A DNA stretch of 42,655 nt from Candidatus Bathyarchaeota archaeon. Its GTDB lineage: Archaea; Thermoproteota; Bathyarchaeia; 40CM-2-53-6. Position 1 is the first letter of the stretch. Every line of letters starts with the position of its first letter. Positions 1 to 42,655 of this stretch are shown piece by piece. A model generated the notes under the pieces. That model did no database searches. It saw only the letters and a program-made list of their open reading frames with translations, and was not told the DNA's origin. The stretch spans positions 1 through 42,655 of the forward strand of contig VBBP01000016.1 of NCBI GenBank assembly GCA_005884195.1, given 5' to 3'. The position numbers and the translations under genes were made by a program.

Positions 1-26
1 CCGGCTCGTGAAATCGATCTCATGCT

Positions 27-560
27 TCAAGGTTCTTCAGGCATTCGCAGAGTGAGTTCACGGCTGCAATGTGATAGCAGCTTACAAAGGGCCTTGGATC
101 TGACATAGTCTTGAGGCCAGTGCTTCCGCCTCTCGGAGTCTGGAAGGTCATTATTGCGTTGGTAGCTGAAAGGAGGCCTCAGACTGGCAATATAGTCGGA
201 CCCTTTTCGATCCAATTCCTCGACGGGACATTGAATAGTGTGGGCCGCATCTACGCTTCCATATACACAATCGATTGCCGGCATTGAATCAATCATAGCC
301 AAAGGCCAGCCTATGATGCGCGAGATCTTGTCGAATCGGGCTCCGTCCTCTTGATCGGATGCCTCCTTAATTCGAAGATTCAGGTTTTCGAATTGCTCGT
401 CGAAGAAGCACATCCACGGCTTCACAATATCATAGTTGGCTTCATGTTGTCTAAGTCGGACTCGAAGGTTATTCGCCCTGCCCACGTAGAGAATATGCTC
501 TTCCTTGTCATGAAGGAGGTAGATTCCTGGTTCGGGTGCGATTTCCTGAAGATGTATCAT
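27..560 (-). CDS. GIY-YIG domain protein
   Basis: The N-terminus carries the GIY-YIG nuclease signature: PGIYLL near residues 11-16, then ILYVGRANNLRVRLRQHE with the YVG triplet and the following Arg residues. The fold is used by homing endonucleases, UvrC and other small DNA-cutting proteins. The rest of the protein (about 130 residues) has no motif I recognise, so the substrate is unknown. The ATG at 560 puts the domain right at the N-terminus, as is common in this family; an in-frame TTG at 599 would add 13 residues. It lies near an HNH remnant and a tyrosine integrase, so a mobile-element origin is possible (inference). Confidence 0.7.
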   Translation of the reverse strand: MIHLQEIAPEPGIYLLHDKEEHILYVGRANNLRVRLRQHEANYDIVKPWMCFFDEQFENLNLRIKEASDQEDGARFDKISRIIGWPLAMIDSMPAIDCVYGSVDAAHTIQCPVEELDRKGSDYIASLRPPFSYQRNNDLPDSERRKHWPQDYVRSKALCKLLSHCSRELTLRMPEEP

Positions 561-708
561 GAAGGTGTCGCACTCGAGGAAACATGGGGACAAGCACAAA
601 TTAGTCTTTCTGTAATGGAAAGACTAATGATTCACAGGTCATTTTTAGGCGAAACGACATATATGTTGATACACCAACGTCGGGGATCGATCACTTTCCG
701 AAGGCTGA

Positions 709-885
709 GCGTGCCTTTCTCGTCGGTCCCATTATGTTGACCGGAATCGTCGCAACAATTGTCTCGAGAATCTCAAACTCGTCTGTCCATCTTGTCACGT
801 CAAAGAACATGGGAGAGGACTGGGGAAACACCGGAAAGAGAAGACGCTCACGCCCCGTGGCGGGCTCTTAGATGCGAGTAAGTAG
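709..885 (+). pseudogene. HNH endonuclease remnant
   Basis: One frame encodes HYVDRNRRNNCLENLKLVCP followed by SCHVKEH, which matches the core HNH pattern (H-x-V-D-x-N, N-N, E-N-L, then C-P-x-C-H). The frame is preceded by a TGA at 706-708 and has no usable start codon, and the upstream CxxC half of the usual zinc site is missing. I therefore read it as the decayed C-terminal part of an HNH nuclease. It runs 14 bases into the start of the integrase gene in a different frame. It is too short for certainty, but the spacing of the conserved residues is good. Confidence 0.45.
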
Positions 886-1480
886 AGACGGACGAGGGGA
901 GACTCGGCTAACTGATATTCAGAAGAATCGTATAATTGAGTTAGCCCAGGCAGTTCCTCGAGACCATCTACTCTTGGGACTCCAGCTCGAGCGGGGATGG
1001 CGCATCGGGAGCATAGTAGGTTGCCATAACAAGGTAACCTACACTAGGAAGAGGACAAGGGAAAAAGTCGTTTGCGTCGTGGATCTTCCAGGAATACGGA
1101 AAGAGGACGTTGGCAAAGAGACCATAATGATTCACTTCAAAGGGGGGAAGACGGAGCCAGACTATCCTGGGAAGAAATGGCTTAGACTTGCTCAGAGCCT
1201 ATCATCAAAGGTTCAGAAGGGCGAGAGAATCATTTCTCTTACGGAACAGCATGGAACAAACATCCTGCGAAAATATGCCAGGCTCGCCGGGGTTCCTGAT
1301 CGGGACCGTCTGCATAATCACCGGCAACGGGCCTATTTCGGGACATACTGGGCCAGAAAGACCGGTAGGGACCCTTGGAAAGTTCAAAGCCTTATGGTAC
1401 ACAAAGACTTGAGGGCAACAGCCGTGTATGTTGAAGAGCTCTCTCTGGAAGAGAGGAAACAGCTCCTAGACGAGTCCTAG
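872..1480 (+). CDS. Tyrosine recombinase (integrase), catalytic domain only
   Basis: The protein has the catalytic set of a tyrosine recombinase: Arg44 in RGWRIGSI (box I), Lys near residue 90 in HFKGGKTEP, H148-N-H-R151 (box II), His177 in MVHKDL and the nucleophile Tyr186 in RATAVYVEEL. At 202 residues it lacks the N-terminal core-binding domain of typical integrases; a TAG stop sits immediately before the ATG. It may be a minimal archaeal recombinase, or the C-terminal part of a gene broken by integration or frameshift. It is the only recombinase in the window with all catalytic residues, and lies 1.8 kb upstream of the tRNA that serves as a repeated attachment site. Whether it acts there is inference. 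Confidence 0.75.
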   Translation: MRVSRDGRGETRLTDIQKNRIIELAQAVPRDHLLLGLQLERGWRIGSIVGCHNKVTYTRKRTREKVVCVVDLPGIRKEDVGKETIMIHFKGGKTEPDYPGKKWLRLAQSLSSKVQKGERIISLTEQHGTNILRKYARLAGVPDRDRLHNHRQRAYFGTYWARKTGRDPWKVQSLMVHKDLRATAVYVEELSLEERKQLLDES

Positions 1481-1715
1481 ACAACGTCAGAGGCCCTACG
1501 TGATTCGGAAAGAACTCACGAAGCCTTAGCTGCAAATCGAAAAATCTAAAAATTTGTCCTTTTCATGGAAGTTACGCAAGGATTTAGGAGGGCAAGTAAG
1601 GCGCGATTCATTGAAGAATTTACGTTAGAAATCTTCAACCAACAATCCATCTTTTTCTCTCAGTTTACAGATTGTTCTTCAACCATAAGGATTAAACGAG
1701 GGATGAAATTGCCGG

Positions 1716-2117
1716 TTGTCGGACGTGAAATACCTGCCGCGAAGAGCTGTTCGAAGACCGGCCAAGCAAAAGACAACAATCCTGTTCAAGGCTGGGAACC
1801 TGCCCAGCACTCCTGAAGAACTATTCCGACGGGTCTTCTGGAAGAGCGACTTTCTAGCGGGCGAGGCCCACAACTTTTGGAAGGAAGTCAAGAAGGCAGA
1901 ACCAAGTGGTCTACCAATTCAGGCATGGAAGGACTGGATCTCGAAACGTGGGATGAGCGTCGGACAATTCTATAACATGATACATGGACTCGTTGGAGCG
2001 GGATTCATCGAGAAGCGCGATTCTAAATGGCACATGAGTGAGGGTTTCATGCAGGAACTGGAACAGATGATGAAAGTATATTCTTCAGAAAGTGGCTATG
2101 AACCTAAAATGAAATAG
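1716..2117 (+). CDS. Small winged-helix-like protein
   Basis: A 133-residue protein beginning at a TTG (a GTG at 1725 is also possible). The N-terminus is basic (PRRAVRRPAKQK). The C-terminal half reads like a winged helix: SVGQFYNMIHGLVGAGFIEKR resembles a recognition helix leading into the wing, followed by SKWHMSEGFMQELEQMM. It could be a DNA-binding regulator of the neighbouring recombinase region, but no family can be named. A hairpin with an A-rich loop just after the stop (about 2120-2135) may help end transcription. Confidence 0.55.
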   Translation: MSDVKYLPRRAVRRPAKQKTTILFKAGNLPSTPEELFRRVFWKSDFLAGEAHNFWKEVKKAEPSGLPIQAWKDWISKRGMSVGQFYNMIHGLVGAGFIEKRDSKWHMSEGFMQELEQMMKVYSSESGYEPKMK

Positions 2118-2164
2118 TCATCCAAAAAACTGGATCATTGGCATACATCCAATAAATTGAAGCC

Positions 2165-2656
2165 CTAACGGCGGGCCTTCAAAAGTCGTCCTTGAAGATC
2201 AATTTCCCCATTCTTGACCCTAGTGGTTGAGATTGGTTTTCCGTCAGCAGCCCTGAACAAATCGACGACGTGCAGATCCAACAGCGGAAGATGATTCTGT
2301 CTTCTAAGACGGTTCAACCGACGACCACTTGCAAGAGTACCCTTACTGACAATTAGCGCTTCCAGCTTCTCGCGCCTAGCAGCTGGGCCATAAGGCTCGC
2401 GAAGCATAGATATTCTTACCCGCGACGACCAGCGCCGAGTCTTCAGAAACCTTCGCAGTTCACGAACCCGATTTGAAAACGGGCGGACTTGGTGTTTCTT
2501 ATGGAGGGTCACTACAAGTCGGTCGCTCGTGACTCCGATCAAAACTGTGTCTCCAAGTTTGAAAGCCTCAGAGAGCAAATGTCGGTGGCCGGCGTGTAAG
2601 ACGTCGAAAGTTCCTCCGAGAGCCACAAGTTTGTATCGGCGGGCTGATCGGGACAA
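2165..2656 (-). CDS. coaD: Phosphopantetheine adenylyltransferase (archaeal type)
   Basis: This enzyme transfers AMP from ATP to 4'-phosphopantetheine to make dephospho-CoA, the penultimate step of CoA synthesis. The nucleotidyltransferase motif is clear: ALGGTFDVLHAGHRHLL (residues 12-28, with T/HxGH). The C-terminal ISTTRVKNGEID replaces the ISSTxIR motif of the family. The length of 163 residues suits the archaeal PPAT group. The start is TTG at 2656; no ATG or GTG precedes the Rossmann strand. Four other CoA genes lie at 31.2-34.7 kb, so the pathway is split between two loci in this window. Confidence 0.9.
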   Translation of the reverse strand: MSRSARRYKLVALGGTFDVLHAGHRHLLSEAFKLGDTVLIGVTSDRLVVTLHKKHQVRPFSNRVRELRRFLKTRRWSSRVRISMLREPYGPAARREKLEALIVSKGTLASGRRLNRLRRQNHLPLLDLHVVDLFRAADGKPISTTRVKNGEIDLQGRLLKARR

Positions 2657-2829
2657 GTCGCGCCCTCTGGGGGCCGGATTTTAAGGATAAAGCTTGGGCT
2701 GCCATAGCGAATTCCTTCGGTTTTCTGGAGAGCAATGCGAAAAAGACCCGCCACGTCTTCGTCAGATGTGCGCTCCACTCTCGGGTCACGAGATGCAGTA
2801 GCTAAGACCCCCTGTTTTTCTTCAAGCAT
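2539..2829 (-). CDS. Uncertain ORF upstream of and overlapping coaD
   Basis: An ATG-started frame of 96 residues. Its first half (VERTSDEDVAGLFRIALQKT, then GSPSFILKIRPP) looks protein-like, while its second half overlaps coaD by 118 bases and is probably not meaningful. It could be a real short gene with an unusual overlap, a gene whose end is frameshifted, or noise. I recognise no family. Confidence 0.25.
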   Translation of the reverse strand: MLEEKQGVLATASRDPRVERTSDEDVAGLFRIALQKTEGIRYGSPSFILKIRPPEGATCPDQPADTNLWLSEELSTSYTPATDICSLRLSNLETQF

Positions 2830-3242
2830 TTCGTGTCTGGCGGCATAACGGAGGATACAGAACGATCAAATCACAATCCGGGGGTTTTGTCGATCCGGAA
2901 TTATCCGGATTTACAGCACAAATTATCCCACGTTCTAAACGTGCATGTTCAGATCGCGATTAGAGCTGAAAATAGCCCGATTCGGTCGCTAGCCGTGCCT
3001 ACACCTATGCCGCATCAGAGATCTCAGGCAAACCTGCGAAAGGATCAGATGGGTGGCTTCCTTACCCCGATTATTCAACGAACTTCGCAGTGGCGACAGT
3101 TCAACATCCACCCTTACGACAATGTAGTGTCCAGGCTAACCAAGCGAGCGCGACCTGATCAATCGAACAACTCCTGGATTCTCGCTCTATCCAGTTCGAC
3201 GAAACCTATTATGGCTAGTCAAGGAACAACCGAGAACTTCGT
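2830..3242. other. Intergenic region upstream of the tRNA
   Basis: This 413-base stretch holds an open frame on the plus strand that runs into the tRNA and has no recognisable protein features; I treat it as non-coding. A short palindromic repeat (ATCCGG...ATCCGGAT, about 2894-2911) is visible. No confident promoter for the tRNA was found. Confidence 0.4.
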
Positions 3243-3384
3243 AGCCCGGTGGTGTAGTGGTCTAGCATAGCATGGGCGTTTCGGGCCAGAAACACGGAAG
3301 CGTCCCTAGTCGGCTCTGGATCCCCTCAAAAAGAGGGGTTGGAGCAACCTGCTGACGGGAGTTCGAATCTCCCCCGGGCTACCA
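3243..3384 (+). tRNA. tRNA-Gln(CTG) with two predicted introns
   Basis: The acceptor stem AGCCCGG (3243-3249) pairs with CCGGGCT (3374-3380), followed by A and an encoded CCA. The T arm is GGGAG-TTCGAAT-CTCCC (3357-3373), and the D arm GTGT...GCAT fits with a 9-base loop. A full anticodon arm forms only if two segments are removed: 3273-3311 (39 nt, inside the 5' strand of the anticodon stem, between positions 29 and 30) and about 3320-3346 (27 nt, at the canonical 37/38 site). This gives stem GCAGG/CCTGC and loop CTCTGGA with anticodon CTG at 3316-3318. The mature RNA would be 76 nt. The 3' end from about 3363 is the repeated attachment sequence of the island. Intron borders are deduced from pairing only. 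Confidence 0.8.
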
Positions 3385-3729
3385 TAGTGGGCGCTAGAAA
3401 GATTCGGTATTCCATTGCCTTTGAAGAAGCTCTGGGCGAAGCGTTCCGTTAAGGTCCTGAGCTCCCCTTGCTCTTTCTCCTGGGGAGAGGCTTCTATCCT
3501 GTGCGGTTCGCCGAAACCTTCGGTTTGAGCTTCTTCTCGGAGAATCTCTCCTGGGTTGAGTCCACGTCCCCGAATGAACGCTTCTATGATTTGCCGGTCT
3601 GTCAGTTTCGGTTTTGGAGTGATTGTTAGGTCTGCTTTTGAGTATAATTCCCGTGAGAACTCCTCGCCTTTGCCTCGAATGTCGTTGTAGAGGGTTGACG
3701 AGCTATTCTGATATTCAGTGGAGTCTTTC
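3314..3729 (-). pseudogene. Decayed gene reading antisense into the tRNA
   Basis: The minus-strand frame has no ATG, GTG or TTG after a TAG at its upstream end, yet encodes convincing protein: STLYNDIRGKGEEFSREL, then LTDRQIIEAFIRGRGLNPGE and ILREEAQTEGFGEPHRIEA. It continues into the tRNA 3' end (residues GSPGEIRTPVSRL) and stops inside the tRNA. A neighbouring upstream frame (about 3725-3775) encodes LKVLVGNRTKRRLERL, which could be the missing start shifted by one base and resembles a ribbon-helix-helix strand plus helix. I read it as the 5' portion of an element gene cut at the attachment site. The family is unknown. Confidence 0.45.
3363..3384 (+). repeat. tRNA 3' end, attachment-site copy 0
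   Basis: The T-loop to CCA segment of tRNA-Gln. Copies of this sequence recur at 7524-7545, 11236-11252, 12040-12060 and 14950-14966, all in the same direction and all ending exactly at CCA. The tRNA 3' half is a classic target for tyrosine integrases, and the functional tRNA stays intact at the left end. Confidence 0.75.
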
Positions 3730-3939
3730 TAACCGGCGTTTTGTTCGGTTACCCACCAGAACCTTTAGCCCAATTGGTCAATTAGGTCAAAGCGGTCAAG
3801 AGTGTCGCCAAAGCCGAGGAATTGTCGAGGCCAAAAGAAATCCCTCGATTCCTTGAGAAGGAAGCTGCCTTGAAGGCGTCTCCAATTGTGTTCGGATGTG
3901 TACCTCCCGTTGATATTTCGCAGTTATCACGCATCATTC

Positions 3940-5670
3940 ATGATTCCGAGGATATGGAAGTTTCGTCGCTCAATTTTGATCATGCAGACGGTTATTCTAT
4001 CCGCGCTGGCGGTCTCCATACCGCAAGCCGTTCACGCTACACCTTCCTTAGGATTAGATGGGGTGGGAACCAACAATTGTCAAGGACAATTTTGTGTTCA
4101 CTCTCAATTACTGACAACCACCATGGGAGACGATGTGATCATCGTCGTTCTTGAATGTGGCGACGGTAATCCCTGTAAGGTGTCCGGTGTTATTGACAAC
4201 AGTGGACTAACATTCGTTCAGCGCATCTCTTATCGCAATTCCGATTTGGTCGGCAATACTCTCTGGGAATATTATGCGATAACTACGTCACCCTTGAATT
4301 CGGATAATATTACGGTGGCCGCACCCGGCTGTTGTGAAGGTATGCAGGTTGTTGCTATCCATGGTGCAAACACGAGGGCGGTATTTGACACAAATCCTTC
4401 GACACCGGCAACTTGTTCGGGTACTGCCTGCGGCAATTGCTATGCAGACTGGAACACTAACCCAGGCACATGTTCCGCCTATATCCAGACTTCTGGCCTG
4501 GACTTTGTAATAGCGTCAACACAGATCAACGATGCTCCACCCTGTGGGGGATACTCCTACTCACCAGCAGGCTACACTCCGCCGCCGGGATTCACCAACA
4601 TAACAAACCAGAACAATCGGTTTGAGGTGGATTATACAATAACCACTACGCAACAAAGCAATGTCGTGTTCAATTGCAATGGTACTGACGCTAGCGCAAT
4701 CGTCGTCGATGCAATTTCTTCCTCTGAACATTCGCCGATTCTGATCAATGGGAACGACGCTTTCACAAGCGACAATGGTGTTACAGGCGGAACTGGTTCT
4801 AGTAACGATCCATATCTGATAAGCGGCTGGACCATTCAGTCCCAAGACTTCGGAATCGAGGTAGCAAATACAACCGCATTCTTCACCATTACTCACGTCA
4901 CTGTTTCGTGCGGTATCCCTGGTCAGCCGACATGTCTCGAAGGAATAGTCCTATCCTCCATACAAAATGGCGCAGTCCAGAACTCGCACATTTCAGTCCA
5001 GGGCATCGGTGTCCGAGTCGAAAATTCTGGCAACTTCCAGCTTACAAGTAACGATGTCCGCTCGGGAGGAGTGGATGAGTGCGGAGGTGCCCCCGCGTGC
5101 GAAAGATGGGGGGCGATCTTTCTCAACATGTCAAGCAGCTTCGATATCAGCAACAACAGTCTAGAGGGTGGCCTCGGAGCCATCAACGGCTTCAACTTGA
5201 GCGATTCCAGCATAGTTGGAAACACTGGTGGAGGGGAGGACGGAATCACCCTGCACTATCTTTCCGGCTTCCTAGTAAGCCAGAATAGCATTCGCGCACA
5301 CATCCCGATCGGCGTCTCTAGCTGCGGAGACTTGACCATTGAGAATAACGCCCTAGATTCTCCGAACGCGGGAATAATGGTCTCTAACTGCAACAATGTT
5401 CTCGTCTCGAACAATACAGCAAATGTCAGCGGTGGCGAGGAGGGTATTTGGGTGACAGGATCGGACAGCATAAACGTCACAGCGAACACACTATCGCACA
5501 ACACCAACGGAATCCGATTATCGAACTTTGCCACCGGAAACACGATCACTGGTAATCTAATCAGCAATAACCAGTGCGGGATCCAAACCGACTCAACATC
5601 AACCATCAACCAGAACCACGTAGCCGACAACACGTTCGCAGGAAATACTCAAGACTATTGCAGCCTGTAA
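3940..5670 (+). CDS. Secreted parallel beta-helix protein
   Basis: The ATG at 3940 precedes a signal peptide (basic MIPRIWKFRRS, then hydrophobic ILIMQTVILSALAVSIPQA and a VHA cleavage site); a frame extension to 3886 is possible but unneeded. The next 250 residues form a Cys-rich domain without a recognised family. From about residue 270 there are many short repeats of the kind GIxVxNSxNxxLTxNxxS and NNTxxxxGxxGIxV, typical of right-handed beta-helix (PbH1/NosD-like) proteins. These are often carbohydrate-active or adhesive and act outside the cell. No C-terminal membrane segment is visible, so it is probably released. It is the main cargo of the first module of the island. Confidence 0.75.
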   Translation: MIPRIWKFRRSILIMQTVILSALAVSIPQAVHATPSLGLDGVGTNNCQGQFCVHSQLLTTTMGDDVIIVVLECGDGNPCKVSGVIDNSGLTFVQRISYRNSDLVGNTLWEYYAITTSPLNSDNITVAAPGCCEGMQVVAIHGANTRAVFDTNPSTPATCSGTACGNCYADWNTNPGTCSAYIQTSGLDFVIASTQINDAPPCGGYSYSPAGYTPPPGFTNITNQNNRFEVDYTITTTQQSNVVFNCNGTDASAIVVDAISSSEHSPILINGNDAFTSDNGVTGGTGSSNDPYLISGWTIQSQDFGIEVANTTAFFTITHVTVSCGIPGQPTCLEGIVLSSIQNGAVQNSHISVQGIGVRVENSGNFQLTSNDVRSGGVDECGGAPACERWGAIFLNMSSSFDISNNSLEGGLGAINGFNLSDSSIVGNTGGGEDGITLHYLSGFLVSQNSIRAHIPIGVSSCGDLTIENNALDSPNAGIMVSNCNNVLVSNNTANVSGGEEGIWVTGSDSINVTANTLSHNTNGIRLSNFATGNTITGNLISNNQCGIQTDSTSTINQNHVADNTFAGNTQDYCSL

Positions 5671-5964
5671 TGCTGAATGATCTACCTCCGCATGTCGTCC
5701 AGATTCGACCAAACCAGTCTCGCACAGTCCCCCCACACAACCAATTGTGCTAATTATCGCATCATACTTGAAATTCTTCGGGGATTCGTCAGGGAACAGG
5801 CAATTTACGTGGGCCGCTCGAAGCGGATTGATGTAGTGTGCTAACTGTGGGCAAGGTTCTCTGGGCAGGCAAGTCGGCGGCGGCCATAATCTAGACTTTT
5901 CAGATGCTGGGTCGCGCTATGCCGTTATTGTCGTTCTCTCAAAGCGTCCGCAGAGGCAATCAGA

Positions 5965-6267
5965 TTGGGAAAGGAATCTGAACAAGCCCAGCATGAGAGA
6001 GCGGAAAAAACGCTCCTTGCCATCAAGGAGTGCAAGGGTTACTTGGAAGGAGTGGAGAAGGAACTCAGCCGCATGTCAAAGAAATTCTCGAATAGAGAAA
6101 TCGCTCAAGGTGTGGGATTCGCAGTGACTGGAATTCATGAAGCCCTAACCTATCTAGACATCGTCAAGAAGGTAATCGAGAAAACCGAGCGCATGGTCAC
6201 CAAGAAGAATCTTGTTTCTGTCAACGAGACAGACAGGCTTCCCCGAGCCACTGGAGACCTTCAATAG
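5965..6267 (+). CDS. Small charged helical protein
   Basis: A 100-residue protein starting at TTG. It is rich in Glu and Lys with heptad-like spacing (AEKTLLAIKECKGYLEGVEKE and IVKKVIEKTERMV), suggesting two helices that may form a coiled coil. There is no signal peptide or known motif. It lies in the first module between the beta-helix gene and the small CxxC protein gene. The function is unknown; regular amino-acid composition supports it being a real gene. Confidence 0.5.
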   Translation: MGKESEQAQHERAEKTLLAIKECKGYLEGVEKELSRMSKKFSNREIAQGVGFAVTGIHEALTYLDIVKKVIEKTERMVTKKNLVSVNETDRLPRATGDLQ

Positions 6268-6621
6268 GAAATCGTGATAGGTGCCCCAAATAGGGGTTTG
6301 CGGCGGTTACAAGGAACGGACGCAGTTCAAAACTTCTAGAGAAAGCAAACGTACCCGCGAGGTCGCCGGTTTATGATTGTCTATTTGAGAGAGGACGAGA
6401 TCGAGTTCGTTGCAGGGGTCCGCGTGATTGGAGCCGGGAAAGGTTAGGTCTGTCCGGGAAGTAGATCGCTGTGACCCTGACTACCCGCTGAAGTGTCAGC
6501 GCCCGTTGTCTATGACCAAAAGCCTCGCCCCGTGAAGCTGGGGATGTTTACTGTTTTGAGTACAGTGTACAGGCTGCCGTTATTAGCCTCGCCCTGTTGA
6601 GGAACGAGGGGTCATCAGGCA
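6268..6621 (+). other. Non-coding leader region of the first CxxC gene
   Basis: No gene is seen. The last 60 bases before the GTG at 6622 (from CCGTTATTAG at about 6578) resemble the leader of the paralogous gene at 7675, including a shared GGGGTCA-x-CAGGCAGTGAA around the start. The conserved leader may hold the promoter or another control element. A GCCTCGCCC motif occurs twice in it (about 6525 and 6588). Confidence 0.35.
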
Positions 6622-6870
6622 GTGAAGGATTATCAGAGGGACAATACTCCGCTCTGCATCGTCTGCGGAGACGAGATCGAGCATGAGCAGTCTGTCTTCC
6701 AGCTAAATGAGGAAACGGTCCAGATCTTCACGCCCACATTCTCGCCGTTGAACAGTCTCGGGCTGATGCACCCCATGTGTCTCGGTGAGATCACAGATCA
6801 TGTCTGGCAGACTCTTGAGCCTGCCGCAAAGGTGATTCCCCCACTCGTCTTGAAAAGGTGTATCGCTTAG
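6622..6870 (+). CDS. Small CxxC/HxxC zinc-binding-like protein (paralogue 1)
   Basis: An 82-residue protein starting at GTG. LCIVCGDEIEHEQ gives a CxxC knuckle near residues 12-15, and LMHPMCLGEI gives an HxxC about 40 residues later, together a plausible zinc site of treble-clef type. It is clearly homologous to the protein at 7675-7983: shared TPxCxVCGxxIxHxQ, QLNE, FTPTF, SxGLxH, CxGEI and LPLLVLK-like segments. The function is unknown. The pair lie on either side of an attachment-site repeat, which suggests they came with duplicated or related elements. Confidence 0.6.
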   Translation: MKDYQRDNTPLCIVCGDEIEHEQSVFQLNEETVQIFTPTFSPLNSLGLMHPMCLGEITDHVWQTLEPAAKVIPPLVLKRCIA

Positions 6871-7046
6871 TGGAAGAGATCAGGCGGGCCATAATCGGCA
6901 TACTCAACTCTCTCCGCAAGAACGTGGGCATGCCGCTGATAAACGAACGGGAACTAGAGAAACTCCTTTCTGGAAGGCCGAAGACGACCGGACGCTCAAG
7001 TCGTAATCTGTCAAGTATGTTACATTTGCAACACGATGAGACATGA
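6858..7046 (+). CDS. Small hypothetical protein
   Basis: A 62-residue frame starting with GTG and overlapping the end of the preceding gene by 13 bases. VEEIRRAIIGILNSLRKNVG and INERELEKLLSGR look like helices. The overlap suggests translational coupling, if it is real. No family is recognised; the C-terminal third is low in structure. Confidence 0.3.
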   Translation: MYRLVEEIRRAIIGILNSLRKNVGMPLINERELEKLLSGRPKTTGRSSRNLSSMLHLQHDET

Positions 7047-7523
7047 ACGATCTTTCTGTTCCGCCTGGCTGGTTTTTAAGCGGAGCGCTCTACTGGGAGA
7101 CGACCGGTAAGCCATCACCTTTGTGCGGAGGATGTTACAATTACAATGCTCCAGGTGTCCTCTCGACCCCTGTCCTAGGCGAGAAGCCTGACGTATACTG
7201 TTAGCCTTGGGTCCTCTAGCTCCTCTGCGAACCGTTCCAGTATCGAGAACGATTCCACTACACGGCCATCCTCTAAAGGAGCAGAAAACATTCTTAGATC
7301 TACAACCCGTTGCAGGCGATTAGGCTTAGCCTGATTCGCTATGCATTCTTAATTCCAAAAACAGGGCAAAGAGGGCTCCCGCCGAAGTAAACGCTTGAGA
7401 CAGCTGAGGCCGTACCTTAGGAAATTCATAGATACCCGACATGGGAGTCGCGGACAAGAAAAAGGGGAGAGGCTAAGATGACTTCTCTGCTAGCTTTGAG
7501 TACTGTTGTTTTCTAGTGCCCGC
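7047..7523. other. Intergenic region before attachment copy 1
   Basis: I see no gene. A possible TATA-like run (GGTTTTTAAG) is at about 7071-7080 and a short inverted repeat (AGGCTTAGCCT) at about 7323-7333. Otherwise nothing recognisable. Confidence 0.35.
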
Positions 7524-7545
7524 TCGAATCTCCCCCGGGCTACCA
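7524..7545 (+). repeat. tRNA-Gln 3'-end copy 1
   Basis: A 22-base exact match to the tRNA from inside the T loop to the encoded CCA. The 5' flank does not form a tRNA, so this is a 3' fragment only. It marks the junction between the first and second modules. Confidence 0.8.
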
Positions 7546-7674
7546 GCGGTGATCCGCGACTGCATACCACAGATCATGGTTCTATCATCAGGAACCCCGC
7601 CTGCAGATTGGTGTATACCTTGGTGTACCGTTATTAACCCCGCCATCTTAAGGGGTTTTAGGGGTCAGCAGGCA

Positions 7675-7983
7675 GTGAACAATTATCTGAGAGAGATTAC
7701 TCCATTCTGCGTTGTCTGTGGGAAAGGGATCGATCACGATCAGCCAGCGTACCAGTTGAATGAGGGAACAACCCAAGACTTTACTCCTACGTTTATCCCC
7801 GGGTCTAGTGTCGGACTGCTTCACGCCTCCTGCTTTGGAGAAATCTTGGAACATGTATGCCAGACCCTTCTGCCGGTTCCATTCAAAAGTGTGATTCCGG
7901 TAAAGCCAAGATTGCCTTTGCTGGTTTTGAAAAACCCTGCTCAAGTCCCAGTCAAAACGCCGAGGGAAGTGCCCGGCAAGTAG
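7675..7983 (+). CDS. Small CxxC/HxxC zinc-binding-like protein (paralogue 2)
   Basis: Homologue of the 6622 gene. I place the start at the GTG at 7675, because the aligned leader and first residues (VNNYLREITPFC against VKDYQRDNTPLC) match from there; the frame is open further upstream but lacks homology. FCVVCGKGIDHDQ carries the CxxC and LLHASCFGEI ends in Cys (H-x-x-C), as in the paralogue. It is 102 residues, with a longer Pro/Lys-rich tail. It is the first gene of the second module and its leader region is conserved with the first copy. The function is unknown. Confidence 0.6.
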   Translation: MNNYLREITPFCVVCGKGIDHDQPAYQLNEGTTQDFTPTFIPGSSVGLLHASCFGEILEHVCQTLLPVPFKSVIPVKPRLPLLVLKNPAQVPVKTPREVPGK

Positions 7984-8119
7984 GAAACGGTTCAGTTTTG
8001 GACGTTCCCGAACTACGTCTCATTTGATCGGCCTTCGAGCAGCGCGACTTAAACCTACTTTTGAGTGCAAGAAGGTATTCAGCTCCTCGCTATTTTTCGT
8101 GCCTGCCAGAAGCGATGGT

Positions 8120-10816
8120 TCATTCGTCACCCGTTAGCCGCTTCATCCGACGCTTATCATAGTCCAGATTTGATCGAGCTCGGACGGTGACGAGGACAAG
8201 GGAGGCGACCAGTCCGAATAGTCCTCCGACAACGAGGAGTCCCCAAGTGGAGGATACCAAGGGTATTACAGTGCACGACAAGCAATTCCCATTCGAGCCA
8301 GTGCCTGTCGCACCGCCCGAGCCCCCGTTTGAACCTGGAGGCAAGGCGGGGTCCACTTGCATGGTCATGAATCTCGTGTCTCGTTGGGAGGGGTTGCTAT
8401 TGTCTATCGCTGAAAACGCTATCGTGTACGTACCAGTCTGGCTAGTGCTTGGCGTCCAAGAGAAGACCCCTGTTGCCGAATCGAACGTTGCGCCTGGAGG
8501 CAGCCCTGATGCGATGAGACGCACAGCTGCTCCCGGGTTTGCATCTGTGGCATTCACCACGAATCTGAGCGTGCTCCCAACGGTCAGAGTCTGGTTACTA
8601 GGAAGGCTGAGAACCAGCGGGTTAGCAGAGATGACCGCGACAACTGTCGACGCTGACGCCGTCACGCCGATGGAATCTGAGACCTGAAGGCTAACAACAT
8701 AGGTTCCGGAAACGGAGTAGAGGTGGGAGTTACCTGAGCCTGTGCCTGTCGTACCGTCCCCGAAATTCCAGGAGTAAGCGTAGGGTGCGGTACCCCCGCT
8801 CGCCGTGCTTTTGAAAGATATGCTCTGGCCTGGGGCCGGAGAGACGGGTGTGAAGCTGATGGTTGTCGTCAAGCCGGACGGTGGAGGGGGAGCCCCGGTC
8901 GTCAGACTTACAGTATCCCAATTCACGTCCAGTTCTTGGAACTGGTATCCTTCTGTTCCTATCTCTATTCCCGCTAGCTGGCACTGAGTGGAGGAGGGTA
9001 ATCCCCACGCGGATAGATCGCTCTGGCACTGCTGCGCGACATCAGCGGTGAGAGTATAGCTCTGGCCGACAACGATATCCGACAGGGTAACCTGGTCCCA
9101 ACCGAAGGAATCTCCTGGATCATACGTGGCAGTTGATCCGACTGAGCTGAAAGTACCACCCACATTCTCGACGCGGACCTGAGTATCAAGACACTGGTAG
9201 GTGGAGCCGCCGGCTGTGACAGCGCCGTTCGGAAGCCAGTAGTACAATGCGATGTAGATGTGGTATCTATCCGTGCTTTGGGTTGAACTGGGGGCATAGG
9301 CTAGAAACGTGAAGTGAGAGCTGATACTGGTTACACCGGATGGGATCGCGCCTGAAGCAGGTGCCTGGCATGGGCTCCATGGAAAAGTGCCCATCTGGGT
9401 GGTGGCGTAGTTGTAGCTGTTGCTACCGCCCTGTCCTGGGTTCGACTCGCGAGTATCCAAAATGCCACTGACAATTGTCGCTGAGCTTGTCGATGGGGTA
9501 GCGTTGCCGCAGCTCCAGCCCTGAGGAAGACTTGTGCATGATCCGAAATTGCCTGTTAGCGATGTGGACGATGACACTGTGACTGTCTGGGAACTCGTCA
9601 CCGTCTGTTGGGGTGAAGACGAGTCTTTCGCCGTTTCTGTTACCGTGAATGTTTGAGCAACAGGGTAGGATTGAGTCGATATAGCTCCGGTTCCGGTTGC
9701 CCCGTCGCCGAAGTTCCAACTAATCGTGTAAGGTGCCGTTCCTCCACTAGTTGTGGCCGTGAACGTCACGGGCACGCTTACGAGAGCAGTGGAGGGTGAT
9801 GCTGTGAAGCTTGTTGAGAGAGGAAGTGGAGGACAATTGGTTGTGCAGGCGGCTCCGATGGCACTGAGCATGTTGGGTGCTCCTCCGTCGTTTGAGTTGA
9901 TTGGCGATAGTCCCCACGCGGCCTCGATTGTCGACAGGTATGAGTAGTGAGATGCATTAGGTGGACTGATCTGTACTCCTTTCTTTGCTACTGGCCCGCT
10001 GAAGGATGCGTAAACGCACTCGCCGGTCCCACCAGTACTGGCACATTGATTGTAGCCCTCATCGTACAGTACGAGCAATGTCGCCTTTGTCGTGGTGAAC
10101 TCCGTGCTCGCAAGAATCTTCGGCACTAGCCCTGCTAGGTAGCTGTCGCCTCCAGACACCCCGGAGTCATGTCCGTTATCATTATCGTTCGGTGTTAGCC
10201 AGATGAAATTTGCAGGACTGGGCGCATTTAACGCGGCGAGAAACTCGGGGTCACTTGAAGAGGATGTCGTGAGGAAATGGGAGCATCGGCTCGCTGTGTT
10301 CATGTCCGAAAAATCGATGAATCCAAAGTGGTCTCCCCCTCTTGGAGGGCTGAAATTGCATGTTCCCGAGTTGCCCGCGTCCTCAGCGAACGCCTGCCAG
10401 GTCAACCCTGAAGATTCTATCTTATCGACCAAGTTAGGCGAAGTCTCGAAGTAACAACAGACCCCGTCTCCGCTCGTACTTCCATCATTGATAGCTCCGA
10501 ACAATGCAATATAGTTCGGCTCGCTGTTATGGTTGATAGTTCCCCACGTCATGACCAGAGAATTCTGGTCTGCCAGCGTACTCTCGTAGGTGCCTGAGCC
10601 ACCGCAGCCGGTGTATACGCTGCACAGAGCCTGATTTTCCATCATAATAGTGACAATATGATCGAACGGTGCGCCAGCAGGCATAGCCATACTGGTGCCC
10701 CGAGGATGAGATGGATCACTGGCGGCCAGTGGACCTGACAGTAAAGATCCCAGCAGGATGAAGCTAGTCAACAGCAAAACCTTACTCGTTCTACTGAACC
10801 ATGTTCCTTCCGACAA
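8120..10816 (-). CDS. Membrane-anchored extracellular phosphoesterase with PKD domains
   Basis: This 898-residue protein has a signal peptide (about 1-32) and a catalytic domain of the phosphoesterase family that includes phospholipase C and acid phosphatase AcpA. FDHIVTIMMENQ (51-62) holds the metal-binding Glu-Asn, and PNDNDNGHD (209-217) and YDEG (251-254) are further family landmarks. It would remove phosphate from lipids or other esters outside the cell. Two PKD domains follow (each with SWNFGDG), around 335-417 and 650-730, separated by a domain I do not recognise. An Ig-like putative domain (GLPPGATFDSATGVFSWTP) and a Gly/Ser linker come next, then a membrane helix near the C-terminus with a basic tail. 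The start is TTG. It is the main cargo of the second module and runs opposite to the neighbouring paralogue gene. Confidence 0.85.
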   Translation of the reverse strand: MSEGTWFSRTSKVLLLTSFILLGSLLSGPLAASDPSHPRGTSMAMPAGAPFDHIVTIMMENQALCSVYTGCGGSGTYESTLADQNSLVMTWGTINHNSEPNYIALFGAINDGSTSGDGVCCYFETSPNLVDKIESSGLTWQAFAEDAGNSGTCNFSPPRGGDHFGFIDFSDMNTASRCSHFLTTSSSSDPEFLAALNAPSPANFIWLTPNDNDNGHDSGVSGGDSYLAGLVPKILASTEFTTTKATLLVLYDEGYNQCASTGGTGECVYASFSGPVAKKGVQISPPNASHYSYLSTIEAAWGLSPINSNDGGAPNMLSAIGAACTTNCPPLPLSTSFTASPSTALVSVPVTFTATTSGGTAPYTISWNFGDGATGTGAISTQSYPVAQTFTVTETAKDSSSPQQTVTSSQTVTVSSSTSLTGNFGSCTSLPQGWSCGNATPSTSSATIVSGILDTRESNPGQGGSNSYNYATTQMGTFPWSPCQAPASGAIPSGVTSISSHFTFLAYAPSSTQSTDRYHIYIALYYWLPNGAVTAGGSTYQCLDTQVRVENVGGTFSSVGSTATYDPGDSFGWDQVTLSDIVVGQSYTLTADVAQQCQSDLSAWGLPSSTQCQLAGIEIGTEGYQFQELDVNWDTVSLTTGAPPPPSGLTTTISFTPVSPAPGQSISFKSTASGGTAPYAYSWNFGDGTTGTGSGNSHLYSVSGTYVVSLQVSDSIGVTASASTVVAVISANPLVLSLPSNQTLTVGSTLRFVVNATDANPGAAVRLIASGLPPGATFDSATGVFSWTPSTSQTGTYTIAFSAIDNSNPSQRDTRFMTMQVDPALPPGSNGGSGGATGTGSNGNCLSCTVIPLVSSTWGLLVVGGLFGLVASLVLVTVRARSNLDYDKRRMKRLTGDE

Positions 10817-11235
10817 AGTGTCCTAGTAGCCTCCTTCCAGCCTGAACACGATAGCCAGACGCTCCCGGTTCAGATCTACCGATACGATTCTTGTTTTCAC
10901 ATTCAACTCTTTCACGACCCCGGGCGAGATCACTATGCCCGAGCCGAACAATCCGCTCGCATTGCCGACGCAGAACCAGACTCTTTGTTGTGAGCGAGTT
11001 CTTCGGCAGGAAACTAGTATAGTGCTTGCCTTGGTTTATGCGAGTCCGAACTTCTCGTGAGAGTATTTGGTACTTGTGCCCAGTGCCCATACGACCCTCC
11101 GCAAACACGCCAGGGACACTGCTCCAAAGGGAGCCCAGGCGAGCCCTAAATGAATCACAAATCCGGTGTCCTTCCTTGGCAGAAAGAAAGGGAAGAGTTT
11201 GTAAGCCCTGTTATGAAGTCGTGGCCCGCCACCGG
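10817..11235. other. Intergenic region before attachment copy 2
   Basis: Overlapping frames exist on both strands but none shows protein-like composition or a signal. No promoter, RNA gene or repeat is evident except the extended attachment sequence at its right end. Confidence 0.35.
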
Positions 11236-11252
11236 TCTCCCCCGGGCTACCA
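11223..11252 (+). repeat. tRNA-Gln 3'-end copy 2 with extended left flank
   Basis: The last 17 bases (TCTCCCCCGGGCTACCA, 11236-11252) equal the tRNA 3' end. The 13 bases before it differ from the tRNA but match copy 4 (14937-14966) with one mismatch over 30 bases. Copies 2 and 4 therefore share an element-derived left arm. Confidence 0.75.
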
Positions 11253-11264
11253 GTGAACATTCAC
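11253..11264 (+). repeat. GTGAACATTCAC, first copy
   Basis: A 12-base sequence immediately right of attachment copy 2. The same 12 bases occur at 12029-12040, immediately left of (and overlapping by one base) attachment copy 3, so the short third module is flanked by them. It is close to an inverted repeat (GTGAA...TTCAC). Confidence 0.6.
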
Positions 11265-11410
11265 TAGATTATTCTGCTGCGTTATGGTCCTCGATTGGCG
11301 GTCAGTCGCATCTTCCTAGAGAACAAGGCGAGATTACTGAGCTGAAGGATACGATAACACGATCAGAGACGATGTTCAAGGAGGCTATGAAGAAGAAATC
11401 GAAAGACTAG
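11265..11410 (+). pseudogene. Possible 3' gene fragment at a module edge
   Basis: The frame ending at 11410 encodes EQGEITELKDTITRSETMF followed by KEAMKKKSKD, a plausible charged helical C-terminus. The open frame continues left through the attachment repeat (start at 11150), where it is not protein-like. This may be the surviving end of a gene cut at integration, or chance. Confidence 0.25.
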
Positions 11411-11534
11411 GACGACTTGTCCATTGCGGCTCTAGCATAGGACTCGGATCACCGCACGATCATCTTTCTATTCGAACACCCGAACAAGTCTGCATATCGA
11501 AAACTTACAAAGTCGCACGACAGCTGGACAAAAA

Positions 11535-11822
11535 TCAGCGGTTGCATGGAAGGTGGATCGTGGAGCTGGTTTCGAAAGCTATTGGTGGTCTCAGCTGCTC
11601 GTTATAGATCATCCCTACCTTGAATAAAGCGTAGGAAATCGACATGATGCTGGGTGAAGGGAGACCCTGAACAAGATTGTCTACTGGAGGGCAGTCGTAT
11701 TTGTACCCCAAGCCTTGATACGTCGTCCCAGGAGGCACCAGTCCTTCGGGATAAACAGGTACGAGTATGAAGAACGAAAGGAAGATCGCGACCATCAGAG
11801 TGATGGCGGTATTCCTGCGCAT
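11535..11822 (-). CDS. Small secreted protein
   Basis: A 95-residue protein with a clear signal peptide: MRRN, then a hydrophobic core TAITLMVAIFLSFFILVPVYP. The mature part is about 70 residues with two Cys and many Tyr and Pro, with no family recognised. It is the only good gene of the short third module. A TATA-like sequence (GTCTTAAGG on the coding strand, about 11858-11866) lies roughly 40 bases upstream. Its small size and location fit the pattern of extracellular cargo in the island. Confidence 0.55.
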   Translation of the reverse strand: MRRNTAITLMVAIFLSFFILVPVYPEGLVPPGTTYQGLGYKYDCPPVDNLVQGLPSPSIMSISYALFKVGMIYNEQLRPPIAFETSSTIHLPCNR

Positions 11823-12039
11823 TCGCTAGCAACACGGGTAATGCGTCAAGCTCGCCTTAAGACTGCTGATCAATCGGTTTCTTGAATGGCCTATAGCCGC
11901 CCTCTGTCCTGATTTTCAGTCTCTTCTTTCGAGCATGGCGATTCATAGGCTTTCTGGAGCCTGACGGATGAAGAAGCGAACAAGAAGAGAGAAGAGATTG
12001 CAGCTCGATTACGGGACGGTATAATCCCGTGAACATTCA
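11823..12039. other. Intergenic region before attachment copy 3
   Basis: Nothing protein-like is seen; the minus-strand frame crossing the repeat here has no features of a real gene. The possible TATA element of the secreted-protein gene is included. Confidence 0.3.
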
Positions 12040-12060
12040 CGAATCTCCCCCGGACTACCA
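12029..12060 (+). repeat. GTGAACATTCAC second copy plus tRNA-Gln 3'-end copy 3
   Basis: 12029-12040 repeats the 12-base sequence of 11253-11264. 12040-12060 matches the last 21 bases of the tRNA with one change (CCCGGAC in place of CCCGGGC). This is the only diverged copy, which may mean it is the oldest or is no longer a target. Confidence 0.7.
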
Positions 12061-12151
12061 TTGGCTGGCCCCATGCTGTGTCTCGTACGTATCGCCCTTT
12101 CGCCAGTGTCAAGACAGGATCGGACTGTGCATCAATTCGACAGGACCTATT

Positions 12152-13873
12152 CTAGGAGGGTATTGGCGGATCGAGATAGCCGTTCGCGAAATATGGCTGG
12201 GTTGCGCTGATATCGTACATTACGTGATTGCCTTCAAGAATCACTTCGATTCTCGTCACTGCCCGCCAGCCTTGCTGGGTCAGGAGCGAGTCTCCTACCC
12301 GGAGTTGGGTGACTGGAAGCCAAAGTGCTGCGCCACTAGACGGCTTCGTCCACAGGTTCTCTGTCGTGCTTGCGTCTACTCTCAGAGGTATTCCTCCGTC
12401 GGTGTGAATGACTAGCATATTTGTTGCGGGGACCACCGTGACTCGGGTCACGGTTGAAATAGTATAACTCCCATAGGTGGTCTCGTAACCCAACATCTTA
12501 TCGCCGACTCTGATGTTCTGAACGGGGACGCGTGTGCCGTCTGCCATTGTAATCAGCGTCCCATGGACTAGGCTACCAGCTCCCCCTCCCCCGTTGGTTT
12601 TGCTCATTGAGCCCTGAAAGTTCCAATACCCTCCTAGAGTGGCGTTCGAATTTAGTGTCGCAGGGCCGTCCGCCCAGACCATCGCATCAGTCCAACTGGC
12701 ATCATTCCAGTTGGCTGTGATCGTGTGACAGCCAAAACCACAAACTACAGCGCGTCCAACATCGCTTGTATGTCCTAGGAATTCCGACTGTCCATAGGCG
12801 CCATCGAAGAGATAGGCATGCGCTTTCACTGGGACTTCAGACTCAACGACGAGTTCTACAAAATAATCGACATTCGGCAAGGGCGTGAAGCTGGAACAGG
12901 TATAGCACTTAATCGCATCGACACCCCAATAACCCGCATCACCCTGGTAAATGACCAGTTTCGCACCGTCATTGTCCAACTCGAAGTTGACAAAGGCTTT
13001 GCCAGAAGCGGGTGCTCCTATCTGCCAGCCTACTCCAAACCGGTTCAGAGTGGTGGCCGTCACGTGGGCAAACATGAGGGCAATACCCGATGATGGGAGT
13101 GAACCGGAATTGTAGACGCCTGCCTGCCGGTGGCAACTACACCCATATGCTACCATCAATGTTGGAGGATAAATCGGTGGGCTAGGCTGATTATTACAAT
13201 ACCAACAGAGGTAGCCACCAGACACGTCAGTATTCGAAAAAGGGGTCGACACCACCACTCCGTACAGAGCAATCGCGCCATCGATATCGTCCTTTACAGG
13301 AAAAAATACTCCACCCTGACATTGGGGATCGAGGACAACATCGTATTCGTACATCAGGGTGCAAGGACGCCCAGAATGCGCAAGCCCCAAAGAATGCCCC
13401 ATCTCATGTGCTATGACTTGACCCACAAATTCGCGGGAGTCCACGTTCGGATATTGCTGCTCGAAGCTCTGTATGTTAGCATCGGCTAGGGTTATCACAA
13501 CTGGAGTGTTGACGTAACCGTTTGAGCAGTAGATTTTCTTGTTCGCCAGTCCTCCATGATTGTAGGTTGTTCCGAAGAAGTCAAAGTTTGGATTATTGGT
13601 GCTGTTGATTACCACCGCTGCCATCCCTTGGTTCGATACAGGGGCAAAATAAAGCAGAGCAGGAACATCATTCCATACTTCTGCCGCCCAAGGGACTTGA
13701 AGCGATTCCATGGCCGACGCCCCGTTGTAGTATTTGATTTGCAACGGGTTCTGCTGCTTGCATAGGCTTCCGTTGTTGTCCTGACTGTAGAATAACGAGT
13801 AGCCTTCCACGGATAACGCCTCAGTGGAGACAAGAATTATTCCGATTAAGACTGCAACAATCAGCAGTCTCAT
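12152..13873 (-). CDS. Secreted matrixin-like metalloprotease fused to a degenerate Hint domain
   Basis: 573 residues with a signal peptide (MRLLIVAVLIGIILVSTEAL). The zinc motif HEMGHSLGLAH (156-166) is the HExxHxxGxxH of metzincins, and TLMYEYD with Met174 is the Met-turn; the enzyme should cut proteins outside the cell. The middle (about 215-425) is Cys-containing and unrecognised. The last 140 residues are a Hint (hedgehog/intein) domain: SLVHGTLITMADGTRVPVQN at 434, RVGDKMLGY, then a final YDISATQPYFANG. The usual first Cys is Ser434, the block B TxxH appears as TTEN, and the C-terminal His-Asn is absent, so normal splicing is unlikely. Start codon overlaps the stop of the upstream membrane-protein gene by four bases (ATGA). 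Confidence 0.85.
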   Translation of the reverse strand: MRLLIVAVLIGIILVSTEALSVEGYSLFYSQDNNGSLCKQQNPLQIKYYNGASAMESLQVPWAAEVWNDVPALLYFAPVSNQGMAAVVINSTNNPNFDFFGTTYNHGGLANKKIYCSNGYVNTPVVITLADANIQSFEQQYPNVDSREFVGQVIAHEMGHSLGLAHSGRPCTLMYEYDVVLDPQCQGGVFFPVKDDIDGAIALYGVVVSTPFSNTDVSGGYLCWYCNNQPSPPIYPPTLMVAYGCSCHRQAGVYNSGSLPSSGIALMFAHVTATTLNRFGVGWQIGAPASGKAFVNFELDNDGAKLVIYQGDAGYWGVDAIKCYTCSSFTPLPNVDYFVELVVESEVPVKAHAYLFDGAYGQSEFLGHTSDVGRAVVCGFGCHTITANWNDASWTDAMVWADGPATLNSNATLGGYWNFQGSMSKTNGGGGAGSLVHGTLITMADGTRVPVQNIRVGDKMLGYETTYGSYTISTVTRVTVVPATNMLVIHTDGGIPLRVDASTTENLWTKPSSGAALWLPVTQLRVGDSLLTQQGWRAVTRIEVILEGNHVMYDISATQPYFANGYLDPPIPS

Positions 13874-14577
13874 GACTGGACTTGCGCCTCAAACTGTGCA
13901 AGGGGAATACTGTCTGCGTCAACAACCATCCAAGAATAGTCGTTTGGATAGAGCGTCTTGTAACCGTACACCATGCCGTTCTGAACGAGAAATTTCCCTT
14001 GAGCTCCGCCGACGAGGTGATAGGTGCTGACGAGCGGTGTTCCTGGTAAGGTGCACGGGGCAGCGGGAGGAGACGGGGCGCATGTCCAGTTATTCGAGAG
14101 AAAGAGGACATACTGACTGCCATCAGATACCACGGGTCCAAAAAAGGATGAATCAGTTACATAGAATGTTTTTGGGCCAGTGCCCACGAGATATGAGGAT
14201 GCATTCACTTGAAAGTCAAAATTCGAAGCAAGACAGCCAGTGTGTGGGCTATCGCAGTAGGATGAGTTAAGATTCAGAATCCCGGCCACAACAACGCTCG
14301 TCGAGTTACCTCTCAGTGAAGAGAAAGATTGGTAGACCACCCCTGACCGTTCATTTGGCCCGCCTCCTCCGCCTCCAAAGAACGGCAACTCGTTCTTGCC
14401 ACCATACAAGAGGAGGAGCGGTGCAATGATGAGCAGCAGAACGATAGTTGCCAGAACGACGATTCGTAACGCGCTAAACCTCGCAGACTGCGACTTACTT
14501 GACGAGTCCCTCCCGTCTCTCTCTGGAGGAAGGATCTGTTCTCGGGACGAGAATGGGCTCCCCAAGGGTAAAATCAT
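13870..14577 (-). CDS. Single-pass membrane protein coupled to the metalloprotease gene
   Basis: 235 residues: a Ser/Arg-rich cytoplasmic segment, one hydrophobic helix (LRIVVLATIVLLLIIAPLLLLY, about 37-58), a Gly linker, then an external domain of about 165 residues with a few Cys. No signal cleavage site is evident, so it is probably a type II anchor. The stop overlaps the start of the protease gene, which means one transcript and coupled translation. A role as receptor, pro-domain or inhibitor of the protease is possible but not shown by the sequence. No family is recognised. Confidence 0.65.
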   Translation of the reverse strand: MILPLGSPFSSREQILPPERDGRDSSSKSQSARFSALRIVVLATIVLLLIIAPLLLLYGGKNELPFFGGGGGGPNERSGVVYQSFSSLRGNSTSVVVAGILNLNSSYCDSPHTGCLASNFDFQVNASSYLVGTGPKTFYVTDSSFFGPVVSDGSQYVLFLSNNWTCAPSPPAAPCTLPGTPLVSTYHLVGGAQGKFLVQNGMVYGYKTLYPNDYSWMVVDADSIPLAQFEAQVQS

Positions 14578-14606
14578 TTGTGTTAAATGTAAACGGCTGC
14601 AAATTC

Positions 14607-14618
14607 TTAAGTTTATGC
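14607..14618 (-). promoter_or_regulatory. TATA box of the membrane protein/protease pair
   Basis: On the coding strand the sequence reads GCATAAACTTAA, about 30-40 bases upstream of the ATG at 14577. This spacing predicts a very short 5' leader, as is usual in archaea. Confidence 0.45.
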
Positions 14619-14936
14619 CCTCAAGAGGCCTATCATTTGTCGGACGGGAACGACTATGTCAACTTTTTTAAGACATGTGAGGGAAGGGCTGTTGGTTGGT
14701 TATCCCAATATCTAAGTTATCCGCGAGGCTATCCGCACGGCATTATGGTAACCATAACTGAGGAAGTCAGGGTCATAAGGGTCGGCGGATTCGAACTCCG
14801 AAGCTTGATTCCTCGAATGAGAGAGAACATGAGCTCAGTTGTTCCAGAGGTCTCTTCAAGCTCATTGACCCACTAGTGCTTGCCGCGAGGTTTAGAAAAA
14901 AAAGGATGAGGTTTTACGCTGTCGGTTTAGTTCCGC
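14619..14936. other. Intergenic region before attachment copy 4
   Basis: A plus-strand frame crosses this area without convincing protein features. A T-arm-like motif on the minus strand (GTTCGAA loop with a 4-base CGGA/TCCG stem, near 14783-14800) is not part of a foldable tRNA. A poly-A run is at about 14896-14903. Confidence 0.3.
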
Positions 14937-14966
14937 GGCCAGCCACCGGTCTCCCCCGGGCTACCA
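14937..14966 (+). repeat. tRNA-Gln 3'-end copy 4 (right border of island)
   Basis: Thirty bases matching copy 2 with one mismatch; the last 17 equal the tRNA 3' end. The rhomboid gene ends 44 bases beyond. This is the last copy and the presumed border with resident DNA. Confidence 0.75.
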
Positions 14967-15009
14967 CGAGGGATGGGATAAGTCGCATCGATTCCGGTCA
15001 AGCCGAGAT

Positions 15010-15615
15010 TTAGAAGTTTTTCAGCTCTGAGCTCCAGAACCTTCGAAGAAGGAGCCCGGTGATCAGGCCTCCGATGTGTGCGAAGAAACCTCCGCCGGCG
15101 AAGAGGTCCAAACCAGCGATGAATATGATCAGTATGACACCTCGCGGTCCTGTTGCAGCCCCCATGATGCCATAGACCGCGCCTGAGGCGCCTACTCCAC
15201 AGCTCCATGTTACGGGGTTCATGTTAGGGACACCGGTGAGAAAGAAGCCTGTTAGATCCGCTCCAACAAAGGTTAGGTTGCCCGCAACGCCTGTGAGAAA
15301 AAACGTTGCAACCCAACGAGTCTTAGTGACCTGTTCCTCCAGGATAAATCCGAATATCAACAGAAATAAGACATTACTGGCGATGTGAATGATACCTGCG
15401 TGCAGAAAGATAGACGTAACCAGCGTCCAAGGATAGATAGGCAGAGGGCCATCACATTGCACCAGCGCCAAAGGAAGGAGAGGGTTGACAAGATCCCCTC
15501 CAAGCACTCCCATAGCCATGTAGACAGCGATGAGTACGAGGGAGAAGACAAGCGTCGGAGAAGTCAGGTATGGGTTTGACCATCTCTCCCCCGACTCCTG
15601 AAAGTCTTCTTGCAC
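15010..15615 (-). CDS. Rhomboid-family intramembrane serine protease
   Basis: 201 residues with about six membrane helices. The catalytic Ser144 lies in GVGASGAVYG (GxSG) and the partner His180 in FFAHIGGLITG; the family HxxxN is HIASN (77-81). It cuts transmembrane segments of substrate proteins within the membrane. The start is GTG at 15615, chosen because a TATA box lies 26 bases upstream, so the mRNA is probably leaderless. It sits directly beyond the island's right border and is likely resident chromosome. Whether it processes the island's anchored proteins is speculation. Confidence 0.88.
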   Translation of the reverse strand: MQEDFQESGERWSNPYLTSPTLVFSLVLIAVYMAMGVLGGDLVNPLLPLALVQCDGPLPIYPWTLVTSIFLHAGIIHIASNVLFLLIFGFILEEQVTKTRWVATFFLTGVAGNLTFVGADLTGFFLTGVPNMNPVTWSCGVGASGAVYGIMGAATGPRGVILIIFIAGLDLFAGGGFFAHIGGLITGLLLRRFWSSELKNF

Positions 15616-15635
15616 AGGGCACGCCCATGCTCGCC

Positions 15636-15646
15636 ATCATATAACT
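15636..15646 (-). promoter_or_regulatory. TATA box of the rhomboid gene
   Basis: AGTTATATGAT on the coding strand, centred about 26 bases before the GTG start. This spacing places the transcription start at or next to the start codon. Confidence 0.55.
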
Positions 15647-15758
15647 TGCAAGCAATAAGCGGACAGACCCCTTCGGCCTTTTCCCTCGCCGAGCCCAAAT
15701 TCAAGCGTCAGAGTCAATCTGAGCGAAGAACGATTCCTACTAGGATGGTCCTGCGAGT

Positions 15759-16253
15759 CTAGCTGGAAAGAAGCCGCGTGCTTGATCCCCGCCTTCTGTG
15801 ACGAATCCATAGAGCACCTAGGAGGGCGGCCATGGCAACTATTCCTAATTGAGCCTCGTTGGTGAAAATCGACTGAATGCCAGATTTCTGAACAATCCCG
15901 TTCAATGATGCCAAATCAAACGGCTTCGAGACTGAACTGTACAGCCATACTACTATGAGCCCGGTTAGAAGCATGAAGGCGAATGCAAGGTGTCCCAAGC
16001 TTCTTTTCTTAGCCACTGCGGAGGGGAACGCAGGCTCAGGATTGAACCCCTGAAACCGAATGAGCTCTTCTGTGCCTGCAATCTCCTCAAGTCTCAGCGA
16101 ATCGTTTTCCCCGAGTTTTTGCTTGAGTTCGGCTTGCCTAGTCAGACTATCAAGAATGTCGTCAGTGGTAACCCTGTCCTTTTTCTGTCTCGTCACTGGA
16201 CCAGAGAACCCGAATCGATGACGTGCCCTGGGAGATCTAGAATCCGACCCCAA
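15759..16253 (-). CDS. Two-helix membrane protein
   Basis: 164 residues from a TTG start. A basic, charged N-terminal part (to about residue 87) contains a likely helix (TTDDILDSLTRQAELKQKLG). Two hydrophobic segments follow: LGHLAFAFMLLTGLIVVWLY and LGIVAMAALLGALWI. It ends with a short basic tail (RHRRRG). The N-terminal part probably lies in the cytoplasm. No family is recognised. It is separated from the rhomboid gene by 143 bases on the same strand. Confidence 0.6.
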   Translation of the reverse strand: MGSDSRSPRARHRFGFSGPVTRQKKDRVTTDDILDSLTRQAELKQKLGENDSLRLEEIAGTEELIRFQGFNPEPAFPSAVAKKRSLGHLAFAFMLLTGLIVVWLYSSVSKPFDLASLNGIVQKSGIQSIFTNEAQLGIVAMAALLGALWIRHRRRGSSTRLLSS

Positions 16254-16473
16254 CCTTGTCTTCCCACGGTACTGATGGGCTGATCACGAATTTGAGGATG
16301 AGAGTACTCGTCAACGCTGGATTAAGGACTGGCTCCATCCTCCCTGTCCTAGCCAGAAAGTCGGGTCAGGATTCCCGAAGCCGAGCGCGCGGAACCCGAC
16401 CTAGCCTATATACTTGTCGAAACACTTATATGCAAAATCGAACGCGTCGCTCTCGCTTTCCGAGCTTGGACTC

Positions 16474-16482
16474 TCTATAAAG
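16474..16482 (+). promoter_or_regulatory. TATA box of the TFB gene
   Basis: CTATAAAG about 70 bases before the ATG, predicting a leader of roughly 40 bases. Two other TATA-like stretches (CCTATATACTT near 16403 and ACTTATATGC near 16424) lie just upstream and could be alternative promoters. Confidence 0.45.
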
Positions 16483-16547
16483 CCCCCTCTGAAACCGGTC
16501 CGGAAAGCGGAGACGCAAACCTTCCTCGGAAACCCAGGGAAAAACCC

Positions 16548-17480
16548 ATGAGCACGCCTGCGCCCGGCGCACATCAGCCTAAAGTTCATGTCTGTCCCGA
16601 ATGCGGAAGTCTCAACCTCATAGAGGACTTCGACCAAGGAGAGACTATCTGCCAAGACTGTGGTCTGGTCCTTTCCCAGAACCTAATGAGTCGCGGACCC
16701 GAATGGAGAGCATTCACGAAAGAGGAAAAGGATGAGAGAGGCAGGGTCGGGATACCAACTTCCTTCTCTATCCACGACAAGGGGCTCTCTACAGTTATCG
16801 ACCGAGTGAACAGGGACGCCTTCGGCAGACAGCTACCCTTCGAGACAAGGATGGAAATGCTCCGTCTCCGAAAATGGCAGATCCGGACCCGCGTACACTC
16901 CTCATCAGACCGTAACCTTGCTCAGGCAATGGCCGAGCTCGACCGTTTGACCGATAGACTGCACGTGCCAGCTAACGTAAAGGAAGACTCGGCCGTCGTA
17001 TATCGAAAGGCACTGGATAGCGGACTGGTGAGAGGACGCTCGATTGCCGCAATAGCAGCCGCAGCCCTCTACGCGGCATGCAGATCCAGCGAAACGCCAA
17101 GAACCCTCAAGGAGGTCGCCTCGGCAAGTCGAATCAAAAAGAAGGACGTCGCGCGTTGCTACCGCCTCCTCCTGAGAGAGCTAGAGATGGCAATGCCTGT
17201 CGAAGACCCGGTCCGCTGCATATCGAAAATCGCCAGCCGCGCCGAAATCACGATACAGACCCAGCAATCAGCCATTCAAGTATTGAAAGACGCGAGAAGT
17301 AAGGGAGTCGTAGCCGGCAAAGACCCGATGGGTCTCGCCGCAGCAGCGCTATATGTCGCCTGCGTCCTTCAACGAGAAAAGAAGACCCAGAAGGAGATCG
17401 CGGAGATTGCAAATGTTACAGAGGTTACTGTCCGGAACAGGTACAAGGGTCTGAAAGACGCCCTCGGCCTGACAGTCTGA
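16548..17480 (+). CDS. tfb: Transcription initiation factor TFB
   Basis: The archaeal homologue of TFIIB, which binds TBP-DNA at the BRE and recruits RNA polymerase. The N-terminal zinc ribbon is complete: C16-x2-C19 and C35-x2-C38 in CPECG...CQDCG. The B-finger/linker region follows (RGPEWRAFTKEEKDERGRVG, then GIPTSFSIHDKGLST). Two cyclin-like repeats occupy about 115-205 and 213-305, the second ending in TQKEIAEIANVTEVTVRNRY, the usual BRE-reading helix-turn-helix. At 310 residues it is full length. It is one of the clearest signs that the window is archaeal. Confidence 0.97.
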   Translation: MSTPAPGAHQPKVHVCPECGSLNLIEDFDQGETICQDCGLVLSQNLMSRGPEWRAFTKEEKDERGRVGIPTSFSIHDKGLSTVIDRVNRDAFGRQLPFETRMEMLRLRKWQIRTRVHSSSDRNLAQAMAELDRLTDRLHVPANVKEDSAVVYRKALDSGLVRGRSIAAIAAAALYAACRSSETPRTLKEVASASRIKKKDVARCYRLLLRELEMAMPVEDPVRCISKIASRAEITIQTQQSAIQVLKDARSKGVVAGKDPMGLAAAALYVACVLQREKKTQKEIAEIANVTEVTVRNRYKGLKDALGLTV

Positions 17481-17488
17481 GTGAGATG

Positions 17489-17737
17489 CTAACGAAGATA
17501 CTGTCGCATGCTCTGAATGTTATTGAACACCGTGCTCCACTGGGGTGACGGATTCGGCTTCGACGTGCTATACCCAGTCATGGAGATAGAGAATTTCACC
17601 CTCGGATCCCTAGAGTAGTAATAGATAATGTCCAACTTTCGCTTGGGATTCGCATTGTAGAGACTCCTCTTCAAAGCGTTGAACAAGTATTTGTTGAAGA
17701 ACTCCAGCTCAATCGAGACGGTTATCCGCTCACTCAA
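17489..17737 (-). CDS. Small hypothetical protein (possibly Pcc1-like)
   Basis: 82 residues from a TTG start, convergent with the TFB gene. ITVSIELEF followed by a helix (NKYLFNALKRSLY) and then strands (KLDIIYYY, VKFSISMTG) and a last helix (STVFNNIQSMRQYL) gives an alpha/beta order and a length like Pcc1, the small KEOPS subunit. Sequence identity to that family is not obvious, so this is only a suggestion. A TATA-like AGTATATACGG lies about 30 bases upstream on the coding strand. Confidence 0.45.
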   Translation of the reverse strand: MSERITVSIELEFFNKYLFNALKRSLYNANPKRKLDIIYYYSRDPRVKFSISMTGYSTSKPNPSPQWSTVFNNIQSMRQYLR

Positions 17738-17992
17738 TCGAGAACCTTCTTGCTCGCCTTATCCGTATATACTGGCTATACCTATTTATCAATAGCCCCT
17801 GAAGCCGATAAAATCCTCCACGAGTCCCCTAGAAAGCGCTGGAAACCTGCGGCAATCCAAAGAAACTTGGAGCAGTAGGCGGCTCGAAAACTCAGTACTG
17901 GGTATTTGTGGGTGTTAATCGTTCCTTTCCTTCCTTTCCGGAGTTACAATCCGGATTTTACCGCTGGACCCAGAGTATGTCCTAGAAATCAC

Positions 17993-18076
17993 TTGACCGA
18001 AAGGACGACCTTAATTCTCGCTCTTGGAATCGCCTGGCTATTCTGGTTTCTCTTCTTCCTCTATCTAGGCGTATGA
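17993..18076 (+). CDS. Possible 27-residue membrane micro-protein
   Basis: A TTG-started frame encoding a charged start (MTERTT) and a single strongly hydrophobic helix (LILALGIAWLFWFLFFLYLGV), then TGA. It lies just ahead of the aIF1 promoter. Short one-helix proteins exist in archaea, but a chance hydrophobic frame cannot be excluded. Confidence 0.3.
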   Translation: MTERTTLILALGIAWLFWFLFFLYLGV

Positions 18077-18097
18077 TTCACAGCCTCTGAGGGCACG

Positions 18098-18106
18098 CTT
18101 AAATAC
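18098..18106 (+). promoter_or_regulatory. TATA box of the aIF1 gene
   Basis: CTTAAATAC, about 60 bases before the ATG at 18163, predicting a leader of about 35 bases. Confidence 0.4.
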
Positions 18107-18162
18107 GCAAGTCGAACCTGTATAGTTCGTGGACGATTACAAGGGAGCATTGGGCTTCTAGA

Positions 18163-18471
18163 ATGGCCGACGTGTGCTCTACCTGCGGCCTTCCCAAAGA
18201 CCTATGCGTCTGCGGCACCATAAGCATGGAGCAGCAGACCGTAAAAGTGCGAATGGAGATGCGCAAATGGGGCAAACCGGCCACCATAGTTGAAGGAATA
18301 GACGGGAAAAGCGTGGACCTTCCAGATCTGGCAACAAAACTGAAAACATATTGCGCCTGCGGAGGAACCTCGAAGAACAACGCCATCATCCTACAAGGAG
18401 ACCATCGCGACAAAGTGAAAAAAGTTCTAGTCGGATATGGCTTCCCGGAAGCCAGTATCGAACTTCACTAG
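18163..18471 (+). CDS. Translation initiation factor aIF1 (SUI1)
   Basis: The SUI1 domain is recognisable: KVRMEMRKWGKPATIVEGID, LKTYCACGGTSKN, ILQGDHRDKVKKVLVGYGFP. It binds the small ribosomal subunit and monitors start-codon choice. An N-terminal extension carries CSTCGLPKDLCVC, a Cys cluster seen in archaeal aIF1 that may bind zinc. At 102 residues it has the normal length. It is followed 14 bases later by a zinc-ribbon gene on the same strand. Confidence 0.93.
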   Translation: MADVCSTCGLPKDLCVCGTISMEQQTVKVRMEMRKWGKPATIVEGIDGKSVDLPDLATKLKTYCACGGTSKNNAIILQGDHRDKVKKVLVGYGFPEASIELH

Positions 18472-18485
18472 GACCCCTGAAAATC

Positions 18486-18683
18486 GTGTCCACTCTGAAG
18501 GAAATCCTTGGGTCATTTCGGAAAGGCCCAGTCGGATTCCGAACATGTCCTATGTGCGGTTCTTCCGTCGTAAGATCTCGAACTCCACTGGAGGGGTGGA
18601 TACTGCCCGTAAAGTATGTCTGCAAGAACTGCGGGTACGAAGGGTTCGTGGCCTTGGAAGGAGAGCGAGAGGCCAAACCTTAG
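18486..18683 (+). CDS. Small zinc-ribbon protein
   Basis: 65 residues starting at GTG. Two Cys knuckles, TCPMCGSSVV and YVCKNCGYEG, form a zinc ribbon, separated by a short PLEGWILPVK segment. The start is chosen by the spacing after aIF1 (14 bases); an upstream extension would overlap aIF1 without sense. It is probably co-transcribed with aIF1. The role is unknown; such ribbons are found in translation- and transcription-related proteins. Confidence 0.6.
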   Translation: MSTLKEILGSFRKGPVGFRTCPMCGSSVVRSRTPLEGWILPVKYVCKNCGYEGFVALEGEREAKP

Positions 18684-18696
18684 AACGTTCAAGTTT

Positions 18697-19800
18697 TCAA
18701 GACACCGCAAGGATCCTGATCATTTCTGATTCGAAAACCTCTGGACGGAACTGCCTCGCCCTGACAGACGCGGCTGTGGAAAGTTCTCGCCGAAGACTAT
18801 CATTTTCAGCGAGCATAACAATCTGTCTTGCTGCCACGGACAAATTACTCCATCGGAAACCCACGTCACTAGTGACGATCTCCCTGGGTCCACCGCTGTC
18901 GTGAACAATGGGAACGCATCCAGCGGCCATAGCCTCAACAATCGTTATTCCAAAATGCTCGTTTTGAGCACAGTGAACATACGCCATAGCTCGACCGAGA
19001 ACGTCCCTCACCTTTCTCAACGGTGAAAGAACAAACGACAAGTTTTCCGGCGCGCTCGTCTTAAGCTGGTCATAGTAAGCTGAGGTATCTTCTGATAGAC
19101 TTCCTATGGCTACAAATCTTGTCTTAGGAACGATTCGAGCCAACTCAACAAACAAATGAAATCTCTTTTCTGGAACAATCCTACCGATCGTCACTACCAT
19201 GTTTTCTCTTGACTTCACATTGGTGAACTCAGAAAAATCCTCGACCGGACAAGGAGGGTATACAGTCTTCGAATCGCGTTCCCACTTCTTCGCTACGAAT
19301 CCTCGTGTAAAGTCTGAGACGCTCAGCAGGATTCCCACTCGGCGGACGCGATTCCGGTAATATGTGCTCGCCGGCCGATAGTACAAGCGCCACACCGGAG
19401 ATGAGCCTGTTTGCAAATGAGAGAAATATTCTGGAAAATAACAATACTGGATGACCGGAGCACGTGTTGAAGGGACGTATCCAATATCTTGTGTGCTAAG
19501 CACGATGTCAAAAGAATCTCGCGAGAGGGCTTTCCGCATCCAAAGGCAGTGATAGACTAGCCTCTGGTAAAGGAGAAAGCGAGTGCCAAGGATGGGCTTG
19601 AAAGATGGGTAGTAGAAGCGGTCTACCTTGTCGAAGAGCCCTGGGCAACCGTAAAAGTCCTCGAAACTCGCCTCGTCAAACTCTTCGCTGAGAAGAGATA
19701 CCTCGTGACCGGCTCTAGTGGCCGCGAGGATCGAATGAATTGCAACTCTCTCGCCGCCTCCTTTGACACTCAGGCGCGGGTGAATGAGGAGGACCTTCAT
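18697..19800 (-). CDS. GT4-family glycosyltransferase
   Basis: 367 residues with a GT-B layout. The N-terminal domain begins MKVLLIHPRLSVKGGGERV (Gly-rich loop). The C-terminal domain has VVTIGRIVPEKRFHLFVELA and the donor-binding HFGITIVEAMAAGCVPIVHD with the EX7E motif (nucleotide-sugar binding). The sugars are unknown; layout and WRLYY segment resemble ALG11-like mannosyltransferases. It is the last gene of the leftward glycan cluster, 35 bases after the epimerase gene. Confidence 0.88.
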   Translation of the reverse strand: MKVLLIHPRLSVKGGGERVAIHSILAATRAGHEVSLLSEEFDEASFEDFYGCPGLFDKVDRFYYPSFKPILGTRFLLYQRLVYHCLWMRKALSRDSFDIVLSTQDIGYVPSTRAPVIQYCYFPEYFSHLQTGSSPVWRLYYRPASTYYRNRVRRVGILLSVSDFTRGFVAKKWERDSKTVYPPCPVEDFSEFTNVKSRENMVVTIGRIVPEKRFHLFVELARIVPKTRFVAIGSLSEDTSAYYDQLKTSAPENLSFVLSPLRKVRDVLGRAMAYVHCAQNEHFGITIVEAMAAGCVPIVHDSGGPREIVTSDVGFRWSNLSVAARQIVMLAENDSLRRELSTAASVRARQFRPEVFESEMIRILAVS

Positions 19801-19835
19801 GGGCTAACGGAGAGAGCGGAAGTTAGAGTGCTGTT

Positions 19836-20795
19836 TTAACCGTTCTTTGAATTCCACATCTTGACAGTGAGCTTTAGTCCCTCCTGAAGAGTGTGCGATG
19901 GCTTCCAATCTAATTCCTTCGATATTTTCGAGTTGTCCAGCACTAGATATTGCGGGTCTTGCGACTTCGGCCGTTGAGGGTACCCTGGTGGATAGGATCC
20001 GAAAACGATCTTCCCCGTGTACCCTGTCATTTGGGTCAACATCTTTGCCAGCTCAGAGTTCGTAACGGGATTGCCGGGTGAAACATTGTAGACTTGACCT
20101 ACCGCTTGGGCCGATTTGGCAGCAAGGACGTAAGCGCTGACATGGTCTTCGGCAAACATATAGTCTCGGATGGAGTCAGGAGCTCCAACATAGCAGGTTT
20201 CTCCCGCAAGCATTTTGGATATGAGGTATTCTGTGTAAAATCCTCCTTCGCCGGTTCTTCCATAGCTGTTGATCGGTCGAAGCACAGTCCCTTTTAGATG
20301 GTACACTCTGTCTGCCATCTGAACATACTGATCAGCGGCTGATTTTGTGACAGCGTATGGGGAAGCTGGATTTAGCAACGCGTCTTCTGCAATGGGTTTG
20401 TTCCCATTTTGCCATCCGTATACCTCGGCGGTAGACGCCGCTATCAGTCGTGCGTTAGGTGCTTCTCCTAAAATTGCATGAACGAGGTTCACTGTCCCTT
20501 CGAAATTTGTAGCGATGTACGGGTAGGGATCGTCAAACGACAACCTGACTGGAGTCAGCGCTCCCAGATGAAAAATTATCTCGGGTTCTGAAGCTTCGAC
20601 AGCTGACAGAACGGAGTGGAATGTTCCAAGGTCTCCCTCTATGAGACGCACTTGGGAAATTACTTCTTTAATTCGGCTTAGTTCTCTTTCAGATGTATGC
20701 CGGACTAGACCGTGAACGTTGTAACCATCCTTTACCAGGCGAGAAGCTAATCTTGAACCTATGAACCCAGTTATTCCTGTTATGAGGACATTCAT
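19836..20795 (-). CDS. NAD-dependent nucleotide-sugar epimerase/dehydratase
   Basis: 319 residues of the extended short-chain dehydrogenase type. GITGFIGSRLASRL is the NAD-binding GxxGxxG, STAEVYG carries the catalytic Ser/Thr, and YAVTKSAADQY the YxxxK. It resembles GDP-mannose 4,6-dehydratase/GDP-4-keto reductase relatives, but the substrate cannot be read from the sequence. The start overlaps the end of the upstream nucleotidyltransferase by four bases, so the two are probably coupled: one makes an activated sugar and the other modifies it. Confidence 0.85.
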   Translation of the reverse strand: MNVLITGITGFIGSRLASRLVKDGYNVHGLVRHTSERELSRIKEVISQVRLIEGDLGTFHSVLSAVEASEPEIIFHLGALTPVRLSFDDPYPYIATNFEGTVNLVHAILGEAPNARLIAASTAEVYGWQNGNKPIAEDALLNPASPYAVTKSAADQYVQMADRVYHLKGTVLRPINSYGRTGEGGFYTEYLISKMLAGETCYVGAPDSIRDYMFAEDHVSAYVLAAKSAQAVGQVYNVSPGNPVTNSELAKMLTQMTGYTGKIVFGSYPPGYPQRPKSQDPQYLVLDNSKISKELDWKPSHTLQEGLKLTVKMWNSKNG

Positions 20796-21514
20796 TTTGG
20801 CCTCAATTCCTTGAGCGATTCATCAGCTTCCTCAAGCTCTCTCAACGAGTTCACGGTGATGAAGTACCCGCGGTGCTTGAAGGCTTTTAGCTTATTCATC
20901 CTCGCCAACTTTGGGAAGGTTGCTCTTTCTACGTCGCCTCTTTTTGGGAGGTAGCTTAGCACTTTCCGGTCGAAGACGTAGACTCCCATCGAAATGAAGA
21001 GATCGTTCAGAATTGGTTTCTCGACGAAGCCTTCACAAAATCCCTTCTGGTTAATCTCTACCAGGCCAAAAGGCAGCTTTGGATGCACGACCGCGATTGA
21101 TGCTAAGCAACCATTCCCCTGATGGGTGTTGTAGATCCTGTCAAGTCTGAGGTCCGTTATTTGGTCTCCGTTGAGAGCGAAAAACGAAGGGGAATCCACA
21201 TAGCGGGAAATCGCGAGACGAAATCCTTCACTTGTTCCGCCTTCCACGGTGTGCACACTGTACTGTATATCTACTCCAAACTTTCCCCCGTTTCCGAAGT
21301 AGCGCATTATTTTTTCTTTCAAATAGGCTACTCCTATCACCAAGTCTGTTACTCTGTTTTGCTGGAGCCATTCAACAACCCATTCGAGGAGAGGTTTCCC
21401 GCCGACATTAACCAATCCCTTTGGAATATCATGAGTAATAGGCCTTAATCGGAGGCCTTCTCCACCTGAGAGGATTACGGCAGTCTTAGGAGTTCTCATT
21501 CGACTTTCAAACAA
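20792..21514 (-). CDS. Sugar-1-phosphate nucleotidyltransferase
   Basis: 240 residues (an inner start at MRTPKTAVILSGGE is also possible). The pyrophosphorylase motif LSGGEGLRLRPITHDIPKGL is intact, and FFALNGDQIT holds the metal-binding Asp. FVEKP is the sugar-binding EKP. It makes an NDP-sugar from NTP and a sugar 1-phosphate (glucose or mannose type). No left-handed beta-helix tail is present, unlike the enzyme at 30012-31055. A 143-base gap separates it from the upstream epimerase gene, which may hold a second promoter. Confidence 0.87.
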   Translation of the reverse strand: MFESRMRTPKTAVILSGGEGLRLRPITHDIPKGLVNVGGKPLLEWVVEWLQQNRVTDLVIGVAYLKEKIMRYFGNGGKFGVDIQYSVHTVEGGTSEGFRLAISRYVDSPSFFALNGDQITDLRLDRIYNTHQGNGCLASIAVVHPKLPFGLVEINQKGFCEGFVEKPILNDLFISMGVYVFDRKVLSYLPKRGDVERATFPKLARMNKLKAFKHRGYFITVNSLRELEEADESLKELRPK

Positions 21515-21657
21515 TCCTTCGTCTCAGATTGGGGCCGGGTGCTCATGTTCAGCAGCTTTGAACGCGCTCGGTTTGCCCTGAATAGGTAAGGTTTCGCTAG
21601 CGGGGACAGTTTGGGAACTCAACTTTGGAGTCTTTGACCTCCCATTTCACTTGAGAC

Positions 21658-22590
21658 TCAAAAAGAGCTTGCCAGAAACCTCAACCATTGGATCGTCGGA
21701 GGCAATCCCTCAGAAAGCCGATACTTGGGACGAAAGCGGATCTTCATTCGAGCCGCCGAGATATTGGCTTGACTGTGTCTGACCTCCCCGACTCGAGGAG
21801 GAGCATGGATGGGTCGTAGCTTCTTCAAATCGAAAAGCTGGAGAACCACCTGCGCAAGAGACGTGATGCTGGTTGCTCTTCCGGTCCCGACGTTCAATAT
21901 TGTCCCACCAGGGACTCGCTGTGTCAATGCGGCGACGGTTGCTCCTATCACGTCTCTGATGAAGATGAAGTCTCTCGTTTGCCTGCCATCACCGAAAATT
22001 ATCGGAGGTTTCCCATGTACGGCTTCCCTGACAAAACGGGTAATGACTCCTGCATAACGGTCAGATTGTCCTGGGCCATAAACATTGAAGTACCTAAGAA
22101 TAACGGTAGGAATGTCGTACAAACTCGCGTAGACCCTACAATAGTACTCGGAGGCGAGCTTGGACGAGGCGTAAGGCGAGGCAGGTGCTGGTATGTCTGT
22201 CTCTCGACAGCTCGATTTTTTGTCGCCGTAAATCGCGGCCGTGGACGCGAATACGAATCGCTCACTGTCTATCTTCCGAGCGAAATCAAGCATTCGACAA
22301 GTTGCCTCTATGTTTGCTCGGACGGTAAGTAGAGGTCGTCGGACAGATTCCTGAACCGAAGTGTTCGCGGCCAAATGCACTACTTTCGTGCCCGGTACGC
22401 TTCGCAATCGTGAATTAGTACTGTTCACATCGCCTTGATAATACGTCAGTCTCCTGGAGCGGGGGAGAATCTTTGGCCTCGGGATCTTGTCCAAGGCCTC
22501 GACCTCAAATCCCTCTCGGAGAAGTTCAGTAACCAAGTGTCTCCCGATGAATCCCCCTCCCCCCGTGACTAACACCGATCTACTGGTCAA
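21658..22590 (-). CDS. UDP-glucose 4-epimerase-like protein
   Basis: 310 residues of the extended SDR family: TGGGGFIGRHLVTELL (NAD binding), HLAANTSV, FASTAAIYG (catalytic Ser/Thr) and YASSKLASEYY (YxxxK). The RYFNVYGPGQ segment and the later TRDFIFIRDV are typical of GalE-type and related epimerases. It overlaps the GT2 gene upstream by four bases (coupled). It probably supplies a sugar epimer for the glycan assembled by the cluster. Confidence 0.85.
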   Translation of the reverse strand: MTSRSVLVTGGGGFIGRHLVTELLREGFEVEALDKIPRPKILPRSRRLTYYQGDVNSTNSRLRSVPGTKVVHLAANTSVQESVRRPLLTVRANIEATCRMLDFARKIDSERFVFASTAAIYGDKKSSCRETDIPAPASPYASSKLASEYYCRVYASLYDIPTVILRYFNVYGPGQSDRYAGVITRFVREAVHGKPPIIFGDGRQTRDFIFIRDVIGATVAALTQRVPGGTILNVGTGRATSITSLAQVVLQLFDLKKLRPIHAPPRVGEVRHSQANISAARMKIRFRPKYRLSEGLPPTIQWLRFLASSF

Positions 22591-23384
22591 GTCTTCCTTC
22601 TCTCCAAATGATTATTTCCCCGACGCCGTTTGTCTTTGCCTATCTGGGTCCTGAGATAACCGTACAGAACGAATGGGCGAAGCCTCAGGATCGAGTGAAG
22701 GAGAGTCCGTAGTAGGGAGACTTCGAGTTGGCTTCGAGCTTCACCTGCTTTGATCTGGTAGAACACGGACCGCGCGAGACTCATCTTGCGGAGATGGAGT
22801 GCGACGAGACTCGTGTCCATCTTCACCTTCTCTCCGTGTTTCTTGAGTCGGATGTCAAGATCGGTATCGGGAGCCATGACATCGCGAAACCCTGCGACTT
22901 CCGCGAGCGCTCTCATGGAGATGCTCCTAGCGCCTCCCCGGGCTTCTCGACCAAGTGGTGTAAACAAATAGCTTCTTTCCCAGAAAGAAACAAAATAATT
23001 CATCAATCCCTGACTCGGATCGGTCCGGACTAGGGCCGATACGGAGGCCCATTCCGCGCAAGAAGCGGACGTTTTCTCTAAGAATGAAGTCGGCACGAGT
23101 ATGTCTGCGTCAACAATCGCAAGAACCTCGCCAACAGCATTCTTTCTTCCAATTTCCAGACTCTCAGCATAGCTATTCTTCCATAGCTTTTCCCGTTTCT
23201 CTATGACAATCGAATTCCTTGGAAGCATGCCCTTGGACACGGCAACGGTATCGTCAGTGCATCTGTCTGCGACAAGGATGATTCGTACGGGTGGAACGGA
23301 TTGTCGTAGAATTCCTTCAAGCGATTTTCGAACATAGGCCTCCTCGTTGTGGGCGCAGATCAGTACCGTCACGTCGACGGGCAA
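22587..23384 (-). CDS. GT2-family glycosyltransferase
   Basis: 265 residues. The start DVTVLICAHNEEAYVRKSLEGIL and the LAIVDADILVP (DxD-like) motif are typical of GT2 enzymes, and MAPDTDLDIRLKKHGEKV resembles the ED/acceptor region. There is no clear membrane segment; the C-terminus is basic (KDKRRRGNNHLERRK). It transfers a sugar from an NDP-sugar to lipid or growing glycan. Start lies 7 bases after the membrane-protein gene. Confidence 0.87.
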   Translation of the reverse strand: MPVDVTVLICAHNEEAYVRKSLEGILRQSVPPVRIILVADRCTDDTVAVSKGMLPRNSIVIEKREKLWKNSYAESLEIGRKNAVGEVLAIVDADILVPTSFLEKTSASCAEWASVSALVRTDPSQGLMNYFVSFWERSYLFTPLGREARGGARSISMRALAEVAGFRDVMAPDTDLDIRLKKHGEKVKMDTSLVALHLRKMSLARSVFYQIKAGEARSQLEVSLLRTLLHSILRLRPFVLYGYLRTQIGKDKRRRGNNHLERRKT

Positions 23385-23391
23385 AAGGAAA

Positions 23392-23823
23392 CTACTCGAT
23401 GTTCACCGCAAGCAAATACACTATAGCGGCAACAACGAAGAAGAAGACAAGGGGCACGTACCAGAGCAGGAGGCCCCCTGTCACCAATACGACAAGCGCT
23501 CCGAGATCCGCCTTATCTTTCCTTTTAGACAAGTCTATGTTCCATATCCCCAGAGAATAGAGGCTCAATGCTAGAACACCTAACACGGCCGCAACGTTGA
23601 AGAAGAGTACGGGAAGAATCGAGCCACCGATGGGCTTGTCGTTAGGAATGGTGGGAACAATGTTCACTAAAGGCCCGAGCAAGAAACGGAGACCGAAAAC
23701 CTCTCCGAGGCCGAAAACAGCCCAAGCAAAGGGAAGTAGAAGGAGCCGTTTCTCCAAGAGTTCTCTCGAACGTCCGCCGACCGATATTTCATATAAGCCT
23801 TCCCAGATACATAGAACTTTCAT
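23392..23823 (-). CDS. Multi-pass membrane protein at head of glycan cluster
   Basis: 143 residues with three to four hydrophobic segments (LLLLPFAWAVFGLGEVFGL, SILPVLFFNVAAVLGVLALSLYSL, and LGALVVLVTGGLLLWYVPLVFFFVVAAIVYLL). No family is recognised. It is the first gene of the leftward glycan cluster and so may be part of its membrane machinery. It is transcribed divergently from the broken integrase 40 bases away. Confidence 0.6.
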   Translation of the reverse strand: MKVLCIWEGLYEISVGGRSRELLEKRLLLLPFAWAVFGLGEVFGLRFLLGPLVNIVPTIPNDKPIGGSILPVLFFNVAAVLGVLALSLYSLGIWNIDLSKRKDKADLGALVVLVTGGLLLWYVPLVFFFVVAAIVYLLAVNIE

Positions 23824-23862
23824 TCTACGAATCTGCCTTGCCTTAGTGAGGGGAGTTCGCTA

Positions 23863-24562
23863 ATGCAGGTAAGCCGAAACGTCATAGATGCAGAGGAATG
23901 GGCGAACGAGTCAAGCCTTTCTGAGCGTGGAAGGATTGGAAGACGAGATACGCTCAAGAGGCTTCTCAAGACCAATGGAAAGGCTACCTTTGTTGAGTTG
24001 TTCGAAGACATTCGGACCGACAAGGTAACGGTCTATTCAGCGTGTAAGAAATTCGTTGACACTATGAGAAAAGACGGTCTGAAGCCTTCTGTTGTTTACG
24101 TTCATCGCTCCCGGCTTCCAGAGTTGTTCCAATCAGTGCTCGGAGAGGAGAACTTCAGCAAGACAGTATTCAATCGCTTAGTTCCGAAGGGGGATAGTTA
24201 CGTCACGACGAGAAAGGCGATTCCTACTTGGGAACAGGTCAAGTATATGCTCAAGATTTCGACCCCGCAGTATCGTTGTTTGATTGCTTCATTGGCTACG
24301 GCAGGCTGGCGAATTATGGAAGCGTTGACGCGGAAGATGTCGGACTTAGATTCGCGAAAAGGGTTACGCCCGAATCAAGCTACAAGCAAGAGAGACTAAG
24401 GCAAGAGAGTTTCGCTACGTCTTCTTGCCGAAAGAGGTTGTTGATATGGTCAAAGCCTACCATCTATCAGTCTCTTCCGAGTGGATTTTCCCTGGAGAGA
24501 AGGGCAATCATCTATCCTATGCTGGAATGAGGATCCGATTTCCCAATGTTTTTATGTTTTAG
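23863..24562 (+). pseudogene. Tyrosine integrase, frameshifted and truncated
   Basis: The first frame (to about 24358) encodes a core-binding region and box I with the catalytic Arg (SLATAGWRIMEALTRKMSDLD). Around the GAAAAGGG run at 24356-24363 the coding sense moves to the next frame, which continues with KGYARIKLQARETKAREFRY, VFLPKEVVDMVKAY and GNHLSYAGMRIRF up to a TAG at 24560-24562. This joined product then stops just before the HxxR, His/Trp and Tyr motifs. So it has both a one-base frameshift and a missing catalytic end. It marks a second, decayed mobile-element site in the window. Confidence 0.75.
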
Positions 24563-24592
24563 CGTGGGGATGGTATTATTGAGGAAACTAAT

Positions 24593-25060
24593 ATGAAAAA
24601 CACGGTTCTCACAGCCTTAGTGATCCTGGCCTTCGGTGCACTAGCCACTAGCATCTTGCCCGTGTTTGCTTACTCGTCTGACCCCCAGCCAGGGTGGACC
24701 TATTATGTGGTCTATAATCAGAGCGATGGTTCCATTGTATGGGCAGCGGGTTGCAGTCCTCCTCCTGCCGCCTGTTCGCCGGTCTTGCGACAGGGAGAAG
24801 CTCTGGTCTGGATAACGGACCAGCCTGCGCTTGTGAACCAGTTTTTCGAGGATGCGCACAACGGGAAAATGGGTAACTGGCACGTTAACACAACAACTCA
24901 CGCCGTTGAAGTCATGACCCCGAGTAGCATCGGCCTTGCTTCTCCTTTGCAGAGCTCCCTCGTCACACAAATGCTATACAGAGGGATCCTTACCGGGTTA
25001 GGAGCAATAGGCATTCTTCTATCCGGAATAGCCATAAAGCGAAGACACTTCGACAAATAG
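24593..25060 (+). CDS. Membrane-anchored extracellular protein
   Basis: 155 residues. A signal peptide (MKNTVLTALVILAFGALATSILPVFA) is followed by an external domain of about 100 residues with two nearby Cys (CSPPPAACSP), and a C-terminal membrane helix (LTGLGAIGILLSGIAI) with a basic tail (KRRHFDK). No family is recognised. A TTTTTATG run about 45 bases upstream (24549-24556) could be the TATA box. It lies directly after the broken integrase, as cargo would. Confidence 0.6.
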   Translation: MKNTVLTALVILAFGALATSILPVFAYSSDPQPGWTYYVVYNQSDGSIVWAAGCSPPPAACSPVLRQGEALVWITDQPALVNQFFEDAHNGKMGNWHVNTTTHAVEVMTPSSIGLASPLQSSLVTQMLYRGILTGLGAIGILLSGIAIKRRHFDK

Positions 25061-25857
25061 CGTAAACTTCCGAATACTGGACGTACATCACAGTCGAAGC
25101 CGCAGAATTTCTCAGAATGTACTTGGCGGCTCGACGGCAGGGAACCAGCACATTTTCCGGGTGAGTGCTTCCATAATTCGCCAACCTGCCGCGCGAGGGT
25201 CCGACACCACGAGGACAGTACGCAGGTTTCATCTTGGGAGGAATCTTTGCTCTTACAGCGTCCTACCTCGGCTATCTTGCAGTTCAGCGTAGAAGCACTA
25301 AGCGATCTCTTACGGGACGAGTAGCTCGCTATCCTTACTACCTTCCCTGCTTGCCCGTGTAACCTTTTACCTGTTAAGTAAACTCCTACACTGGCAAGTC
25401 CCAAAACCCAACGTTATCGATCCACAAGGGAGAGCAAGCGGGTAAGACAAGGAGCAAAAGGATAGGTCGAAGAGGGCAGGTCGAAGCTCAGGTCGAGAAT
25501 ATATAAGTAAAAATGAGAGTAACTCGACCTAAGTTGAGAGACTCTCTCTAATAGAGTGAGAATAGTCCATTTTCGGTTATTCCGACCTCCTTTCATTCGC
25601 TTAGAACTTAGATCATAGATTCGGTCAAACTTAGTAACGACGTTCAGGTGTGTTGTGAGAGGTTTTGAAACCTATTCTGGGTTAGTACGACTATGGATTA
25701 TACATAGATTTTTTGTAAAGAATATGCACGACTCTCGTATGGAAGAATGTTCAGTTCTACACTTCTTACCTACTAAGAAAAAACTACTAACATACACAAC
25801 ACACCAGAGTGTCGTAACAAAAGTCCTAACTGAATTCACCTCGAACGTTTAGAATTC
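25061..25857. other. Long gap with one possible gene fragment
   Basis: No complete gene is supported. From 25177 to 25362 a plus-strand frame without a start codon encodes GQYAGFILGGIFALTASYLG and YLAVQRRSTKRSL, a membrane helix plus basic tail that could be the remnant of another anchored protein. From about 25480 on the DNA becomes visibly A+T-rich. Confidence 0.4.
25177..25362 (+). pseudogene. Possible C-terminal remnant of an anchored protein
   Basis: The frame opens after a TAA and has no ATG or GTG. It encodes a hydrophobic helix followed by a basic tail, the same end layout as the complete protein at 24593-25060. It could be a decayed copy of a similar gene, or chance. Confidence 0.25.
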
Positions 25858-26370
25858 ATGTCAGGATGGTTTCTGAGGGCTACAGAGGAGCAGAAAGATC
25901 AAGCTCTCCGTAACGCTGACTCTGCACACGTTGTAGATGTTAACGACGATCCAACGTTCGACCCCAGAACTGAGGATATGCAGATTGAGAACAAGTACAT
26001 AGGATTTCTCGGGGAGCTCGTGGTCTGCAACAAATTCAATTGGATTCGACACTTTCCTCCTGGACATGATACTTTCATTCATGGATACACGGATGCGACA
26101 GACAAAGATGGTCAGAATATTGAGATCAAGACCCGACGAGCTTTCTATCCAAACCATTCTAATGATATGATGGTTCTGCAAGTTGAGGAGTGCGACTTAG
26201 CGGTCCTGCTCTTCCTGTGGGAGGAGGAGGGTTCGGGAGAGAGTTACGTCGTAGTGGTCAAGTGGTTCAATCGGTCCTTCCTATCTACTCGTTCTTGGAA
26301 CATGTGGATCAGTCGTTCGATATGGAAACAGAACCTTAGAGAACGGGAAGTCCCAAAGCGGTTCTTGTAA
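25858..26370 (+). CDS. PD-(D/E)XK nuclease-like protein
   Basis: 170 residues from an ATG. KYIGFLGELVVCNKF gives the helix with the conserved Gly-Glu. YTDATDKDGQNIEIKTRRAF supplies the D...ExK core of the PD-(D/E)XK nuclease fold, followed by a strand with DLAVLLFLW. The fold is used by restriction enzymes, resolvases and viral nucleases, and the small stand-alone form near a decayed integrase fits a viral or plasmid source. The gene lies in an A+T-rich stretch unlike its surroundings. Confidence 0.6.
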   Translation: MSGWFLRATEEQKDQALRNADSAHVVDVNDDPTFDPRTEDMQIENKYIGFLGELVVCNKFNWIRHFPPGHDTFIHGYTDATDKDGQNIEIKTRRAFYPNHSNDMMVLQVEECDLAVLLFLWEEEGSGESYVVVVKWFNRSFLSTRSWNMWISRSIWKQNLREREVPKRFL

Positions 26371-26379
26371 CCGTTATTC

Positions 26380-26529
26380 TCAAATCCCTTCAGAAGGAAT
26401 CTGCTGTTTCCATCCGTGTTCTGTGATGTATTTCTTGAGCAGTTCAACAAATCTGTGGATGTGTTGCTCTTCTATGTTGTAACTCAATAACTGACGCGAG
26501 TTATGCCAGAGTCTCAGAACATAGAGCAC
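26380..26529 (-). CDS. Possible 49-residue protein
   Basis: A GTG-started frame, preceded directly by TGA, with good protein-like sequence: LWHNSRQLLSYNIEEQHIHR then FVELLKKYITEHGWKQQ. It would form two amphipathic helices. It is convergent with the PD-(D/E)XK gene, ending 10 bases away. A CGTTTATATGAAG element (about 26617-26629) may be its TATA box. No family is recognised. Confidence 0.35.
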   Translation of the reverse strand: MLYVLRLWHNSRQLLSYNIEEQHIHRFVELLKKYITEHGWKQQIPSEGI

Positions 26530-27234
26530 TCAAAGAGGTTCTGGAGAAGTATCATCTACCCGAACCAAAGTTCTTTCGAGGGGTTTGATTTTTGAAGTTT
26601 CTGGGTTACTCCGTTACTTCATATAAACGTTCGGAGCGACCACAGGTCGAACGAAACTCAATCTCAGAGGGTTTAGACGCTTGATCTTTTGAAGCTGGTA
26701 CTATTTCTGAATAGGATATGGAACCTACGTGGCGTTTCAACTAGGCTCTGTCAGAACCATGATCGTGACATTACGAGCACCGTTATTTTCCTCACTTGTA
26801 CATCTTCGGAATTATCACACCATTAACAATGGGTCCCATTAGTGTCTACGCTGGACTCTTCCATCTCGAACAGACGGGAGCATATTCCACGGAGGCTTCG
26901 GTATCGACTGAATCCAATCCTACGTCTTTTGGCCGTCCCAAGGCAAAAAACGCGAGGTTTTCCTCCCCTTGATAATGCTCACAGCAAAGAGCTCGCAAAG
27001 GGAATGAAATAACACCGCCCGACTATTTTGGAGTTCTAGAACGAACAAACGAATTGTTGGCCCGGTTCCTCAATTGGTTTGCTGAAGGATAGACCGAAGA
27101 AATAGAACAATTGCCTTCGTGATCGCACATCAATGAATGAGGGCAAACAAAGTGAGCAGAAACCATCAAGTGTACACTCTCTAGTAACAAAGGGATAATT
27201 AGCAGTCCGAACGGGAGCGGACAACTGGAAGCAG
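26530..27234. other. Gap after the A+T-rich patch
   Basis: No gene is supported in about 700 bases. A hairpin-forming sequence with GACC-ACA-GGTC flanked by GTTC/GAAC lies at about 26630-26654, next to the TATA-like element. The remainder shows only short unconvincing frames. Confidence 0.35.
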
Positions 27235-27498
27235 ATGAGCGAAGACCTTCCTCAAGCAAAATATGTTGTGGAAGTCACTGTTCCCGAAAAAAGCCCCGCA
27301 ACGCCGAAGCAGTACGTTCAAGATTTGAAGGGGGTCGTCGGTGGCAAACAGCTGGCCAAGATGAAGAGGGAGGCAGTGGACTGTCCAGTGCTTGCAAAGA
27401 CCGTCTCTTTTGCACAGTGCTTCGCGTGTCCAAACTTTATTCGGCGTGTGAAGGGGAAGGTGGACTGTAGAGGTTTTCCTCTTACCACTTCCGCTTAA
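27235..27498 (+). CDS. Small Cys-cluster protein
   Basis: 87 residues. The C-terminal half has four spaced cysteines: VDCPVL, then AQCFACPNFIRRVKGKVDCRG. This resembles a short metal-binding or disulfide-bearing unit and the pattern (CxxCxxFxRRxxGxVxC) looks conserved rather than random. It lies 36 bases ahead of the TrmB-like regulator on the same strand, so they may be co-transcribed. The function is unknown. Confidence 0.6.
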   Translation: MSEDLPQAKYVVEVTVPEKSPATPKQYVQDLKGVVGGKQLAKMKREAVDCPVLAKTVSFAQCFACPNFIRRVKGKVDCRGFPLTTSA

Positions 27499-27534
27499 GA
27501 GTCTTCGATTTCATGGGCAAAGGCGTCTTACGGA

Positions 27535-28332
27535 TTGAATGAGGAAGCCCAGAAACTGATGGAAGAGCTCGGTTTCTCGAGAGAAGGCTGCTCAATCTAC
27601 TTCTCGCTCCTGGAAAAGCCATCCGGCGAAACCATCGAGCAGATATTGGCTCATTCAAGTTTTTCATCGCGAGAAGCTGAGAGAGCTGTGAAAGAGCTTG
27701 TTGAGAAAGGCATTGTGCGCGTTAGCAGCAACAAGCTCGAAGCGTCCGAGCCCAAGCTGTTCGTCGCAAGGATTCAGGATATGAAACGTACAGAGATGTC
27801 AAGAGATCTCGATTCGCTCAACGCAAAGAGCACACGATTGTTGTCCCTTCTAGAGCCACAGTATTGGGAGTTGCGACTCGGGGTCAAACCGGAAGATCTT
27901 CTGGAACCCTTGTCCACGCTTGAAGAGATGGAGGTTCGGACTGTAAGAGCGATCGCCAATGCTACAAGAAACGTCTCTATCTCAGCAGAGACTTTTAGCT
28001 GGTTCGGCAAAGTCAAGGAAGAACTCTATCGAGCGATTGAAAGAGGAGTCAAATTCAGGCTTCTCATGACAGCCAAGGATTCAGACGCAGCGTCTCGAGC
28101 CCGCGAAGCCAAAGGGTTGGGAATAGAGGTTCGACAACCCAGAGAAGACTGGTACCCTGTGAGAGGCACCTTGTCAGACGACAAAGAGCTGGTCTTCCTC
28201 ATATGGGCCACGAACGAGAGGGACGGACGAAGACCCAAGTTCTTCCGGCCACATTTCACTAAGAATAACGGGATGATACGAGTCTTCGCAGATGCGTTCG
28301 ACAAACGCTGGTCTGACTCAAGACCAATCTAG
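27535..28332 (+). CDS. TrmB-like transcriptional regulator
   Basis: 265 residues from a TTG start. The N-terminal winged helix (LMEELGFSREGCSIYFSLLE, then FSSREAERAVKELVEKGIVRV) is that of TrmB-family regulators, followed by a short helical linker. The C-terminal domain (VRTVRAIANATRNVSISAET, RGVKFRLLMTAKD) resembles the TrmB ligand-binding domain of phospholipase-D-like fold. Family members usually respond to sugars. The nearby sugar-nucleotide genes are candidate targets, but no operator was identified. Confidence 0.8.
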   Translation: MNEEAQKLMEELGFSREGCSIYFSLLEKPSGETIEQILAHSSFSSREAERAVKELVEKGIVRVSSNKLEASEPKLFVARIQDMKRTEMSRDLDSLNAKSTRLLSLLEPQYWELRLGVKPEDLLEPLSTLEEMEVRTVRAIANATRNVSISAETFSWFGKVKEELYRAIERGVKFRLLMTAKDSDAASRAREAKGLGIEVRQPREDWYPVRGTLSDDKELVFLIWATNERDGRRPKFFRPHFTKNNGMIRVFADAFDKRWSDSRPI

Positions 28333-28628
28333 AACATTACGACCAGTTTCCCTGGTTGCACTTTTCTGCACAGCTCCCTAGCTCGGGGTTCTCTCATGGT
28401 ATGCTAAACGTCTAAAGAATACCCTACTTTTTTGATCAGATGATTCGCTGTTCGGTATCTATTCTGGGCGAGTCTATCAATTCCCGGGAAGGTCCAGGCT
28501 TGGAACCTAGGGCGAAACTTGTCCTTTTTTTGGCAAACCCCGAACGATTCACGGCGAGCATCTGATGTCATCCCAGGTTCGCGTTCAGGGCAGATAATGG
28601 GCGATTTTTCGGTCAGAATAGTAGTCTT

Positions 28629-29987
28629 CTATCGCCCAACGGCATTCAGGACTAAGGGTCGAAACTCATCCAGTATCTCTTGGAGGTGGTCCTCAGTTTT
28701 CGCTTCTGCGTAGAGCCTGAGCAAAGGCTCAGTGCCACTAGCCCGAACGAGAACCCATCCTCGTCCTTCAAAGTCCACGCGTATGCCGTCTAGGGTGCTG
28801 GATATTCTACCTTTGAGCCTCGTCTTGAGAATATTCATTGCGTGACTCTTCGCTTCTTCTTTGCACGGGATTTTCTCCTTGACCATGTGAAACCTTGGAA
28901 GCCGATCCAATAGCTTGGAAAATGGTCTGCGATTCCTGACTATGGCGTTCACAACGAGAACCGCTGCTATGGTTCCGTCTCTGACGGGATGGTGAGGAGC
29001 GTAGAAGATGCCTCCGTTCTCTTCTCCTCCCAGCAATGCGTCTTCTTTTACGACTGTTCTAGACACCTCAATACTGCCCACCTTGGTGAGGATAAGTTTG
29101 CCTTTTCTTTTCCTGGCTATCTCAGATACTACCATCGAAGTGTTGATTGGAGTTACAATCTTCGCACCAGGATGCTTCATCAGCAGTTCGTCCTCTACAA
29201 GTGCGAGAGTCCTATCCCCGGGCTGAACGATACCTGTCTCGTCGACAAAGATTGCTCTGTCGCCGTCCCCGTCGTGAGCGATTCCTAGATCGGCCTCTTC
29301 CTCCGTCACAATATTCGAGAGGGCGCCTAGGTTTTCTGGCCGCGGCTCTGAATTCCGACCTGGGAATCCGCCATCAATTACTTCATTGATACAGATCACG
29401 CATGCTCCAAGCTTTGTGAGCAACTTGGGGGTTGTAAGTGCCGCGACTCCGTTTCCTGTATCGATGACAATCTTCAGATTCCGGATTTCATCTCTCCCGA
29501 GGACTTGACTCTCCAGCTTTTCGAAATATGGCTCTGTTCGTCCTTCGTTGATAGTACGCCGACCCGGCCGGTTACTTTCGCGCCATCCGTGTCGATGGAT
29601 TAGCAGTTCCATTTTTTCTTCTTTGGCACGAGGGATCTCGATCCCGTCAGAATCAACTATCTTGAATCCATTGTACTCTGGCGGGTTGTGACTTGCGGTG
29701 ATCATTATTCCAGCGGAAAGTGACGTGTTCTTGACCATGAACTCTAATGCGGGAGTCGTGATCAAACCACGATCATCCACATCGTTTCCTCGGGCGAGCA
29801 GCCCAGCCGCTACCCCCTCAAGAAGCATAGGACTAGAAAGGCGACCGTCTCTGCCGATCAGCACTTTATGATTAGGAAACAAAGTTCCTAGGGCTGAACC
29901 GACGCTGAAGGCCAGGCCCGAGTCTATCTCTGCGCCGGCAACTCCCCTGATGCCGTTGGTTCCGAAAAGCCTCGGTGCTCTCACCAT
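28629..29987 (-). CDS. Phosphohexomutase (phosphoglucosamine/phosphomannomutase)
   Basis: 452 residues, a complete alpha-D-phosphohexomutase. The phosphoserine loop is TASHNPPEYNGFK, the metal loop DGDGDRA, the sugar loop GGEENGG and the phosphate-binding loop RASGTEPLLR. It interconverts hexose 6- and 1-phosphates; archaeal members of this type often act on glucosamine phosphate, but the substrate is not fixed by these motifs. A nucleotidyltransferase gene lies immediately upstream (24 bases), consistent with mutase then nucleotidyl transfer. Confidence 0.92.
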   Translation of the reverse strand: MVRAPRLFGTNGIRGVAGAEIDSGLAFSVGSALGTLFPNHKVLIGRDGRLSSPMLLEGVAAGLLARGNDVDDRGLITTPALEFMVKNTSLSAGIMITASHNPPEYNGFKIVDSDGIEIPRAKEEKMELLIHRHGWRESNRPGRRTINEGRTEPYFEKLESQVLGRDEIRNLKIVIDTGNGVAALTTPKLLTKLGACVICINEVIDGGFPGRNSEPRPENLGALSNIVTEEEADLGIAHDGDGDRAIFVDETGIVQPGDRTLALVEDELLMKHPGAKIVTPINTSMVVSEIARKRKGKLILTKVGSIEVSRTVVKEDALLGGEENGGIFYAPHHPVRDGTIAAVLVVNAIVRNRRPFSKLLDRLPRFHMVKEKIPCKEEAKSHAMNILKTRLKGRISSTLDGIRVDFEGRGWVLVRASGTEPLLRLYAEAKTEDHLQEILDEFRPLVLNAVGR

Positions 29988-30011
29988 TTGCTAATCATCT
30001 CTTCTCACGTC

Positions 30012-31055
30012 CTAGCAGAGGATAACCGAGTCCGGAGGCACTACCGATCTTGCAGGGATACTTGATTGCCCAGCGATTATTGACCCACGACCGATTTTCG
30101 ATCCTCGACCGATTACGACCCTCTCACCTATGACAGCATCTTCGATAGTCGCTTTCTCACCTATCGTAGTCTCTTCAAACACTATCGAATTCTGCACGGT
30201 TGCGGAATCTCCGACAGTCACATTGTCGCTGAGAATCGTGAACGGGCCCACCTCCGAGCCCACGCCCAGGCGCGACTTTGATCCCAGGTACGCTGGCCGA
30301 ACGATGTGCCCAACCTTCTGCCTGTCGCGTTCAGATTCGCCGGACCCTGCCTCCTGCCTTTCCAAGAGTTCCTTGTTGGTTCGGACATATTCCGAAACTC
30401 TCCCGATGTCATACCAGAAGCCATGATGCATCCACGACTGCATCTTTCCGTTTTCAACTAGTCTTGGGAAAACCTCCCTCTCCAGGCTGACTGATTTGCC
30501 GATCGGAATGGAACTCATTACACGAGGACTAAGGACGTATACTCCTGCGTTTACCAGACCCGGAGATGAAAATGACCCAGATTTTTCGTCGAACTTACTC
30601 ACTATCCCGTCAGAATCGGTCAAAACTGAGCCATATTGAGAGGGGTTGGGAACAGAAACCAATGCAATTGTTGCATCAGCTTCACTCGATTTATGCAATG
30701 CCAGCATGCCAACTAGGTCAATATTACTCACAATGTCTCCATTGATCACGAAGAACGGGTCGTCCTTGCCGAGAAGATTAGATGCGAGCCGAATGGGACC
30801 TGCAGTTCCCAAAGGCGCCTCCTCAACAGAAAACACGACCCTCACCCCACCTATGCTCTGACCTACCTCGATCTTCAACTTGTCAGAAAGGTGATTTACC
30901 GCCAGGACGACCTGGTCAACTCCGCCCGAGCCTAGCCACCGAGCCATCGATTCCACGAGGGGCACGCCAACAATGGGAAACAGCAACTTTGGCTTGGAAC
31001 AACTCAGAGGCCGCAATCTTGTTGCGAAACCCCCTGCAAGTATCAAACCTCTCAA
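30012..31055 (-). CDS. Sugar-1-phosphate nucleotidyltransferase with beta-helix domain
   Basis: 347 residues. The catalytic domain starts LILAGGFATRLRPLSCSKPK (pyrophosphorylase loop), with FFVINGDIVS (metal Asp) and FDEKSG. From about 255 a left-handed beta-helix of hexapeptides (VGDSATVQNSIV, IGEKATIEDAVIGERVVIGR) follows, as in GlmU-like and mannose-1-phosphate guanylyltransferase enzymes. It probably makes UDP-GlcNAc or GDP-mannose. It is paired with the mutase gene downstream and divergent from the pantoate kinase operon. Confidence 0.9.
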   Translation of the reverse strand: MRGLILAGGFATRLRPLSCSKPKLLFPIVGVPLVESMARWLGSGGVDQVVLAVNHLSDKLKIEVGQSIGGVRVVFSVEEAPLGTAGPIRLASNLLGKDDPFFVINGDIVSNIDLVGMLALHKSSEADATIALVSVPNPSQYGSVLTDSDGIVSKFDEKSGSFSSPGLVNAGVYVLSPRVMSSIPIGKSVSLEREVFPRLVENGKMQSWMHHGFWYDIGRVSEYVRTNKELLERQEAGSGESERDRQKVGHIVRPAYLGSKSRLGVGSEVGPFTILSDNVTVGDSATVQNSIVFEETTIGEKATIEDAVIGERVVIGRGSKIGRGSIIAGQSSIPARSVVPPDSVILC

Positions 31056-31200
31056 CTAAATCATCTGGAAGCCAGTGGGCTCTCGACTCCTGAGTCCCCC
31101 CTATATTGTCTTTAGAGCCGGACACAGAATAGTTTGGAACTACCGATGTCCAAGAGAAGGGGTAGCCTGCTAAGTTGGAAGGTCGATTCTGACGGTCAGG

Positions 31201-32094
31201 ACCGGAATCTCGTTCTCTCCATGTCAAATTACTGGATTCTTTCGAATACACGATGCCCCTAAAGATCCGTTGAAGATCGGATCGACCGGCGCTGGAGTGA
31301 ACCTTCAACAGGGAGTAACCACTTCGGTAAGGATCAGCCCAGCCTCGCGAGCGAAACTTTCGATCTTGTTCAATGGCGAGCCCTTAGCTCGACCGGTGGT
31401 ATCTCGAGAGGTTGTTGCTGGCCACCTGGGAAGATCATCCGAAGTTCTACGAGTGACCGTCTCTCACAGAAGCATTCTGCCTATGGGTTGCGGTTACGGG
31501 ACCAGCGGAGCGGGAGCGCTAAGCCTATCACTCGCGCTCAATGAGGCGCTGGGTTCGAACCTAAGCCACGTCGAGGCTGCACAGATCGCTCACAGAGCCG
31601 AGGTGAAGCATAGAACCGGTCTCGGAACCGTTACTTCTGCGTTCTATGGAGGATTAGTGATCCGGAGCCGGCCGGGAGCGCCCGGATTTGCACAGGTCAA
31701 GAGGATCATTCCCTCGTCTTCGATGAGAGTTGTTTCGGGAGTGTTCGGCCCAATGTCAACAGCAGGTGTTCTGTCCAACACCGGTTTGAAGAAACGAATC
31801 AACCTATGCGCAAAGGGCCTTGTCTCTCTCCAGGTTAAGGGTCCTGAGACGGACACTTTCATCAGATTATCCCGAAGGTTCGCAGATTGCCTCGGACTTT
31901 TCTCACCGCGCTTGCGTAGAACCATTTCAAGAATGCAACGAAGACGGATCAAGTCTAGTATGATGATGATTGGGGAATCGCTCTTCACCGTGGTTCGTAA
32001 GGAGCTAGTCCCTGAAGCAACGTCAGCTATCAAACTATCAGGTCTCACTCCGGTTGTCAGCAAAATCTCTGAGCGTGGTGCAATTGTGTTATGA
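31201..32094 (+). CDS. Pantoate kinase
   Basis: Archaeal GHMP-type kinase that phosphorylates pantoate, the first step of the archaeal route that replaces PanC/CoaA. PMGCGYGTSGAGALS is the ATP-binding GHMP loop and HRTGLGTVTSAF a further family motif. The family's N-terminus (SFSPCQITGFFRI) is encoded in frame from about 31213, but no ATG, GTG or TTG precedes it after the stop at 31171-31173; the first standard start is TTG at 31270, which would remove this conserved part. The start shown is an estimate. It is first of four overlapping genes. Confidence 0.85.
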   Translation, partial: TGISFSPCQITGFFRIHDAPKDPLKIGSTGAGVNLQQGVTTSVRISPASRAKLSILFNGEPLARPVVSREVVAGHLGRSSEVLRVTVSHRSILPMGCGYGTSGAGALSLSLALNEALGSNLSHVEAAQIAHRAEVKHRTGLGTVTSAFYGGLVIRSRPGAPGFAQVKRIIPSSSMRVVSGVFGPMSTAGVLSNTGLKKRINLCAKGLVSLQVKGPETDTFIRLSRRFADCLGLFSPRLRRTISRMQRRRIKSSMMMIGESLFTVVRKELVPEATSAIKLSGLTPVVSKISERGAIVL

Positions 32095-32843
32095 GAATAT
32101 CACGTAACCACCCGCGGTTCAGATCGCTTGAGACTAGAGAGCGCCTGGTCCGAGCATTTCAGGCCGGAGTCGTGGCTCCTCAAGGGTTGATCGCTCACGG
32201 GCGCGGAGAGGCATTCGATTACTTGTTCGGTGAGATCACCCCAAAATCCTCTCAAGCGGCATCAAGAGTTGCTGCCGCGCTTCTATTGAGCGCAAGAAAC
32301 CCGGTCATATCGATTAACGGCAACACTGCGGCCCTAATTGCTCGAGATATCGTCAGGCTCGCGCATTCGGTCCCAGCTGGGCTCGAGGTAAACCTGTTTC
32401 ATAAAAGTGTGGCACGAGAGCGAAGAATCGCGTCTTTGCTCAAGAGGAACGGCGCGAGTCGTGTGTTCGGAGTGAATGCAAACTTCAGATCTAGGGTACC
32501 AGGGGTAGCGAGCCCAAGGCGTATTGTCGATGCCGAGGGAATTGGGGACGCTGATGTCGTATTGATCCCACTGGAGGATGGTGACCGAGCAGAAGCACTT
32601 AGAAAAGCCGGCAAGATGGTGATAGCGATAGACCTCAATCCGATGTCGCGGACATCTCGGGCCGCGACTATTACTATTGTCGACAACATAATCAGGGCTA
32701 TTCCGGAATTGGTCCGGGTCATCATGAAAATGAAACCTCTTTCGAGAACTAGACTGAGTGCAATGGTAGCGAACTTTGACAATGAGAGGAATCTTAGAAG
32801 AGTGATGAAGGATATGATCCGATACATGCAAGGATGGGCATAG
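32091..32843 (+). CDS. 4-phosphopantoate--beta-alanine ligase (phosphopantothenate synthetase)
   Basis: 250 residues of the archaeal PPS family, which joins 4-phosphopantoate and beta-alanine using ATP. Typical segments: RFRSLETRERLVRAFQAGVV, APQGLIAHGRGEAFDYLFGE, ISINGNTAALI, LEVNLFHKSVARERRI and VIAIDLNPMSRTSRAA. The start codon overlaps the stop of the kinase gene (ATGA), so the enzymes for consecutive steps are translationally coupled. It is full length. Confidence 0.93.
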   Translation: MRISRNHPRFRSLETRERLVRAFQAGVVAPQGLIAHGRGEAFDYLFGEITPKSSQAASRVAAALLLSARNPVISINGNTAALIARDIVRLAHSVPAGLEVNLFHKSVARERRIASLLKRNGASRVFGVNANFRSRVPGVASPRRIVDAEGIGDADVVLIPLEDGDRAEALRKAGKMVIAIDLNPMSRTSRAATITIVDNIIRAIPELVRVIMKMKPLSRTRLSAMVANFDNERNLRRVMKDMIRYMQGWA

Positions 32844-33718
32844 ATTTGAGTGGAACTTCCAACCTCGAGAGAAAGAAGGTAACGGTTGCCGACTTTTCTA
32901 AGATGAAGAATCACGATCAGCCTATTGTGATGGTAACATCGTATGACTACCCGACCTCGATCATCGCGGATGAAGTTGGCGTTGACTCGATCCTTGTCGG
33001 AGACTCTTACGGCATGGTGGTCCTTGGATACGACACGACTATTCCAGTAACGGTAGAAGAACTACTTCCAGTCTGCCAAGCAGTCAAAAGGGGATCGAGC
33101 CATTCACTGCTGATCGGCGACATGCCATTCCTAAGCTTCCAAGTCTCTGAAGAGGATGCCATAAGAAACGCGGGACGCTTCGTCAAAGAAGGAAGGATGG
33201 AAGCTGTCAAGATCGAAGGAGGAACAGAAATGGCACACATGGCCAGGGCAGTCACGAAGGCAGGTATACCTGTACTCGGCCATATTGGCATAACCCCACA
33301 AACCGCAACCCTTCACGGAGGCTATAGAATCCAAGGCAAGAACGCTGACTCTGGCGAGCGGCTGATCGAAGATGCAAAGTCATTGGAAGACGCAGGAGTT
33401 TTCGGGATTGTCCTTGAGATGATAACAGAAGAAGTGGCCAAAGTCATCACAAAGACAGTCTCGGTCCCAACAATAGGCATTGGTTCAGGAAGATACTGCG
33501 ATGGTCAGGTGCTGGTATTGCATGACATTCTAGGGCTCTATCCAAGATTCCTGCCGAAATTCGCGAAACGATACGTCGACCTTGCCTCGACGATAAAAGC
33601 CGCCGTTGCAGATTACGCATCAGAAGTCCGTAGGGGCGGTTTCCCCGAAGAAAGGCACGTCTTCAAAATGGACGACACGGAACGAGTTAGGATGGATTCG
33701 CGCCAGAAGAAGTCCTGA
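32834..33718 (+). CDS. panB: 3-methyl-2-oxobutanoate hydroxymethyltransferase
   Basis: 294 residues. PanB adds a hydroxymethyl group from methylenetetrahydrofolate to ketoisovalerate to give ketopantoate. Metal-binding residues are in VGDSYGMVVLGYDTT and IGDMPF, the catalytic Glu and surroundings in VKIEGG, and the family block HIGITPQ and IGIGSG then CDGQVLVLHDILGLYPRF are intact. It overlaps the PPS gene by ten bases. Part of a compact operon covering ketopantoate to phosphopantothenate. Confidence 0.95.
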   Translation: MGIDLSGTSNLERKKVTVADFSKMKNHDQPIVMVTSYDYPTSIIADEVGVDSILVGDSYGMVVLGYDTTIPVTVEELLPVCQAVKRGSSHSLLIGDMPFLSFQVSEEDAIRNAGRFVKEGRMEAVKIEGGTEMAHMARAVTKAGIPVLGHIGITPQTATLHGGYRIQGKNADSGERLIEDAKSLEDAGVFGIVLEMITEEVAKVITKTVSVPTIGIGSGRYCDGQVLVLHDILGLYPRFLPKFAKRYVDLASTIKAAVADYASEVRRGGFPEERHVFKMDDTERVRMDSRQKKS

Positions 33719-33722
33719 GACA

Positions 33723-34655
33723 TTGCGCTTCGCCATAGTCGGTGCAGGGGCTATTGGCAGTCTATTTGGCGCAAGGTTAAGCTTAGCCGGGCACGATGTA
33801 GTACTGACACATCGAAACCGGTCTATTGTTCGAACAATCCAGAAAAACGGGGTTAGTCTTCGAGAGCTTGATGGAACGGTCAGCAGGGTTCGCGTGCCGG
33901 TTCGAAAAGGGCCCGCCAAGCTGTCTGGAACCGAAGTTCTGATTGTCGCCGTGAAAGCCTACGACACGAGAGAGGTAGCGGAAAGCTATCGCAGGTTGGT
34001 ACCTCTTGAGACAACGATATTGAGTCTTCAGAACGGATTGGGCAACGTTGAGACGCTGCGATCGAGGTTCAGGAACGATATTCTTGCAGGATCTACCACG
34101 GAAGGGGCGCTGCAGTTGGCTCCAGGCTCTTTGACGCATACGGGCGCAGGCTCGACTATCATTGGAGCCCTACAGCCGAGAAATTCAGGCAAAGCCTCTC
34201 GCATCAACATTGCATTCAATGCCGCGGGATTCCCTACAAAGACTAGTTCGAACATTCTGGGAGTGCTGTGGGCCAAAGCCATAGTCAACGCTGCGATAAA
34301 TCCGCTCACAGCCTTGACCAGACTACCTAACGGTGCACTTGTAAAGAACGCAGCGATTCAAGAGATAGCCCTGAGAGTCATTGACGAGGGGACATTGGTT
34401 AGCCGCGCTGCACGTATCAGGCTAGTTGGAAACCCAAGAAAACTCTGGCGGAGAATCCTGTTGTCAACCAAAACCAACAAGTCCTCAATGCTCCAAGACA
34501 TAGAGAGAGGTAAGATGACCGAGATTAGACAGTTGAACGGCGCAATCCTCTCACATGGAAAAAAGACACACATCAAGACCCCTGTCAATGGGATCTTGAC
34601 GAAACTAGTTTTGGCGTTAGAGGAATCATTGAAGATGACGACGCCGAAGGCCTAA
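33723..34655 (+). CDS. panE: 2-dehydropantoate 2-reductase
   Basis: Reduces ketopantoate to pantoate with NAD(P)H. LRFAIVGAGAIGSLFGARL is the dinucleotide-binding loop, VKAYDT holds the Lys, LSLQNGLGNVETL and WAKAIVNAAINPLTAL are the family blocks, and SSMLQDIERGKMTEI and LNGAIL the C-terminal helix. I chose the TTG at 33723, four bases after the PanB stop, because the Rossmann strand starts there; the longer open frame overlaps PanB without homology. It is the fourth gene of the CoA operon. Confidence 0.93.
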   Translation: MRFAIVGAGAIGSLFGARLSLAGHDVVLTHRNRSIVRTIQKNGVSLRELDGTVSRVRVPVRKGPAKLSGTEVLIVAVKAYDTREVAESYRRLVPLETTILSLQNGLGNVETLRSRFRNDILAGSTTEGALQLAPGSLTHTGAGSTIIGALQPRNSGKASRINIAFNAAGFPTKTSSNILGVLWAKAIVNAAINPLTALTRLPNGALVKNAAIQEIALRVIDEGTLVSRAARIRLVGNPRKLWRRILLSTKTNKSSMLQDIERGKMTEIRQLNGAILSHGKKTHIKTPVNGILTKLVLALEESLKMTTPKA

Positions 34656-34678
34656 GAGGCGTCGAAAGGACAAAGCAT

Positions 34679-35620
34679 TCAGTTTCTACAGGCGGTTCGC
34701 GTCTTACCCGATTTTAAGGCAGTATCGCACACCCGAATCGCCTCTATCGCGTCCTTCCCCGACGGGACAGGGTCCAAGTCGTCGCTGACCGACTTCATGA
34801 AGTACTCAAGTTCCAACCGTAGCGGTTCATCCCACCGAATGTATGGTTTCGTCATTGTCTTCGAATTTTCAACCGTTATTTCTTGAGTTATGTAATCAAG
34901 GTTTATTGTCGCCTCGCTCCCAGTAATTATGAGAGTACGAACTTTGCGGGGAGTCAACCAGTTTGCGTCTAAGAAACCTGTAACACCGCGACTGAACCGC
35001 AGCATGATTTCTGCGTAGTCCTCAAAGGAATGTTTCAAAGAACCTGTCTGAGCGTAGACTACGGAGACCTTGTCCTCGAGGAGGAACCGCATAATGTCAA
35101 TGTCATGGATTGCGGTATCTTTGATCACTCCCACGTCACCGATTCTAACTGGCCAGCGCGCTACCCTGCGGCCGGTAGCAATGATCACTTCTCCAGCGGC
35201 TTTCTGGTCCAGTAGCTTCTTGACAAATCGCACACCTGGATTAAATCGCTCTATGAATCCAACCATTAGCTTCAACCCTGTTTTTGAAGCGACGGTGAGG
35301 AGTTTTCCGGCTTGCTCTCGGTTACCAGTCATTGGTTTTTCCACCAAGAGGTTCTTTCCCGCCTCTAGGATTTGCATTCCAACTCTGAAGTGTGTATGAG
35401 TAGGAGTTGCAACAGTTACGGCTTCTATTTCGGGATTCCGCAGAAACTCTCGTAGATCGGTATACCATGGAATAGAATATTTCGATCCGACCTGTCTTGC
35501 TCGTTCGCGATTAGAGTCGCAGATTCCGATAAGATTGCACTTCGAACTTTGGCGAAGAACCCGTACTTGGTTCTCGCCCCAAAATCCGGTTCCTACAACG
35601 CCAGCGCCGACACGTTTCAT
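34679..35620 (-). CDS. Gfo/Idh/MocA-family sugar oxidoreductase
   Basis: 313 residues from the ATG at 35620 (an earlier in-frame ATG at 35707 would overlap the next gene heavily). VGAGVVGTGFWGENQVRVL is the NAD-binding site, ATPTHTHFRVG and the VEKPM motif follow, and DIDIMRF carries the family His/Asp region (HDIDIMRF). Proteins of this type in nucleotide-sugar clusters act as UDP-GlcNAc 3-dehydrogenases, which fits its neighbours, but the substrate is inferred. It overlaps the upstream gene's stop by four bases. Confidence 0.85.
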   Translation of the reverse strand: MKRVGAGVVGTGFWGENQVRVLRQSSKCNLIGICDSNRERARQVGSKYSIPWYTDLREFLRNPEIEAVTVATPTHTHFRVGMQILEAGKNLLVEKPMTGNREQAGKLLTVASKTGLKLMVGFIERFNPGVRFVKKLLDQKAAGEVIIATGRRVARWPVRIGDVGVIKDTAIHDIDIMRFLLEDKVSVVYAQTGSLKHSFEDYAEIMLRFSRGVTGFLDANWLTPRKVRTLIITGSEATINLDYITQEITVENSKTMTKPYIRWDEPLRLELEYFMKSVSDDLDPVPSGKDAIEAIRVCDTALKSGKTRTACRN

Positions 35621-36950
35621 GTCCCCGAGTTGCCTCTTCCAATCGAAGTATAGAAGAGGCCTGCTCTCTCCACATTTGAAGCTTCCAGAACCCTTGAAAG
35701 ATCGCAAATTGCCCCTGGGCGGCTCATTTCAGAGGCCAACTTCTGCGGACTAATCTCGCCAAAATCTGACCTGTCCAAAGCTACCAAAACGCAACTCGTC
35801 TTCGAAGCAGCTCTCAACGGAGTGTTCTCGACTCTAACTCCGTCGCCTAGGACCCCGGCCTCGAACCATCTATTGTCCCGACCTGGATAGACCGAAAGTA
35901 CCGCACCTCTCCTCTCAAGCGTTTGGATGATTGGCGGTGGACTGGGTTTTGAGTCTCGAGGGGACTCCAGCCCATTGAACCCCAAGATGGCGATTCTAGA
36001 ATGGCGAAAGCGTTTTCCGCAAAGCGACAAGGCATTCTTGACCAAATCGAGTACTTTTTGCTCTCCGGCGTCGTTGATCCGACGTGCTGCTCTGACTACG
36101 CTCATGCTTCCTCGTCCACCTGTGCCGCTGATCGCGATGTTGCTTGCAATCGCATCTCTAGCCACGAAGATGTTGGGTATTCCCAGGTTGTCGGTTCCAG
36201 ATTGTCGGCATAGATCGAGAGCCTCGGCGTAGTCCACGTCGTCAGCTTCACAAAGGCTTGCTAGTTCGAATTCCAAAGCTCGCAGGACGTCTCGATATAT
36301 TGGCCCGAAGAGCCCGGCTGCCTCGGCTGCGCCGAGCTTTGCGCTAGTGCTAATAGAAGGGAATATCGAGAGAAATATTTCCTGAGCTGACGAAGGTGCC
36401 CCTGCCCCGATTCCTGCGACAAGTTTCGGCTTCTCTCTGAACTTCTGAAGGGTTTCACCCCCCCAAAACAATGGGACGTAGCTCAGCTGAATATCTCTGC
36501 CAATTGTATGGCCGCTGTGTTTTTCGATCATCTCTCGAAGAATTGTACCGGTGAAGTTCGGCCGGCATAACCCGGTGAATGTTAGGCTCGCTCCATGAGG
36601 GAGAAACTTGCACACGGCACGAGTGGTCCTCTCAAGCTCGCTAAGCTCCCTCTGATTCACTGCATGTCCAGTCAGGATAACGATTGACGGAGGGATTGCC
36701 GAAAGCTCTTCTACGCTTGATAAGACTGTTGTAGTTCCTGCTTTTTGGTGAACTCCAAGCAACCATCTTGCCTCGTTGAGTCCACCAGTTTCCGTTTTTT
36801 TGGTCTTGGCCTCATCAAAATGCCCTACGAGGTAGTTCGGTTGTCCTGCTTCAGCGAACAGGGTTGAAAGCAAGAGTGCTTCTGGTTGGTTTCCGATGAT
36901 AGCAATCTTAGATTCGGAATGTTGATTGTTCGTTCGAAACCGCCCACAAT
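35617..36950 (-). CDS. UDP-sugar dehydrogenase-fold protein lacking catalytic residues
   Basis: The layout is that of UDP-glucose/UDP-ManNAc dehydrogenases: an N-terminal Rossmann domain (KIAIIGNQPEALLLSTLFAEAG), a central helix (AEAAGLFGPIYRDVLRALEF then ELASL) and a C-terminal domain. But the catalytic Lys and Asn of the central helix appear as Gly and Pro, and the PGxGVGGHCIPKDP loop with the nucleophilic Cys is missing, so it is probably a non-catalytic relative. The Rossmann start lies upstream of the first standard start codon (TTG at 36873): no ATG, GTG or TTG is in frame between the stop near 36990 and there, so the true start is uncertain. It is coupled to the oxidoreductase gene. 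Confidence 0.7.
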
Positions 36951-37178
36951 CTTGCAGGAATGGCCTGGTAGCCGGTTCAGCGGGTTAACGAATTGATACC
37001 AATCTGTTACAATATCAGCAGGCCGACAAAGAGAAGTTGCTGTCGCTACGAGAGGGCGTCAATAGCCAGTTAACACGAATAGCGAAAGCCTTCCTCATGG
37101 AAAGAATTGGAGGCCCTAATTCTTTGCATCTTTTATCTACTTGTCGTTGGCCTTCGATGGGCGCTCGGAAAATAGCTT
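36951..37178. promoter_or_regulatory. Divergent promoter region of the nucleotide-sugar cluster
   Basis: A 228-base gap between genes leaving in opposite directions. A CTTTTATCT element at about 37130-37138 lies roughly 40 bases before the rightward ATG and is the likely TATA box. No clear element was seen for the leftward pair. Confidence 0.35.
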
Positions 37179-38261
37179 ATGAAAGTCTGGATTGAAGTCC
37201 TCACCCCCAAACAGGCACTCTTCTTCGAGCCGCTGTATCGCGCTTTGGAAGGGCGGGGACATGAGACATTGATCACGACGCGTGTCTATCGCGAAGCCGA
37301 ACAAACCCTCGGGTTGAAGAAGCTGCGATTTTCGGTAGTAGGAAGCCACGGCGGGGGAACGGCCTTTGGAAAACTCATCGCTAGCGCTGAAAGAATCACA
37401 AAACTCGCTAATCTGATTCAGAGGTGGAAGCCGGGCGTAGCGGTCTCCTTCTCCTCAGTTGAGGCATCTCGGGTGGCGTTCGGCCTGGGCATTCCCCATG
37501 TTGCGGCTAATGATTCGCCGCACTCTTGGATGGTAGCCCGGCTGACAATACCTTTGACGAATTTCCTTTGCTGTCCATGGATCATCGGTCGATCAGTCTG
37601 GAAAGAGTTCGGCGGACCTATGCGAAAAGTCATCCTTTACAGGGCTCTGGACCCAGCTGCTTGGCTCAAACGTCATCATCCCAAAGACAAGGTCCTACGA
37701 CAACTGGGCCTGAAGAAGGACCGGCCGATTGTTGTTTTCAGAACTGAGGAAGCATTCGCGTCCTATCTCATGGGGAAAGCTAGCGACAAGGAGCCTGTCG
37801 TAGGGCCGATTATTGACGAGTTGTTGAGGAGAGGGCTGGAATGCCAGGTGGTTGTCTCGACTAGATACGGAATGCAAGCCCCCGTGATAAGGAAGCGATT
37901 TGGCGAAAAGGTCACTGTGGTTGACAGGATAATTGATGCTACCAGCCTGCTTTCGTATTCGTCGGCTTTCGTCGGATCGGGTGGCACGATGACTGTGGAG
38001 GCTGCACTATTGGGGATTCCATCGATTTCGTGCTTTCCAGGGCCGAAACCCTTGTACATCCAGTATCTGGAGCGGCTCGGCATCGTGAAGACAATTAGGT
38101 CTCCTCGAGAGATCACCTCCAATATTCAACGAATTCTAAACGAGCCGGAAGCCTTCGAAAGCCAGAAGAAAAAGGGAAAACAACTTTTAGCGAAAATGGA
38201 AGATCCAGTCGCCAAGATTCTTAGCACGGTAGAACTCGCAGGGAAGGAGAGAGGACATTGA
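37179..38261 (+). CDS. DUF354 family protein (GT-B/epimerase-like)
   Basis: 360 residues of the archaeal DUF354 family, related to UDP-GlcNAc 2-epimerase and MurG-type GT-B folds. Features: MKVWIEVLTPKQALFFEPLY, GRGHETLITTRVY, an internal SFSSVEASRVAFGLGIPHV, and the nucleotide-sugar site VGSGGTMTVEAALLGIPSI. It could be a 2-epimerase (UDP-GlcNAc to UDP-ManNAc) or a glycosyltransferase; the linked dehydrogenase supports the first. It overlaps that gene by four bases (coupled). Confidence 0.8.
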   Translation: MKVWIEVLTPKQALFFEPLYRALEGRGHETLITTRVYREAEQTLGLKKLRFSVVGSHGGGTAFGKLIASAERITKLANLIQRWKPGVAVSFSSVEASRVAFGLGIPHVAANDSPHSWMVARLTIPLTNFLCCPWIIGRSVWKEFGGPMRKVILYRALDPAAWLKRHHPKDKVLRQLGLKKDRPIVVFRTEEAFASYLMGKASDKEPVVGPIIDELLRRGLECQVVVSTRYGMQAPVIRKRFGEKVTVVDRIIDATSLLSYSSAFVGSGGTMTVEAALLGIPSISCFPGPKPLYIQYLERLGIVKTIRSPREITSNIQRILNEPEAFESQKKKGKQLLAKMEDPVAKILSTVELAGKERGH

Positions 38262-39616
38262 GCGCCGATGCAGTTGCCTTGCTGGATAAGATAAGGTCAA
38301 GGAAGGCTAGAGTATGCGTTGTGGGCCTCGGTTATGTTGGAGTCCCACTCGCTGTTGCTTCTGCCCAAGCTGGTTTTGGCGTAATGGGTGTCGATGTGGA
38401 AAAAGAGAAAGTTTCCATGATCAACAACGGCATCTGCTATGTCGAAGATGCTTACAGCGAAAGACATCTCCCCGAGCTTGTTAGGGCTGGATCGATCAGC
38501 GCCACAGAGAACCTATCCGAGGGGGCTTCATCTTCCGACATTGTGATTGTGTGTGTACCAACTCCTCTCGACACCAGAGGGGAGCCAGACCTCTCGTTCC
38601 TCAAATCGGTCGCAAGGGACTTGTCAAAGAACCTCTCCGGATTCAAGCTAGTTATCGTTGAAAGCACAAGCTTTCCAGGGACCACGACAGACATTTTCCA
38701 ACCTCTGCTGGAACGAAGTGGAAAGAAACCTGAGAGAGATTTCGCTCTCGTCTACTCCCCCGAGCGAATTGACTATGGCAATGCAAAATTCGGGGTCAGA
38801 AACATTCCAAAGGTGGTAGGAGGTATCAACGATGAATCGACTCGACTAGGCGCTGAATTCTACAAGTCAATCTTGGATGCCCCTGTCGTCACAGTAGGCA
38901 GCCCTTCGGTCGCAGAAGCGACAAAGATGCTCGAGAACATATTCCGGTACGTGAACATTGCACTGGTGAACGAGTTAGCGGTCCTTCATGAAACCTTAGG
39001 CGTTGACTTTGTCGAAGCGATCAATGCAGCAGCCACAAAGCCATTCGGATTCATGCCACACTATCCAGGTCCTGGGGTTGGGGGTCACTGCATTCCGAAG
39101 GACCCGTTTTATCTCGTCTACAAAGCAAAACAGGCCGGATTCCCATTACGCCTAGTATCTGCGTCCAAGGCCGTTAACAAGATGATGCCTGTTCATACAA
39201 TCGAACGACTGGCATTGGCACTAAAAGCCGTTAAGAAGAGTCTGCCAAACGCCACCGTGGTTGTATGGGGTCTGGCCTACAAAGGCGAGGTCAAAGATAC
39301 TCGAAGGAGCCCGAGCTTAGAGCTTCTCAAGCTCCTCAAACAATCCAGAGCGAAGATCCGGGTCTTTGACCCTTACGTCCCACGCGTGACGGTGGGAGGC
39401 AAAGAATACGAGTCCAATGGCTCCGAAATAGAATCTGTCCGCAACGCGGACGCACTAATCATAGCAACAGCACACAACGCGTTTCGAGGTTTCGACCTTT
39501 CGAAAATAAAGAGCCTCATGCATGATAATCCCATCCTATTCGATACAAGAAATCTCCGAACTAGGAGCGAAAGCGAGGAAGCCGGGTTCACTTACCTTGC
39601 AACAGGACGACCATAG
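38258..39616 (+). CDS. UDP-sugar 6-dehydrogenase
   Basis: 452 residues with all catalytic parts. ARVCVVGLGYVGVPLAVASA binds NAD, CVPTPLD and SPERIDYG line the active site, EATKMLENIFRYVN gives the Lys and Asn, and GPGVGGHCIPKDP the nucleophilic Cys. VKDTRRSPS lies in the C-terminal UDP-binding part. It oxidises the C6 of a UDP-N-acetylhexosamine (ManNAc or GlcNAc) or UDP-glucose to a uronate; the overlap with DUF354 favours UDP-ManNAc. The start may be GTG/TTG (ATTG) at 38258. Confidence 0.92.
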   Translation: MSADAVALLDKIRSRKARVCVVGLGYVGVPLAVASAQAGFGVMGVDVEKEKVSMINNGICYVEDAYSERHLPELVRAGSISATENLSEGASSSDIVIVCVPTPLDTRGEPDLSFLKSVARDLSKNLSGFKLVIVESTSFPGTTTDIFQPLLERSGKKPERDFALVYSPERIDYGNAKFGVRNIPKVVGGINDESTRLGAEFYKSILDAPVVTVGSPSVAEATKMLENIFRYVNIALVNELAVLHETLGVDFVEAINAAATKPFGFMPHYPGPGVGGHCIPKDPFYLVYKAKQAGFPLRLVSASKAVNKMMPVHTIERLALALKAVKKSLPNATVVVWGLAYKGEVKDTRRSPSLELLKLLKQSRAKIRVFDPYVPRVTVGGKEYESNGSEIESVRNADALIIATAHNAFRGFDLSKIKSLMHDNPILFDTRNLRTRSESEEAGFTYLATGRP

Positions 39617-39735
39617 AAATCCTCTTGCTTCGGAAGAAGGGAGCCAACTCAACGCCTGATTCTGAAGAATTCAATCTACCCTCATAGTTACCCTTATCCG
39701 GGAAGGCTTAGACACAGAAGATCCAGGGAATAAAG

Positions 39736-40014
39736 ATGAAGAGACGCCTGATGGATATCCTCGCTTGTCCGATCGACAAGCATTACCCGCTGGATCTACA
39801 CGTCTTCGAAGAGAAGGACGAGATCGTCGAGGGATTACTCGTGTGTTCAGAGTGCAGCCGTTGGTATCCAATCATGGACGAGATACCCCAGCTGCTTCCC
39901 GACGATTTGCGGGAGCAGAGAGACGAACTGTCTTGGCTGAACAAGTGGAAAGAGAGAGCCCCACCCCAAGTGTTGAGGGAGGGTAAACCGTTCAACCTTC
40001 AATTGTCATGCTGA
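39736..40014 (+). CDS. Trm112-like zinc protein
   Basis: 92 residues. ILACPIDKHYPL provides one Cys, EGLLVCSECSRWYPI the CxxC, and DEIPQLLPDDLREQ the conserved Trm112 end. Trm112 proteins activate methyltransferases that modify tRNA, rRNA or release factors. The C-terminal 25 residues extend beyond the usual family length. It converges with the nucleotidyltransferase gene, overlapping it by nine bases at the stops. Confidence 0.82.
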   Translation: MKRRLMDILACPIDKHYPLDLHVFEEKDEIVEGLLVCSECSRWYPIMDEIPQLLPDDLREQRDELSWLNKWKERAPPQVLREGKPFNLQLSC

Positions 40015-40782
40015 CGAGACTGACTGCGTTCGTATGGGTACTTCTGGGAGATCATACCAGCGCTTCTTCTCCCCCACCTTGTCACGCAGTTTCCATTTGA
40101 ACGACTTAGGAACTGTCTCAATCACGTGGAGGAGCTTGTTGATTCGTGTTTCGAGGATCTCTTTGGCTTCGGGTTCCAGTTCGTATTTCTGAAGAAAGGT
40201 CAGGAGCTTCCTTAGTGTTAGAAAGATGGTCTTGCATAATCCCCAATCGTCTGCACACAAGGACGAAATATAACCCTCATCAATTACCTCCTTATCCCCA
40301 GAAGCCGCATGATCGACTACATCATGGTCCTTTAGAATCGCGATTAGGTCACGGATGTCCTTCTCGTTAATTTCCACAACCTGAAGTTTCGTCAACAACA
40401 AGTCGGAGATAGTTATGGTATTGTCATCAAGTGTAAGCCTGTCTCCGAAATGAAGCGTGTGACACATTCTAAAAACATCTAGGAACATGTCTACGACCCT
40501 CTGATTTTTCGCGTCTTCGAAGATCAACCTCGTAGCGCCGTGGAGCGCGTTGAACCGTTGGTTGGGCTCGTAGCCTAGATCCAGGAAAAGCTTTCTGATT
40601 TCCCGCCCTTGCTTTCCTCTTCCAAAGAAATCTAGATCAGGATAAAACCGCTGGAGTGACCTGTGCGTTGCACTTGGGCAATGATACTTTACTGCAACTC
40701 CGCCGAATAGTCTTAGAATTATTCCCCTGTTCCTTGCCTCGTCCAGTATCCGTTTTGCTTCGTCAGATATTGCGGAGAGCAT
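40006..40782 (-). CDS. Nucleotidyltransferase-fold protein (AbiEii-like)
   Basis: 258 residues. RLFGGVAVKYHCPS (GG motif) and RFYPDLDFFG (DxD) form the nucleotidyltransferase active site; the next Asp candidate lies in VVDMFLDVF. The arrangement resembles stand-alone AbiEii/MNT-type enzymes, some of which are toxins in type IV toxin-antitoxin pairs. No obvious antitoxin gene adjoins it, so a toxin role is only a possibility. C-terminal 100 residues are helical and charged, with no named domain. Confidence 0.72.
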   Translation of the reverse strand: MLSAISDEAKRILDEARNRGIILRLFGGVAVKYHCPSATHRSLQRFYPDLDFFGRGKQGREIRKLFLDLGYEPNQRFNALHGATRLIFEDAKNQRVVDMFLDVFRMCHTLHFGDRLTLDDNTITISDLLLTKLQVVEINEKDIRDLIAILKDHDVVDHAASGDKEVIDEGYISSLCADDWGLCKTIFLTLRKLLTFLQKYELEPEAKEILETRINKLLHVIETVPKSFKWKLRDKVGEKKRWYDLPEVPIRTQSVSSA

Positions 40783-40879
40783 GAGTTAGTAGCTTCTTCT
40801 ACCCTATGCAAGGGAGACTGGTCCGTTCCGTACTTAAATTTCGTAGAACCCGGGTTGGTACGCTAACAACTACCCTAGA

Positions 40880-40888
40880 CAATTTAAA
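40880..40888 (+). promoter_or_regulatory. TATA box of the metallophosphoesterase gene
   Basis: CAATTTAAA, about 25 bases before the TTG at 40909, so the transcript is likely leaderless and the TTG start is supported. Confidence 0.5.
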
Positions 40889-40908
40889 GGGTTAGAGATC
40901 TCCTTTCT

Positions 40909-41859
40909 TTGAGTTTGCCCAAGACCAGAATAATTTTCTCTTCGGACTTTCACGGAAGTGACGTAGTTTGGAGAAAGTTTCTGAACTCCGCCTCTATGTT
41001 CAAGGCGAATGTTCTGTTGATGGGTGGAGACATGACGAGCAAGGTCATGATTCCCATTGTACGTGAACCTGAAGTCGGTTACACAGCTAACTTCTTAGGC
41101 AAACAGATGAAAATCTCGGAGGAGGGCCTTCCCGACCTCAAAAAGCAAATTCGCCAACATTGTTACCTCCCCTATGTTTGCTCGAGTGCTGAGGTCGAAA
41201 AGCTAAGCCATGATCAAGAGTACGTCGAAAAAGTCTTCGAGGACCTGGAGGTCGAGATGGTAAAAGACTGGCTAGCCCTAATCCCAAAGAAAGCTCCAGA
41301 CGCAAAGGTCATCATACATCCGGGAAATGACGATAAGTTCGTTCTCGACGATATTCTAAGGAATTCTGCGAATGTAGTCTTTGCAGAGGAATCGGTTGTC
41401 CGTTTCGATGATTTCCACGAGGCGGCATGCGTTGGTTGGTCGAATCCAACGCCATGGCACAGCCCGCGAGAGTGCACCGAAGAACAACTCTTGGAAAAAT
41501 TGGAGAAGACCGTATCACAACTGAAGTCTGTTGAGACATCGTGCTTCTGCTTTCACGTGCCTCCTTACAATTCCACCATTGACATGGCTCCAAAACTTGA
41601 CGCCACGCTTCGGCCAGTCTATGAGGGAGGAAGACCCGCATTCATTCCAGTGGGATCCACATCAGTTCGTAAAGTCATCGAGAAGTACCAACCTCTCTTG
41701 GGGCTTCACGGCCACATACACGAGAGCCCCGGTCTCGTGAAGATCGGTAGGACCCAGTGCATCAATCCCGGAAGCGAGTATTCAGAAGGTATCCTCAGAG
41801 CCTACATTATCGAGTTAGAGGGTGGAAAAGCTAAACGACTTCAGCGACTTGAGGGCTAA
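40909..41859 (+). CDS. Calcineurin-like metallophosphoesterase
   Basis: 316 residues with all metal motifs of the family: DFHG (DxH, residue 13), LLMGGDMT (GD), HPGNDDKF (GND), FCFHVPPY (His) and GLHGHIHESPG (GHxH). It hydrolyses phosphomonoesters or diesters; the substrate is not evident. An internal stretch (about 60-120) is longer than in minimal family members. The TTG start is supported by the TATA box 25 bases upstream. Confidence 0.88.
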   Translation: MSLPKTRIIFSSDFHGSDVVWRKFLNSASMFKANVLLMGGDMTSKVMIPIVREPEVGYTANFLGKQMKISEEGLPDLKKQIRQHCYLPYVCSSAEVEKLSHDQEYVEKVFEDLEVEMVKDWLALIPKKAPDAKVIIHPGNDDKFVLDDILRNSANVVFAEESVVRFDDFHEAACVGWSNPTPWHSPRECTEEQLLEKLEKTVSQLKSVETSCFCFHVPPYNSTIDMAPKLDATLRPVYEGGRPAFIPVGSTSVRKVIEKYQPLLGLHGHIHESPGLVKIGRTQCINPGSEYSEGILRAYIIELEGGKAKRLQRLEG

Positions 41860-42304
41860 TTCCTCTTGGACTTCGGCCATCCACGAGGGACTGCGCATAG
41901 TCTCGAAATCGCTGAGGTTCCGCATTAGTGCGTGAGATCGGCAGATCCACGTGATCGCCTCCTTTCGTCTTGTAGAGCCTAAGGTTTGGCTTCCCGAACT
42001 GATCAAGTACGAGGGACACCATTCTGTAGCTCTTCCAGAAACCGGTTACAACTTCCTTCGATCCCTTGATTACACGAAAGGTGGAATTGTCGAATTGAAT
42101 TTCGACGTGGGACCGTCTGGTGTAGATTAGACGACCAAGTACGAAGCCGATGGGAAACGATCCCGCAAGAAGCACAAGCCTCAGGGTCCCCTCAGAAATG
42201 TGGAAGGTGACCAATAGAGCGTTGATCGCGAACGCTGAGAGAAGAACCAAGGGCATGCTATACGATGCAAGAATCGAAACTTGGGTCTTGGTTAGTTTTT
42301 CCAT
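41831..42304 (-). CDS. Two-helix membrane protein of unknown function
   Basis: 157 residues. Two N-terminal membrane helices (SILASYSMPLVLLSAFAINALLV and LRLVLLAGSFPIGFVLGRLIY) are followed by a soluble domain of about 95 residues with beta strands (HVEIQFDNSTFRVIKG, PNLRLYKTKGG). The layout resembles small PH-like membrane proteins, but I cannot assign a family. It overlaps the end of the metallophosphoesterase gene by 29 bases, convergently. Confidence 0.6.
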   Translation of the reverse strand: MEKLTKTQVSILASYSMPLVLLSAFAINALLVTFHISEGTLRLVLLAGSFPIGFVLGRLIYTRRSHVEIQFDNSTFRVIKGSKEVVTGFWKSYRMVSLVLDQFGKPNLRLYKTKGGDHVDLPISRTNAEPQRFRDYAQSLVDGRSPRGISPQVAEVV

Positions 42305-42648
42305 GTACGGTTTGACCCCATAGTTTTTCCAAGTTTCAACTGCTTCCCTATGCTTCGTCCAACTTGATTATTGCTCAGGATAACCTGACGAGAAGAAGTG
42401 CTTGCCGCTGCAAGTCCGAGCTCTTTCTTGTCATACCTCGAGATGAATGACACAATCGGAGGTGGCAAATCCCTGTCGGAGAAGAAAACCAGCCACGCCC
42501 ACTTCAGATCCTCATCCTTTGTAATCCTCGTTACGGCGTCCACGTTTTTCCGGACCTTCTCCGTTGTGAGGAGGGCACTTCCCTCATCTACGCAGAACAG
42601 CGAAACAGAATAGTTTGGAAGAACGGTCCAAGCAAGAAATCTAGACAA
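42292..42648 (-). CDS. Hypothetical protein at window edge
   Basis: 118 residues visible, overlapping the start of the membrane protein gene by 13 bases. The start lies 7 bases from the window end, so the gene may continue. Visible sequence (NVDAVTRITKDEDLKWAWLV, VFFSDRDLPPPIVSFISRY) has an alpha/beta appearance. No family is recognised. Confidence 0.5.
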   Translation of the reverse strand: MSRFLAWTVLPNYSVSLFCVDEGSALLTTEKVRKNVDAVTRITKDEDLKWAWLVFFSDRDLPPPIVSFISRYDKKELGLAAASTSSRQVILSNNQVGRSIGKQLKLGKTMGSNRTWKN

Positions 42649-42655
42649 GAGGAAG

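Follow-up and report, generated by a model that had tools for sequence, protein, structure and literature searches.

A soil Bathyarchaeota genome carries, directly behind its tRNA-Gln(CUG) gene, 11.6 kb of sequence in four tandem cassettes, each closed by a copy of the tRNA 3' end. The array lies in contig C15, analysed here at its full length of 42,655 nucleotides (the window), of a genome of 1.92 Mb and 95% completeness, whose closest named relatives are the 'Candidatus Bathyarchaeota' soil MAGs of the BA_n series. The site is empty or differently filled in related genomes and its content turns over, near-identical cassettes are present in two genera, the cassette ends are conserved and covary, and integrase remnants persist at some left ends. 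The array probably arose as non-autonomous elements that lack their integrase gene were inserted site-specifically one after another, a tyrosine integrase with specificity for tRNA-Gln acting on them in trans.

The tRNA-Gln locus in the window and in related genomes

The tRNA-Gln(CUG) gene was missed by default ARAGORN and by Rfam gathering searches because of its two introns; removal of both gives a 76-nt product with a clean cloverleaf. Its last 16 nt, here called the attachment core, recur at the right border of each cassette (Table 1), all on the forward strand and all ending in CCA, and the first of these copies is part of a 22-nt match to the tRNA at 7524-7545. Allowing up to three mismatches, seven core matches were seen in the window against 0.29 expected (0/100 shuffles). 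At up to two mismatches there are seven forward matches in the whole genome, namely five here, one in the second tRNA-Gln (UUG, on C41), which holds the sole exact copy outside the array, and one in a different tRNA. The first-pass annotation had described tRNA-Gln 3'-end repeats in one orientation ending at CCA, and positions and shuffle test bear this out. Its statement that no intact recombinase lies within the array also holds, but a decayed integrase C-terminus on the reverse strand at the left end of cassette 1 had gone unnoticed. As in elements that integrate into tRNA genes, direct repeats of the tRNA 3' end stand at the borders, the tRNA is intact and the site is empty in relatives; an intact tyrosine integrase of their own is lacking, cassette 1 having a C-terminal remnant only.

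Table 1. Positions of the tRNA-Gln(CUG) gene, the four cassettes and associated features in the window
Feature	Position	Strand	Remarks
Resident 202-aa tyrosine recombinase, outside the array	872-1480	+	PF00589 5.8e-6
tRNA-Gln(CUG) gene	3243-3384	+	introns 3273-3311 and 3320-3346; spliced form tRNA-Gln(ctg) by ARAGORN
Attachment core, last 16 nt of tRNA-Gln(CUG)	3369-3384	+	CTCCCCCGGGCTACCA
Cassette 1	3385-7545	+	right border is core copy 7530-7545
Left-end palindrome, cassette 1	3385-3396	+	TAGTGGGCGCTA
Decayed tyrosine integrase, C-terminal part	3387-3728	-	tblastn to viral-contig integrase, 37.5-41% identity, E 1.6e-16 (whole-genome search)
Cargo: secreted right-handed beta-helix protein (NosD)	3886-5670	+	PF05048 8e-18, PF13229 1e-13
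100-aa protein, no assigned function	5965-6267	+	
Small Cys-pair protein	6622-6870	+	paralogue of 7660-7983
Right-end palindrome, cassette 1	7514-7525	+	TAGTGCCCGCTC
Cassette 2	7546-11252	+	right border is core copy 11237-11252
Left-end palindrome, cassette 2	7546-7557	+	GCGGTGATCCGC
Paralogue of 6622-6870	7660-7983	+	
Cargo: secreted phosphoesterase, PKD and Ig-like domains	8120-10816	-	PF04185 1e-12, PF18911 6e-22
Right-end palindrome, cassette 2	11221-11232	+	GTGGCCCGCCAC
Cassette 3 (808 bp)	11253-12060	+	right border is core copy 12045-12060, one mismatch
Left-end palindrome, cassette 3	11253-11264	+	GTGAACATTCAC
Cargo: 95-aa protein, hydrophobic N-terminal segment	11535-11822	-	
Right-end palindrome, cassette 3	12029-12040	+	GTGAACATTCAC, identical to left end
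Cassette 4	12061-14966	+	right border is core copy 14951-14966; chromosome again from 14967
Left-end palindrome, cassette 4	12061-12072	+	TTGGCTGGCCCC
Cargo: secreted matrixin-like metalloprotease	12152-13873	-	PF00413 2e-7
Cargo: membrane-anchored protein	13870-14577	-	
Right-end palindrome, cassette 4	14935-14946	+	GCGGCCAGCCAC
Rhomboid protease gene, chromosomal right flank	15010-15615	-	directly after the tRNA in empty-site relatives

Six related soil Bathyarchaeota (G001, G006, G007, G010, G015 and G017) have the empty site, in which the tRNA 3' end directly joins a short spacer and the rhomboid gene. G014 has an empty and an occupied haplotype contig; the 265 bp that they have in common are about 98.5% identical, and the two part exactly at CCA. 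The closest relative, the sister genome G013, is colinear with the window, with 94.2% identity to positions 1-3384 and 96.3% to 14931-21100; its array has three cassettes, and these have only short end sequences in common with the four of the window. Relative to the empty-site genomes, the segment of tRNA, array and rhomboid gene is inverted with respect to the PPAT and TFB genes in both the window and G013.

The second tRNA-Gln carries arrays or single cassettes in many genomes of the family, and both tRNA-Gln genes are a cassette platform family-wide. Two arrays of G018, on C11 and C60, have no tRNA beside them on their contigs. In the class-level relatives that were searched, the number of core copies is generally about that of the tRNA-Gln genes, and arrays of this sort are not seen. 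The comparison proposed in the first-pass annotation yielded empty sites joining the tRNA to the right flank as well as different modules, either at this tRNA or at the second tRNA-Gln; neither an invariant order in relatives nor an equal frequency of the repeats elsewhere in the genome was seen.

Cassettes are also held in common by distant genomes. The first G013 cassette (3827 bp) is found at 94% identity in G018, a member of another genus (g2), where it is split over two contigs; between the same two genomes the TFB gene is 75% and a second gene 85% identical. Its right 2.6 kb recurs at 89% identity at the other tRNA-Gln of G001, in a cassette whose left end is from a different cassette. 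In G010, a 1.2-kb stretch downstream of the UUG tRNA shares 90% identity with a cassette of G020, from another genus, versus 74% for TFB. No integrase was recognised in these cassettes, and integrase-less units therefore appear to have moved. The other fillings and empty sites in relatives, together with the 94% cassette in another genus, point to an exchange site for genes of surface and secreted proteins.

Palindromic ends of the cassettes

A palindrome of 12 bp is present at every cassette end, and its distance from the tRNA-derived core is constant. On the left ends (27 sequences) a 5-2-5 palindrome follows right after CCA, with a mean of 3.04 of 5 pairs at offset 0 and about 1.2 elsewhere, and on the right ends (23 sequences) it stops 4 bases before the core, with a mean of 3.43 at offset 4; all cassette ends entered this offset test at one fixed register and were not picked by eye. 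The palindrome sequences vary between cassettes yet they still pair, in 83.6% of cells versus 51.6% after shuffling. Among the 28 twelve-mers of this covariation test, which were chosen by eye, 40 two-sided changes were counted versus 14 in shuffled sets (0/500 shuffles). The two ends belonging to one cassette are better inverted repeats of each other than ends taken from different cassettes (1/20,000 permutations). Beyond the palindromes there are GGTATAAAGTC-like and GACTTTATACC-like motifs, mirror images of one another. Strong matches to a profile of the right end are found genome-wide almost solely beside a tRNA-Gln core. The cassettes hence combine an absent integrase with both ends of the attachment site retained, as is the case for CIMEs and other non-autonomous elements.

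Variants of the core (CTTCCCC, in G001 and G018, and ATCCCCC) recur with the same or a related type of right end at different loci, so the core is the element's own and not a copy of the target. In copies with exact boundaries, 14 core substitutions were found, all at positions 1-10 of 16, and three diverged core copies have CTACTA in place of CTACCA. The pattern of variants suggests where the exchange point lies, a placement that the CTACTA copies weaken.

Origin of the cassettes and source of the recombinase

The remnant in cassette 1 has no Pfam match on its own. It resembles the 518-aa tyrosine integrase of L155, a viral contig of 27 kb that also has a terminase gene; the integrase gene of L155 adjoins tRNA-Gln and runs into it. 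This one informative contig was found by a plain pattern scan of viral contigs for the tRNA core; neither cassette-type ends nor the resident recombinase turned up in scans of viral contigs. The C-terminus of the L155 integrase matches the left ends of cassette 1, of the third G013 cassette and of a G005 cassette at 37-52% identity. Longer relatives of this integrase are encoded in G002, G005, G010 and G017, and in the last three they adjoin other tRNAs, within the same genus. A full-length integrase specific for tRNA-Gln was not found in these genomes, G000 and G013 having only remnants, and a helper would therefore have to come from outside. Most cassettes are without a remnant, and none was seen in cassettes 2-4 of the window. 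Given the C-terminal remnants at left ends, the cassettes are most simply taken as deletion derivatives of such elements, with the attachment ends retained and a different cargo between them.

The model that we favour is as follows. The ancestors would have been full elements with an integrase gene abutting the attachment site, and this gene would have been lost, with its 3' end left behind in some. The attachment site would be split, one palindrome and the 16-bp core standing at the right end and the second palindrome, on the left, following CCA immediately. Excision of the cassettes, presumably as circles, and their insertion would be the work of an integrase that a helper virus or plasmid of the same tRNA-Gln specificity provides in trans. 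By such tyrosine-integrase recombination the four cassettes would have entered the 3' end of tRNA-Gln(CUG) one by one, each insertion restoring the tRNA and leaving the earlier core behind as a border. In this manner, genes of secreted and surface proteins may be spread among soil Bathyarchaeota.

The remnants in cassette 1 and in two relatives could also have been left by complete viruses or plasmids that were integrated serially at tRNA-Gln, decayed in place and lost their integrase, the integrase-less forms being immobile; loss of the integrase after integration is known for archaeal elements (PMC8371274). Under such decay, however, the same deletions would have to have happened twice to give two genera an integrase-less cassette with the same borders and 94% identity. 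Moreover, most cassettes have a single cargo gene, no further genes of viruses or plasmids were recognised in them, and their ends stay conserved and covarying. We therefore consider decay in place unlikely.

The recombinase could also be sought in the chromosome. The resident tyrosine recombinase near the tRNA was the enzyme first favoured, and it or its positional counterparts might insert cassettes in an integron-like manner, a kept recombinase building arrays of mostly one-gene cassettes by tRNA-based gene capture and reading the sites by shape, perhaps as covarying hairpins. In genera g1, g2 and g4 and in another family, diverged recombinases occupy one and the same position, with the PPAT/wHTH genes on one side and a small conserved gene on the other, the resident one is under strong purifying selection (dN/dS about 0.03-0.09), its type is the only PF00589 match in the array-bearing G013, and the palindromes vary in sequence while pairing is kept. 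The enzyme was demoted, however, since the integrase remnants at the cassette left ends are of a different type and its position is conserved in a family in which no cassettes were seen. The CUG site is often empty in genomes with the resident recombinase, and G025 has a recombinase at that place with no cassette seen at the tRNA. An IntI adjoining the array is absent; the integron-integrase models TIGR02249 and PRK15417 do not match the resident recombinase, and its counterparts in other genomes score far below cut-off. The need to read the palindromes as hairpins is softened, because CCA is followed by a palindrome even at a different tRNA, in an element whose integrase is of the same family. 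Conservation of the resident recombinase fits a housekeeping role, and it may be a housekeeping recombinase; as the driver of the array it is possible but less likely, and capture of the integron type as a whole has only a slim chance of being correct.

Casposons can target tRNA 3' ends, and they have duplications of about 14-15 bp and inverted ends, a layout that resembles the array. Insertion of the transposon type, in which a casposase (Cas1) or a Y1 transposase acting on hairpin ends duplicates the target site, is nevertheless very improbable: Cas1 and Y1_Tnp were each found in 0 of 12 genomes, most of them bearing cassettes, the core variants go with the cassette and are not copies of the target, and the end palindromes lie at different distances from the core on the left and right sides. 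Tandem duplication or homologous recombination that scattered tRNA fragments, with no mobile element at all, can produce short repeats and would agree with the paralogous small gene common to two cassettes, but exact CCA borders, structured ends and, decisively, the empty sites and the near-identical cassettes in two genera refute it, leaving it hardly any credibility.

Relation to known systems and cargo

Arrays in tandem at tRNA sites and helper-dependent elements are already known. Bacterial CIMEs and other integrative elements that have lost their recombination genes, together with tandem accretion at a single attachment site, are alike in having borders of att copies and no integrase and in forming tandem arrays at one site; they are mobilised in trans or in cis, as the cassettes may be. 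The cassettes described here have mostly one cargo gene and 0.4-10 kb, reside in Bathyarchaeota at both tRNA-Gln genes and have covarying palindromic ends. Tandem elements of archaea re-use one site via a tyrosine recombinase and may lose the integrase after integration, and tandem casposons have been described (PMC6563490, PMC8371274 for the former; PMC6563490 for the latter). Those archaeal tandem elements are mostly larger and have their own integrase, while here integrase-less cassettes recur and are near-identical in two genera. In SSV/pNOB8-type archaeal integrases, the gene's 3' end lies against the attachment site in the tRNA or overlaps it, and L155 is of this kind; the cassettes keep only such a 3' remnant or none.

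Integrons, which have also been described in archaea (PMC9668308), share with the array small one-gene cassettes at one chromosomal site and sites of variable sequence with conserved pairing. They differ in that the core is here a tRNA 3' end, that palindromes stand on both sides, unlike attC, and that an integron integrase is absent; attC and attI were not recognised in the cassette borders compared. Hitcher elements, satellites and tycheposons are helper-dependent carriers of cargo, some of them at tRNA genes (PMC11389934, PMC10872708). By comparison, packaging or replication genes were not recognised in the cassettes, and their helper is a postulate of the model. The archaeal cassette platform suggested by the first-pass annotation is thus supported by the relatives and extended to both tRNA-Gln genes of the family; in place of an integron, the integrase remnants in three modules argue for helper-dependent site-specific elements, derived at least partly from ordinary integrative elements.

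As far as could be found, a recurrent, family-wide array of mostly one-gene cassettes with secreted cargo is new for Bathyarchaeota; among open-licence papers no description of integrase-less cassette arrays in this group was found. Helper-dependent elements are suspected to form much of the moving gene pool, and few small integrase-less ones have been delimited in archaea. As borders, empty sites, a differing sister array and a cassette in two genera are all visible, gain and loss of cassettes can be measured from existing soil metagenomes, and, thanks to the palindromic ends, candidate recombinases can be put to a direct test in vitro.

The cargo, with its secreted enzymes and beta-helix and RHS-repeat surface proteins, suggests a site at which these uncultured archaea alter their outer face. 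The longest open reading frame has a strongly hydrophobic N-terminal stretch in 13 of 18 cassettes versus 11 of 97 flanking genes (p = 3e-7, by a crude hydropathy test). Cargo in relatives comprises CBM96, beta-helix and PKD proteins, RHS-repeat giants and, once, a methyltransferase. The gene for the 100-aa protein of cassette 1 lies within a 471-bp stretch that has an 81.5% identical counterpart in G013, in a cassette at the other tRNA-Gln, and the metalloprotease of cassette 4 has a C-terminal HINT-like domain (PF07591 6e-5, under its cut-off).

The conserved recombinase position

The recombinase proteins encoded at one conserved position near tRNA-Gln differ greatly from one another. This position, where the tyrosine recombinase gene has PPAT/wHTH genes on one side and a small conserved gene on the other, stays the same from genus to genus, and in another family too. 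Three related genomes (G013, G015 and G017) have a further, divergent tyrosine recombinase gene, which adjoins the position of the GIY-YIG-type protein.

Features of the tRNA-Gln locus in the window and in stretches of relatives' DNA (L numbers)
Feature	Window	Strand	Relatives
Position-conserved tyrosine recombinase	872-1480		L152:5443-6528; L186:3209-4222
GIY-YIG-type protein, adjoining the resident recombinase	27-599	-	
Shared 36-bp end of the last cassettes	14931-14966		L066:13760-13795

Cassette ends and other tRNA genes

Although the flanks are 96% identical, the last cassette in the window and its counterpart in G013, the closest relative, have only their final 36 bp in common (97%); the interior has changed and this end has stayed. 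One cassette of G018, from another genus, lies in the opposite orientation, placing two left ends back to back, approximately 180 bp apart (L074:2265-2477).

Integrases belonging to the family seen in the cassette remnants abut other tRNA genes in this genus (L157, L158, L161, L165); in L161, too, CCA is followed by a palindrome.

Cargo proteins

Cassettes 1 and 2 carry paralogous small Cys-containing proteins (6607-6740 and 7660-7793) for which no family match was found. A matrixin-like protease with a PT-HINT-like domain at its C-terminal end, perhaps self-processing, is encoded at 12152-13873. Very large RHS-repeat or RHS-like proteins, possibly acting in inter-microbial conflict, are found within or adjoining cassettes of a further relative, G005, and of G018 (L068:5348-13917; L154:6261-14006).
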